From the NCBI GenBank assembly GCA_035235625.1, contig CP141147.1, forward strand, positions 4,143,001 to 4,207,000: a stretch of 64,000 nucleotides of DNA. Reading direction: 5' to 3'. Shown here piece by piece: positions 1 through 64,000 of the stretch. Both the position numbers and the translations under genes were made by a program. Within the stretch, counting starts at the first letter, position 1. The number at the start of each line of letters is the position of its first letter. This DNA is from Saururus chinensis (Eukaryota; Streptophyta; Magnoliopsida; Piperales; Saururaceae). The notes below the pieces were generated by a model. It had not been told where the DNA came from and did no database searches. It saw nothing but the letters and a program-made list of their open reading frames with translations.

Positions 1-1145
1 TTGAAGATGTCTTAGTTGGTGTCTACCAGTTCTTCTTCCCTATTGAGTTTATTTACTTAGATGTAGAACTTGTCTTCAATTCCACACATTACATCCTTGT
101 AATTCTAGGTCGCCCCTTCCTTGTCACAATTAACGTATGTATCAATTGTCAGACGGAGGTGATGAAGATGTCATTTGGGAATATGAAGGTACAACTCAAT
201 GTGTTTAATACTTCTAACCAACCACTTATTGAGTATGACTCAAATGTTTTGTGGTTAATCGCTTGGATTACTTAGTCAATGAAGCCCTCCTCCTTACCCT
301 AATGAGAGATGCACTTGAAACTATTTTACTCTACCCTAGGCTAGAGGAGTTCACCAGAGACCCATGTTTAGTAGAGGCCCACAACTAACTAGTGGTTTCC
401 ATTGTTGTGGAGTCTTCCTCTTAAAGATTCAAGGCTGAGCCCCTACCTATCTTAGCTGCCCCACCCCTTAAGCCTTCCATTGAGTCTCTACCTACGTTTG
501 AGTTGAAGAACCAACCCAGTTCTCTCAAGTATGCCTCCTTGGGATCCAAGGATACTCTCCCCATGATTATTTCCTCTCACTTGACTTGTACCCAATTGTG
601 TAAATTACTTACTGTCCTTGTCACACATAGGAAAACTAAAGGTTGGATGGAAGCTGACCTTGGGAGAGTGACTTATCCATTTGCATGCATAGGATCCACT
701 TAGAGGACAAAGCCAAACCCTCAAGAGAAGGACAACAAAGATTGAACCCTAACATGGAGGTGATCATGAAGGTCAAGCTTTTAGATACAAGTATCATATA
801 CCCCATCTCTAATAGTGAGTGAGTGAGCCTCGTCCAGGTTGTTCCTAAGAAGTTTGGTCTCAGCATCAAGCCAAATTCATCAAAAGAGTTAGTTCCTACA
901 TGGGAAACCACAAGGTGGAGAGTGTATATAGACTACTAAAAATTGAATTTTATGACCCAAAATGATCATTTTCCCTTGTCATTCATTAACCAAATCTTAG
1001 AGAAACTAGTAGGTTAGAATTTTTGTTGTTTTCTAGATGGCTACTCAAAGTATAACCAAGTACTCGTCTTTTGGGGGGATCAGGAGAAGACCACCTTCAC
1101 CTATCGATGTGGTACATTCACTTATAGACATATGTCATTTGGTTA
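1..1145 (+). mobile_element. Ty3/Gypsy pol relic (protease to RT)
   Basis: Conceptual reading gives a retropepsin-tail motif of the GRPFL type near 100-125, followed by an MKMSFGNMKVQLN-like stretch. Further on is the linker before reverse transcriptase (LKYASLG, DTLPMIISSHLT), and near 1020-1145 the RT motif resembling LDGYS-YNQ...EKTTFTY. This order and wording are typical of Ty3/Gypsy elements of the Athila or related lineages. The element continues off the left edge, and its visible part stops where the LTR-like segment at 1147 begins. It is a broken fossil with many breaks. No LTR of its own is visible. Confidence 0.75.
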
Positions 1146-1146
1146 A

Positions 1147-2715
1147 TGTCACGCCCCGGCATACGCCCGACCCGAATAGAACCTGGTCCAAGGGACTGTC
1201 GAAGTGCACGGGGGCGACATGTCACTAAATTTGCAAAAGACTTAACCCCTCTAGTGGGTGGATTACACATACGGAGTTATGCACCATATGATCTTTGTGC
1301 AAAAGTAATAAGTAAAAATAAAAATAAATAGAGGACAACAACTCTAACATCATCCTCGAGTCTCAACCCACAACTTAGTACATAAGGCCGATAATTATGG
1401 CTTAAATCATAACATATGAAAACAAGTCTAAGCCACCAAGGCTAATAGAGTATGGGACAAAGTAAAATAAACAGGAAGTTCTAGTAAAACATCATAATAA
1501 ATCAAAAGAGTTAAAAGATCTCTAGGCTCCCGCCTATGCTAGATCATCATCTACACGTGCCTCATAAAGTGGAACCTGATCGTCTGCATGTCGTACCATG
1601 CAGCCCCAAAATAGAAAATACAGAGAAAACCAGAGTGAGTATAATACTCAGTAAGGTTTTTGAATACCGAACGGTAAATCAAAAAAACATCCACGACATA
1701 TCAACATGGTCTATCACAACAACAATTCATTTGATACCCAATTTTTGATTACTTCCCTTACCATCACCATACCTCAAACATACTATTAATCACATGAATA
1801 ATCACATTATAACATAACATCCATCCTGCATGAAGAGTGTTTCTAACATGCCATACATATCCATGCATGTTCATAACCAACCATCCTGCATGAAAAGTGT
1901 CTCAAACACACTAACAAATCATGCATATTCATAATCAACCTGCATGAAAAGTATCTAACACACTATCACATCATGCATATGCATAATCATTCAGCTTGCA
2001 TGAGAAGTATCTCAAACATACAATCACATTATGCATATCCATAGTCAGTCAACCTACATGTAAAGTATCTAACACACTATCACAACCATGCAAATTGATA
2101 AAACAACCTTACTTAATCGGCCAAAGCTTAAACAGTTCATGCTTACTCTAGACAATCCCTAATTGAAAAGTCTTAAGGAATTATGCAGTTTGGGTAAATT
2201 TTCTAATGGGGAAAACTACCCCCTAATAAGCCAGTGCATTCGGCTACACTAGCCAGGATTTTCAAGGTCCAAATGGTCTCAATAATTTTGGTCTCCTTGG
2301 TCCAAATGGTCTTAATAATTTTTGTGGAGTATGTGGATGGTGATGTTGCTTAGGAGGGGTTACTTGGAGATCTTGAGTTTTATGTTTGCTTATATAGCAT
2401 GTTGTATTGAGACTTTTATCTACTTTATTATACTTCACACTCTATTAGCCGATATTAGCTTAGACTTTTATACATGAGTCATCTATGGGATGTTATGAGA
2501 CTAAGTGTGTGGGTTTGTGTATGGACTAATGTTTAATTAGTAGTCCTTTATTTCTCCTTTTGCTCTTGTACAAAGTTGATGCGTGCTACTCCATAGTGAA
2601 CTACCCAAGTAAGGGGGTTAAGTCTTCTGCAATTCAAAGATACTTCATCGCCTCGCGTGCCATTTTTTCCTTACACAGGATTCGGCTAGGGGTTGACATG
2701 TGTCGGGGTGTGACA
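1147..2715. mobile_element. LTR-like segment, TGTCACGCCCCGG...GGGTGTGACA ends
   Basis: The segment starts with TGTCACGCCCC and ends with CGGGGTGTGACA, near-complementary ends typical of long Gypsy (Del/Tekay-type) LTRs. It sits inside the Gypsy RT relic right after the codons of the FG motif. No matching 5-bp target duplication is visible (GTTAA on the left, CTCCT on the right), so the ends or flanks have changed. It has no coding content. I infer an old solo LTR. Confidence 0.5.
1795..2095. repeat. Imperfect tandem repeat, about 60-70 bp unit
   Basis: Four to five degenerate units share the words CATGCATAT, ATAATCA, CCTGCATGA and AAGTATCTAACACACTATCACA. They lie inside the LTR-like segment. 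Internal minisatellites of this kind are common in long plant LTRs. Confidence 0.65.
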
Positions 2716-2759
2716 CTCCTGGTCCTCATACATAATGGATGACTCACCCAAACATGCCT

Positions 2760-4740
2760 CTGAAGATAATGAGATCGGATCCACACGAGCTTCCCGCTAT
2801 CGTCTAGTATATACTCTCGAAATAATTGACATCTCAACTAGTTGAGGATTGGATGGATCTGCACAAACAGCTGGAGATGATGGAAGTGAACTATCATGCA
2901 AAGCTGAAGCTTGTGAAGATAAAAGAGGAGATCTAGGTGCTACAAATGAATATGGAATATCCATGTATGAAGCATGCCTTGGCAGTATCTGAGCTGCCTC
3001 GTCGGCGGGATAATGTCCATGAAAGTCCGTAATAACCAACTGAAGTAGTGGCAAGCTACGAAGAACATCTTCATGGTGCCTAATGATCAACTGATATGAT
3101 GCTAATAAGACCTCACCGAAGTATTAGGTGTTAACAATGTCAGTCAAATGTGTATATGTCTGTTGTGCTAAGCCAAGCTATAAAAAAAAGTCATATGAAT
3201 AATAAATAAGAAATAAACAATATCATGATATAATAAAGATATACTTACTAAAGCTGCCTTAGACACATCCCTAGGCTAATAGGTCATCTCCTTTGAATTA
3301 TTGCATGGTAAAATATATCTTTGTATAATAGTCAAATACTACTACATGTATGGGCTACTAACATCACGCGATATTGAAGCAATATTGCCTTGAATAATAG
3401 TGGCCCTCTTGTTATCCCATCGAGCGATATAGATAGCATGAAGTGCAACCTAGTTGGTAATGTGGTAGCCTTGTCGAGTAATCCGATGGATGAACTCTAC
3501 CATATGAGGAGGAATATCTTGCTCTTAGTTAAATTAGAGCATCACATGATCAGGCATGCACATCTCCACAATCTCAAAACAAATCAATGGTGTTCTCAAT
3601 AGCCAGACATCACTTCCCACTATATATAGAGGAGGTAACCTAGCCAATGCCTCATCCAAGTATGGTAGCCAAATGCATAATTTTTAGCATAATTACTTTT
3701 AATAATATTACATAGCTTATATTCATTATATTACATGTGACATAATAAAATATAATTACCTGATAAGGGCACTGGTGGTCCAACTCTCCTCTATACAATC
3801 GGAGGACTCGATGTGGATTTTTGGTTTTCCTCCTCTGAAAGTTCCACCTTAAAGAGTCAAATTTTACATATAATTCAACACATCCACATAAAACTATGTT
3901 AAAAATGTAACAATTTAAAACAATATATACCTAGCTCCTAATGGAGCACCCTCTACTAATGGTCCTATCTCAATAGTTGATCAGCTGACATGTAAATGCT
4001 CCCACCACCATAGATGTGTCACAAAATATCATAAAAGTAAATATTAAAAACGAGAAGTATTTGTATTTGTAGAAAATATTGACTTCAACAAATTCATTTA
4101 CCAGAAGAAGGGTCAGGCAGGCAGCAATCCTCAAGGTGATAACCTAACAAGCTTTCCCCAACTCTCACTATAAGTATGCAAGGGTAGCATTGCCCCATGC
4201 ATAGGTGCCCACCTTGTTGAAATCCACAAGGAAGGTGAGGTACACAACATACATATAACTACTAGTGTTATTAAAAAATATAGTAGCATCAAGTAGATGA
4301 AGCAAATATGTGTGTGCATGCTGCTCGATGATTATCTCGGTGGTATCAGCTGGGAGTGCACGAAACTCAATCAACAGCCGTTTGAGGCTAACTAGGCTAT
4401 CGTGCAATATTAAAGGAGGAGGTTATTTGCCAAGGAGTCCAACTACTAAATCTAAATCTCCTCCTATCGTGCCTTTCACCGCAAGGTCATTGATACGAAG
4501 TCCAAGAAGAATTACCACATCCATGAGGGACATAGACATCTCCCCATAGGGCAAGTGAAATACCTGTGTCTCCCTCCTCCATCTCTAGATGAGACCTGTG
4601 AGCAAAGGCCTATCAAGTTGAAGGTACTATAAATAGATGAAGTGTCCAAATCTAGTCCACTCAATATATGTTAGAATATGCTCATCTATCTCCCACTGTT
4701 GAAGGTATCTAAAACGCTTCGTGCACTTGAGGCACTCAAG
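2760..4740 (-). pseudogene. Decayed plant-mobile-domain (PMD, MAIN-like) gene
   Basis: Read on the minus strand, 4490-4600 gives RRETQVF followed by HLPYGEMSMSLMDVVILLGL, the hallmark PMD block (family form ETHTFHLPxGEMTxTLEDVxxLLG). About 4170-4400 gives the next block (LPADTTEIIIEQHAHTYLLHLLDATIF, then VGTYAWGNATLAYL), and 3590-3680 gives a PPLY.V...W block. An LPRH-containing tail lies at 2797-3090. The blocks run in family order but in several frames, with in-frame stops (for example just upstream of the RWRRE stretch), so this is a pseudogene. PMD proteins occur as host genes (MAIN, MAIL1) and as passengers in Gypsy and Mutator elements. Nothing here decides between these. Confidence 0.7.
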
Positions 4741-5664
4741 TTAATTAATACTTGAATATATGTTAGAATATTAAATATAATATGATGTTATACCTATTAT
4801 GGCAGCCTGGCCTACAAATGAGCACAACTTTGTTCTTATATGGTTATTTCTGAAATCAAACACTGTGCAATACATGCATATAATCTAAATCATGCTCTTT
4901 TTATCTTTTGCTGATGCCAATATACTGACAGTGATTGTTGTTGACTGATGTTGACATTAACTAAGTATTGGTATGAGTAATATACTTCAAGGCATTTGAA
5001 GTGAAAGTGGGCCATATACAGGAAGTTCCTAGGTTCGTCTTAATACTTCTGCAAGTCATGCTCTTGTCTAGGTTCATTTTGTATCCTGCTTAGAGTGAGT
5101 TGTGAAGAGTCTGATTTCAGTTTGAATCTTTAAAACTTTCATGATACTACATGCAAATAAATCTTGGGCGACGCTTCTCTTTTAGTTCCAAATTGTAGCA
5201 GTTTCTTTTGTGAGTATGATCAGAAGGGGGTTTTCAGGAGGTATGCCAGAGTATATAATGCCCAAAGTATGTTGTATGTTGTTTTTGTTTCTGCTTAGAT
5301 ATTTTATTTTAGAACTTCTTTTTTGCCTCTTTTTTATGTGGATTATGTATAAGGGCTTTAAAAGGATCATTGTGTTGTATCATCATGCTTGTTTTTTATA
5401 TTATGTTTTGCAAGTCTTATAGTTTATAATTAATTCAATCCCCCCCCACCACCCCCACCCCCTGCACCTGTTACTTTTATTTGTTACAATTTAATAATAC
5501 CTATTCTATTCTATGGGAATCGTTGGTTAACAGTTGAATTGTAGGGAAACAACTTGTCTTAAGCAGGTAGTGTTACAATTACTATGGAGAATGGGATTTT
5601 GTATGTACCAAAGTTAGATGGAGCTTGTGTCATCAGCTATGCCCTAACACTAACAAATTTTAAT
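4741..5664. other. No gene seen; AT-rich flank of the MULE
   Basis: No reading frame here looks coding. A C-rich tract lies at 5440-5463. A stretch near 4910-4960 weakly resembles 24600-24650, beside the PPR relic, so the pre-insertion locus may have been PPR-related sequence. That resemblance is by eye only. Confidence 0.5.
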
Positions 5665-5673
5665 AGTGACTTA
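5665..5673. repeat. Target-site duplication, left copy (AGTGACTTA)
   Basis: AGTGACTTA here and GGTGACTTA at 21287-21295 flank the two inverted termini. Eight of nine bases match. A 9-bp duplication is the Mutator signature. Confidence 0.9.
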
Positions 5674-5760
5674 GAAAATTTTTTAGAAATAGACTCAACA
5701 AATGCCGGAATTACAAAAATAGGCAAGGAATTCTAGTTTTGCAAAATTAGACTTAGGCAC
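5674..5760 (+). repeat. MULE left terminal inverted repeat (87 bp)
   Basis: The sequence begins GAAAATTTTTTAGAAATAG and matches the reverse complement of 21200-21286 with only a few mismatches. Beyond position 5760 the two sides diverge sharply, which sets the TIR length. Confidence 0.95.
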
Positions 5761-5819
5761 ATGCGAAACTCCCACACGTATGATGCGAAATGGCATATAT
5801 GACCTTTCTCTTAATAAAC

Positions 5820-6111
5820 TCTCCCTCCTCGATTCCACTTTTGGCTTCTGGGTGATTGCAGTCGCCTCTCGCTGGAGATTGCCAACCAGATCCGCCTCTC
5901 CCCAACCCCCCGGCCTACTGATAAAGGAATGCGCACCTCGTCTAAGCGATCCTCCTCTCTCGTGCCCCCCCTCTCTCCCACTCCTCTGTCCTACCTCTAC
6001 CCACGGTCACGGTCCCATCCTCGGGGAGATTTTCATTGCCTTTGCGCCATTGGTGGTGCAGCTTTCATCCGTCAGCCCTCTAAAGCTTGGGCTTCATAAT
6101 CGATTGGCTAG
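5820..6111 (+). other. Putative first (5' UTR) exon of the mudrA gene
   Basis: This is a GC-rich island (CCTCGCTGGAG, many CCCCC and CCTCTC words) in an AT-rich element, just inside the left TIR. It ends at CTAG followed by the strong donor GTAAGATC at 6112. A matching acceptor TATTCAG lies at 10380-10386, directly before the transposase ATG, so one 4.3-kb intron would join them. An open frame runs across the exon, but I see no recognisable protein in it, and a leader exon is the simpler reading. It could instead be a captured host gene 5' end. Confidence 0.5.
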
Positions 6112-7253
6112 GTAAGATCCCTGATCCCTTATTTTTTGCATAACCAAATAAATATTAAGGTAGTTTCAATGATTTTTGGCTCAGAATGGGTGATATAATT
6201 TTCTTTGATATGATTGCTTCCACTCAGAAGTCTATCCATGAATTATTTACGATATTGTTTGAAGGTTTGTACTAGCTGCGATTTCATAGCAAATATTTGC
6301 ATTTGTCTAACTGAAAACTGTAAGTTGCTGACAGCAAATAATTTTCTCTATGTTATGTCAAATAGATACTTATTATATGCTTGTCCAGAAACATTTGCTT
6401 TGCTTGTTGTGTAATTTTTTTTATTTTCTCAGGTTCTGTTTTCTTGAGTTTTAATATTTGTTTTGCTGGCCACGTTGGGTTGTGGTAAGAGTTCCTCTGC
6501 ATTGTGATTTTTTTGGTCTTTGGCATGGTTGTTTCTTTTAGGTTCTCCTTTATGGCAAATTATCATGTATAATTTTCACTTCTGCGTGATATCACTACTA
6601 CCTTTTAAATTCTACTTTTTTGTATTGTAGCTCTGTTCTTGTAATGATTCCATAATAATTAGTTGCAATCATTGATTATAATTTGCAATCAGTGTTTATG
6701 GTTGCCTTTATGGTTGCCAAGTAGTTCATATTATGGTTGAGTTCATTATCTTGTTGGACTTAATGCTTAATATATGTGTTGATGATTATGTCTCTGCTAA
6801 GGACTTCAAATGAGCCTTTGGTGGGTTTAATTTAAGTGCAAGAGAAAATATTTTCTAAATAGTGGATTTGGAGGGAGGCTGTTTACTAATATTCTCTTTG
6901 ACAATAGGGAGAATTTTGTCCAACTGCTTCCTCTCCCAGCATGTTTTTTGCATCGATTTTTGGATTATTTCTTCATTGTTTTTTGTGACAGGGAATAGAT
7001 TTTTGTATTCATGTTTGGAAAAAATTCTTTAGATCTATATGGGTTGGTCACAGAAGTTGTTTTTTTTTCTATTTAAGTGGGGCATATATCTTAATAAATG
7101 ATAGAGAATAAATAGCACCATTTTATGAGCTTCTCATTAGTTTATTTTTATGATAATCAATTCTTCTCATATGCTTTCGACACACACAATTTCAGGGCAC
7201 TCGCTTTGGAACTTCTCAGGCTATATAGTTATATAGTTAATTCATTTACTTAT

Positions 7254-8245
7254 GACTATGATGTGATCTGATATCTAGCGAGTAGGAGACCATATAACCT
7301 AGTTTATATATTTAAAACAAAGTTAACTGATGAAGCCTAACTGTTGACTGGTAGATGGTATGAGGATTTTTATTTTTCAAAGTACATTGTGTGGTCATTA
7401 TATGTGCTCAAGATGGGTTTACAAGGAAGGTTTGAATGCTGTGATATGCTATATAAAGGTTAGTATACCATATGACCTAGTAGATGGAATAATACAAAGT
7501 TAACTGATACATCCTAACTGTTGACTGGTAGATGGTAAGAGGCTTATATTTTCCGAAGTACATTGCGAGTTTGTTAGATTTGTAATAGTTATGTTTACAT
7601 ATGGGTGGATATATAAGAGTGTTATTAAGTAAATATGTCAACTTGATCTTCTGTATATAAGAGTGTTATTAGTATGCTTGTAATATATTTTAATAGATGG
7701 AAAGTAAGTAAATGAATAGTATGTTTTGTTGTTAGGGTAAGTAAGGAAAATACACGTAATTAGTTATATTCATGCCTATGATGTGATCTGATATCTAGCG
7801 AGTAGGAGACCATATAACCTAGTTTATATATTTAAAACAAAGTTAACTGATGAATCCTAACTGTTGACTGGTAGATGGTAGGAGGTTTTTTCATTTTTCG
7901 AAGTACATTGTGTGGTCATTAGATGTGCTCAAGATGGGTTTACAAGGAAGGTTTGAATGTTGTGATATTCTATATAACGATTAGTATACCATATGACCTA
8001 GTAGATGGAATAATACAAAGTTAACTGATACATCCTAACTGTTGACTGGCAGATGGTAAGAGGCTTATATTTCCTGAAGTACATTGTGAGTTCATTAGAT
8101 TTGTAATAGTTATGTTTTACTATCAAGAGTATGGTGTGATATAATATTTATTGACGACGATACTGTATAACCTATAATATATCGTTAGAAGATAGTTAAC
8201 TGATTTCGATTAATTGTTGACTGGTAGTTAAGTGATTTCGACTAA
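7254..8245 (+). repeat. MULE left subterminal repeat array
   Basis: A block of about 340 bp (7254-7592) recurs almost unchanged 520 bp downstream (7776-8115), and a partial copy follows near 8160-8245. Five copies of the bipartite motif GTTAACTGAT-N4-CCTAACTGTTGAC start at 7322, 7499, 7842, 8020 and 8205 (the last is degenerate). The same motif occurs in reverse orientation in the right array. The array lies in the inferred first intron of mudrA. I infer transposase-binding sites, as in other transposons with repetitive subterminal regions. Confidence 0.85.
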
Positions 8246-8415
8246 ATCCATCCCTTCACTTCACCGCAGTACACTTACATGTCCACCTCCCCGAGGCATG
8301 CAAGAGGCTGTGGAGGACAAGCCAGGGCAGAGACCAAGTAGGTGGAGGCCAACATTGAGGTGCCAGACAATTTCACAGTGTATAGAGTGATTATGCTAGA
8401 TCATATGATGGGATG

Positions 8416-8706
8416 TATTTGGAGAGTAAACATTCTGCACATAACATAGTTTCTTCATTAGGCGTTGGTGGTTGTAGGTGGAAGTATAAAACCATAATTC
8501 CTATTGACTCGGATAATGAAGATGTTAAACTTAATGTGGGGAACATAGATATGGTGTTAAACCTTATCTATGTTTCCCACCTTACAATTAACATCTTCAT
8601 CGTCTCAGTGAATAGTAATTATGGTTTTATACTTCCTCTTGCCACCCCTAACGCTTAATGATTAAACTTTGTAATGTGCATGACTGATTGCTCTCCAATT
8701 CAGTTA
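8416..8706. repeat. Long imperfect inverted repeat (hairpin) in mudrA intron
   Basis: The arms at about 8416-8552 and 8566-8706 are complementary over about 140 nt, with a loop of only about 12 nt. Shared words include AAGTATAAAACCATAATT, GATGAAGATGTTAA or its one-base variant, and ACATAGATA at the loop. The left arm reads as a plausible protein fragment (CRWKYKTIIPIDSDNEDV), so this looks like an inverted duplication of a coding piece, possibly from a MULE transposase N-terminus. It would be transcribed as part of the transposase pre-mRNA and could fold into a stable stem. Confidence 0.8.
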
Positions 8707-9079
8707 CATGTAATCACATGCCGCACATCATAGACTGAATTATATTTTGTATCTTCAGCCATCACTTGGTCATGGTGGATAATGTATACCCAAATGTATT
8801 TAATGGTTAGCAAATGCCTTTGTATATAGTTTCGTTGATATTGTACAAGCGAATGTTTCATAGGGTTAGAACTGCCATAATTTATTGATTATGGTGAGTG
8901 GATTGGTGGAAATATAAATAGTTTTTAATGCATTCATATACAATTCCGTTTTTGTTATAATTATGATGATAAATATTATTTAGAAAAATATAAAATGATA
9001 AGCTACAGCTTCCCATATACGTCATTAAAATACACATAGAGAAATGTTATTTTCGTTGGTTGGGGCAATTACGAAAGCG

Positions 9080-9645
9080 TAATGTTAATATGAGCCTGGG
9101 TTCACGAACACTCGCATCTGGCCCTGTGCTATGGGCAATCAAATATACATCTGGATGGGGTATAATACTCAAATAACGGGCCTCATACAGCCCAGGCACA
9201 TGCATGTGTGCTTTAGCCCGGGATCATATAAATGGTACCGAAAAGTATAATATTAATAGGAGCTCGGCCTCTCGCGCATCTATGTGAGCCCGGGCTACAC
9301 GGCCAATCCGAAGTACATCCAATGGCCCATATTAATAAAAAAAACGGGTCTGATATAGCCCGTTGACATGCATTTGTGCATTAGCCAGGGCTCATCGAAA
9401 TGGTACTCTAAACGAAAAATTAATAGGAGACCGGAAATGCGCGCTTCTACTTGATCCCGGGCTCCACGGTCAATAGGATGTACATCCGAATATCCGATGG
9501 CCCATAAAACATAGGGTCATTTAAACCCTTGACTATTATGGGTCATCGGATCTAAATCGATGTAATTGCCCATAGAGCTATATGACCTATAAATAGATGC
9601 ACGTGTGCGCGGGCTACTATAAATTTTTTCCTTAATAATATATGC
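9080..9645. repeat. GAGCCCGGGCT-type MITE modules (degenerate, repeated)
   Basis: Three or four related modules follow each other (around 9090, 9255, 9420 and 9530). Each has a word like GAGCCCGGGCT, then a YGGCCMAT word, then a (T)ACATC(C/T) word and GATGGCCCAT. The right end, ACTATAAATTTTTTCC at about 9623-9638, resembles the right end of the foldback MITE at 43303-43506. I infer a degraded or tandemly inserted copy of that MITE family inside the MULE. Confidence 0.5.
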
Positions 9646-10386
9646 ATTTCGCATCATATTTCCATGGTGTATTAAGAGAAACAATAAGCATCGCCACGTT
9701 GGATAAGTCCACACGCGCGCTGCATATAGCAGACATGGGCCATACCTCGTCATAAATGTGAAAACCGTGAAAAACCCCGACGCACTTTCTGAACATCCCT
9801 CCGAAGGTTTCTTCCCATGCTAACTGCTGAGGTATTCTCTTATGGTTCTATATTCTCATCTCCCTAGTGGCAGATCAGATGACTTAGGTTGGCGGAAGGT
9901 GGATGTCGAATAGCAATCTCTGTATATGGACGCATGGAGGAAGACTCGGATAGTCACATTTCTACCTGTTGGTGTCCCTACCAGAACAGTGGTAATGTTG
10001 GATGTTGAGAATATGTTAATGTTTGTACTTTTGGATGAACTATTTCTTACCTGATATGCTCTGCAGATGAAACAACAACGACAGCTAATTTTTCGGTGTG
10101 GAGATGGTGGGCGAAAGCTTTAACTAATCCGTCTCAACTGATAACTGTTAGTAGCGTTTAACATAGGTAACTCGCAGGTACACAAATCTTGTCTTGTGTA
10201 TGTACGTACATGGGTCGGTGTGCCGCATGTACAGTTGTAATAGATGAAGTTAAGTTTGAGGTTAAGAATGAAATTGATGCCCGTTCACACAAAGTTGTTT
10301 CAATTTTAAGCACGGATATCATTGACTGATAAGTATCAACTGATAACTACCAGAGCTTAACTGACATAACTATATGGTGTATTCAG

Positions 10387-13300
10387 ATGGATACAGATGA
10401 GCAGCCTCTGTTATGTGTGTGGGGTGCGGAGTGGGATGCAAGTCGACACAAATATGATTGCTCCAATGCCAAGTCGGATCTCATATTTGTTAGAAGCTCA
10501 TTGACGTATGAATCCTTGGTGCCTATGGTTTACAAATTAATAGGATGTTGTAGCAGGGAATACTCTTTAAAGATGAGTTTTACATATCCTTTGGCAATCC
10601 CCATGGACGTACCTCCAACGAAAATATGTGATACTAGGACTCTTCAGTGTTTTGTGCGATATGCCAAGACCAGGCATGATGGTCTACCATTGATAATAAC
10701 CAAAGTGCGACATGTACATGTTTCCATGAATGTGAGCCAAATATTGATGTATTCGAATCAAAGATGAACGAGTCGATTATTTTCAATGATGCCGAAGAGC
10801 ATAGTAGACCTGCAAATGAAGTGAAGCATACGGTGGAAGTGAAGGAAGTAGGAGTGGGGCATGGCATTGAAACCAATGATAATTTGGCTAGTGCTGCTTC
10901 GGATATGGACATATTGTACATGAACACAATGGATTTCAGTGACGATCGGGAAGTAGATGACTTACTGCGTGAGGCCAGGGAGTTGGAGGCAAAGAATCAT
11001 CCTCCTGTTTACGTAAATTTGCAATCCGATTCTGATGAAGATCTAGTAGATGTCCCCATTGAAAGGCTTGAAGTGGATATGGTGAACATCTCCAATGTTG
11101 AGGAGAATAATGCCAACTCAAATGAGGGTAATGATGCCGGAGGAGCAAATGATGAAGTTAGTGGGCCAAACACGATGTATAACATAGACGAAGAAGATGT
11201 CATCTACAATGGAAGGGATATGCAGGAGCAGCTTGAGGAAGACATTGACATGGCTGAAAGAAAGTGGTAAGAACTATACAATCATTATTATTATCTGTTT
11301 TGTTTGCAAATTTATGCATGTGTAGTAACGGTTTAGTGGTTTTAAATGCAATGACGCTGAAGTACCAACAATAGCTAATGCAGTAATGTCACTCATAAAT
11401 GAAGGAGATGGTGGTGGGAGGGGGAAAGCACCACCATCAAGTAGCAATTTTGGGAAAACTTCGGCACCAAAACAACTTCAAAGGTCATTTCATGTGCTTA
11501 CATAGTTAGTTAACTGATTATGCCTAACTTATAACTGTTTGTCTCATTCTAATACCTATATAAATATAATCATTCAGCAAATTGGATGCAACGGTGTGTG
11601 CCAATGAAGAGCACAACATGGATATGGAGGTTGATTTGTATGACTATGGCAAAGATCCGAATGTGCTTCTACTGGGGCAAGAGTTTATGGATAAGGACTC
11701 TTTGAAGCTACATGTACACAAGTATGCTATGCATAATAACTTTGAGTTCAAGGTAAAATATTCAAATAAATCTCGATTCACAGTTGTGTGCAATGTGTCG
11801 GGATGTCCATGGAGGTTACATGCTGCTATAAGTAATGGGTGTAGTATCTTTAAAGTGAAAGCTATGAACAATGTTCATACATGTGGGAAACCAATATTTG
11901 GAGGAGATCATAAACAAGCAAAAGCGGGTATTATTGCTGACTCAGTAGTGAAACGACTTAGGAAACGTGTTGCTTATACTCCCAAGGATATTCAAGTTGA
12001 TGTCGATTTGGAATATGGAGTTAAGATGAATTATTCGAAGGCATATAGGTTGAAGGTTGCGGCGTTTAACAAGTTAAGAGGCTCCTACGAGTCATCGTAT
12101 GCTGAGTTGGCTACATACTTATATGAGTTGGAGAAGGCAAATCCGGGAACCTCAACTGCTATCCAGTACGACTCATCGGATCTGACATTCGAGCGATGCT
12201 TTGTTTCCTTTGGTTCAGCCATGGAGAACTTCAAGAGGTACATGCGACGTGTTATATGTATAGATGGCACATTCTTGAAAGGAAGGTACAAAGGGACTTT
12301 GTTCGTGATATCTACATTAGATAGTGAGAACCATATATACCCAATTGCTTGTGCTATCGGAGAAGGAGAGAATAATGATGCATGGGGATGGGTCCTTGCA
12401 CATTTGGAAACCCGACTTGGTTACTTGGAGGGCCTAGTGATACTTTCTGATCGGTATAGATAAATTAAATCACAAGTAGCTCAAATGTTTCCATATGTCG
12501 CACATGGATATTGTGCATTTCACATATCTCAAAACATGTTTGCACATTTCAAAGACAGAGGTTTGAACAGTAACTTCTTCAGGGCGGCTAAAGCATTTAG
12601 GCAGGAGACATATATGGAAGAAATGGCCATCATTGAGGAGAAAACCCCCGAGGCCTACAAGTGGTTAACTGGAATTGATAAGTCACGCTGGGTTAATGCT
12701 TACTTTCCATCGCCCAAGTATAATATAGTCACATCCAACCCATGCGAAGTCTTCAATGGAATGCTTAGTGAGTAGCGACACTTCCCCATTGTCAGGATCA
12801 TTGAGGCAATCCGTTTGAAGGCTCAAGAGATGTGGTACAAGCGTGGATTGGAGGCACAACGATGGAAGGAATACTTGACTAAATATGCTGAAGCAAAGAT
12901 TCAGAAGTGCAATGAAGCAGCTAGAGGGATGATTTGTTATCCCATAAGTGGCCATGAGGTCTTAACTAGGTCCGAAAGAGGGGATGATCAAGTTGACCTT
13001 ATCGAAAAGACTTATACATGTGGAAAGTTTCAACAAATGGAGTTGCCCTGTGAACATGCGTTGGCAGCATGTGGCCACAGAAGACTAAATTATGTAGACT
13101 ATTGCTCCCCGTTCTACACAACGGAAACTTATAGGCAAATCTATAGCAAGGGAGTTTATCCAGTACTCGAACATAAAAGATGGGAGACTCCTGAAGATGT
13201 GAAGAGCCTTAAGTTGAGGCCTCCAAAGGATAAGGCACGACCGGGCCGGATAAAGAAGAAGAGAATTCTATCTCGAGGTGAAGAAAAATGGAGAGTACAA

Positions 13301-13543
13301 TGTCGGACGTGCAAACAATATGGTCACTATTGCAATACTTGTACCACGGTAATTGGAGAGAACCCAGTGGGGGGTCATACTCCTCGTCCATCCATAGCTA
13401 CACCCGCTTCATCTCATGGCCAGCCCCCATCACCACCTCATGCTAACCAAAAGTTGTCAACATCTAAACAATTCCCACAGGTAGTAGACAAGTTGGGTGG
13501 TAAAGAAATCAGGAAGATGCGTCATCCATGTGCAATCCAGTAG
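10387..13543 (+). pseudogene. mudrA: mudrA-type MULE transposase, three coding exons, interrupted
   Basis: Inferred coding exons are 10387-11266, 11337-11483 and 11578-13543, with GT-AG borders whose phases agree. The order is an N-terminal region, an acidic stretch (DSDEDLVDVP, EEDVIYNGRD), and a MuDR zinc-type DNA-binding block at 11680-11890 (VCNVSGCPWRLHAAI, then VHTC). The RNase-H-fold DDE core follows: the first Asp in ICIDGTFLKG (12263-12265), the second in LSDR (12449-12451) and the Glu in NPCEVFNGML (12746-12748). Then come a SWIM finger (TCGKFQQMELPCEHALAAC, about 13015) and a CCHC-like knuckle (CRTCKQYGHYCNTC). Three lesions are visible: a frame change near 10730, TAA at 12461-12463 and TAG at 12773-12775. 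The reading frame is otherwise continuous, so the decay is recent. The start is the ATG directly after the acceptor at 10386. Confidence 0.88.
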
Positions 13544-14853
13544 AAGATCAGCCATCTAACCCCAAAGGGGAAGAGAAAGAAGAAAATGAGACAAGTGGCT
13601 GAGCTCAATGCATGTACGCTTGAGGACAAATTGCGCAAGAGACCAATCGCAGTGAACAAAGTCGCACCATTGTAGTTTGCTTGACGACATATTTTGGAAA
13701 ACTTTTATTTCTGATTGTGCCACAATATGTTGGCAATTCAACCATAAATTCCATGTGCTGAAACTTCATCTATCAACATGTTTTGTAGTCTAAATTAATA
13801 TAAAGCAATACTTCAAGTACTAGTTTATAATAGGAATCTCCGTATTTATCACCAGGCAAATTGGTCATTATAATGTACATCGTCAATCCCAGGTTCCCGT
13901 GGTGATTGTGAAGCACTGAAGCTTCAAGCATATGAATGCTGCCATGCTATTTTGCCCTTTTTTCTTTTTGGAAAATTCTTGCTCTTTGCCTTGATATAGC
14001 TTCCTCAATTGCAACGAGTCCAAGTCTACTAAAAGTGTGTAATGTAATGAACAAATTTTAGTAGGCCAATTTAGTGTAAAAGTAGAACTGCATTTCCATT
14101 TTATGATCTTTAACTGGCACAGCTTGTGAGATGTATGAACAATCAAACAACATTTTAATACATCCTCTTTTACACGGATTGTAAATGTTAATTTACCTGA
14201 TTAAGAAAAGAGCAAAAAAATAGAGGCAACAAGACAGTAGTATATCTTTTGGTCTCCATTCAGCAGATTCATGACTGAGACATGCCTCCCACTCCATATT
14301 GTTTAATCTAGAATTTAGGTGGCCAGTGGCCAATTGCAAAATCTCACTGATACCTTTCAGAGATGACCAGCCACTGCACGCAAACAACATAATCTCTTCG
14401 TCCTGCAACACCTATCTCATTGAGGAACATTTTGGACCATATCTTATGAATCACAAATTCTTAACTGCTCAACAGCCTTCATTACTGCACATGCACATTT
14501 TGGACCATATCTAACCAATCAGGAACAATATCTTATTCATATCGTACCATCAAATACCGCAATGCCACCTGTCCATTATCATCTATAGTTAACCGATGTG
14601 TTATCAGAACAACGTCATACAAAGAATATTGATTTCTCATCAATCAACTTCAACCAAAAACTATATGAAACCATCAAATTCTATTAGTCTTGTAACAACA
14701 CAAATAACTTCAAGATTCACCTTAAACATTAATCAATTATGGTACTCCTCCATAAAGTATTCATACAAACCATCAATGAAACACAAACCGAATCACATAG
14801 TCAAGGACAAACACTATCAAGTTAATCCACATCTATTGTCAAGAAAATGGTCG
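13544..14853. other. Convergent intergenic spacer inside the MULE; no gene
   Basis: The transposase stop and the Ulp1 stop face each other across this AT-rich spacer. It should hold both 3' UTRs and polyadenylation regions. I see no coding frame with family likeness and no strong repeat. Confidence 0.6.
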
Positions 14854-17800
14854 TCATATGGAATTTTGCAGAATTTGGTATGCAACCCTATGTCTCATTA
14901 AGTGAATGTCCTCTCCGGTAAAGCTAAATCGGTACCCATGCGACAGGTACCACATATAAATGCATACGCAGACACCGCAATCATTGTTGTTGATTTGTTG
15001 TGGGTGTCCGGTTATCTCTCTCACCGGGAGGCGCAAGGTAGCAACTCTTGCATATCCCAATTTCAACAAAACTATTGGCAAAACATGTCTGAGAATCGCC
15101 AATTTCTTGTAGTACTGATCTACCTCAACCCCAGAGTAATATGGGTCCATGATGTATAGGACATCCTTCCTCAAGTCTAGAAGAATGAGAGTCCAATGGT
15201 TACCATTTACATGAAGAGGGAAGTGGTGGACCTCATATTCCCAGAAGTCTTTCTCATTCACCTTCATCAACTTCATCATATTGGTCGGAACTTCTGGCCA
15301 TGCATCTGCAATGGCGGCTCTGGAGACAGTTGCATCATTTTCCTTCATCGATGCGTAAATGCTGAGGAGGGTAGATGCATCCATCCTCATAAGCTCCTGT
15401 GGAATTAGAAACAGACGTCAGTCAAGTAGTTAGCCGTTGTCAATTAAATATGATATTAAAATCAAAAGAAGGCCTACCATAAAATGTACAAGATGGAAAG
15501 ATTGCTTATTAGTTGGGTTCCCAAGGGCCTTCTTCCGCAATGCCAGCACAGACGCATCAATATGCTATATCAAATGAATCGAACATCGAATTAGTATAGT
15601 ATATAATAGGGATGAAAATCTGAATCACTATTATTGTGTACAACTAAAATTTGCACATACATTATCCCAAAGCCACCTATGCTGATGCATAATAGACCGT
15701 ATAAACTCAGATGTCAGCTGGATTCCACCAATTGCCGACTAGCTGTTCACATATGATTGCTCCGAATGTCAACACATATTTATGGCACATCATAATATAA
15801 ATTTAATCGATATTGAAATGAAATGTGTATGTAACCGAGTAATATGCTATAACTCACTCAGATTTCCAACCATTTCTAAGGCTCTTTCAAAGGGTTTTTT
15901 CTTCTTCTGGTGTTAACTTATGTGGTTTAGGACATGCCACCTCCAGCAATGCTATCTGTGAGAGAGCAACGAGTCCACATATATTGCTTCTGTGGACTTC
16001 TTGCCCTGCTGGATTTTGTTCCTTCGATTAGTTGGCAGTACCTAAATGTCCCCCTTCTTCAAATAGATCCAGTAATTGGTTCACCAATTCAATGTTAGCC
16101 TGCCCATCTTCTTCTCCCTCGAATTGTACATTGTTGTTGTTTAAGGGCTCGCTAGCAGTCTCATCCTCTTCCACATCACTTGGTCCCCTCACCAACCTCC
16201 TCTTGCTTCTCCTTGGCGCCATGTAAGGGGTCCTTACATATTTGCTGGCAGTCCTCTTCCTCCCATGGACATCGGAGGGCACAACCTCTTTGACTCTTGG
16301 GGCATCACTCCCAATGTCAACCCCTGCCTCCCCAACCGCCACACCAGATGCACCTTCAAATGGGAGAACTACATCTATGACTATTTCCTTTGAAAAATTG
16401 CACGTGTGAGTAAAAGTGCACATCATAATATAAAAATATTAGCATAATGTGCGGCAATAACAAACTACATCAAAAGCACGTCCTTCATATGAATAAAATT
16501 TTGACGTAACTAACTTGCGGACAAGAAGATTCATTGATGGGGTTTTCATGGGCTCCATCGTCAGCAACATAATCATATCCAGCATCCTTCCCGTCCTAGT
16601 CAATATTGTAAACCATACTATGATTATTGTCGAAATACAAGAATAATAAAACTTAACACTAGTCAGAAGTCATGATATTTAATTGACTGTAGCTAACCTC
16701 AAATGGGTCTGATGACCTCCCCTTCATGGACAACAAAGCTGAAACATCTTCAGACAATTTGTCTACCTTGGCCTCCAACCGGTCAACTGTGCCCGCTAGC
16801 TTGACTAATGTGTCCTTTATCCAGTCCAATTGAATATGCACATTTTGTCTTTCTGGAGCATGGGGTTGTCCACTTCCAACATGCCACACCTCATCAACAA
16901 AATAAACAACTGTTTCATGACCTCGCTGAGGATCCGCCTCCATATCCACTTCTACTTGTTCCTCTGGCAGGGCACCACCGACAGGGAGCTCATATTTATC
17001 AAAAATTATCCGGTCCCCCTTCAGAAATTTCTTCAGCCCTATAGCGGATTGAACAATCTCCTCATCAGACTCAGCTTGTGTTAACTCCAAGCGCCTGTGC
17101 ACCAACACCTAAAAGACAAAAAAATATGTTCATTATCAGTCATCATATATGTTGTTTGCAAATTATAAGTCATTCTAAGTCGACAAACAACAATATATTA
17201 CCTTCTCTCCGCCAAAAATTACTTTGTCAATTGCATCATAACTAGGCTTCTTATAGTTGGCCCAATTCAGCATTCTAGGATAAACATCTTGTACTCTTCT
17301 CGCACATAAGTCCCCAAGCAGCGGAATCCTTTCCATTGCCCAAACCTTCATATTCAAACCATGGACATAAATGTCATAATCGCATATGCAGCATAGTACA
17401 TTAAAACCTCAATCAAAATAACCAAAAAAACGTACCAACAGTGCCGGTACAAATCCATGCACAATGTAAATGGTTTTGGTAAGGGACTTCCTTGCTTCCT
17501 CCAAGCCATGGAGGGTGTCCCAATATGCAATATTACCCCATGGATATGAATCGAATTCCTCCACATCATCAGCCAACAAAAAAAACCGCCGGTCCACCTT
17601 ATGATCCCACCCTCTGCCCACAATGAAAGAAGCCAACACTAGTATGCGGGCCAACTTCACTGCGTCTTCATCACTTTTGCTTATGATGATCTTCTGGCAT
17701 ATCTGCTCCTTCGTAATGTGAAGCTTCTCTTTGCCAAACACCCTACAAAGTAGGGAGTCCTTTCTCAAAACTTTTGGCACTGTTGGAAGGGATGGGAGCA

Positions 17801-20669
17801 CATCAGCCATACGTAGACCGGTTACTTGGGCAAATTCCGTGGGTAACAACTTCATTGAATAGGCTTCCGTCACTTGAAACCTATACTCTCCTTGATGCAT
17901 TTTTATGATGTGGTGCAAGGCTTGAAGTGGGAACATGAACTTCTCTATGTCCAGCTGCATGTATTTGCCGAAACATGATCTTTCGAATAGTGTTGCTTGT
18001 CTTCTATGCTTATTTAAATGCTCTTTGAGCCTCCGTATGTAAGCATATGTTGATTTGGGTTGAGGGTCGCCCTAATGGGCTCTACCCTTATCACTTTCAA
18101 CTGGCTTGAAGATCACTTCTGCATTACTTGCTAGCTTCACCCTGTAATGTTTAACAGTTCACTTAAAATGGTCATTACTTGGTATCTTCAAGCTGAGCAT
18201 GGGTCATAATTTGGCATGTAACCCACACGCACAACATACATATCGGCAAATATTTAAGTGAACAACACCTATTTTGAATCACACAATCAAATTTTGTAGT
18301 ATATCAAACACATGCACCAAACACACAATATCAGTTTGACAATATAACTTATGTACACTGTCCAAATAATCAGACACACTATATCAGTTAGGCCCTATCA
18401 GTTAACATTGTTTTAAGCAGGTGTACTTGCTTATAGGGTCTACCCTTGATTTTCATAATATCACATATCACAGAGGATGGTAAAAAATGGACACTAGTTA
18501 GCAAACAATTTACATATATAGCCTACAGCCGACACAATGCACTTTGTACACCAATAAAAGATGCCTACAGACTAACAGTCAACAGTTAGGCCCTATCAGT
18601 TAACATTGTTTTAAGCAGGTGTACTTGCTTATAGGGTCTACCCTTGATTTTCATAATATCACATATCACAGAGGATGGTAAAAAATGGACACTAGTTAGC
18701 AAACAATTTACATATATAGCCTATAACCGACACAATGCACTTTGTACACCAATAAAAGATGCCTACAGACTAACAGTCAACAGTTAGGCCCTATCAGTTA
18801 ACATTGTTTTAAGCAGGTGTACTTGCTTATAGGGTCTACCCTTGATTTTCATAATATCACATATCACAGAGGATGGTAAAAACAAGGACACTAGTTAGCA
18901 AACAATTTACATATGTAGCCTATCAGCCGACACAATGCAATTTGTACACCAATAAAAGATGCCTACAGACTACCAGTCAACAGTTAGGCCCTATCAGTTA
19001 ACAGTATTTTAAGCATGTGTACTTGCTTAAATGGTGTACCCATGATTTTCCTCATATCATACATCATAGAGAAGGGTAAAAAAAGGCCACTATTGAGCAA
19101 ACAATTTACAGATGTAGCCTACGGTCGTAACCAATGCAATTGGCACAGAAATAAAATATGACTAAAGCCTACCCGTCAACTGTTAGGACCTATCAGTTAA
19201 GCTTGTTTTAAGCATGTGTACTTGCATAAATGGTCTACCCTTGATTTTCCTCATATCATATATCACATAGAAGGGTAAAAAAAGGCCACTATTGAGCCAA
19301 AAATTTATAGGTGTATCATAAAGCCGTAGACAATGCAATTTGCTCAACAATAAAAGCTGCCTAAAGACTACCCGTCAACAGTTAGGCTCTATCAATTAAC
19401 ATTATTTAAGCATGTGTACTTGCTTAAAGGGTCTACACTTGAATTTCATCATATCACATATCACAGAGAATGGTCAAAAAAGGATACTGTTGAGCAAACA
19501 ATTTTCAGATGTAGCCTACAGCTGTAGCCAATGCAAATTGCACATAAATAAAATATGACTAAAGTCTACCAGTCAACCATTAGGACCTATCAGTTAAGCT
19601 TGTTTTAAGCATGTGTACTTGCTTAAATGGTCTACCCTTGATTTTCCTCATATCATATATCACATAGAAAGGTAAAAAAAAGGCCACTATTGAGCCAAAA
19701 CTTTACAGGTGTAGCATAAATCCGTAGACAATGCAATTTGCACAACAATAAAAGCTGCCTAAAGACTACCCGTCAACAGTTAGGATCTATCAATTAACAT
19801 TATTGACGTGCATGTGTATTTGCTTAAAGGGTCTACCCTTGATTTTCATCATATCACATATCACAAAGAATGGTCAAAAAAGGAAACTGTTGAGCAAATA
19901 ATTTTCAGATGTAACCTACCAACTACATTTCGACCCTTCCTTATTTTTGTCACTTTGTTTTACATTCCGTAAAAGTCATCTATGTATGAATCTACACAAA
20001 TATACAATCGAGAGCATGAAAGACCCACACTCGTATGAATCTACACAAATATAAGCCTAACTATATCAAGTCTAAAGCCGGCACAATGTACTTTGCACGT
20101 CAATAAAAGATGCCTAAATCCCACCAATCAACAGTTAGGCCCTATCAGTTAACCTTGTTCTAAGCATGTGTCATTTGTTTAAATGGTCTACCCTTCACTA
20201 AGCACCAAACACACAATCTACATTTGACAAGATCAATATACCAGACTATATAGATTTTATTGACCACACAATTTATTTTCAAGACTAAACTATAATGTAC
20301 CTGTCAACAGTAAGGCCATATCAGTTAAATTCGTTTGTGGCATACAATAATGCTTCTAACAGAGCACGGCTCCAACTTAACTAATCCGCTATATTTTTCT
20401 TCATGTATCCTACATACAATATTTTTTTGCATCAGAGATTTCCGTTTTCAAAATTTATCATGAGATCACATACTTCAAATATTTAAATCAAATTTATCTT
20501 ACGACATCACATACACTAATCATAGCAGTACATACGTCCAATTTACACACCTATTATGAATTTCATCACACAATCTCAATAAATTTCAAACCAAAGCATA
20601 TAATACAGCTAAACAAGATATTCGCTTCTTCAATTAACCATACATAGTTGGAGGATCTCACCTTGCCAT
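14854..20669 (-). CDS. DUF1985-Ulp1 (C48) SUMO-protease-like gene of the MULE
   Basis: Exons I can place are 20662-20669 (ATG GCA AG, donor GTGAGA), 17436-18141 (DUF1985-like block ending GFVPALL), 17202-17345 (starts VWAMERIP), 16698-17108 (a likely coiled-coil stretch LVKLAGTVDRLEAKVDKLSEDV), 16515-16595, 16042-16387 (basic and acidic linker), 15661-15738, 15478-15564 and 14854-15396. One exon or more between 15740 and 16040 is unresolved. The last exon carries the C48 core. Its catalytic His is in NGNHWTL, Asp in MDPYY, Gln in QQINNND and Cys in NNDCGV, all present. Family enzymes cleave SUMO-like proteins, and the role of such genes in MULEs is unknown. One in-frame TAG at 18072-18074 in exon 2 would cut the product short unless translation starts at Met 17960. 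The start codon rests on splice-phase agreement. Confidence 0.82.
18330..20340 (-). repeat. MULE right subterminal array, unit about 198 bp, about ten copies
   Basis: Core motif copies occur near 18385, 18580, 18777, 18977, 19172, 19375, 19570, 19770, 20125 and 20305. The first three units are nearly identical at a 198-bp period, and later ones diverge or are partly lost. On the reverse strand each carries GTTAACTGAT-N4-CCTAACTGTTGAC, the motif of the left array, in inverted orientation relative to it. The array fills most of the inferred first intron (18142-20661) of the Ulp1 gene. Confidence 0.9.
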
Positions 20670-21190
20670 TTATGTCATCTTCTATTGATCAACGGATGGG
20701 GAGATTGGTCAGACGGCCAAGTGAAGAGGCAGAATGTAGATTAGGGCAAAACACCGAAATGCGGGATACGGCCGGCTGGAAGCGAGGGACGGCGGGAATG
20801 GAGCTTAGCAAAATATCTTTGGAGGGGGGAAAGGTGGCCGCAATGTATTTATCCGGTTGTCAAATGACTGCCGTAGTGAGATCGCCGGCATGGATAGCGA
20901 AGGATGGAACAAAATGGGAACTTTCTCTGCAATACCGGAGGAGCAAAAAATGTGGGACTGGATGACCGATAGCGGAGAAGAGGAAGGTGAAGGATGGGAT
21001 ATAAAAGGCTGGATGAGGGGTTGCCGAAAGGGAATGCGATTCTTGTAACGGTGAGAGCGCTCGAGAGCGGTCGCAAGCGCCGAAGGGAAAACTGAAATCT
21101 GAATTTTGGGTTGCACTCGGTGAAGTGGGTCGAGTCTATTCATTTCCATTGCTTAAGGGTATTCTTGGCAATTCAAGCGCGCGTGCGGGT
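20662..21190 (-). promoter_or_regulatory. GC-rich promoter and first-exon region of the Ulp1 gene
   Basis: A GC-rich island sits just inside the right TIR and mirrors the island at 5820-6111. On the minus strand it leads to ATGGCAAG followed by the donor GTGAGATCC at 20661. The phase matches exon 2 at 18141, so at least the 3' part is a leader exon with a very short coding tail. A short upstream ATG-ACA-TAA frame directly precedes the chosen start. Confidence 0.6.
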
Positions 21191-21199
21191 AAGTGGAAC

Positions 21200-21286
21200 G
21201 TGCGTAAGTCTAATTTTGCAAAACTGGAATTCCTTGCCTATTTTTGTAATTCCGGCATTTGTTGAGTCTATTTCTAAAAAAATTTC
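21200..21286 (-). repeat. MULE right terminal inverted repeat (87 bp)
   Basis: Reverse complement of 5674-5760 with only a few mismatches. It is followed directly by the target duplication copy GGTGACTTA at 21287-21295. Confidence 0.95.
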
Positions 21287-21295
21287 GGTGACTTA

Positions 21296-22264
21296 CATTA
21301 AACAACACATATGGACTTTGATCTTGTACCAGTGGGTCTTTGGCATATACTTATTCACTTTAATGTGTTTAGGCAGCCCACTCTGGTTTAATGTTAGTCT
21401 GAGGATTTTTGTTTTAGCATGAAATGGTTGTTCTACTTATAGCTCTCTGTAGAAAATAGGATTGATATCTCTGAAAGTGACCACGCTCAACAGATATTTG
21501 TCATGTCTGGTAATTAGTTTTTCATCAACATTGCATATCTCCCTGTATGTTGTCTGCTTCAAATGATGTTAGGAGTACTGGCATTTCTTGTGTCTCCCTG
21601 TATGTTGTTTGCTTCAACTGATGTTATGAGTGCTGGCATTTCTCTTGTAATGTCTTTGATTTCTACATTTTCTCTCTATCTTGTCTATTTTTTTATACTA
21701 ATAGGAATTATTGTTTCTTTGAGTTTGAATCTAATACATAGTGCTTGAAATAGCCTAATTTAGTGCCTAAAAGTTAATAGGTTGTAGTGTCAGTTTATTC
21801 GAATACTTTAGTAGGGGTTTGTGTGAATAATAAAGCAATTTCTTGTGCGATTTTATATTCTGACATGAGCAGATGTTGTTTTGTATGTTTATTCCTTATG
21901 ATCATTTTATGTTCTTTCCATTTGATGATTTGGCTGTGCACGAGTCATCGAGATCTCCATAGCTGCCATTACTAAAATTAAGGTTTCAAAGTTTGAACGA
22001 GCCAAAGTCTTCTTCTGTTGGGCTTGCGCAAGGAGTCTTTGCTTGCATGAGGAAATTGTAAAGGTAAATACTTAGATGTATAATCTCATCTTTCATGGGG
22101 ATATGGACCTTTCTATTTCAGTGTTAGAATAAGTAAATTTATGGTACATGTTTCATGGAACCTATTATTTGTTTGATATGAGCCTTTTGATCTTAAACCC
22201 GTTGAATGCTTGTCTCAGCAGATTTAAAGTATGGAACTGTTATAAACTGTTCTTTTTATGCCCG
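21296..22264. other. No gene seen; AT-rich, intron-like sequence
   Basis: T-rich on the plus strand, with a local near-duplication of about 55 bp (CTCCCTGTATGTTGT...CTTCAA...GATGTTA) around 21540-21640. I recognise no protein. Its composition suits an intron or 3' flank of the nearby PPR relic. Confidence 0.45.
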
Positions 22265-23812
22265 TATTTTTTAATATATAAAAAACATAAAGTATAGAAT
22301 CTTTAATATTGGTTGCATGCACTCCACGCAGGAATATGTATGAGCTATCAAACAAGAATCTGGGACCACTGTTGTTGTTAGAGAAGTCACCACAGATGAA
22401 GCAGTAGAGATGTTTGTCCAGATCAGCACATATATGAATGCTGTGTTTTCTTTTATCACGCTCAACTGGTGTATTGGAGAATCGTTTCCTTTTCCTTGTA
22501 AAATGATGAAAATTTTTTCCGCTATAGTTTCCTTCAGAGGAGATATATAAGCATTTCCAGAAGGCAAAATATGTGAAGAATCAGCAACGAATTTATGATC
22601 CTTATGTGTCAGAGTATTGGATAAATCCACATATAATTCACCTGATTGTTGCCTTGACTGGAAGAAGTCACCAGAGAAACTGCATGGGTAAGTCTCCCTC
22701 AATTCACCCTCTTGAATTTCAGTATTCTGATTTTCATCACATAGAACATTATTGCTCAATGGTGGATTCGCAACATGACGAGGCTGGAAAGTCTGAGTCA
22801 TATCAGTAGAGGCACCAATTTGTGATTCCAAAGTCTTTGATCTATCATTCACAACATGACGAGGCTGGGCAGTCTGAACCGTATCCCTTTGATTTCCAAT
22901 AAATAACTCTGGTTAAGGAGGGATTGAATCTGGATGAGGAATATCACCTTGAATATTAATATTCATTAGAGCAGAATTTAACTCTCTTGGAACCCCGGCC
23001 TGGGGTGTGGAGCATGAATCAGTAGAATGATCAAAACAATGACACGGAGTGCATATTTGAGGCTTCTAGTCATTTGATATTTCCTGGAAAAAATCTGAAC
23101 TATCTCTTCAGATAATATAAACCTGATCCCTGATGGTGCAATCAGCATCTATCTCCACACAGAAACGAGCAAAGGAGAGTCGTTGGCGATTTTTATTTAA
23201 CTGGTCCATATACAATGAGGAGCCAATCGAACTCAACAGGTCATGAACTAGCTTACATTTGTTGTCCACTTCTTAAGAATCGGATGGTGGCTGACAATGG
23301 ACGAAATAGAGCCGAGCACTTTAAGATAGTCTTCATCATTATCAAATTTGAAGAGAAAGAAGCCATATGATAAATATGTAATATCAAACTTACTTGTCTT
23401 CCACATACGTTCAACAGAAACCTTCAATCCCATGTAGAATGGTCTGCCTCCCAATACATATCCAATCAAGGTGTGTTTCCATCGCAGCTTCTTCGACTTC
23501 ATCTTCATTGATCAAAATCTCAAGTGAATTACGAGAGTCTGGATAGTTAGGCAAGACAAACTCTGATATGGTGGAATGTGCTTGGAATAGATTCTTCCAT
23601 GAGGACGTGCATGGGGGTCTTTCACACTCTATGAGGATGATAAGGAGAAGGGACCAATGAGAGGAGGCTGAGAGAGATGAGGGTAGGCAGAGGAGGTGGC
23701 CGGGGACCACCCAAAAAAGGGGGCCTGCAGTGGCGATTAGGTTAGCACCCATATCTCCTTCCATAATTAGCACCATCTGCATAGACGAGAACATGGCCTT
23801 TTCTCTGTTGGT
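22265..23812 (-). pseudogene. LINE ORF1 relic (DUF4283 plus CCHC knuckle)
   Basis: The minus-strand frame at 23248-23508 reads LIGYVLGGRPFYMGLKV, then a hydrophobic block with GFFLFKFDNDEDYLKVL, and ends HHPILKKW. This is the DUF4283 domain of plant LINE ORF1 (gag-like, RNA-binding) proteins. Further downstream at about 23019-23070 is a zinc knuckle CTPCHCFDHSTDSC. A polar C-terminal frame follows at 22271-22852, with an 80-bp internal duplication (AACATGACGAGGCTGG near 22770 and 22854). Frames shift between these parts, for example near 23490, so it is broken. No reverse transcriptase follows. Its upstream edge lies directly at the start of the PPR relic, which suggests insertion there. Confidence 0.65.
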
Positions 23813-25060
23813 AAATGGGAAGTGGCTATGAGAATGTTCCATGAAATGGAGTCGTCAGGTGTCCAACCAGACACTGTAACATATGATGCACTTATTGATG
23901 TTCTGTGCAAAGAAGGAAAAGTGCAAGATGCATGTGCTTTGCTGAATATAATGATTGAGAGAGGTCAAAAGCCCGATACAGTTACTTACAGAACTTTGAC
24001 GGATGGATTAATTCTACGAAATAAGTAAACTGAAGCTGAAGTTGTCTTCAAGTCAATGGTTGATAATGTAGTAAGCCCTGATGTTGTTAGCTATAATGTG
24101 TTAATTAATGGGTATTGTAAGTGTCACAGGGTTGACAAGGCAATGGTGTTGTTTCAAAAAATGTTGGATAATGGAATTAAGCCTAACATAATCACATACA
24201 CTTCTTTATTGGGCAGACTTTGCAAGATAAAGAAGATCAAAGCTGCAATGGATTTATTCAGTACGAAGCAAGAGCACGGTTTAAGTCGTAATCTAATTAC
24301 ATATAACATATTGGTGGATGTCTTATGCAAGGGCGCCCAATGTCTTGATGAGGTATTGAAATTGTTTCACACATCGAGTGATCATGGTGTTGAGCTGAAT
24401 ATTGTATCTTTTAATTCAATAATATTGTTTCAGAAAACGTTGCATTTATAAGTGGACTATGCGAAAAAGGAATGTGTGAAGTGGCATATGACTTCCTGGC
24501 TCCACCCCTGGGCATATAGATAGGTACAACAGTCTTCTTCTATGGTTAGTTATGAAATCTATCATTATATGAAATAAACCAGGTGATTTGTTTATTAATG
24601 TCCGCTACTGGTGCCATAATATTGACAGTTGTGGTTCTTAACTGATGTCGATTTGAGTGATATGGTCTCTGTAAAAACTAAATGAAGGTAGTAATTAGAC
24701 TTATTAATGAAATACGTTAAGAGGAATCTTTCACCGAATGCTTCAATTGTAGCCCTAATTGTAGACTTGCGTTCAAATAACTGGGTTATGCAAAGGAATG
24801 TGTGAAGAGGCATATGACTTTTTTGGTGATGCAAGTGAAAGGCTGTGAACAAAATGTTATTACTTTTGATATACTATGCATGCATTTTTTAGGAAAGATG
24901 AAATGACGGTAGTAATCAGACTTCTCCGCGAAATGCATAAGATGTAACTTTCAGTACTAGCCTTATGGTTATGAAAGGGAAAATACCAAGAGGCTTATCA
25001 AGTGCTTCCTATTTTTGATACAAAAGATCAAGATGCTTTAAGCAGTGTAGACTGTAAAGA
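23813..25060 (+). pseudogene. P-class PPR gene fragment with duplicated tail
   Basis: From 23813 a frame reads successive 35-residue PPR units, such as GVQPDTVTYDALIDVLCKEGKVQDA, DVVSYNVLINGYCKCHRVDKA and GIKPNIITYTSLLGRLCK. These are typical of plant organelle RNA-binding P-class proteins. The frame has TAA at 24026-24028, then stays open to 24451, and the motif continues in another frame (GLCEKGMCEVAYDFL at about 24455). Tail-like pieces recur at 24660-24770 and 24780-25030: VVIRL(I/L)(N/R)E twice, and AYDF(F/L) at 24485 and 24815. The 3' end therefore seems to have been duplicated. The N-terminal part and targeting peptide are missing, and the left edge abuts the LINE relic. Confidence 0.85.
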
Positions 25061-25952
25061 GTCAGTTGTCGTACTTCAAGTTGAAGGAAAACAATAGTTG
25101 AAAGGTTTTGTTCATGTTGGACTAATCAGATGAGCACAACCTGATATAATATCTATCTGTAGCTTCCAAGCCTACTAATGGACCTTTAAATTAATGGGTT
25201 TCATTGTAAGTTATAGTCCCAATAATGTCGATAGATGAATTGCTTGAGATCTTGTCCTTAAAATAATATTGGATACTGATTGGTTAAAATTTATATGAGT
25301 AAACTCAAACATCTCAGATAAGGATTATATCATCCTAAGCCATACTAGTGAGTTGTGGACCACTGTAAATTGAAAATTTTCGTAGCGGGCATTCTGTTTG
25401 TGCATTTAGATAATAGTAGTAGCTTGTGTAGGTTCTCTAGTTGGAGTTGGAAAGCTGTATTATTAAGTTCAATAGAAACCCTTCAATTATTTTTGGGGAT
25501 GATTTAGAGCTGGATTGCAACAGCTGTCTAATTGGTTAGGAAATCATTTGAGGTACCAATTGAACTGCAATTTATGCATGGTAGTTTCATTTAGAATTAT
25601 TGATGGTTCATAAATTTTCTGCCCTTACATTAAGATTCTTATGTCTTGTTTCACTTGTTCTAGAAATTGTTAGCAGTGTAATTCTACTCATGTTTTCTCC
25701 TTGCAGAATCTGGTAAGCATGAATGGTCCGTTGGATTACAGGAATAGTTTTCGGGAATTGCTAAATGTTATTGACTTTCCTCCTTACCTAACGATAGGTA
25801 TGGGTCTTATATCTAGTATTTTCAGTTGTGACAGCACATGAATGTTCTTCATTAGAAGATTCCTTTTTTATAGGTCCATCCTCCATAGGTAAGGACATAA
25901 GTTGTCGCTGTTGCTAAAATTAGTCGTTTCTATTACTCGTGTTGCTAAAATT
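25061..25952. other. No gene seen between PPR relic and Copia element
   Basis: AT-rich sequence without recognisable coding frames. A short pair of GTTGCTAAAAT words lies just before the Copia LTR at 25910-25952. Confidence 0.5.
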
Positions 25953-26711
25953 TGTTAGAAGTGGGTTTAGATTATATGGGTTAAGTTCATATAGTTTATA
26001 TGGTTTAAGTCTATATGTGTATTGAGAACCCAAGCCCATTTTGAAGTGAATGAGAATCACACATGTAAATTGGTTGAATGAGTTAATAGTTTCACATTGC
26101 CTAGGACAAGGTGATGGTGTTGGCATATAAGGCATAAGTTTAGCATTTTAAGTTAGGCCCTTAGGCCACCCCACTTTTGTGGGGGAGTTACATGTTAGAC
26201 TCATGCACCTAGGTGGGCTAACCCACACGTGTGCCCCCGTAGTCCAGCTGGCTTAGTTCTATTCGCACGGCCAGCCGAGCTAGGTTGGGTTGGGTAAATA
26301 AGATAATTATTTTTTAGGACAAATTCATTTGGTCTAGCTTTCTCTTAATACAAAACGGGTCTAGTTTTATTCTTACCAAAATGTGTTCGTTAACGAATAG
26401 ACACGTCCGTTTGAATGGGACGGGTTGTCTTCAACGGGATTTCTTATAAAATCTTAAAAAATATTTTTTGCATCATCTTTTACTGGATTTCCATCTCTTT
26501 TCTTTCTGTGAGAGCATTCTATAACATGGTTCACGACATGCATTATGTGAAGGTGCTTCTATAGTGTGTGGTTGATCGTCTTATCCTAAGAAGCAGACGT
26601 CCAAGTGTATCCTAAGCACTAGTAGGGAGGGCAAATTTTGTCTTAAGGACAAAGCATTTTGCTTAATTAGATTATATTTTTCAGTGAGTTTCTTTCATCA
26701 CAACACTAGCA
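25953..26711 (+). repeat. Copia 5' LTR
   Basis: About 760 bp, similar throughout to 30092-30817. A short similarity (AAGGTAC, AAATAA) extends a few bases past both copies, so the exact end is uncertain by about 15 bp. Confidence 0.8.
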
Positions 26712-26749
26712 AAGGTACATAAATAATAATCTTAAGACAAAATTCTTTT

Positions 26750-26852
26750 TTTTTGTACTTTATTGTTGTGCATGAAATTTCAAAGTTGTGTTATATAATT
26801 TCTCGTACTTTACTATTTTGCATGCAATTTCGAAATTGTGTTATATAATTAT
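26750..26852 (+). repeat. Tandem duplication of about 50 bp in Copia leader
   Basis: The words GTACTTTATTGTTGTGCATG / AATTTCAAAGTTGTGTTATATAATT and GTACTTTACTATTTTGCATG / AATTTCGAAATTGTGTTATATAATT follow one another between the 5' LTR and gag. Confidence 0.8.
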
Positions 26853-29800
26853 CAAAACTGAGACTATCTTATGTTTATTGGAACAGAAATGGCTATAGAG
26901 GGTATGAATTTGACTTCGGTCATAATTCCCACTCCGGTGAATGTTCCTATTCAAGTTAGGGAAAAACCAGATAAGTTTAGTGGTATAGACTTTAAAAGAT
27001 GGAAACAAAAGATGTTCTATCTTACCACACTAAATTTGACCTGATTCCTTCAAGAGGAAGTACCCATTCTCATTGAGGAGAAAAAGGATGATAAAACGGC
27101 TATTGCGGTAGTCGATGGATAGAAGTATGTAGATTTTTTATGTCATAATTATATCCTTAATGGGTTGGACAACACCTTATATAACGTATACAATCCGATG
27201 AAGAGTGCCAAGGCACTATAGGAGTCCTTAGACAAGAAGTACAAGACAGAGGATGTTGGAACGAAGAAATTTGTGGTCGGTAAATTTTTGGACTTCAAAA
27301 TGATGGACTCTAAGACAGTGATCAATCAAGTTCAAGAACTCCAAGTCATCCTGCATGACATTCATGCAGAAGGTATGACTTTAAGTGAGTCTTTCTATGT
27401 GGCTGCAATAATAGAAAAATTATCACCTTCCTGGAAGGACTTTAAGAATTATTTAAAGCATAAGCGTAAGGAGATGAACATAGAAGACTTGCTTATAAAG
27501 TTAAGGATAGAAGAGGACAACCGTACTTCAAAAAAGAAAACTGGGGGTCTTGGCATGGAAGCCAAAGCTAATGTTATAGAACAAGAGTATAAAAACAAGA
27601 ACTTCAACAACAAGAAGAGGAAAATCTTGGTGGACAGTCAAACAACGACTCCAACAAAGCCAAGTTCAAGGGCAAGAACTATGTGTGTGACAAGCAAGGT
27701 CATAAGGCTAAGGATTGTCGCAAGTGGAAGAAATAAGAGGATTCCAAGAAGAAAAATGCACAAGCCAACATGACTAAAGTGGAGAATCTCTCTAATAATG
27801 TGAATGACATCAACCTTTCCGCTGTGATTTATGAAGTGAACATAGTCACTAATACAAGAGAATATTAAAGACTAAGAGGGAGAAGATGATGGACCTAAAC
27901 ATAGTAAACATGCTAGAACATCAAAAACTTTTGGTCCATACTTTTTGACTTATTTGTTAGAAAATAAGCCTCAAATCTTTAAGGAAGTCATGTCCTCTCT
28001 AGAAGCACAATATTGGAAAGAGGCTATAAATAGTGAAATTGAATCCATTACACAAAATCATACTTGGGAGCTAGTGGAACTTCTACCAGGGAGTAAACAT
28101 CTAGGGTATAAGTGGATATTCAAGAGGCAGATGAAGACCGATAGATCAATTGAAAAATATAAAGAAGCTAAACTTTTTTATCAAAGGATACAAGCAAAAG
28201 AAAGGTTAAGATTACTTTGATATATATTCACCGGTCATAAGGATAACTTCTATTAGGATGTTAATCACTATTGCTGCTTTGTATAATCTTGAAATACATC
28301 AAATGGATGTGAAAACCACATTCTTAAATTGTAACATATGAGAATATATATACGCAACAACCTGAAGGGTTTGTCGTGCTGGGTCAAGAAAACAAAGTAT
28401 GCAGACTTGTTAAATATCTCTATGGGCTTAAATAAGCACTTAAGCAATGACATGAAAATTTTGACAAAATAATAATGTCAAATGGATTTAAAATTAATGA
28501 ATGTGACAAATGTGTTTATGTCAAAGAAAGACCTGGTGGTTATGTCATTGTATGTCTGTATATAGATAATATGTTCATTATTGGTAGCAATGATGATATC
28601 ATTAAAGCTACCAAGAAGATGCTAAACAAACAGTTTGTCATGAAGGATATGAGTGTTGCAGATGTTATACTAGGAATGAAAATCACTAGAACATCTAATA
28701 GATATGCATTATCTCAATCTCATTACATTGAAAAAATCCTATAGAAATTCAATAAGAATGATAATCATCCAGCGAGAACACTTGTAGATGTAGTATTGTA
28801 CTTAAGCAAAAACACTGGTGAGAGTATATCACAACTTCAATATTTCCAAATTATTGGTAATCCCAATTACATCATGAATTGTACGAGACCGGACATAACA
28901 TACTCAATAAGTAAACTGAGTTGAAATAATAGCAACCTAGAGACAAACCACTGGAAGGTTGTAGTCAGGGTTCTTAGATATCTAAGATATACCTTAAACT
29001 ATGAACTACATTTTACAAGGTATTTAGTAGTACTAGAGGGTTACTGTGATGCAAACAGGATATATGATACAAAAGACTCAAAATTCACAAGTGGGTATGT
29101 GTCTTTACTCTTGGAAGTGCAGTAGTGTCTTGGAAATCCTTTAAACAAACGTGCATAGCAAGATCCACAATGGAACCTGAATTCATTGCACTTGAAAGAG
29201 CAGGCAAAGAGGATGAGTGACTTCGTAATTTTCTAGAGGATGTTCTAATGTGGGGGAAACATGTGCCACCTATTTGCATCCATTATGATAACCAATCGGC
29301 TATAGGAAGGGCACAATGTAACTTATATAATGGTAAGTCTCAACATATACGTAAAAGACATAATACTATAAAATAATTGATCTCTAGTGGAATAATTTTT
29401 ATTAAGTACGTTAAAAGAAAATATTGTGGATCCGCTTACTAAGGATTTGAACAAAGAACAAATGAGCAGTTCATTGAGGGGAATGGGCTTGAAGCCTATA
29501 CATTAAGAGTCACCATAATAGCAACCCAACCTAGTTAGCTGGAGATCCTAAGATTTAAGTTCAAAGATACAACCAAATTATGGGGGATTCAAGAGGAATC
29601 ACTATTGAGATAACATCTCGTCCCCATTCCTACGATGAGATTGTGATGCTTGCATAGTGAATCAGGGTAAGCTTTGTTTTTAATGGTTTTTATAGCTTGA
29701 ATTAGTTCAAGTGGGGTATGAAAATATATTCCTAATAAGAAGCATCTATATGAGTGTGAAGGGGTCATTTCTATGAAGATTTTAAGGCTAAATTTTATGG

Positions 29801-30091
29801 AGCACTCAGGATAACTAGATTTGTTTTGGGCTGACATGAACAAAATCATGAGAACCACATTGTATATGAGAAGTGACTACTAAAATTTTATTGTCTTGAT
29901 TTACACAAACGACTGAATAGTTTAAGACATCACGTTCACTAATTAGCCAGTAGACCCGATAATTTTTGCAAGGAAGGTTCAAAGCCAAAAGTTGCATTTC
30001 CCCCATGCATGAACTTCTCAATATTTGCTTTCACGCTTTATCTGCATTGTTTTGCATAGTTATCCAGCCAATTCTCATTCATGTGGGGGAT

Positions 30092-30817
30092 TGTTAGAAG
30101 TGGGTTTAAATTAAATGGGTTAAGTCCATATAGTTTATATGGGTCATGCCCATATGGGTATTGAGAGCCCAAGCCCACTTTGAAGTGAATGAGAATCACA
30201 CATGTGAATTAGTTGAAGAAGTAAATAGTCCCACATCGCCTAGGAAAAGGTGATGGTGTTAGTATATAAGGTATAAGTTTGGCCTTTCAAGTTAGGCCCT
30301 TGGGCCACCCCACTTTTGTAGGGGAGTTACATGTTGGACCCATGCACCAAGGTGGGCTAACATGCAAGCGTGGTCGACCGGGCCAACTTGAGTTGGGTTG
30401 GGTCAACAAGATAATAATTTTTGGGACAAATTCATTTTGTTTGATTTTCTCTTAATACATAAAGGGTCAAGTTTTATTTTTACCAAAAAGTATCTGTTAA
30501 TAGACGAATGCGTCCATTTGAATGGGATAGGTTGTCTTCAACAAGATTTCTTATAAAATCATGAAAAATATTTTTTGTATGTCTTTTACTGGATTTCCAT
30601 CTCTATCCTTTCAGTGACTGCATTCCATAATGAGGTTCATTGCATACACTGTGTGAAGATGCTTCTACAATGTGTGGTTGATCGTCTTATCTAGGGAGGT
30701 AGACACCCAAGTGTATCCTAAGCACTAGTAGGGAGGGTGAATTCTTTCTTAAGGACAAAACGTTTTGCTTGATTCAATCATATTTTCTAGTAAGTTTCTT
30801 TCATCACAACACTAACA
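30092..30817 (+). repeat. Copia 3' LTR
   Basis: Partner of 25953-26711, beginning TGTTAGAAGTGGG after a GGGGGA polypurine tract (30085-30090) and ending CTAACA. Confidence 0.82.
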
Positions 30818-31660
30818 AAGGTACGAAAATAACAAAACTATCAGTGACAGCCATAATGGACTTCATTGACAGCTATAGCCATAACTACGAAAACAACTAC
30901 ACCATCATCTTAATACTTTTAGTGACGGCTACGTGACACTTAGCTACAGCTGCACTAAAAGCCATTCATCGATGGCTGAACTGTTGTTATAAGTCAATTT
31001 AGCGAGAACTCAATTGACTGTCACTGATGGCTAGAACTGTAGTTGTTGTGAACGTCCTAGGGGCTGCCAGGACGTGCCACTGGGGCTACGTATTAGGGTA
31101 ATTATGGTTTTTATGTAATAAGGGTATTTAGGTAATTCAGTTAATTAGATAATTAGTGCTTTATTTTAATTTTACTAATGGGCCTTAGGTGCTTGTTAGT
31201 GAGTCCACTTAGCTAGTCTATTTAAGTGTAAGGGTTGTGCCCTGATTTGATTATAAATGAAGTGAATTATTATCTTGTCTTTTCCCCTTTCTTCTGTGCT
31301 TCTCCCCTTTCTGTCTGGCAGTCATGCTACTCTCTCTCCCCTTTCCCGGCCTTCCTACGCCTCTCCCTTCTTGTTACCAGCTAGCCAGGCTGTTGTGGAC
31401 ATCCGTCCGCAATAGTAACAAAAAATGAGGAGTGACCACCATCATGACCATCACTAAAAGTATGTTTGCAGCGACGGCTGGAATAGTCGCAAAAAATAGG
31501 ATATTGGGACAGCCGTCATGACCATCGTTGATAATATGTTTACAACGATGACTTTGTGACTTACCGCGACAGTCAAGACTGTTGTAAATGATTTCAAAAT
31601 TGTAAAAAAAACTTCAGCAACGATCAAGACTGTTATTGAAGGTACTTGAAAAAATAAAAA
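30818..31660. repeat. GTGACGGCT/CAGCCGTC repeat region with LTR-like interior
   Basis: Many short inverted words (AGTGACGGCTA, CAGCGACGGCTGGAATAGTCGC, ACAGCCGTCATGACC) resemble subterminal repeats of a CACTA-type element other than the AGCGACGY group. No CACTA terminus is visible. The middle part, about 31057-31400, looks different. It has a TATA-like CTATTTAAG, a TTATAAATGAAGTG word and a pyrimidine-rich stretch, as in short Copia LTRs. Borders there are not resolved. Confidence 0.35.
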
Positions 31661-32465
31661 TTTTAAAATCCTAAAAATGTTTGGTTATAATCATGTGGTT
31701 TTCTGAGCAGAATTTCAACCAAAATTCCTCAATTTAGAATGCATGAATTTTGGAAACTGACCTGGATGATTCCCATATGGTCACAGACATCATTTCTAGG
31801 CCATGGAGTTCCATCCTGCGTTGCCCAACCATCCTCTGGAACTTTCTGTGCCATGGAAACTAACCCATTTATGCGAACTTTGAACTCTTCATACTCCCTC
31901 TATGGGAAAACAAAATGCAATCAGAAACTTATACTACAATAGTTAATATTCTAAGTTCTAACCGGTTGAACTAGCGAAAACCAATGTCACATGATGCAAT
32001 TTCACCCCTAATAGAGAATTCTCATACAAGTCAGCCGCCAAAATGAAAATTTAGTCTAGTTGAACCCAAAATAACCAATAAGGTGTGACAAATTCATCAA
32101 TAAGTTACTTGGCATGATGCAGCTGATGATCTTGCGTCTACCTTGTTGCTAAAAAACTAAAAAGTCAAGAAGTATACCAGCCACTTGGCCAATGCAATAA
32201 TAGATGAAGTGATAGATTTTGCATGGCAAGTTGCCTCTGGCTGCTTTCGAAAGTCTTGTCAATGTCGCTAGTCGCGTGCATGCGACTGGTTTTCCTGGGA
32301 AACTTCGACTGTTTCTTTATCCGAGCCTAAGTAGTAAGTTCCACATAGTAATTATTGATATTTAAGATAAAAATTATATATAGTAGTTTACTAATATTAA
32401 TGTTAAAATATATTAATATATTTGTTATTGAATATAAGTTAGCATAAACTATGTATAAGAGCCCT
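31661..32465. other. No gene seen
   Basis: No frame has recognisable protein likeness and no clear repeat structure is visible. Confidence 0.5.
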
Positions 32466-33531
32466 TTATCTATAAGATTGACAACACATATTAATTTCAA
32501 TAGCTATTTCTCCCCTTTATCTATGAAATAAACATCACATAATGTTTTAGACATCAAGCATTCTGCCACACACGTAAAACTTATGAATTGACCAAAATAC
32601 CCCTAGGGCTACATAGGTCAATCTACACTATATTCTAATTCACTTAATGAATTAAATTAACACAAAATAATTAATTAAATCTACTGGACTAGAAAGTATG
32701 TGTGTGGGAAAAGGGTGATCAGAAAATTTTATTAGGGCAAAAAATTCACACAGGTAAATTTACTATTTTGCCTCTACACATGCCAAATGCACAAATTCCA
32801 ATGAATTGACTAATCACGAAAATTCCAGCAATCAAAACATATACATTTGTCACAAATATACTCAATTTCAATTCAATAGCAAAATCCCTATCTATAGATC
32901 ATGCGTAGTAATCAAATTTGGGTTTCTCCCTTTTTATGCATCAAAACCCTAGATCTGGTAAAATGATTTGATCTTTATGCAAATCAGGGACCTATTCACC
33001 CAACCTAGGCTCCGATACCACTATGAGTGGCTGACCAGCAGAAGCGTAGTGGTTCTTTAGCTGAGGGGGAGGTGGAGAGCATAAAAAATCTATCTATTTA
33101 TAGATTAACTATACAAGAAGCATAAAGTTGCAATTACGTAAGCAATAAAACATGTAATCAAGGGCATGCTAATAATCAAAACGAAATTCATGAACAAATA
33201 CAGACTAACGATGGGCTGATCAGCCCCTGGATATGCTCTTGCCTTCACACCAATGTCCGATCACAATTAAAACACTATTGATTAAGCAAAGGAAGGGGTT
33301 TTACCTCTTTATGTGTACATTCCTCTTGAACCCTTTTCTTGGATGAAAATCACTGCAAGGAGGAGAGCCAACACTCGTTCTTGAAGCTACCAATCAGCGA
33401 GCAAGGGAGCCCTCCTCTTGAACCATGCACCAAGAGAAGGAAGTGGGAGGTGTGAGGGGTAGCCAGCAAAGATCTCTCAAAGACCAAGAGAGAGGAGGCC
33501 GAACCAAAGGGAGAGAGGGGGGCAGATTGGG
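32466..33531 (-). mobile_element. Copia relic: leader, primer-binding site and partial LTR (minus)
   Basis: Sequence 32540-32940 is closely similar to 47560-47925, the leader of the larger Copia relic. At 33010-33022 the complement reads TGGTATCGGAGCC, a close match to the usual initiator-Met tRNA primer-binding site. Above it, 33023-33531 matches the LTR copies at 36745-37480 and 47930-48500. It is a fossil and is cut by the CACTA relic that starts at 33532. Confidence 0.7.
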
Positions 33532-34574
33532 AACTACAACAAAATATACTATTAGCTATGTAAACACAAGCGTCGCTAAAAACCACTACTTGTGACGCAT
33601 ACAAAGGAGTCGCAAAAAAATGAACTATTAGTGACACATAATAATATACATCGCTAATAGTCATTTTTTAGCGACGCTTAACTTAAAGCATTGATAATAC
33701 TAACCATATTAGCGACGTTTCCCAATAAATGACGCTAATCAGTTATGATATTAGCAACACTTTAAGCAAGCATCGCTAAAAGATATTTTTTTTAACAAAA
33801 AAGGAAAAAAATATAACTATTAGTGACACTTTTGATTAAGTGTCACTAATAGGTTAATCAATAGCGACGTGTATTAGCAAGCATCGTTAATAGTTGTGAT
33901 ATTAGCGATGTTTAATAAAACTGTCCCTAATAGTAATAAATTTAAAATAAAAAAATTAGAACTATTAATGACGCTTTTAATTAAACGTAGCTAATATCAT
34001 TGATAATAGCAACAATATTTACAAGTGTTGCTATTAGTTTTTTTTAAAATTAATTTTATGTAATAAATAATTATATAATAAATAAATATTAAAAAATTAA
34101 AATAAACTTCTTAAATATAATATATTTTATTTAATATTTACTATTTGTATATATAATAAATAAATATTAAATTTTCAAGAAAAGGTAGTGAGATAGAGAA
34201 GAGGGAGAGAGGGGACAGAGAGGGGAGAGAGAGAGGAAAGAGAAAGAGGAAGAGAGAGGGAGAGAGAGAGGATAGAGAGAGAGAGGGAGGAGAGAGGAAG
34301 AGAGAGAGAGGAGAGAGAGGGGAGAGAGGATTAAAATTGTTTATTATAAATTATTTTTAAATTTTCTAAAAAAATACATATCAGCAACTCATATGCGTAT
34401 GCATTGCTACTAACTCTAGGTAGTAGCGACGCATACGTGTATGTGTCACTAATATCATAGTGTATTAGCGATGCATACACTTATACGTCGGTACTACCCT
34501 AAGTTAGTAGTGACGCATATGGTATGCGTCGGTAATAACAATTTTTTTTATTTTAAAAAAAATTAAATTAAAAG

Positions 34575-35367
34575 AGATAGAGAGAGAGGAGGGAGGAGAG
34601 AGCGAGAGAGAAGAGAGACAGAGGGGAGAGGAAGGGAGAGAGAGAAATGGAGGAGAGAGGAGAGAGAGAAATGGAGGAGAGAGGGGATGAGGAGAGAGAG
34701 AAAGAGAAAGAGGGTAGAGAGATGAGGGGACAGAGAGTAGAGAGAGAAAGAGGAAGAGAGAGAGAGGATGAGGAGAGAGAGAAGAGAGAGAAAGAGGTAG
34801 AGAGAGAGGACGAGGGAGAGTGAGAAGAGAGAGAAAGAGGGGAGAGACGGTAGAGAGAGATGAGGGGAGAGAGAGAAAGAGGAGGGGAGAGAGGAGAGAA
34901 AAGAGAGGTGGAGAGATAGAGAAAGAGGAAGAGAGAGAGGGGATAGGTGAGAGAGAAGAGAGAGAAAGAGAGGAGAGAGGGTAGAGAGAGATGATGGGAG
35001 AGAGAAAAGAGAGAGAAAGAGGAAGAGAGAGGATGAGAAGAGAGAGGGGGGAGAGGGTAGAGAGAGAGGATGAGGAGAGAGAGAAAGATGGGAGAGAGAG
35101 AAGAGAGAGAAAAGGTAGGGAGAGAGGATGAGGAGAGAGAGAAGAGAGAGAAAGAGGTAGGGAGAGATAAGATGAGGAGAGAGAGAGAAGAGAGAGGAAG
35201 AGGGGAGAGATAGAGAGAGGAGAGAAGAGAGAGTGGGGAGACAGGGTAGAGAGAGATGAGGGGAGAGAGAAAGAGGGAGAGAGAGAGAGAGGAGAGGAGA
35301 GAGAGAATGTGGGGAGAGTGGGTAGAGAGAGAAAGAGGAGGAGAGAGAGGGTAGAGAGAGATGAGTG

Positions 35368-35401
<34 letters not shown>

Positions 35402-35568
35402 AGACTGAAGAGACAGTAAGAGGGGAGAGAGGGTAGAGAGAGAGAGAAGAGAGAGATGAGGGGAGAGAGAGAAGAGAGAGAATGAGGAAGAGAGAGAGAG
35501 AGGAGAGGAGGGAGAGAAGAGAGAGAGAGAGGAGGGAGAGAAGAGAGAGAGAGAGGGGAGAAAAAAAA
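34575..35568 (+). repeat. About 1 kb of nearly pure purine (GA-rich) tract
   Basis: Almost uninterrupted G and A (GAGAGAG, GAGGAGAGAG, GGATGAGG words) on the plus strand, with smaller tracts at 34195-34328 and 35768-35928. The long open frames on the other strand (Ser/Leu-rich) are by-products of this composition, not genes. Confidence 0.95.
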
Positions 35569-36061
35569 TAAAAAAAAATGTATAGTAGCGACACATACTG
35601 GTATACATGGCTACTATACTCGTGTAGTAGCGATGCATAACCCTATGCGTCGCTACTACCCGAGTATCGTAGCGACACATACTAGTATGTTCGCTACTAC
35701 CTTATGTAGTAGTGACGCATACTCTTATGCGTTGCTACTACAATTTTTTTAAAAAAAATTAAATAAAAGAGAGAAAATGGAGAGAGAGGAGAGAAAAGAA
35801 GAGAGAGAGAGAAGAGAGAGTGAGAGAGAGAGGGAGGAGAGATAGAAGAGAGAGAGGGAGGAGAGAGAGGAAGAAGAGAGGAAGAGGGAGAGGAGAGAAG
35901 GGAGAGAGAGAGGGAGAGAAAGAGAGATTGTAGCAATGCATACTTTATGCATAGCTAATAAGTAGTGTATTAGTGATGCATATATTATGTGTCACTACTA
36001 ACTAAAGTATTTGCAACACATATATTTTGCGTAGCTAATACATGCTTTTTTTCACTAGCGC

Positions 36062-36470
36062 GGGCAAAAATTTCGCCCGCATGGTTATTTAATCCCCCCT
36101 GTCCCCTCGCCCCTTTCCCCCTGCCCCTCTCCCCCCACCATTTCCCCTCCTATTCCACCGTCCTCTGCCAGCCGTTGCTGTCTTCCACCAACCATCGCCG
36201 TCCTCTACCAGCCACCTCATCGGTCCCTGGGTCCCACCCCCACCTCCCTCCTTCCCCCAAACAGAGAGAGGCGACCCTCCCCCACCATCCCTAGTCCCCC
36301 CCCGCCCCCCCCTTCTCGCAGAGGGGGGCTCCCCCATTAACAACCTCCCACCCCCTCCTTCCCCTCTCTATTTACAAAGAGGGGAAGGAGGGGGGAACAA
36401 CAAGAGAGGGGGGAGCAGGAGGGATGAGGGGGGTTGGGCTCCCCATTCACAACCCCACCCCCACCCGTAT
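36062..36470 (+). other. C-rich island of the CACTA relic
   Basis: A TTATTTAA word is followed by about 400 bp of C-rich then G-rich sequence. The start (CAAAAATTTCGCCCG...TTATTTAATCCCCC) resembles 54125-54165 in the relic ending at 56608. This is a candidate relic promoter and leader of the element; no protein is recognised. Confidence 0.5.
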
Positions 36471-38693
36471 CTTGAATAGTCATCTATAAAGGTTATAAAA
36501 TAAGTTATCCTTATGTGGGTCTAAATAGTCAGGGGCTCATATATGTCAAATGAACTACCCCTAATAGTTTATATGCCCTCTGTCCCTTTTGGAAGGATTG
36601 CCTGCTCATCTTCCCTAATAAGCAATCCTTACACAAGTAAGTCTTTTGATATTTTGGGTAAGAACCCAGCGGTTGATATTCTATGTACTTTGTATACATT
36701 ACATGACAAAAATGCACATGCCACAGTAGGGAATCCTCCATAGACAAAACAAAATTCATGAACAAATGCGGACTGACCTTGGGTTGATCAGCCCTTGGGC
36801 GTGCTCTTGCTTTCATACGAGCATCCATTCACAATTGAAACACAATTTGATTAAGCAAAGGAAGGGGTTTTACCTCTTTATGTGCATATCCCTCTTGAAC
36901 CCTCTTCTTAGATGAAAATCACAGCAAGGCAGTGAGCCAACACTTGTTCTTGAAGCCACCAATCAGCGAGCAAAGGAGTACTCCTCTTGCACCATGCACC
37001 AAGAGAAGGAAGAGGGAGGTGAGAGGGGCGGCCAGCAATGATCTCTCAAAGACCCAAAGAGAAGAGGCCGAACCAAAGGAAAGAGTGATGGAATGGGAGA
37101 GAGGAGAGGATAAAGGGGAATCTCACCACTTCGGGCTTCGCTTTTCCCTCTTCTTCCCCTTTTATACCCCTTCTAATCACCTCCTACTTGGGCTTCTAAG
37201 TGGCCTTCAAGTTGGTCCTCTTGTTGAATTTCCAGGTTCTTCTTAGATGGTCTAACACAATGGGAGCAGGCTCTGCTCCTCAGAGCGGGGGCCTAGACCC
37301 TCTACACATGGCGAAGCTCGCGATAAGGTCGACCCCCTTGTTAACCACGGGTCCTACCATTGACACTTAAGTCGAGAATTGGGCCCCACAATGTGTTAAT
37401 GTACACCCTAGTCACATGGATAGTGTGCATGTGACAAATGATGGTCCCATTAGATTTTGTTCACAATGGCTCATGTGGGGTCGGCTGTAACACCCTGACA
37501 CAAGCCGGGGTCTAGAAAATCATGAATAATTTTTTTTCTTGCTTAAACAAACAAACATCATATGTGCGAGAGAGGTACAACATTCATCTATGCACTATGG
37601 AGCTTCAAAGCTTCCCTGTACGTAGACTCAAGTTGTAACCTTTACATACACATGATGAAGCTTCAAATCTCATCGCGTGTAAGTTAGAGTAAAACATATA
37701 ATTACAATTAATCTAGATCCGGCCAATGTTGCCTTGCCTTTGGTTGCCTACATATGCATTGAATAACATTCACAATATTATTCCAATCCGATCAGATTTG
37801 AGCTTAGTTCTGGCTAACGGCTATTACATACATTAGGCATCACAAAATCATATACGTTAAAAATATGTATATACTTATATTCAAATGCATCATTCGAAGT
37901 TAGATTGAAATCTCATAAATCATTGAGTTCAAACAAAAATCTCATAAATTATCAGAGTCAAACAGAAATCTCATAGGAAATCTTATAAATTGTTGGAGTT
38001 AAATGGAAGCTAACAAATTAAAAGAACTACACATCTTCTTGAACACAATGGAGCAGATTGAATTAAATCCCATCAGAACATATTAGATCATAACAGAGTA
38101 TCGTATCAAAGCATATCAGGACACCTCGGATCATATCGGATAAAGCATAACAAAGCAATTCAAATCCGAATATATTAGAATACATCATATCATAGCAAAT
38201 CATACATCTTAATTAGTATATTATTATCACTAATTAATATGTGCATGCATATGTCATTTAACTTCTTAGGTTAACTACTTAGGATGCATATGTATTCTTG
38301 TACTTGTATTTAAATAGAAGGTTAGAAATACTTACTCCTATGTGATACAGGAAGTGACGACGTTCAAAGTTATTCGTTTCTTCAGAACGTCCTCCTTTCA
38401 GGTCCAGTGATGGCGGGTAGAATCTCCTCTTAGTTCCAGAACATCCTTCTCACAGGAGAGGCTTCTCACTTTTCGTGTTTGGAGGCGAAGGACAAAGTAT
38501 TCCCTTATCCAAAAATATTTTCCTTTTTCCGCACGCGTAAGCGGAGGACAAAACCTTCCCTCTACCTGAGGATATATCCATCATCGTGTGACACTTTAGG
38601 AGAGAACAAAGCCTCCTCTACTATGGATCACTTCTCTCTTTGTGTCCCAATAACTACGGACGGAACCCCCTCTTCACCCAGGTCACTTTTCTT

Positions 38694-39054
38694 TCTTTGG
38701 TGCTCGAGGACGACGGGCAAGGCCTCTACTTGTCTTAGGATATTTCCTCCTCATACGGTCCCCAACGCAAAATAAGGACCCCTCCATTGCATAGAACACG
38801 CTCGATTTAGTTAAGAACGCCCCTTGCATGGGCTAAATCGGACTCAAAATGATCAGAAACAGAGAAAACGAAGTTCTTTGGTGCTTGAGGATGACGGGCA
38901 GAGCCTTTTCTTGTCTCGAGATGTTTCCTCCTCATACAGTCTCCAACTCAAAGAAAGAACCCCTCCATTGTGTAAAGCACGCTTTATTTAGTTAAGAACG
39001 CCTCTTGAACGGACTAAATCGGACTGAGAACAATTAGAAATGGAGAAAATGATG
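38694..39054 (+). repeat. Two tandem units of about 180 bp inside the solo LTR
   Basis: Both units start with TCTTTGGTGCT(C/T)GAGGA and contain TTTCCTCCTCATAC, ACCCCTCCATTG and a TTTAGTTAAGAACGCC word. Related shorter units precede them from about 38370. This is a typical enhancer-like repeat zone upstream of an LTR TATA box. Confidence 0.8.
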
Positions 39055-39082
39055 TTATGGGGAAAAACAACATTTGAGGCCC

Positions 39083-39092
39083 TTATATAGGC
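39083..39092 (+). promoter_or_regulatory. TATA-like box of the solo LTR
   Basis: CCTTATATAGG follows the tandem repeats and precedes about 570 bp of likely R-U5 sequence. This sets the LTR's plus orientation. Confidence 0.5.
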
Positions 39093-42000
39093 TCCAACAC
39101 CATGAAAACGGCAGCGCCATGTTATTTAAATTGTGGCGCCTCTCCACGGCACCGCGTCGCATCAATCTGCGGTGCTGCCAAAAATGGTAGTGCCCGCCGA
39201 TACTGCGCCATGCCCCCGACGCGTTGCCCATGCATAACAAGCATGGAGACCGAGCATCTCGGCTGCGCGTTACGCGTGCCGCAGTCGTGCATCCATCACG
39301 CGCAGCGTGTTTTATTTTTATTTTTTAATACTTATCTTCAAACACACATATCTTTCTACCTTGGATTCGAATTCGTTCGTTCTTGGTACCGTTGGACTTG
39401 AATCGATGAGCCCTTTGATAATGGCCCACTTAAAGCATATTTTCATGCTCTTTTCAAGTGAATCCTGCCTATATTGCATGCTACTCGAGGTCATAACTTT
39501 CAATCTTGACCTCTGTTTTGCGCGTTCTACAATTTGTTATGTTCGTTTCTTTGAGTTCTACACATATACATAGTTTCAACCTCTAAAACCCTCTAGAATT
39601 TATAATAAAATGAACTAATTACCTCTAACCCCTTTGGTTAGATGTAATAAAAAAAGTGGGGCGTTACATCGGCGCGATCACCCCCACTAAACTTGGGCCC
39701 TATGGCCCAAGCCCATACCCTAGTCCAACATCCCTCACTATAGGTGAAGGGGTCCAACAGAAACTTGAGACACGGATATTGGGGATTCAATAGTCTTTGA
39801 ACCAATGACATTGAAGCATTTGAGAATCCTCTCTATGTATGATTCTTGACACATACTAAGCTATCTAGCCATTCTATCTATGTCAATTTTCATCCTCATA
39901 ATGTAGGATGCCTCACCCATGTTTTTCATCTCAAAATGGGTTTTGAGCTATTCCTTTAGATTAAGAATCATACTTAAGTTATTCCCTATCATGAATATAT
40001 CATCTACATAAAGTGACAAAATCATAAACCGAGTCCCATCTCGAAAGGTATAGACACAATAATTGTGCTCATTTACTATGAACCCATTCTCCCTTAGCAC
40101 CTTGCGAAAAGTGAAGTATTATTCCCTAGGAGATTGTTTTAGGCCATACAATGATTTTATTAGCTTGCATACTTATGTTCCTCTTCAAGAACTATAAAAC
40201 CCTCAAGTTGTTCTATGTAAATCTCTTCCATTAAATATCCATTTAGGAAGGTAGTCTTTACATCCATCTAGTGCCACTCTAAATCAAAGTGAGCAACACA
40301 TGCCAAGAGACATCTGATTGAGTCAAATCTCGACACAGGCGAGTATGTCTTTTTAAAGTCCATCCCATACACCTGGGTGAACCCTTTGGCCACTAATCTT
40401 GCTTTGTACTTGCCTATTGACCCATCTACCTAAAGTTTCTTTTAGAAGATTTATGTACACCTTATGGGCGTCCACGCTTCAGGCGGATCCACTATCTCCC
40501 AAACCTTGTTCTTTAGGATATAATTCATCTCTTCCAAAATAACATTCTGTCACTCTTGAGCATATGGAAGACTCAAAGTTTGCTCAATGGTAATTGGGTC
40601 ATTTAGAATAGGTTCATCTAATGTGACGTTGTCCTCCCTTAGCATGTATAGAAGTCCCTCAACCATGTTGAATGTCTTCTTTCCCTCAATGCCCTTGGTT
40701 CCTGTTCAATTTGATTTTGACCTAATCCAGTTACTTCTTACAGGGTAGTACTAGGACCAGTAACTTCTACAATCTCAAATAAATATACTCTTTTATTAGG
40801 TATTATGGGGTTTAATTCTTCTTCCAAAAATTAAGCGTTTAGACTCAATAACCCCCACTGTCTCATCCATGTAGTGAACCACAAATCTTTACCCCTTACA
40901 GTGATCACAGTAACTAATAAAGTTACACTTTATGGTCTTAGGGTCTAACTTAGACCTATGCTGGTTGGACACTTTTATGTATGCCTTAGACCCCCATGCT
41001 CTAAGATGCCTTAAGCTTGGATGTTGACCCGTCTATAGTTCATAAGGTGTCTATTGGACTACCTTTATATGTACATGATTACGGATGTGCATGATGGTGT
41101 CTAAAGCCTCACCCCAAAAGTAAGTTCCTGATTCAGAGTGATTTACATGGATATTGTCATGTCCATAAACATCTTATTACGCCTTTTTGCCACTCAATTT
41201 TACTGAGGAGTATAGGGTAGGGTGTATTGATGTACTATTCCCAGATCGGTATAGTAATCCTTAAACAGGCCAGAGGTATATTCATCACCCCTATCAATCC
41301 TCAAGATTTTTACTTTTATGCCTAATTGGGCTTCTATCTCAGTTTTAAATTCCTTAAATTTATCTAAGGCATCGAATTTTCTATTTATTAGATACATGTA
41401 CGCATATCTTGAATAGTCATCTATAAAGATTAAAAAATAAGCCATCCCTCTGTCAGTTTGAACATTCAGGGGCCTACAAATGCTAGAATGAACTACCCCT
41501 AATAGTTCATTTGCCCTTTGTCCCTTTTGGAAGGATTACTTGCTCATCTTCCCCATTAAGCAGTCCTCATACAGACGTAAGTCTTTCAATATTTTGGGTA
41601 ATAACCAAGCGTTCCACACATTCTATGTAGTTTGTCTACATTTATATGATAAAAACGCATATGCCATAATAGGGCATCATCCATAGACAAAATAATATAC
41701 TCAGAAGAGTTCATTTCATTAGCAATAAGTGAGTTTATTACATAAAAAAAATAAAGTCCATATCCTAAAGAAGTAGTAAAAACAATTGAGCCACCCTTGC
41801 CCAATGTGGCTTTACTCCCCTTGAATCTAACTTCAAATCACTTTTTGGTTAGAACTAGAATTGAAAATAGATTCCTTGTGATGGAGGGAGCAAATAGCAC
41901 ATTTGTGAGGACAAGAGTAAACCCTTCTTTCATAGGTATCCGGTAAGTCCTCATGGCCTCCACATTGCAGTATGTCTTATTCCCCATGAAGACATTAAAC

Positions 42001-43201
42001 TGGATTAAGAGGAGATTGATCAACCCACCCGCAGGCCCCCTGGAATGAGACACATGCACTGTGGCTCCAGAATTCAGCCACTAAGTCTTCTCCTTAACAT
42101 CATCTATCATGACCTCTGAGACAACACATATGATTTTTCAGTTCTTGCCCTTGTTGTTGCTAGCTTGGTCATCTTTCTCGGGACAGTTTGCCTTGAAGTG
42201 ACCCACCTGGCCATACTTTAAGTAGGCATATTCCTCTTGCCATTGCCCTTGTTCGAGGCTTCTTCTCTTTTTCTTGAAGTCTCTTTTCCATGAAGGTCCT
42301 AACCCCTGTCCACCTTTCTTCTCTCCACTAGAGCTCTATGCCAGGTTGATAGTAGCAATACCTGAAGCATTGATATGGTTCATCCTTTCCTGCTCAAGCC
42401 CAAGTTTGGTAGTCAGAGCCTACATTGTCAGCTTCAGGTTGCTCATATTGAGGTACACCACTATACTCTGCTACGACTTAAAGAGGCACTACAACAAAAT
42501 GAAGTATTAGCAATGCATTTATTAACAACGCAAAAACAAGCGTCGCTAAAAACACCTATTTGCGACGCATACATAAGCGTCACAATAAATTCCACTATTA
42601 GCGAAGTATAAATATATACGTCGCTAATAGTGAGCTATTAGCGACGCTTAATTCCTAGCATCGCTATTAGTTGACCTATTTGCGACGCTTAATACAAATG
42701 TCGCTAAAATGTCTATTTTTTAAATAAAAAATAAAAAAATGACAACTATTAGCAATGCTTGTTGTAAGCATCACTAATAGCTCTAGTATTATCGACGCTT
42801 ACAAATAAGCGTCGCTAATAGTTATTAATTATAATAAAAATAATTAATTTTTAAATTTTTTTATTTTTTTAAAAAATAAAATTAAAATAAATACTAATAG
42901 TGATGTATAATTTTATGCGTCGCTATTAGTATATGTATTAGCGACGTATATAATTATACGTCGCTAATACATATAATATTAGCGACATATATTTATATAA
43001 GTCGCTAATAAAATTTCTTTTTATTTTTTAAAATTATTTTTAAGGAATAACAAATTTTAAAAAATTGAAATTAGAGGAGAGAGAGAGGAGAGGGAGAGAG
43101 AGAGAGGAGAGGAGAGAGAGGAGAGGGAGAGTATTTTTTTAATAATTTATATGTATTAGCGATGTATATAATTATACATTGCTAGTACATATAATATTAG
43201 C

Positions 43202-43506
<305 letters not shown>

Positions 43507-45724
43507 TATTTATATAAGTCGCTAATATAATTTTTTTTATTTTTTAAAATTAATTTTAAGGAATAAAAAATTTTAAAAATTTGAAATTAGAGGAGAGAGA
43601 GAGAGGAGAGGGAGAGGAGAGGAGAAGAGAGGGAGAGTAAATTTTTAAATTTTTTAAAAATTTATTTATTTTTAAAATAAAAAATAAAAATAAAAATAAA
43701 TACTAATAGCGACGTATAATAATATACGTTGCTATTAATATATGTATTAGTGACGTATATAAATATACATTGCTAATACAATTTCTTTTAATTCTTTTTT
43801 ATTTTTAAAATTAATTTTAAAAAATAAAAAATTTTAAAAAATTGAAATTAGAGAGAGAGGAGAGGAGAGGGAGGAGAGAAAGGAGAGAAAGAGGAGAGAG
43901 AGGGAGTGAGAGAAAGAAGAGAGGGAGAGAGAGGTGGGGAGAGAGAGGAGAGAAAGAGAGAGAGGAGAGGGAGAGAGAGAGGGAGAGTAAATTTTTTATA
44001 TTAATTTATTTATTTTTAAAATAAAAAATAAAAATAAAAATAAATACTAATAGCGACGTATAATAATATACATCGATATTAGTATGTCTTAGCGACATAT
44101 ATAATTATACGTCGCTAATACGTGTAATATTAGTGATGTTTATTTATATACGTTGCTAATATAATTTCTTTTAATTCTTTTTTATTTTTAAAATTAATTT
44201 TAAAAAATAAAAATCTTAAAAAATTGAAATTAGAGGAGAGAGAGGAGAGGTAGAGAGAGAGGTGAGATAGAAGAGGAGAGAGGAGAGGGTGAGAAGGAGA
44301 GAGAGGGAAAGAGAGGAAAGGGAAAGAGAAGGAAAGAGATGAGAGGTAGAAGAGAGAGGAGAGGGAGAGTAAATTTTTTAAATTTTAATTCTTTTTAATA
44401 ATTTTATGTTTTTACTATAATTTCTTTTAATTTTTTTTATTTTTTCAAATTATTTTTAAGGAATAAAAAATCTAAAAAAATTGAAATTAGAGGAGAGAGA
44501 GGAGAGGGAGAGAGGGGAGAGAGAGGAAAGGGAGAGAGAGAGAGAGGAGAGGGAGGAGAGGAGAGGAGAGAGAGGAGAGGGAGAGGGAGAGAGAGAGAGA
44601 GGAGAGGATAGGGAAGAGAGAGAGTGTGTGTGAGAGGAGATGGGAGGGAAGAGAGAGGGGATAGGGGAGGGTGAAAGGAATTTTATTTTGCTTTTTTAAA
44701 TTTTTTTATTTTTTAAAATAAAAAATAATTAAAATAAAATACTAATAGCGACATATAGAGCTATACGTTGCTATTAGTGCATGTATTAGCGACGTATTAA
44801 AATATACGTCGCTAATAAGTTTACTAATAGCGACGTATATGGTTATACGTCGCTATTACTATTTTTATTTAATTATTTTTTTTATTTTTCAAATTAATTT
44901 TAAAGAATAAATAATATTAAAAATTTAAAATTAGAGGAAAGATAGTGTGTAGGTAGATAGGAGAGCGAGGAGAGGGAAGAGAGAGAGGGGAGGGAAGAGA
45001 GAGAGAGAGAGGAGAGACAGAGGGAGGAGAGAGAGGGTGGAGAGAGAGGAGGGAGAGAGAGAGAGGGAGGAGAGAGAGAGAGGGTGGAGAGAGAGAGGAG
45101 AGAGAGAGAGAGAGAGGGAGGGAGAGAGAGAGAGAGAGAGAGAGGAGAGAGGGTGGAGAGAGGGGAGAGGAGAGAGAGGGTGGAGAGAGAGGCGAAAGTG
45201 AGAGAGAGGGTGGAGAGAGAGGAGAAAGTGAGAGGAGAGAAAAGAGAGAGAGGAGAGAGAGAGAGGGAGAGGAGAGAGAGAGAGGAGGAGAGAAGAGAGA
45301 TAGAGAGGGTAAAAAATTGAACTTTTAGCGACGTACATAGTATAGCGTCGCTAATAGTATATGTATTTGCGACGCTATTTAATATTTGTCGCCATTACAT
45401 GGACTATTAGCGATGCTTGTATGGAGCGTCGCTAATATTAATCGGTTTCCTTTTATAAAATTCAAACCTATTAGCGACGCTCTATGTTGAGCATCGCTAA
45501 TAGTAAAAGTAATTGTGACGCGGTAGATTTAGCATCGCTTACCTCAAGCGTCGCTAATAACTCATTTTTTTAAAAAAAAAGCTTAAAGTTTCTAGCAACG
45601 CTTGTAGACGAGCATCGCTAATAGTATATGTGTTTGCGACACTATTTTCTAAACGTCGCGATTTACAATAGCATTAGCGACGCTCCTTATGAGCGTCGCT
45701 AAATTTATTTTTTTAAAAAAAAAT

Positions 45725-46430
45725 ATATGTGCGCGCCTTATATAACTACCCCCACCCCCCAATCCAGTATTTCACTGTCGCCTCGCTGTCTGTCCACTCG
45801 CCTTCTGCCCCCAGTGTTGAACCCCCCTCCCCCAGCCAGTGCCTTGCCCGGCTCCTCGCCATCTGGCCGCCCGCCTCATGGCCTCCTCGCCTCCGCGCCG
45901 CCCCTCCCACCTACTCCTGGCCCCCCTGCCCCAGTGCTGGCCCCTGCTCCCCCAGCTGGCTCCTCGCCGTCAGGCCGCCCGACTCATGGCCTCCTCGCCG
46001 CCGTCAAGCCGCCCCTCCCACCGGCTCCTACCCCCTCGCCGCGGTGCTCGCCCCACCTGCTCCCCCAGCCGCCCCCCTTGCTCCCCGGTGGCCACCCCCT
46101 CCCCCCCCCCCCCCCCCGCACTTAGCCACCCCCTCTCCCCCGGCCGCCCCAAGCTGCCCCCTTTGCTCCACCAATGGCCCCCCTACTCCCCGGCGCCCCG
46201 CCCTCACCCAGCTGCCCCCTCTCCCCAGCCGCCCTCCTCCCCAAGCTGCCCCCAGCCACTCCCCCACCCCCTGCTGGCCCCCACCCCTCCCCTAGCTGCC
46301 CGCCCTCCCCCAGCTGACCCTCCCTTCCTCAGCTGCCCCCCCCCCTCTCTCCTTCTGAATTTTTAGAGGAGGGGGGCAGAGCCGGGGCTCTGGATTTCGT
46401 CCTCCAGCCCCTCTTTGGCCCATCGGGGAT
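45725..46430 (+). other. C-rich island of the CACTA element with TATA-like start
   Basis: CGCGCCTTATATAACTACCCCC is followed by about 650 bp of C-rich sequence and CAGAGCCGGGGCTCTGGATTTCGTCCTCC. Open frames here (Pro-rich, both strands) reflect composition and have no family likeness. The TATA word, its position after the subterminal repeats and the same layout in two sister relics suggest a remnant promoter and leader exon of the transposase gene. Confidence 0.45.
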
Positions 46431-48665
46431 TTTTTTTTAAAATAAAATGTAATATTAGCGACGCTTAAAAAGCATTGCTATTTATTTTTTATTTAATTAA
46501 TATTATTAATTTAATTTATTTTTGATTTTTTTTAAATTTTTTATCTTTTTAGCGACGTATAGAAAGCGTCGCTAATAATGACTTATTAGTGACGCTTTCA
46601 CTATACATCGCTATTAAGTTATTTTTTATTTTTTTTAAATTTTTTTCCTATTAGCGACGTATACATAAGCATCGCTAATAAGTCCTTATTAGTGATGCTT
46701 AAGTATATACGTCGCTAATAATTTATTATTTTAAATTTTTTTAAAAATTGGTTTTCTTTTAGCGACGTAAAACAAGCGTCGCTAATAGCTTATCATTAGC
46801 GACGCTAAGGAATATACGTCATTAATAAGATATTATTAGTGACGTATAATATACGTTGCTAATATGCCTTAATAGCGACGATGTTTGTATACGTCGCTAA
46901 TTGATAGTAGCGACGGAACTTTGTAGCGATATTTATTATACATCGATAATAGGCATTAGCAACACTTATGGGACTATTAGCGACACATAAATTCATCGCT
47001 AATAGTCTTTTTTGTTGTAGTGAGGTTGCTCAACATAGTAGTCACTTGGACTCCCTTAGAAAAGGGGTCATCTAGTGTCTCCAGTTCATCAGCAATGAGG
47101 GATATAGTACTTAGGTGCTCATTCACATCATCTCCTTCAATTATCCTAGAATTTAGGTATTTTGAGTGTAACATCCTCTTATGAGCCTCAGCCTGCTCCC
47201 CATACCTCTCAGATGCAACATCTAGCATCTCTCTGGTAGTCTTATACTTTTCAAAGAGTTTCTCTATCTTAGGCTCCATGAAGTAAGAATAGTGGACCTA
47301 GCCTTACTATCATCGTCCTTTAGTTTATTATAGGTTTTCTTCAGTGCTACTGAACAATTCTCTGGACATGGCTAAATGACCTGCTCTATGACATGAGCAA
47401 GGTCAGAGAGTATGAGGATATGATATATCCTCCTCTTCCATACCAAATAATTATTAGCATTAAGTTTTTTTGTCTTTTCACCCTTGAAAAACAAACCAAA
47501 TTAAATCAACAAATAAACATTCAATCAACATACAAGACAATGATTAATATTATAGATAGAAAACATTCAGCCACACACGAAGCACTTGTGAGTTGACCAA
47601 AATGCCCCTAGGGCTAAATCAGTAAATTTACATGATATTCTAATCCACTTAATGAATTAAATTAACTCAAATGAATTAATTAAATCTAATGGTCCAGAAA
47701 GTATGTGTGTGAGCAAAGGGTGATCAAAAAAATTTATTTGGGCGAAAAATTCACACGGTGAATTTACTATTTTGCCTCTACATGTACCAAATACACAAAT
47801 TTAAATAAATTGACTAATCACGAAAACTCTAGTAATCAAAATATATAGATTAGTCACAAATATACTCAATTTCAATTCAATAGCAAAAGCCTTATCAATA
47901 GATCCTGCATAGTAATCAAATTAGGCAAATGATGGGATTTTACCTCTTTATGTGTAGATCCCTCTTAAACCCTCTTCTTGGAAGAAAATCACAGCAAGGA
48001 GGCGAGCCAACACTTGTACTTGAAGCCACCTATCAGCGAGCAAGGGAGTCCTCCTCTTGCACTACGCACCATGAGAAGGAAGAGGGAGGTGAGAGGGGCG
48101 GCCAGCAAAGATTTCTCAAAGACCAAGAGAGAGGAGGCCAAACCAAGGGGAGAGAGGGGGCAGATTGGGAGAGAGGAGTGGAGAGGGGGACTGCTCACCA
48201 CTTCAGGCTTCTCCCCTCCCTCTTCTTTCCCTTTTATACCCCTTCTAATCACCTCCTAACTGGGCTTCTATGTGGGCTTCATTAGTTGGGCCTCTTGTTG
48301 AATTTTCTGGTTCTTCTTAGAGGGTTTGAGACGACGGGAACGGACTCTACTCCTCAGAGCCTGTCGGGGTCTGGACCCCCTACACAAGGACAAGCCTACG
48401 ACAAGTTAAACCCTCACTAATCACTGATCCTACCTTCGATACTTAATTTGAGAATAGGGCTCTACAATGTGTTAATGTACACTCTAGTCACATGTCTAAT
48501 ATGCGTATGTAACGAATGCAGGTCCTATTAAAATTGGTATCGCAATGGCTTGTAGGGTCGGCGCAACCACCCCCACTAACCTTAGACCTTATGACCTGCA
48601 CTGACTCACCCAAACCGTGAATAGCATGGACCATAATGGGTCCGAACTTATACCCTAGTCCAATA

Positions 48666-48990
48666 CCTACCATTGGAGTAGAAAAAATAACAAGCACATC
48701 ACGGGTGCAAAGTTATCGAGTAGAAATAGCTTCAGAGTTCCGAAGTTGGCCGTGGAAATGAGCTGGTATGCAGCCATAATTATGCAGAAAATAGAGATAC
48801 TTTTGTATATTGTGTTATGTTAAATACAAAACCTGTATATAAAGTATACAAGTCTTTTGCTTCCCTGTGATATTGAACAAACATGAGACCTACCTTTTGT
48901 TTCTTTATCTAAGACGATACAGTTTACGAAACGCAAACCATGGCTTCACCCTCTCCGCCGACATTTTTCATGTTCAGCAGACTTGGATGA
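48666..48990 (-). pseudogene. 5' fragment of a BAHD acyltransferase gene, with promoter
   Basis: On the minus strand, ATG at 48777-48775 opens MAAYQLISTANFGTLKLFLLD. This matches the first codons of the intact gene at 62427 (MAPYQLISTESL..., ...LKTLKLSLLDQ), but with a block of about 8 codons missing and a later frame change. The fragment ends at 48666, where the Copia LTR begins, still matching the intact gene up to its FYSN codons. Upstream similarity continues past CTGTATATAAAGTA (TATA box on the complement) and ACAAACATGAGACCTACCTTTTGTTTC to about 48985. The rest of the gene is not found below the Copia nest, so it was probably lost. Confidence 0.9.
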
Positions 48991-49844
48991 AAATGGAATG
49001 AAATGCGAATGTGCACGTGGATAGAGGCTCAAAAGAATTAAGAATGGAACAAAATACGAATATGAACGTTTCAATAAAAATTAACATGTAAGTTGTAACG
49101 TGATGCACATGGGAAGATATATATATATAATTTAAAAGATCAATAGCTCCCGTCCATAATTTACGCTAAAAAGAAACATTAAAATCTCTTCCGCTAATAC
49201 GTGAAATTGCCTGCAACCGACGACTGCATAGAAAATACTGCCCTGGACAGCAAGACCCAAAAATATAATATACTAATACTGGATAATGAAGGGCGTGTAA
49301 TTTACCGTTTTAATTAGCTCCACCACTTGCGATTGCGAGACTTACGAGGTGGTCTTCATAGCCATACCGTCAGTGCCAATCATGATCTTGTGCTAAGAAG
49401 CGGTGTTCATAAGTCTTACATGATAATTTTTCATGTATTGAAACGTAAAGGAAACTTATTTAGTGATGGACGCATGACATGAAAAAACAATATAAAAGAC
49501 TAATAGCGCCTGCCCAAGGAATCAATATCTGGATTAGTAATAAATAGAATGTTCACCAGGTTTATGCATCTAGTGTTTTAAATTCCATATGATTATAGCA
49601 AGGAAAATTTTCCAATCTATTGTTAGCAAAGAAGATTTTTTCCAATGTATACATCTAATACGGACATGGAGTCTCAGTCAGATTATTGACTATGGTATAT
49701 ATTCACAATTTTTTTAATATATAAGTATAATTTATTGAGGGTTATAAAATATATTATATTTCTGATGTATAGTTATAAACTTCACAAATATTTTAGATTT
49801 TTAAAGATATTTAGATCTTTATGTCATAAATAACAAAGCTCCTC
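48991..49844. other. No gene seen; flank of the BAHD relic
   Basis: AT-rich sequence with no coding frame. Short words around 49150 and 49315 (AGCTCC.CC) weakly recall the region upstream of the intact BAHD gene, so duplicated promoter sequence may extend further than I can align by eye. Confidence 0.4.
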
Positions 49845-49879
49845 CCTCTCTCCTCTCTCTCTCTCCTCCCTATCTCACT

Positions 49880-49931
<52 letters not shown>

Positions 49932-51893
49932 CTCTATCCTTCCTCTCTCTCCTCCCTCTCTCCTCTCTCTCTCTCTCCTCCCTCTTTCTCTCTCCACCCT
50001 CTCCTCTCTCTCCTTCCTATCTCTCCTCACTCTCTCCCCTCTCTCTTCTCTCACTCTCTTTCCCCACTCTCTCTCCTCCCTCCCTCCACCCTTTTCTCTC
50101 TGTCTCTCCTCTATCTCCTCTCTCTCTCCCTCCTCCCTCTACCCTATTCTCTCTCTCTCCCCCTCTCTCTATTTTAATTTTTTTTTAAAAATAAAAAATA
50201 AAAAAATATTAGCGACGTATATGCTTATACGTTGCTAATACTAAGGGTATTCGCAACGTATATTCTATACGTCACTAATACGCATGGGTATTAGCGACGT
50301 ATAGCGATATACGTCACTAATACGTAAGGATATTAGCGACGTACAGGCATATACGTCGCTAATACATTTTTATTTTATTATTTTTAATTAATTTTTAAAT
50401 AAAAAATAAAAATAAATAATATAAAAAAATTTCCTCTCTCTACCCTTTCTCCCCCCTCTCTCTCTTCTCTCTCCTCTCTCTCTCCACCCTCTTCTCTCTC
50501 TCCTCTCTCCCTCCACCCTCTCTCTCCTCTCTCTCTCTACCGTCTCTCCTCTCTCCTCTCTCTCTCTACCCTCTCTCCTCTCTCCTCTCTCTGTCTCTCT
50601 CTACCATGTCTCCTCTATGCTCTCTCTCCTCTCTCTGTCTGTCTCTACCCTCTCTCTCCACCCTCTTCTCTCTCTCTCTCCTTCTTCTCTCTCTCTCCTC
50701 CCTCTCTCTCTCTCTACCCTCTCACCTCTCTCTCTCCCCTCTCTCTGTCTCTCTCTACCCTCTCTCTCCTCTCTCTGTCTCTCTCTACCCTCTCTCTCCA
50801 CCCTCTTCTCTCTCTCTCTCCTTCTTCTCTCTCTCCTCCCTCTCTCTCTCTCTCTCCTCTCTCTCTACCCTCTCTTTACCCTCTCTCTCCTCTCTCTCTC
50901 CACCCTCTTCTCTCTCTCTCTCCCTCTCTCTCCTCCCTCTACCCTCTCTCGTCTCTCTCTCCCTTCTATCTCTTCTCTCCTCTCTCTCCTCCCTCTACCC
51001 TCTCTCTCCTCCCACTCTCTCTCCCTCTCTCTCTTTCTCTTTCTCTCTCTCTCCTCTCTCTCTCTCTTCGATCCCTCTCTTCACACTCTCTTTTAATATA
51101 AATTATATTTTAAAATTAATAATAAAATTTAAGAAATAAATATATTATATATAAATAGTAAAAGTTTAATCTATTATTAACACTAGTTTTTATTAAAAAT
51201 TTAATATTTATTTATTGTATATACAAATAATAAATATTAAATTAAAAAATATTATATTTAGGAAGTTTATTATAATTTTTTTAATATTTATTTATTAAAT
51301 AAAATTAATTAATAAAACTATTAGCGACGCTTGTCAATAAGCGTCCCTATTAGAAATAGTATTTGCAACGCTTATTTACAAGCGTCGCTAATAATTCAAA
51401 ATTTTTATTTTTAATTCATAACTATTAGTGACGCTTTTGTAAAGCGTTACTATTGAAAACACTATTAGCGACGCTTAAGAAAAACGTCGCTAATAGTTAT
51501 ATATTTTTCTTTTTTTATTTAAAAAATTTATCTTTTAGAGACGCTGTTTTATAAGCGTCGCGATTGCGAACACTATTAGTGACGCTTACGAAAAGTGTTG
51601 GTAATAGTTATATTTTTTTCTTTTTTTATTTAAAATATATATCTTTTAGTGACAGTTGTTTAAAGTGTCGCAAATAGAGGAACTATTAGCGACGCTAATA
51701 ATTAAGCGTCGCTAATATTATTAGTATTAGAGACGCTTTAATCTAAGTGTCGCTAATATATGACTATTAGTGACGTATACGAAAATACGTCGCTAATAGT
51801 TCATGTTTTTTGCGACACTTTTTTATTCTTCGCAAATGGTTATTTTTAGCGACACTTAGTTATGCGTTGCTAATACTACATTTTGTTGTAGTG
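49845..51893. mobile_element. CACTA-type element relic, right end only
   Basis: It ends ATTTTGTTGTAGTG at 51893, the right-terminal sequence of the intact element at 47022. Dense AGCGACGY inverted words cover 50205-50370 and 51320-51880. Pyrimidine tracts of 330 and 660 bp (49845-50172, 50430-51090) show it lies opposite to the purine tracts of its relatives. The left terminus is missing. It is followed directly by a Gypsy RT fragment, so it inserted there. Confidence 0.75.
50430..51090 (-). repeat. Pyrimidine (CT-rich) tract, about 660 bp
   Basis: Nearly pure C and T on the plus strand with CTCTACCCTCTCTCC units repeated many times. The Ser/Leu-rich frames in it are artefacts. Confidence 0.95.
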
Positions 51894-52050
51894 TTAGGAT
51901 TTCTATTGTTTTCTAGATGGGTACTCAAGGTATAACCTAGTAATTGTGTTTTCGGGGGATCAAGAGAAGACCACCTTCACCTGTCCATTTGGTACATTTG
52001 CTTATAGGCATATGCCATTTGGTTATTGTAATGTTCTTGCAATGTTTTAA
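51894..52050 (+). mobile_element. Ty3/Gypsy RT fragment
   Basis: Close to 1014-1145: the same RT stretch (TTTTCTAGATGG, ACTCAA..TATAAC, GATCA.GAGAAGACCACCTTCACCT) continuing slightly further to GGTTATTGTAATG. It is a broken fossil of the same family as the left-edge relic. Confidence 0.75.
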
Positions 52051-52750
52051 TGTTACATTATGTTCATATTTGTCAATATGATTGATTAATTTTTATAAGT
52101 TTCTAGGGTCGATTTTTTTGTTCCTCATTTTATAAGTGTCTCAATAATTTATCCTTCTGCTTAAACAACGTGTGGTTCGACAACCCTTAATACTTATCCT
52201 CGTATAATTGCTTTGTACACTTGTAAATGGTTTAATTATAAATGATCAATGCCTGATATGTGGTTGATTGATAGCACATTTTATTTAGTTTTATTTATAG
52301 ATTCTATGTAGTTGAGGCCATATCTTATAGTCTTTATCTTTCTACGATAATCGAACTAGAGACAATATGGTGATTTGCTAATTAGTAGATGGATATTAAA
52401 CTATCAAAATCAATGGGTATGTGCAATATTTTTCCATTACATTTTGTCATAATTAGATGTATATCCATATGTACTTTATGAACTTTTGTGCTTGTACGTG
52501 CTATAGGCATAACATATACCTGTGAAGGTCCACTTTTCACACCTTGACTACCCAAATGCTCGCGGAGCTCATACGATGAGACATATATAGAGTATAGTCA
52601 CCTCAGTTTACATTGAGATGAAGTGTTATTATATTATTTTGCTTAATATTTATTATTTGAATATATAATATATAATAAATATATATTAAAAAAATAAATT
52701 AAATAATTTTAAAAAAAATTAAAATTTTATTCAATATTTATTATTTTAAT
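52051..52750. other. No gene seen
   Basis: AT-rich sequence between the Gypsy fragment and the next purine-tract relic. No terminus of the following CACTA relic can be placed here. Confidence 0.45.
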
Positions 52751-54124
52751 ACAGAATATAGAATTAATTAATTAAATTCCCCTAACTTCTCCCCACTCTT
52801 CCTCGGAGCTAGGGCTCACGCTCATGCGCGTGAGTGAGAGAGTGCGAGAAAGAAGAGAGAAGAGACATGGAAGAGAGAGAGAGGAGAGAAAGAAAGAGGA
52901 GAGAGATAGAGTGAAAAGAGAGGAGAGATATGAGAGTGTAAGATGAGAGGAGAGAGTGAAGAGAGATAGAAGAGAGAGAGAGAGTGAATTGACAGAGAAG
53001 AGAGAGAGGAGAGAGAATAAAAGGAGAAAGACGAGATAAAGTGTGTGAGAGAGAGAGATGAGAGAGAGTGAGAGAGAGATAGAGTAGATGCGAATAAGAA
53101 ATTTAATAGGGGCAAAAATAGGGAGAGAGGGAGGGTCGTCGGACTCCTATGGGAGGTGGAGAGGGGAAAGAGCATGAGAATTTTATTATATTTTAAAAAT
53201 AGTAAAAATAAAATAAAATAAAAGGTATTAGCGACGCATAAGAATATGTGTAGGTATTAGCAACACGAACTCATATATATTGCTAATACCTAATACCTAG
53301 TGTATCAGCAACATATATACCTATGCATTGCTAATATATTTTATATAGTTTTTATAATTTATAAAATTTAATATATAACAAAAATCCTAAAAAAATAAAA
53401 TAAATTCCCATGTTCTCTCCCCCTCCTCAGAGTCGTGGCTCATGCTAACGCTTGTGAGAGGGAGGAGGAGAGAGAATGGAAAGAGAGAGGAGAGGGAGGA
53501 GAGCAGAGAAAGAAGAGAGAGAAGATAGAGAATGGAGAGAGAGGGTGGAGAAAGGGGAAGAGATGATATGAGAGAGAGAAGAGAGAGTGGAGAGAGAGAG
53601 GAAATAGAATAGAGAGTGGAGAGAGAAGATAGAGAGATGAGAGGGAGAGGGAATGTGAGAGAGAGAAGCGAGAGATTGGAGAGAGGGAAAGAGGGGGAGA
53701 GGGAGAGGAGATAGAGAGAGGACAAAGAGAGGAGATAGGGAGAGAATATGAGAGAGAGAAGAGAGAGCATGGAGAGAGAGAAAGAGGGGGAGAGAGGGAA
53801 TGAGAGAGAGATAGTGGATAGGGAGGCGAGAGAGAGGAGAGAGGATATCGAGAGGGAGAGAGAGGAGAGATAAGATAGAGAAGGGCGAGAGTGGAGAGTG
53901 AGAAAGAGGAGGAGAGAGAAGGAATGAGAGAGAATAGAGAGAGTGGAGAGAGAGAAAGGGGAAGCGAGGAAAAAAATATTATTTGCAACGCTTAATAAGT
54001 GTTACAAACGGTTAAAAAAATTTAAATAAATGATCTTGTGATGTTTCCCAAGAAGCATCGCAATTAAAAACATTTATGTGACGCTTGATTCGAAGAATCG
54101 TAAAAATAATAAAATTTACATGCA

Positions 54125-54830
54125 CAGACAAAATTTTGCCCGAGGGCTTTATTCATAACCCCCTCTGCGTCTCCGCCACCGCCCCTAGCTTTGCCCTTCC
54201 CCTCCCCCCTCTTCTTCCACTTTTCCCAGTACCTCTTCCCCCTACGCCTTCCGACTCCACTAGTGCCTCCCCTCAGCTCCTCCACTACCCCTAGCTCAAC
54301 TAGCGATACCCCCTCTTCAACACCACCCCACTTTTTGCTCCACTGACGTCCTTGCCTCCCCCCCCCCCCCCCCCTTCCATTTTTTCTCGGCCCTCTTTCC
54401 CCTATGAGCCCCTAGTTCAGCTAGTGCCCCTGGCTCCACCAGTGTACCCCCGGATTCGCCGCCACCGTTGGTGGCTCCCCCCCCCCAATCCACTGCCCTC
54501 GGGGCCGGTGGAGGAGAAAGTGGCGCCGGATTTAGGCGCTAGCCCCCCTTGTCCTCTCCCCGATTACCCCCTTCCCTGTTGTCCCCTATTCTCTGTTTTC
54601 CCTCTTTCCACTGCCTCATCGGCTCTGAGGGAGGAGAAAGTGATGCAAAATCTGGCTTTGCCACCTGATTCTGGTGCCACCCCTTTTTCTCCCCCCCCCC
54701 CCCCCCCCCCCTCCCCCAACTCCCCCTCTCACCCATTTTCCCCCCTTCGTCCCTGCCCTCCCCCTTTTGCAGCTACTGTAGGAGGGGCATGGGACTCCGA
54801 TGGTCCTCTTTGTTTGTTTTTTTTAAATTA
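54125..54830 (+). other. C-rich island of the third CACTA relic
   Basis: AAAATTTTGCCCGAGGGCTTTATTCATAACCCCC opens about 700 bp of C-rich sequence with runs of C. Same position and style as the islands at 36062 and 45725. No recognisable protein. Confidence 0.5.
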
Positions 54831-55026
54831 GGTTATTAGTGCTGCTTTTAAACCGTTGCCAATAAGTGATAATATTATTTTAAAATTTTTCTCTATTAAT
54901 GATGCTGTTAAAAGTGTTGCTAGGAAGGTTTTTACTATTTTCATCCTTATTAGCGATGCTTTTTAAAGCATCACTAATAAAAATATTTAATAATTTTTTA
55001 AATTATTTTTGTAATTAGCAATGCTT

Positions 55027-56195
55027 AATCGTTTATAATTAAACCCTTTGTAAGTGTACAAGGTAATTGTACTAGGATGAGTATTTAAGGGTTGTTGAAC
55101 CTCAGGGACGAATGAATTATTACTAAATATAAAGAGGAATTTACAGATTGAAAACTAAAACAACTTAAACTTTAATGAAGTAAAGGAAATGAATCAACTA
55201 GTTTAAAAACAAGAAATTAATATGATAGAATTTACTTAGGAAATCGAATCCACTATAGAACCATAACAATTCCTTAACTTTTAATCTAAATCTAGTGTGA
55301 ATATGAGCAAGTATTCTCAGCTACAAGCTATAATTACTTCATAAAGAATCATTAATTAACTTCCATGGCATGAACTATCTTCGACAATAGCACGAATCAT
55401 CTATACTAAATAGCTATAGGCATGACCCGTCTAATCTTAGTATAACTCATCCAAGTCCTTAATTATCTGAACCATAAAATTATTGCATGACCATCTCATC
55501 TAAATCACAGAAATTAGAATTGATGCAAATATCAAAACCACATCAATCTATCATCTACAAGACAATAAATCAACATAGATTTGTATAAACATGAAAAGCT
55601 CTTCCATTAAAAAGGAAATCCTTATCATACAATTGTCATAATTCACAACAGAGATCTAAATTAAAAAGAAAAGAAATTGAAACATATCTATAGCTTCATC
55701 AACTCCTAAGTAAAAGAAAAGTTTAGCCTTCCATTGTAGAAGAAATCACTTGAATCTCCATTGAAATCTTTAAGTTCTTCTCCATCTTCTTCTTCCTTCT
55801 TCTCTTCAGAAAATCTACTTGCTAACCTCCAATTTCGAGTCAAATATGTCTTTATATAGGCATAAGAACCATAGGAAAGAGTTGTATATGAAAAGGACTC
55901 AAAATTGGGTGAAATAAGGAAACTGAGCGTTATGCCGCTCGAACGCCCTGCATTCCCGTTCGAACGCTTGAACTGAAATTTCTTCAAAAACACGTTCTAC
56001 CGATCGAACGGTAAGTGACCCCGTTCGAACACCAATAAAGAATTATGCAAAATAAGCCAATTTAATTCAAATTACCATAGAAGTTTTTTCTAACCTAATT
56101 AAATTTAATTTCTAATTATTTAACCTATATTAACTCTTAAATGAAACTAGACAGTAAAATAATTAAGGGTAAAATAAAATATAAATTATACTTAT
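55027..56195. mobile_element. Uncharacterised 1.17-kb insertion in the CACTA relic
   Basis: It is bordered by the direct repeat CAATGCTT (55019-55026 and 56196-56203), and the CACTA subterminal words resume on both sides. Content is AT-rich with GTAAGTGTACAAGGTAATTG and TTGAACCTCAGGGACGAAT near the left end, a word set I associate with non-coding LTR-derived sequences in plants. Its right part has four CGNTCGAACG-type words. The minus-strand frame at 55706-55993 has no recognisable domain. Family not assigned. Confidence 0.45.
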
Positions 56196-56608
56196 CAATG
56201 CTTTTAAAGGCATCGCTAACATTTTATAATTTATTTTTTCTTATTTGCAAAGCACAAAAAAATATCGCTAATAAATTTTTTTTAAAATTATTTATATTAG
56301 CTACATTTTAGAAACCGTTGCCAATAATATATTATAAGTGATGGTTTAAAATAAGAGTCGCTAATACTATATTATTAGCGATGCTTTTAAAAGTATTGTA
56401 AAAAATTTAATATTAGCGACAAAAAAAAGTTGCTAATAGAAGTACTATTAGCTACGCTTTTTCATATGCGAGGAAAATAAGTAGTTGCATGGGACATATT
56501 GCGATGCATTTAGGGAAATTTTTAAGCGTCACTAATAGTCATTAGTAATGCTTTTAGGACTATTAGCGATGCTTAAAAGCAATACTAATAGTCCTTTTTC
56601 TTGTAGTG

Positions 56609-59365
56609 AGTGGGTAGGTTAATTTTGTGAGAGGGAATTTAAACATTTAACACTTATGGCTTATCTTGAATGATATGGAGAAGCAAACTACTCACAAGCT
56701 ATGAGATTTGCAATGGTGAGATGATACATCCATGCCAACTAGGTACCCTCTTTGCACCTAAAATTTTCTACTTTCAAAGCCATTTCCGATCATGGAAAAT
56801 GACATCCAAACAAACCCTTAGATTCCAGAATAGTCCTTTTGATTATAGCAACATATACTGTGAGATCTAAAAAAAATTATAATATTATTTGTTTTAATTG
56901 CGTGATGGTTTAGTTTATTATGAATTTTATTAGTCTTGCTTTGAATCTTAAGGTAAACCATTAGTGCCTTGCATAAACTACATATTACCACACTAATTAT
57001 TGCAATTTCTATACATTTCCATGTATTAAGGAGGTGGGCCCAACTTTTAGACCCACTACCATCCTTGTCGTCATTGTGCCAAATCCTTAGGCCGCCAACC
57101 TTCATTTAAAATATTAGATGGGTTTGGGCCTTGTCACATTAATTTTGGACTATTTCCTAAGGTGGGTTTCATTTGTTCTATTGTTGGACCCATGCAAGCC
57201 CACTTACTTGCCCACTAGTATAAGTAGTCAAATTGGCCCATTCCTTCATTAGGGGGTGGCTGAGATTTTCAAGGGTTTATTATGTTCTACCCTCTCTCTA
57301 GAAGTGAAAACTTCATCTAAGGTAAGTCAAGCAATTTAACTTCATGATTTTTTATGCTTCTACCTTCAATCCCATGTTCTTCTTGCTTGCATTTGATTTC
57401 ATCCAACATTCTTTCTTGTACCCATGATTTAGAACCCTAGATTCTTGTCCATTGTTTATAATCTTGTGTTTTTTATTTGGCATAAGGAAATGATTGATTT
57501 GTCTTTTATTAGTGATTTTGAGCCTCTATTTAGTAGAGGTGAAGTTTTTGCTTAGGGCCAAGGTGACCTAATTTGTTGGTTGGGGACCCTTTGATTTTGG
57601 AAGAGATTGAATGGAGCATCTACTAATTTGAGGTAAAAGGCTTTTGTTTGATGAAGTTTATCTTAATTTAACATCATGAATTGTGTATGTTGAATCATGT
57701 TCTTACAACATGTTGGATGTGTAGGCTTACATCTTCTTAAACATGTGTTTTGATGGTGTCTTAACATGAATAGCCATGAGTTATGTTGGATCTATCATGT
57801 CTAGAGTATAGATGATGTTTATTTGAAGTTTCGTTTGGTTTTGATGGAAGATGAGACTCATTTTATTCAAAAGAAATTATGTTTTTAGTGTTTCTCGGCA
57901 CGATTGATCGATCGCCTTTGAGCATTGATCAATTGCTTGATGAACTATCTTTGGAATTTATAAAGACCAATCAATCATCAGGAAGGCGTGATCTATCGCT
58001 AAAATGACTTTTTGTGATTTCGGAAGGACTGATTAATTGCTCAAGTGAAAAATGATTTTTATGCTTATCTGTAAGCCAGATTTTGAGGGTTCTACCATGT
58101 CTCTTACATGTAATTAGTAAAGAATTATCAAACTATGATATAAATGCTTGCACACATGTCATGTTAATCATATATGAACCATGCTCCATGTACTTTAGAC
58201 TTTTTTCAAACATGACCACTTATGTTTATACATAATTGTGTTTATATATATGACCTTATTATCCATGTGTAAACAATGTCACATGCACGATAAGGTTGTC
58301 TATTGGTATGAATACTTATGCTTGAATACACTTAACATTATTTAAGTATGACTTATATCGTATAGATCATGAAAATGATTTGCTAACCATGTTTAATCAT
58401 AGTTAGTCATGATATTTTATAGTTTTTTCGATTAGTTGTGTCGGGGATTTAAATAAATTAGTTTTTCATCTGAAAGAGTAGGGTTTTCTATCCGAAAGCG
58501 CAGAGTTTTCTATACTAAAAGGTTAGGTTCATCTTTCCCGGGTTGAGAAAAGCAGAATGCTACAATGTGAACACTAAATGAGACTTCTAGAGTGAGCTTT
58601 TGGCCGGTTTGTCCATGTGCATGGACAAACCAGGGGCATTTTCTATTTACAAGATTGCCAACTGCTTTTGGTGTTTCCTGCTTAGGAATACCTATAAGCA
58701 GGTATTAAGTATATTCGAATATTGGGATTTCTCTATCAATAATTTATGGATTATTATGATGCTCCATTACATAGGTTTTGTATATCAATTATGATGTTTA
58801 TTCACACAAGTTTTGTATATAGATTATGATACTTATTTACACAAGTTTATGTATAGATTATGATGTATGATTAAGATATTGCACGGGATCTTAGGTATAA
58901 GGGATTTGACATGCTCTTATTATTTTAACACTGGTATTGCACTAGGATTATGTTATATATCTTGGGATATGATATATGGTGTTAATATGAGCCCTATGTT
59001 AAAAAACTCTTACTATGCTAAACTCACCTATTTGCTTTGTTTTATTTTAGGGTATCCCTATGGGATCCTGTGTGGTTGTGCAACCCAAATGCTCAGGATG
59101 ACTTGTTTTGCAAGCATGATGGAGATTAGATGGATGTAGAGCATGGGATAGTTTGCCTATTTTAGGATAGTTATTAGCATATTTATGATGCAACTATGAT
59201 ACTAATATTACTTTGTGAGAGAGTCTTCCTTTTAGTAGCATGGACTTATTTTTTTTTCTTTTTTTCTTAAAGGGTCGAGATCCCTTATGATTATAAGCTT
59301 ATATGTAGGTCTGGAGAATGATTAATTAATTTTATTAAAAAAATTTATCTTTCGGTAATTATTTT
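56609..59365. other. No recognisable gene; possibly a long LTR-like segment
   Basis: A TGTGAGATCTAAAAAAAATTATAA start near 56858, GATCGATCG-type words near 57905 and the tail style around 59080-59300 (GATGGAGATTAGATGGATGTAGAGCATGGG) recall long Gypsy LTRs. However, I see no paired end or target duplication. A local tandem duplication (TAGGTTTTGTATATCAATTATGATG...) lies at 58760-58865. No frame is convincing. Confidence 0.35.
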
Positions 59366-59507
59366 TGCATAAAGCCGGTGTTGTATACTTTGATCTAGCC
59401 AGAGTTTGCACAAGAACTCATCTCAATACCCTTATCATTCCATTTTTATCAAGTTTAGGTCAAAGGGGCATGGAGGAGGAGCGACAATATACTTTCATAT
59501 TAAAGTA

Positions 59508-59631
59508 CTCCCTCCATCACATATTAATAACTCAAATTAGAAAAATAATACTCCCTCCATCCTATATTAATAGCTGTATTTATTTCATTTTAAAAACTAA
59601 ATCAAGCTCCTAATATAGGACGAAGGGAGTA
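59508..59631. mobile_element. Stowaway MITE (79 bp) beside a half copy
   Basis: 59551-59629 starts CTCCCTCCATCC and ends with its complement GGACGAAGGGAG, flanked by TA on both sides, the Tc1/mariner Stowaway signature. Directly upstream, 59508-59548 repeats the left half (CTCCCTCCATCACATATTAATA) without its right end. A second Stowaway therefore seems to have landed in, or replaced half of, an earlier one. Confidence 0.85.
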
Positions 59632-60960
59632 ATCTTTATTAAATGGTAAGATTCACAACTAAGAGAATAAAAAATAATTTCTAATTCTAGGTTTTTTTAC
59701 CAACACCAGTATTTCCCCCCTACTATTTCATCATTGCCCCCTATCACTTGCACACCCCTATAAAATAAAAAAGATTACTCATGCATTACCCTTTTTTTTT
59801 CTTCACTTCATGATAGCTAAATGGGGTAGCCATGCTGAAACGACCACACTGGCCTCCACGGGTTTGGCAAAACATGGCCATGGCAACTGACTAGGGCCAG
59901 CTACGGCCAAAGCAATGGTGTCTAGCTGGCCAGAGCCAGCATTGGTCGTGGCTAGTAGCTAACCATGAGCGTCTAGCCGTGTCCAGCGTTTGACCGTGAC
60001 TAGCGGTGGCCATGACCAGAAGCATCTCCATTAGAAGATTTGTGTAGCTCCCAGAATATTTATACTTCTCCATCAGGCCAAAAGCTTTTTGCAACTCAAC
60101 CCCAATACTCTTTTCATTATCTCCATCTGGTCTCCAGCAGCCTTGTATGGAATCACAATCCTCTTGGGTGAGGGCTTGCTTTTTCAGGCATTGTGGGTGG
60201 CTCTCAGCTTACACCCAACAATCAAAAGGAGGCCTCTCTTTGGTCAAGTAGTGATATAGGGATGGATTGATGGGATAGACGACATTCAACAAATCTAGCA
60301 ATAGGTGCTTACAACTTTCATTTCTTACAAATTTTAATGAAAATTTACTAAGAAAGAAGTACTCCTTTCTTCAATATCTAAGAACAAATTAGAACTATGA
60401 CTTCCATAAAATAGAAATTTTTATACAAGTCATAATTGCTTATAAGGTCGATCAATTGCTTTAGCTACCATGATGATTTTACATGGGCTCGGGCAAGGTG
60501 CTGATCGCTCAACAAAAAATTATGCATTTTCTTCTTGCAATCTCATTGCTCCATGTAGATTAAAGCTAAGAGGGGTGGCTACCAACGAAGAAGTGGGTGG
60601 ATTTGATGGGTACATGGAAATCGGAATCAACGAGGAGAGTCATGTAGAAATTTGGCCGGAGTATTTCGTGTGAGTATATAAGAGACATGCTACTCGATCA
60701 GAACCAGAGACCGTCCTCCCGCTAGCACTGATCTATCTAGACTTGCTTCCAACAGAGAGAAAGAAAGAGACTTGGTCTGGCCGGCAATGGCTAGCATCTG
60801 GCTGTGATGTTAAGGACAGCTCTGGCAAGACCTAGCCATAGCCGGCATGGTAGCAGCATCTAACACGGCTCTTGTAAGATCTGTGTGCATGTAAAAGGAA
60901 AAAAAAGTCATCGCTTTCGGCCACCAGCTGCCGGCACCGGAGTATTAGTTGGGGAAATAC
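59632..60960. other. No gene seen; CTAGCCA/TGGCTAG-rich spacer
   Basis: Repeated words of the type GGCTAG, GGCCAGC and CATGGCC cover 59830-60020 and 60775-60945 in both orientations, hinting at a degenerate repeat. Open frames in it have no family likeness. It is the 3' side of the BAHD gene. Confidence 0.45.
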
Positions 60961-60970
60961 GCGTGCTTTT

Positions 60971-61032
60971 TCAACTAGCCAGCCCACTTAAACGAATCAA
61001 CTAGAATCAACTAGCCAGCCCACTTAAACGAA
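60971..61032. repeat. 26-bp direct duplication downstream of BAHD gene
   Basis: TCAACTAGCCAGCCCACTTAAACGAA occurs at 60971-60996 and again at 61007-61032, with 10 bp between the copies. Confidence 0.9.
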
Positions 61033-61140
61033 GGCAAATAGAGCTATTAATATGGGATACTTTTTATTCTTAATATAGTTATTAACTTGAGACATCTGCC
61101 AAGTATTTGGGCATGGAGAAACTAAAGTAGAAGAAGTGTT

Positions 61141-62427
61141 CTAAGAAGCGAAAGAAAGAAGCTCTGGGTCACACTCCAACTTGTCCATCCTTTCCTTTTC
61201 CATGTTCACCCAGACTTCCATGCCACCACCCGTTCTCGTATCCATTAAAATAATCAAGTTCTTGCCAGGCAGTGGTCCACAGGTGATCCACTCAGGCTTC
61301 CCCCAGCCAAAATCAACCTCATACAGAGGAAATCTGCACCAGCTACTAAATAAGCAAAGATCAAAGTTACTCCCGGAATATCTCTTGGTGGCAGCCCTGA
61401 TGGACTCAAGATACTTGTCGACCCTGTCTTCCCCTTGCAAGCATGTTATGTACTCGTCATCTATCTTCCTGATCGCCTCATTCAGCTGCCCCTCTGTGCA
61501 CCTCTTTAGCTCTTCTTCTTCATGGCAGTTCCACTCCTCAATCCCTTGTGTCATCACAAATGAAGCAATATTTCCTAGCGCTTTGTCGGACAATGGCGGC
61601 TTCCTCCTTGTCCGAAGGTTTACGGTAAGTCCACATACGTTTGCTCTCTCGGCGCCGAATTCATCACGCATGGCCCGCATGAAGCATCGCCAGAAGAGCC
61701 CCGCCACGGCCTCGAACCGTGTGGGCTGCCGGTCGTCACGTCTGAGTCTGAGGGTGGCGATTTTTTCCGAGCTCAACACAAACCTTCTGGTGACAATACC
61801 TCCCGTTGCCTTGTAGGACAAGTTTGTCTCCGATATGGGAAGTTCCCACGGGGGGAAGAGCGGTGCCGCCCAGTAGACGCTCTGTTGGGCAGCTTCCGCT
61901 GCCCGCCCTCCTTGAGCCATGGTAGCCCAACTGTTGAGAAATGTAGCTAGCGTTGAGGCATCAGCGATTTTATGGTAGATGGTCACGCCCAGTGCGAGGC
62001 CTCCACAGGCGAACATGGTGACTCGAACAGCCAGCAGTACGTTCTTAGCAGGAGGGTGTGGGAGGAAGTGGGGTAATGCCTCCACATTAATGGGCTCACT
62101 GATGTAATCTGTCAGCTTGTCCATGACTCGGCCTTCTGAGTATTCTGCGCCTTCATCGTTGCAATCGACGACCAATCCTTGTTTCAGCCTTCCGGCCAAG
62201 GGATAGAAGTGTGATAGGCATTGGGAGAGAGACTCCCTCAGTTGATGGCATTTCTGGGCATGATCAGAAACGCTTTTGCCACCGTCATTGGAGTAGAAAA
62301 GAATGAGAGGCACCAACTCCGGGGGTGCAACCTGATCTAGTAGAGAGAGTTTCAGAGTTTTCAAGTGGGGAGGCGTTGGAGAGGATGGTTTTAAGCTTTC
62401 GGTAGAGATGAGCTGGTATGGAGCCAT
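61141..62427 (-). CDS. BAHD acyltransferase (vinorine-synthase-like clade)
   Basis: Encodes 428 residues in one uninterrupted exon, close to the usual BAHD length of 430-460. BAHD enzymes transfer an acyl group from acyl-CoA to an alcohol or amine of a specialised metabolite, in the cytosol. The catalytic HxxxD motif is HKIAD at residues 152-156, with the general-base His 152 and structural Asp 156. The structural DFGWG motif is at 372-376. The N-terminal YQLIST...LKLSLLDQ, the conserved YPLAGR and the NLRTRRKPPL block fit the clade of vinorine synthase and alkaloid or alcohol acetyltransferases. The substrate cannot be read from sequence. No break is visible. A TATA box lies 60 bp upstream, and a truncated paralogue lies at 48666-48990. 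Confidence 0.95.
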   Translation of the reverse strand: MAPYQLISTESLKPSSPTPPHLKTLKLSLLDQVAPPELVPLILFYSNDGGKSVSDHAQKCHQLRESLSQCLSHFYPLAGRLKQGLVVDCNDEGAEYSEGRVMDKLTDYISEPINVEALPHFLPHPPAKNVLLAVRVTMFACGGLALGVTIYHKIADASTLATFLNSWATMAQGGRAAEAAQQSVYWAAPLFPPWELPISETNLSYKATGGIVTRRFVLSSEKIATLRLRRDDRQPTRFEAVAGLFWRCFMRAMRDEFGAERANVCGLTVNLRTRRKPPLSDKALGNIASFVMTQGIEEWNCHEEEELKRCTEGQLNEAIRKIDDEYITCLQGEDRVDKYLESIRAATKRYSGSNFDLCLFSSWCRFPLYEVDFGWGKPEWITCGPLPGKNLIILMDTRTGGGMEVWVNMEKERMDKLECDPELLSFAS

Positions 62428-62482
62428 GATTGAAGCAGAAAACGGAGATGCTTTTGTCCTGTTCTATGGTGAACACGAGACC

Positions 62483-62492
62483 TGTATATAAA
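62483..62492 (-). promoter_or_regulatory. TATA box of the BAHD gene
   Basis: On the minus strand TACTTTATATACAGG lies about 60 bp before the ATG, giving a leader of roughly 25-30 nt. The same words stand at the same place before the truncated copy at 48777, which supports function. Confidence 0.75.
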
Positions 62493-62605
62493 GTAATACA
62501 AGTCTTTCGCTTCCTTGCCATGAACAAACACGAGACCTGCCTTTTGTTTCATTATCATATTTTATGTTCAGCAGATTCTCGTTCCTTTCTGGTGAGTAAA
62601 CATAC

Positions 62606-62700
62606 ATTGGAAGTTTGTACCGTGAAAAACGTTGAAACTCATTCAAGTAATTAACCAGGCTGATTGGAAGTTTGTACCGTGGAAAACGTTGAAACTCATT
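62606..62700. repeat. 38-bp tandem duplication in BAHD upstream region
   Basis: The unit ATTGGAAGTTTGTACCGTG / AAAACGTTGAAACTCATT occurs at 62606-62643 and 62663-62700 (period 57 bp, one mismatch), some 180-270 bp upstream of the start codon. The truncated paralogue does not show it. Confidence 0.85.
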
Positions 62701-62991
62701 TGCTAATAAAAGCTCCACCCGCCACGTCCGACTGTGAAGTTTCACCAATCGACAACCGTTCATGATCCAAAATCGCATATTATGAAGCAGAAAATTTGTA
62801 AAAAACAAAACAAACGCCAATTCGTTGTTGCACCGGCGAGGCTTAAGCCTGGGCAGGTCCATAAGGAGACTGGCTGGGTCAAGCCATGGAGCTCTTGACC
62901 CTAAGACCCGTTAGGAAGTGCCGGAGAGGGCCCTGCGGGCGGCCCACACTTGCATTTTTGCAGGTGGGGCCACATTTTTAAGGCCACGGGT

Positions 62992-63450
62992 GTAATGCCC
63001 CGTATTTTCTAAAACACATATTATAAATTAATTATATTTTAATTATCAGTAAATCATTGACACAATGGTCTCGCCAGATGGAACTTAAAGAATTTTTGTC
63101 GATAAACTTATCACATGTCTACAAAAATAAAAATAGCGGACGATTAAGAGTGAGGGGAATGCCAGAGGATCGAGTGACACACGTATTTTAAAGTTTGGAT
63201 GACTTTTTAAATTGTTAAAATTTTAAATTTTCTATATGATATTCGATATTTCTGTTGAATATAATGTAGACTTGAGTGAAGCTCGAGTCTTTTGAGTCAA
63301 ATCATAATTTTTATTATATTAAAGAGTAAAGTTATAGAGCTCCGGTTTTCTCCCACGATCGAGTTACTCTCCATTACCGGTGATAGTCATCCAGAGAGGA
63401 TAAGAGCTTTAAAAGAGTTTTCCGTCTCCAGCTTGTTGTTTTGGCGTCAA
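62992..63450 (+). other. Possible LTR start (TGTAATGCCCCG) and AT-rich sequence
   Basis: TGTAATGCCCCGTATTTTCTAAAAC resembles starts of long Gypsy LTRs such as the solo LTR at 37486. No end is seen before the window closes. The ubiquitin relic lies downstream. Confidence 0.3.
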
Positions 63451-63451
63451 G

Positions 63452-64000
<549 letters not shown>

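Follow-up and report, generated by a model that had tools for sequence, protein, structure and literature searches.

The closest described counterparts of the locus reported here are the target arrays of VANC anti-silencing proteins in the Arabidopsis elements VANDAL21 and VANDAL6. According to passages of Hosaka 2017 (PMC5735166), VANC21 binds YAGTATTAY and the targets of VANC6 carry AGTTGTCC or AGTTGTAC. The same passages describe the VANC21 motifs as short, dense and of one orientation in introns and in intergenic and terminal non-coding DNA, state that VANC motif regions are often tandem repeats, and assign the domains DUF1985 and DUF287 to the VANC proteins. Passages of Sasaki 2023 (PMC10398659) report that the terminal inverted repeats (TIRs) of VANDAL elements are degenerate and that MURA hypomethylates the TIRs of MuDR. 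Parts of a 2026 review (PMC13317346) state that some VANC genes possess Ulp1 as well (KIU/Kaonashi), that these occur in non-TIR MULEs and that their targets are motifs belonging to the same kind of element. For grapevine MULEs, passages of Benjak 2008 (PMC2528002) report a ULP1 region that follows the transposase, lies in either orientation and occurs in TIR as well as non-TIR MULEs, with 9-bp target site duplications (TSDs) where these were found; a motif array goes unmentioned in those passages. Source excerpts on other MULEs describe a motif of about 32 bp inside the TIR as the binding site of maize MURA, and short subterminal tandem repeats within the TIRs of mosquito MULEs.

In the 64-kb window, i.e. 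the whole stretch of DNA analysed, an element of 15.6 kb (5674-21286) was delimited by scanning for inverted termini together with target duplications. Its parts are as follows.

5665-5673: left TSD, AGTGACTTA
5674..5760, plus strand: left TIR, 87 bp, 96.6% identity to 21286-21200 reversed
7247..8260, plus strand: left motif array, a duplicated 520-521-bp unit with 5 motifs, upstream of the transposase gene
10387..13543, plus strand: mudrA-like transposase gene with DBD_Tnp_Mut, MULE and SWIM domains
11267..11577, plus strand: inferred GT-AG intron of the transposase gene, splice sites and frame assigned by eye; joins the frames and contains the motif at 11509
14854..18071, minus strand: probable single DUF1985-Ulp1 gene, DUF1985 in 17412-18071 and Peptidase_C48 in 14857-15417
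18374..20343, minus strand: right motif array, 9 full motifs and 1 incomplete inner copy at a mostly 198-200-bp period, upstream of the DUF1985-Ulp1 gene
21200..21286, minus strand: right TIR, 87 bp, 96.6% identity to the left TIR
21287-21295: right TSD, GGTGACTTA

The two TSDs, read from the printed flanks, matched at 8 of 9 positions, with GTGACTTA exact. The MURA-type transposase domains and the approximately 9-bp TSD with 87-bp TIRs identified the element as a MULE, and its nearly identical TIRs differed from the absent or degenerate ones of VANDAL elements. The initial annotation had placed the arrays at both MULE ends, whereas the TIRs were located further out and were free of the core motif, which ruled out the arrays as the MULE termini; each TIR contained only two RACT words, 58 bp apart. 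The motif was thus not inside the TIR as in the MURA type. The first motifs lay 1,648 bp (left) and 957 bp (right) inside the termini, and the full array sites were 0.96-2.7 kb from them. Inverted repeated units on both sides are shared with the MULEs with tandem TIRs in the passages of Ferguson 2012 (PMC3310237), but the repeats here were not TIR copies and were situated 0.87-1.56 kb inward of one TIR pair. Elsewhere in the 64-kb window, nothing similar to any part of the element was detected at E 1e-4. A separate observation concerned the segment 20361-21286, where the CpG observed/expected ratio was 1.03. The right array next to it gave 0.29, and the remaining stretches that were measured gave 0.34-0.57; the segment may represent an unmethylated end or a promoter that was captured.

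The transposase gene was recognized by DBD_Tnp_Mut (E-value 6.3e-15), MULE (2.2e-10) and SWIM (1.6e-4). Near 10764 its reading frame shifts or a small intron intervenes, in-frame stops were present at 12461-12463 and 12773-12775, and the open frame resumed after 13543, extending to 13672. On the opposite strand, DUF1985 (2.9e-11, 44 bits with a cut-off of 35.1) and Peptidase_C48 (Ulp1, 8.1e-16) were detected, and the Ulp1 region had His, Asp and Cys in the usual Ulp1 contexts, as judged by eye. We infer that the two domains belong to one gene and one protein, with one in-frame stop at 17409-17411, following DUF1985. As both genes contained in-frame stops, this copy need not make either protein. 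DUF287 gave no match in the pieces scanned, ~15418-16030 and the gaps between pieces lying outside the scan. A search of viral_contigs gave no pattern match for the transposase and C48 queries and 5 stretches for the DUF1985 query, none of them confirmed. The DUF1985 exon had no credible match among solved structures (one, E 0.25), and its single-sequence fold was discarded at a mean pLDDT of 34.9. The two genes converge, so that each array is upstream of one gene. Between them, a 27-bp direct repeat (89%, 68 bp apart) was seen at 14427-14521.

The core motif GTTAACTGAT-N4-CCTAACTGTTGAC was found 15 times in the window with up to 3 mismatches, 7 of the 15 matches being perfect, and zero matches to the gapped core were obtained in 100 dinucleotide shuffles. 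Five matches were at 7322-8221 (+), nine at 18578-20329 (-) and one at 11509 (+), and the gap was 4 bp in each. The array copies were as follows.

7322..7354, plus strand: motif, perfect core
7499..7531, plus strand: motif, perfect core
7842..7874, plus strand: motif, perfect core
8020..8052, plus strand: motif, perfect core
8195..8227, plus strand: motif, 3 mismatches, spacing retained
18572..18604, minus strand: motif, perfect core
18770..18802, minus strand: motif, perfect core
18970..19002, minus strand: motif, perfect core
19169..19201, minus strand: motif, 2 mismatches
19368..19400, minus strand: motif, 1 mismatch
19566..19598, minus strand: motif, 3 mismatches
19766..19798, minus strand: motif, 1 mismatch
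20121..20153, minus strand: motif, 1 mismatch, flanks of the unit diverged
20297..20329, minus strand: motif, 2 mismatches, flanks of the unit strongly diverged

These results confirmed what the initial annotation had described as a gapped core in mirror-orientation arrays with a constant 4-bp gap, holding two TAACTG words 14 bp apart. Its count of about five left and ten right copies corresponded to five on the left and nine full copies plus an incomplete one on the right, the latter beginning near 18374 and ending after the second half-site; the plus-strand copy at 11509 was missing from it. The unit lengths of 520 and 198 bp were also correct, with the refinement that the left unit of 520-521 bp holds two motifs (spacings of 177, 343, 178 and 175 bp) and that the right period of 198-200 bp is not kept by the outer two right copies, whose spacings are 355 and 176 bp. 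The statement that only the core was shared turned out to be too strong, as left and right units aligned in inverted orientation over ~60-130 nt at ~70-79%, the likeness outside the core including TTAAAACAA before it and CTGGTAG after it. Within the window, every occurrence of the full motif fell in non-coding DNA of this element. Searches of viral_contigs and genome_contigs returned 0 matches to the exact motif; as virus and prokaryote collections, they have little power to reveal a plant element, and gene content points to a plant host. A foldback with 120-bp arms (81% complementary, 5-bp loop) directly followed the left array on its inner side, at 8436-8680, and is perhaps a MITE or a source of hairpin RNA. 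In the outer left region, two AACTG words 7 bp apart at 6308-6320 (+) resembled only slots 3-4 of the motif register described below.

The likeness of left and right units beyond the core agrees with a reading in which the motif has no function, tandem-repeat expansion and inverted duplication having spread one sequence whose core was conserved by chance. Conservation was expressed as mean pairwise identity over the 23 core positions, the dispersed copy at 11509 being in none of the sets compared. Among the seven tandem right units, the core scored 0.923, the rest 0.81 and the gap 0.74; the core ranked 4th of 172 windows, one non-overlapping window reaching 0.938. For eight right units including the two outer ones, the values were 0.902, 0.61 and 0.70 with rank 1/161. 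In the right units the N4 gap was not freer than the rest, which, like the rank among the seven tandem units, fits the absence of function. The core stood out once diverged units were compared: besides the eight right units, the five left units gave 0.948 for the core, 0.55 for the rest and 0.35 for the gap (rank 1/151), and 13 units from both sides gave 0.918, 0.50 and 0.44 (rank 1/151), the eight-unit and 13-unit sets omitting the unit at 18776, which is nearly identical to that at 18578. Moreover, three sites in otherwise unrelated sequence retained the spacing. Chance or pure array homology was ruled out as the origin of the core over the divergent units and by these isolated copies, with the caveat that the seven tandem units alone do not single it out, and a motif devoid of function is very improbable. 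Part of the motif conservation could still be inherited array homology. The earlier proposal that the core looks selected as a protein-binding site is supported by the comparison of diverged units and by the isolated sites, and less so by its rank within the recently formed tandem units.

Two features had been overlooked previously: a third half-site (TTGACTG, at +21) and the motif copies that lie in non-coding parts of the transposase gene. The site combines three RACT words, all on the same strand, at 0, +14 and +21; in a register of 7 bp, the N4 gap corresponds to the slot that is left empty. Alignment of 17 sites, 14 from the arrays and three dispersed, gave a heptad consensus of approximately TTRACTG-ATNNNNC-YYAACTG-WTRACTG. 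RACT was found in slots 1, 3 and 4 in 15, 13 and 12 of the 17 sites, respectively, and in slot 2 in none, while AT directly followed slot 1 in all 17; the sites were picked by likeness to the core, and these slot counts are descriptive and not a test. All 17 aligned sites (8 plus, 9 minus) were oriented in the direction of transcription of the nearest gene. CHG sites (CTG/CAG) were present in each half-site, which might hint, as an idea only, at methylation-sensitive binding. The dispersed sites, all in non-coding DNA of the transposase gene, fitted the exact geometry.

10119..10151, plus strand: dispersed motif upstream of the transposase ORF, matrix score just above the best control
10321..10353, plus strand: dispersed motif shortly before the transposase ORF, geometry exact, array PWM score not significant
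11509..11541, plus strand: dispersed motif inside the likely transposase intron

With a PWM built from the 14 array sites, 11509 scored 27.1 and 10119 scored 13.3 against a top random score of 12.8 in 40 controls, and 10321, at -3.8, was not significant by this array-trained matrix. A second matrix including the dispersed sites yielded no further full site (best new score 8.8, controls up to 21.8), and the DUF1985-Ulp1 gene had no motif among the 32 best matrix matches. The pattern RACT-N10-AACT-N3-RACT matched 10 times in the window against 0.05 expected, an expectation that is optimistic because the degeneracy was fixed after the dispersed sites were known. With the same post hoc choice of words, 273 spacings were compared outside the arrays; the 10/3 spacing occurred 3 times, always in the element and on the plus strand, whereas none of the other 272 occurred more than once (19 matches in all). 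The distance spectrum, subject to the same choice, showed 4, 5 and 4 RACT pairs at 7, 14 and 21 bp on the element plus strand once the arrays were excluded, other distances averaging 0.5, although one pair (13083/13097) was in transposase coding sequence and distance 17 also gave 3. On the element minus strand outside the arrays, the counts of 1, 1 and 3 against 0.65 were at most weak, and outside the element there was no enrichment (3, 4 and 4 against 5.0). TAACTG, counted per kb over both strands, reached 7.96 within the arrays and 6.43 for the intron (311 bp, 2 words), with 1.88 across 8261-10386, 1.69 for the stretch separating the genes and 0.19 beyond the element. The presumed transposase exons (2,975 bp) held one word and the Ulp1 gene 0; a single TAACTG within the element, at 8701, ran in the opposite direction. 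The region upstream of the transposase gene also contained a partly diverged tandem duplication (9171-9487, offset of 167-168 bp, blocks 76-79% identical), followed at ~9588 by TATAAATAG, a possible transposase promoter. A bacterial promoter scan of the left array was set aside as uninformative for plant DNA.

The motif had been taken earlier for a transposase-binding site. The data support a protein-binding site as such; a MURA-like transposase binding subterminal sites to bring the two ends together appears an unlikely reader. The DNA-binding domain of MURA-like transposases is of the WRKY/GCM1 type, TTGACT resembles the W-box, and TnpA acts likewise at the subterminal repeats of En/Spm. The arrays are inverted towards both ends of an element that encodes DBD_Tnp_Mut, and the mosquito repeats mentioned above, in the excerpts describing them, offer a precedent. 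Since MURA hypomethylates the MuDR TIRs in the passages of Sasaki 2023 (PMC10398659), a transposase could also bind and de-silence at once. However, the well-conserved TIRs carry no motif, whereas the MURA site in the source excerpt lies in the TIR, the full array sites are deep inside the ends, and end pairing would not profit from copies placed before the transposase ORF or within a likely intron. A second candidate is the DUF1985-Ulp1 protein, whose Arabidopsis relatives bind such arrays.

TAACTG is a MYB core and TTGACT a W-box core. These matches, together with the position of the arrays upstream of both genes, agree with arrays that serve as promoters or enhancers of both convergent genes and are recognized by MYB or WRKY factors of the host. 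We consider this quite unlikely, as a 33-bp site of three half-sites at a fixed 14/7 spacing is far more specific than either core, TAACTG is scarce outside the element, and one copy is in a likely intron.

On balance, we favour the motif as the target of an element-encoded protein, most likely DUF1985-Ulp1, acting like the VANC anti-silencing proteins. Its location in non-coding DNA upstream of both genes and probably in an intron, in one orientation per gene and absent from the TIRs, is better explained by a VANC-like target than by a transposase site. Judging from the sequence, the DUF1985-Ulp1 protein is predicted to bind the motif, and binding would be anti-silencing. The protein or an oligomer would read the three RACT words on one strand at their fixed spacing. 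Acting in cis, or in trans when supplied by sister copies, it would be drawn to positions along the element by the clusters upstream of both genes and by the site in the likely intron. Once recruited, it would remove silencing marks, allowing both genes to be transcribed. This mechanism leaves the role of the Ulp1 (SUMO protease) part unexplained.

As in the VANC21 and VANC6 arrays, this element encodes DUF1985 and contains dense one-orientation motifs in a likely intron and other non-coding DNA, arranged in variable tandem repeats. Unlike the 8-9 bp VANC21 and VANC6 motifs, it has three half-sites over ~33 bp at fixed spacing, with only a vague ACT/AGT likeness to the Arabidopsis targets. It further differs from VANDAL21 and VANDAL6 in its intact TIRs, in the absence of DUF287 from the pieces scanned and in a motif spacing of mostly 175-200 bp. 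The combination of a VANC-type gene and a Ulp1 domain in a MULE recalls KIU/Kaonashi, whose hosts the consulted parts of the review describe as non-TIR MULEs, in contrast to the TIRs found here, and the ULP region downstream of the transposase is shared with grapevine MULEs. A 2022 abstract by Sasaki is said to stress motif sequence, density and helical periodicity, and such periodicity would fit the 21 bp as two turns. No report of the motif was found in the literature searched, a scope that did not include Sasaki 2022, and we make no claim that it is unpublished.

The fuller description, put forward tentatively and with somewhat less than even confidence, is that of a TIR-bearing MULE with an anti-silencing system of VANC-like type, based on DUF1985-Ulp1 and directed at a heptad-spaced composite target (slots 1, 3 and 4) mostly repeated at about nucleosome spacing (175-200 bp) upstream of both genes. 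If true, it would provide an exact predicted DNA target for a DUF1985-Ulp1 protein whose element has retained its TIRs, counter to the VANDAL pattern in which VANC genes go with degenerate TIRs, and would open a sequence-specific route to studying the removal of plant DNA methylation. With a fixed 0/14/21 geometry, the code linking protein and target is open to direct testing, and the system would also suggest that the spacing of a motif, beyond the word itself, can be the conserved part.

Elsewhere in the window, long Ser/Leu-rich open frames, several frames at once, arose from CT-rich repeats at 34504-35701, 50403-51139 and 53387-54001 and are probably not genes. A Copia-type gag fragment was detected at 27222-27773 (+; Retrotran_gag_2, E 1.3e-15), and a Transferase-family open frame (PF02458, BAHD-like; 440 aa from stop to stop, E 1.4e-77) at 61141-62463 (-).
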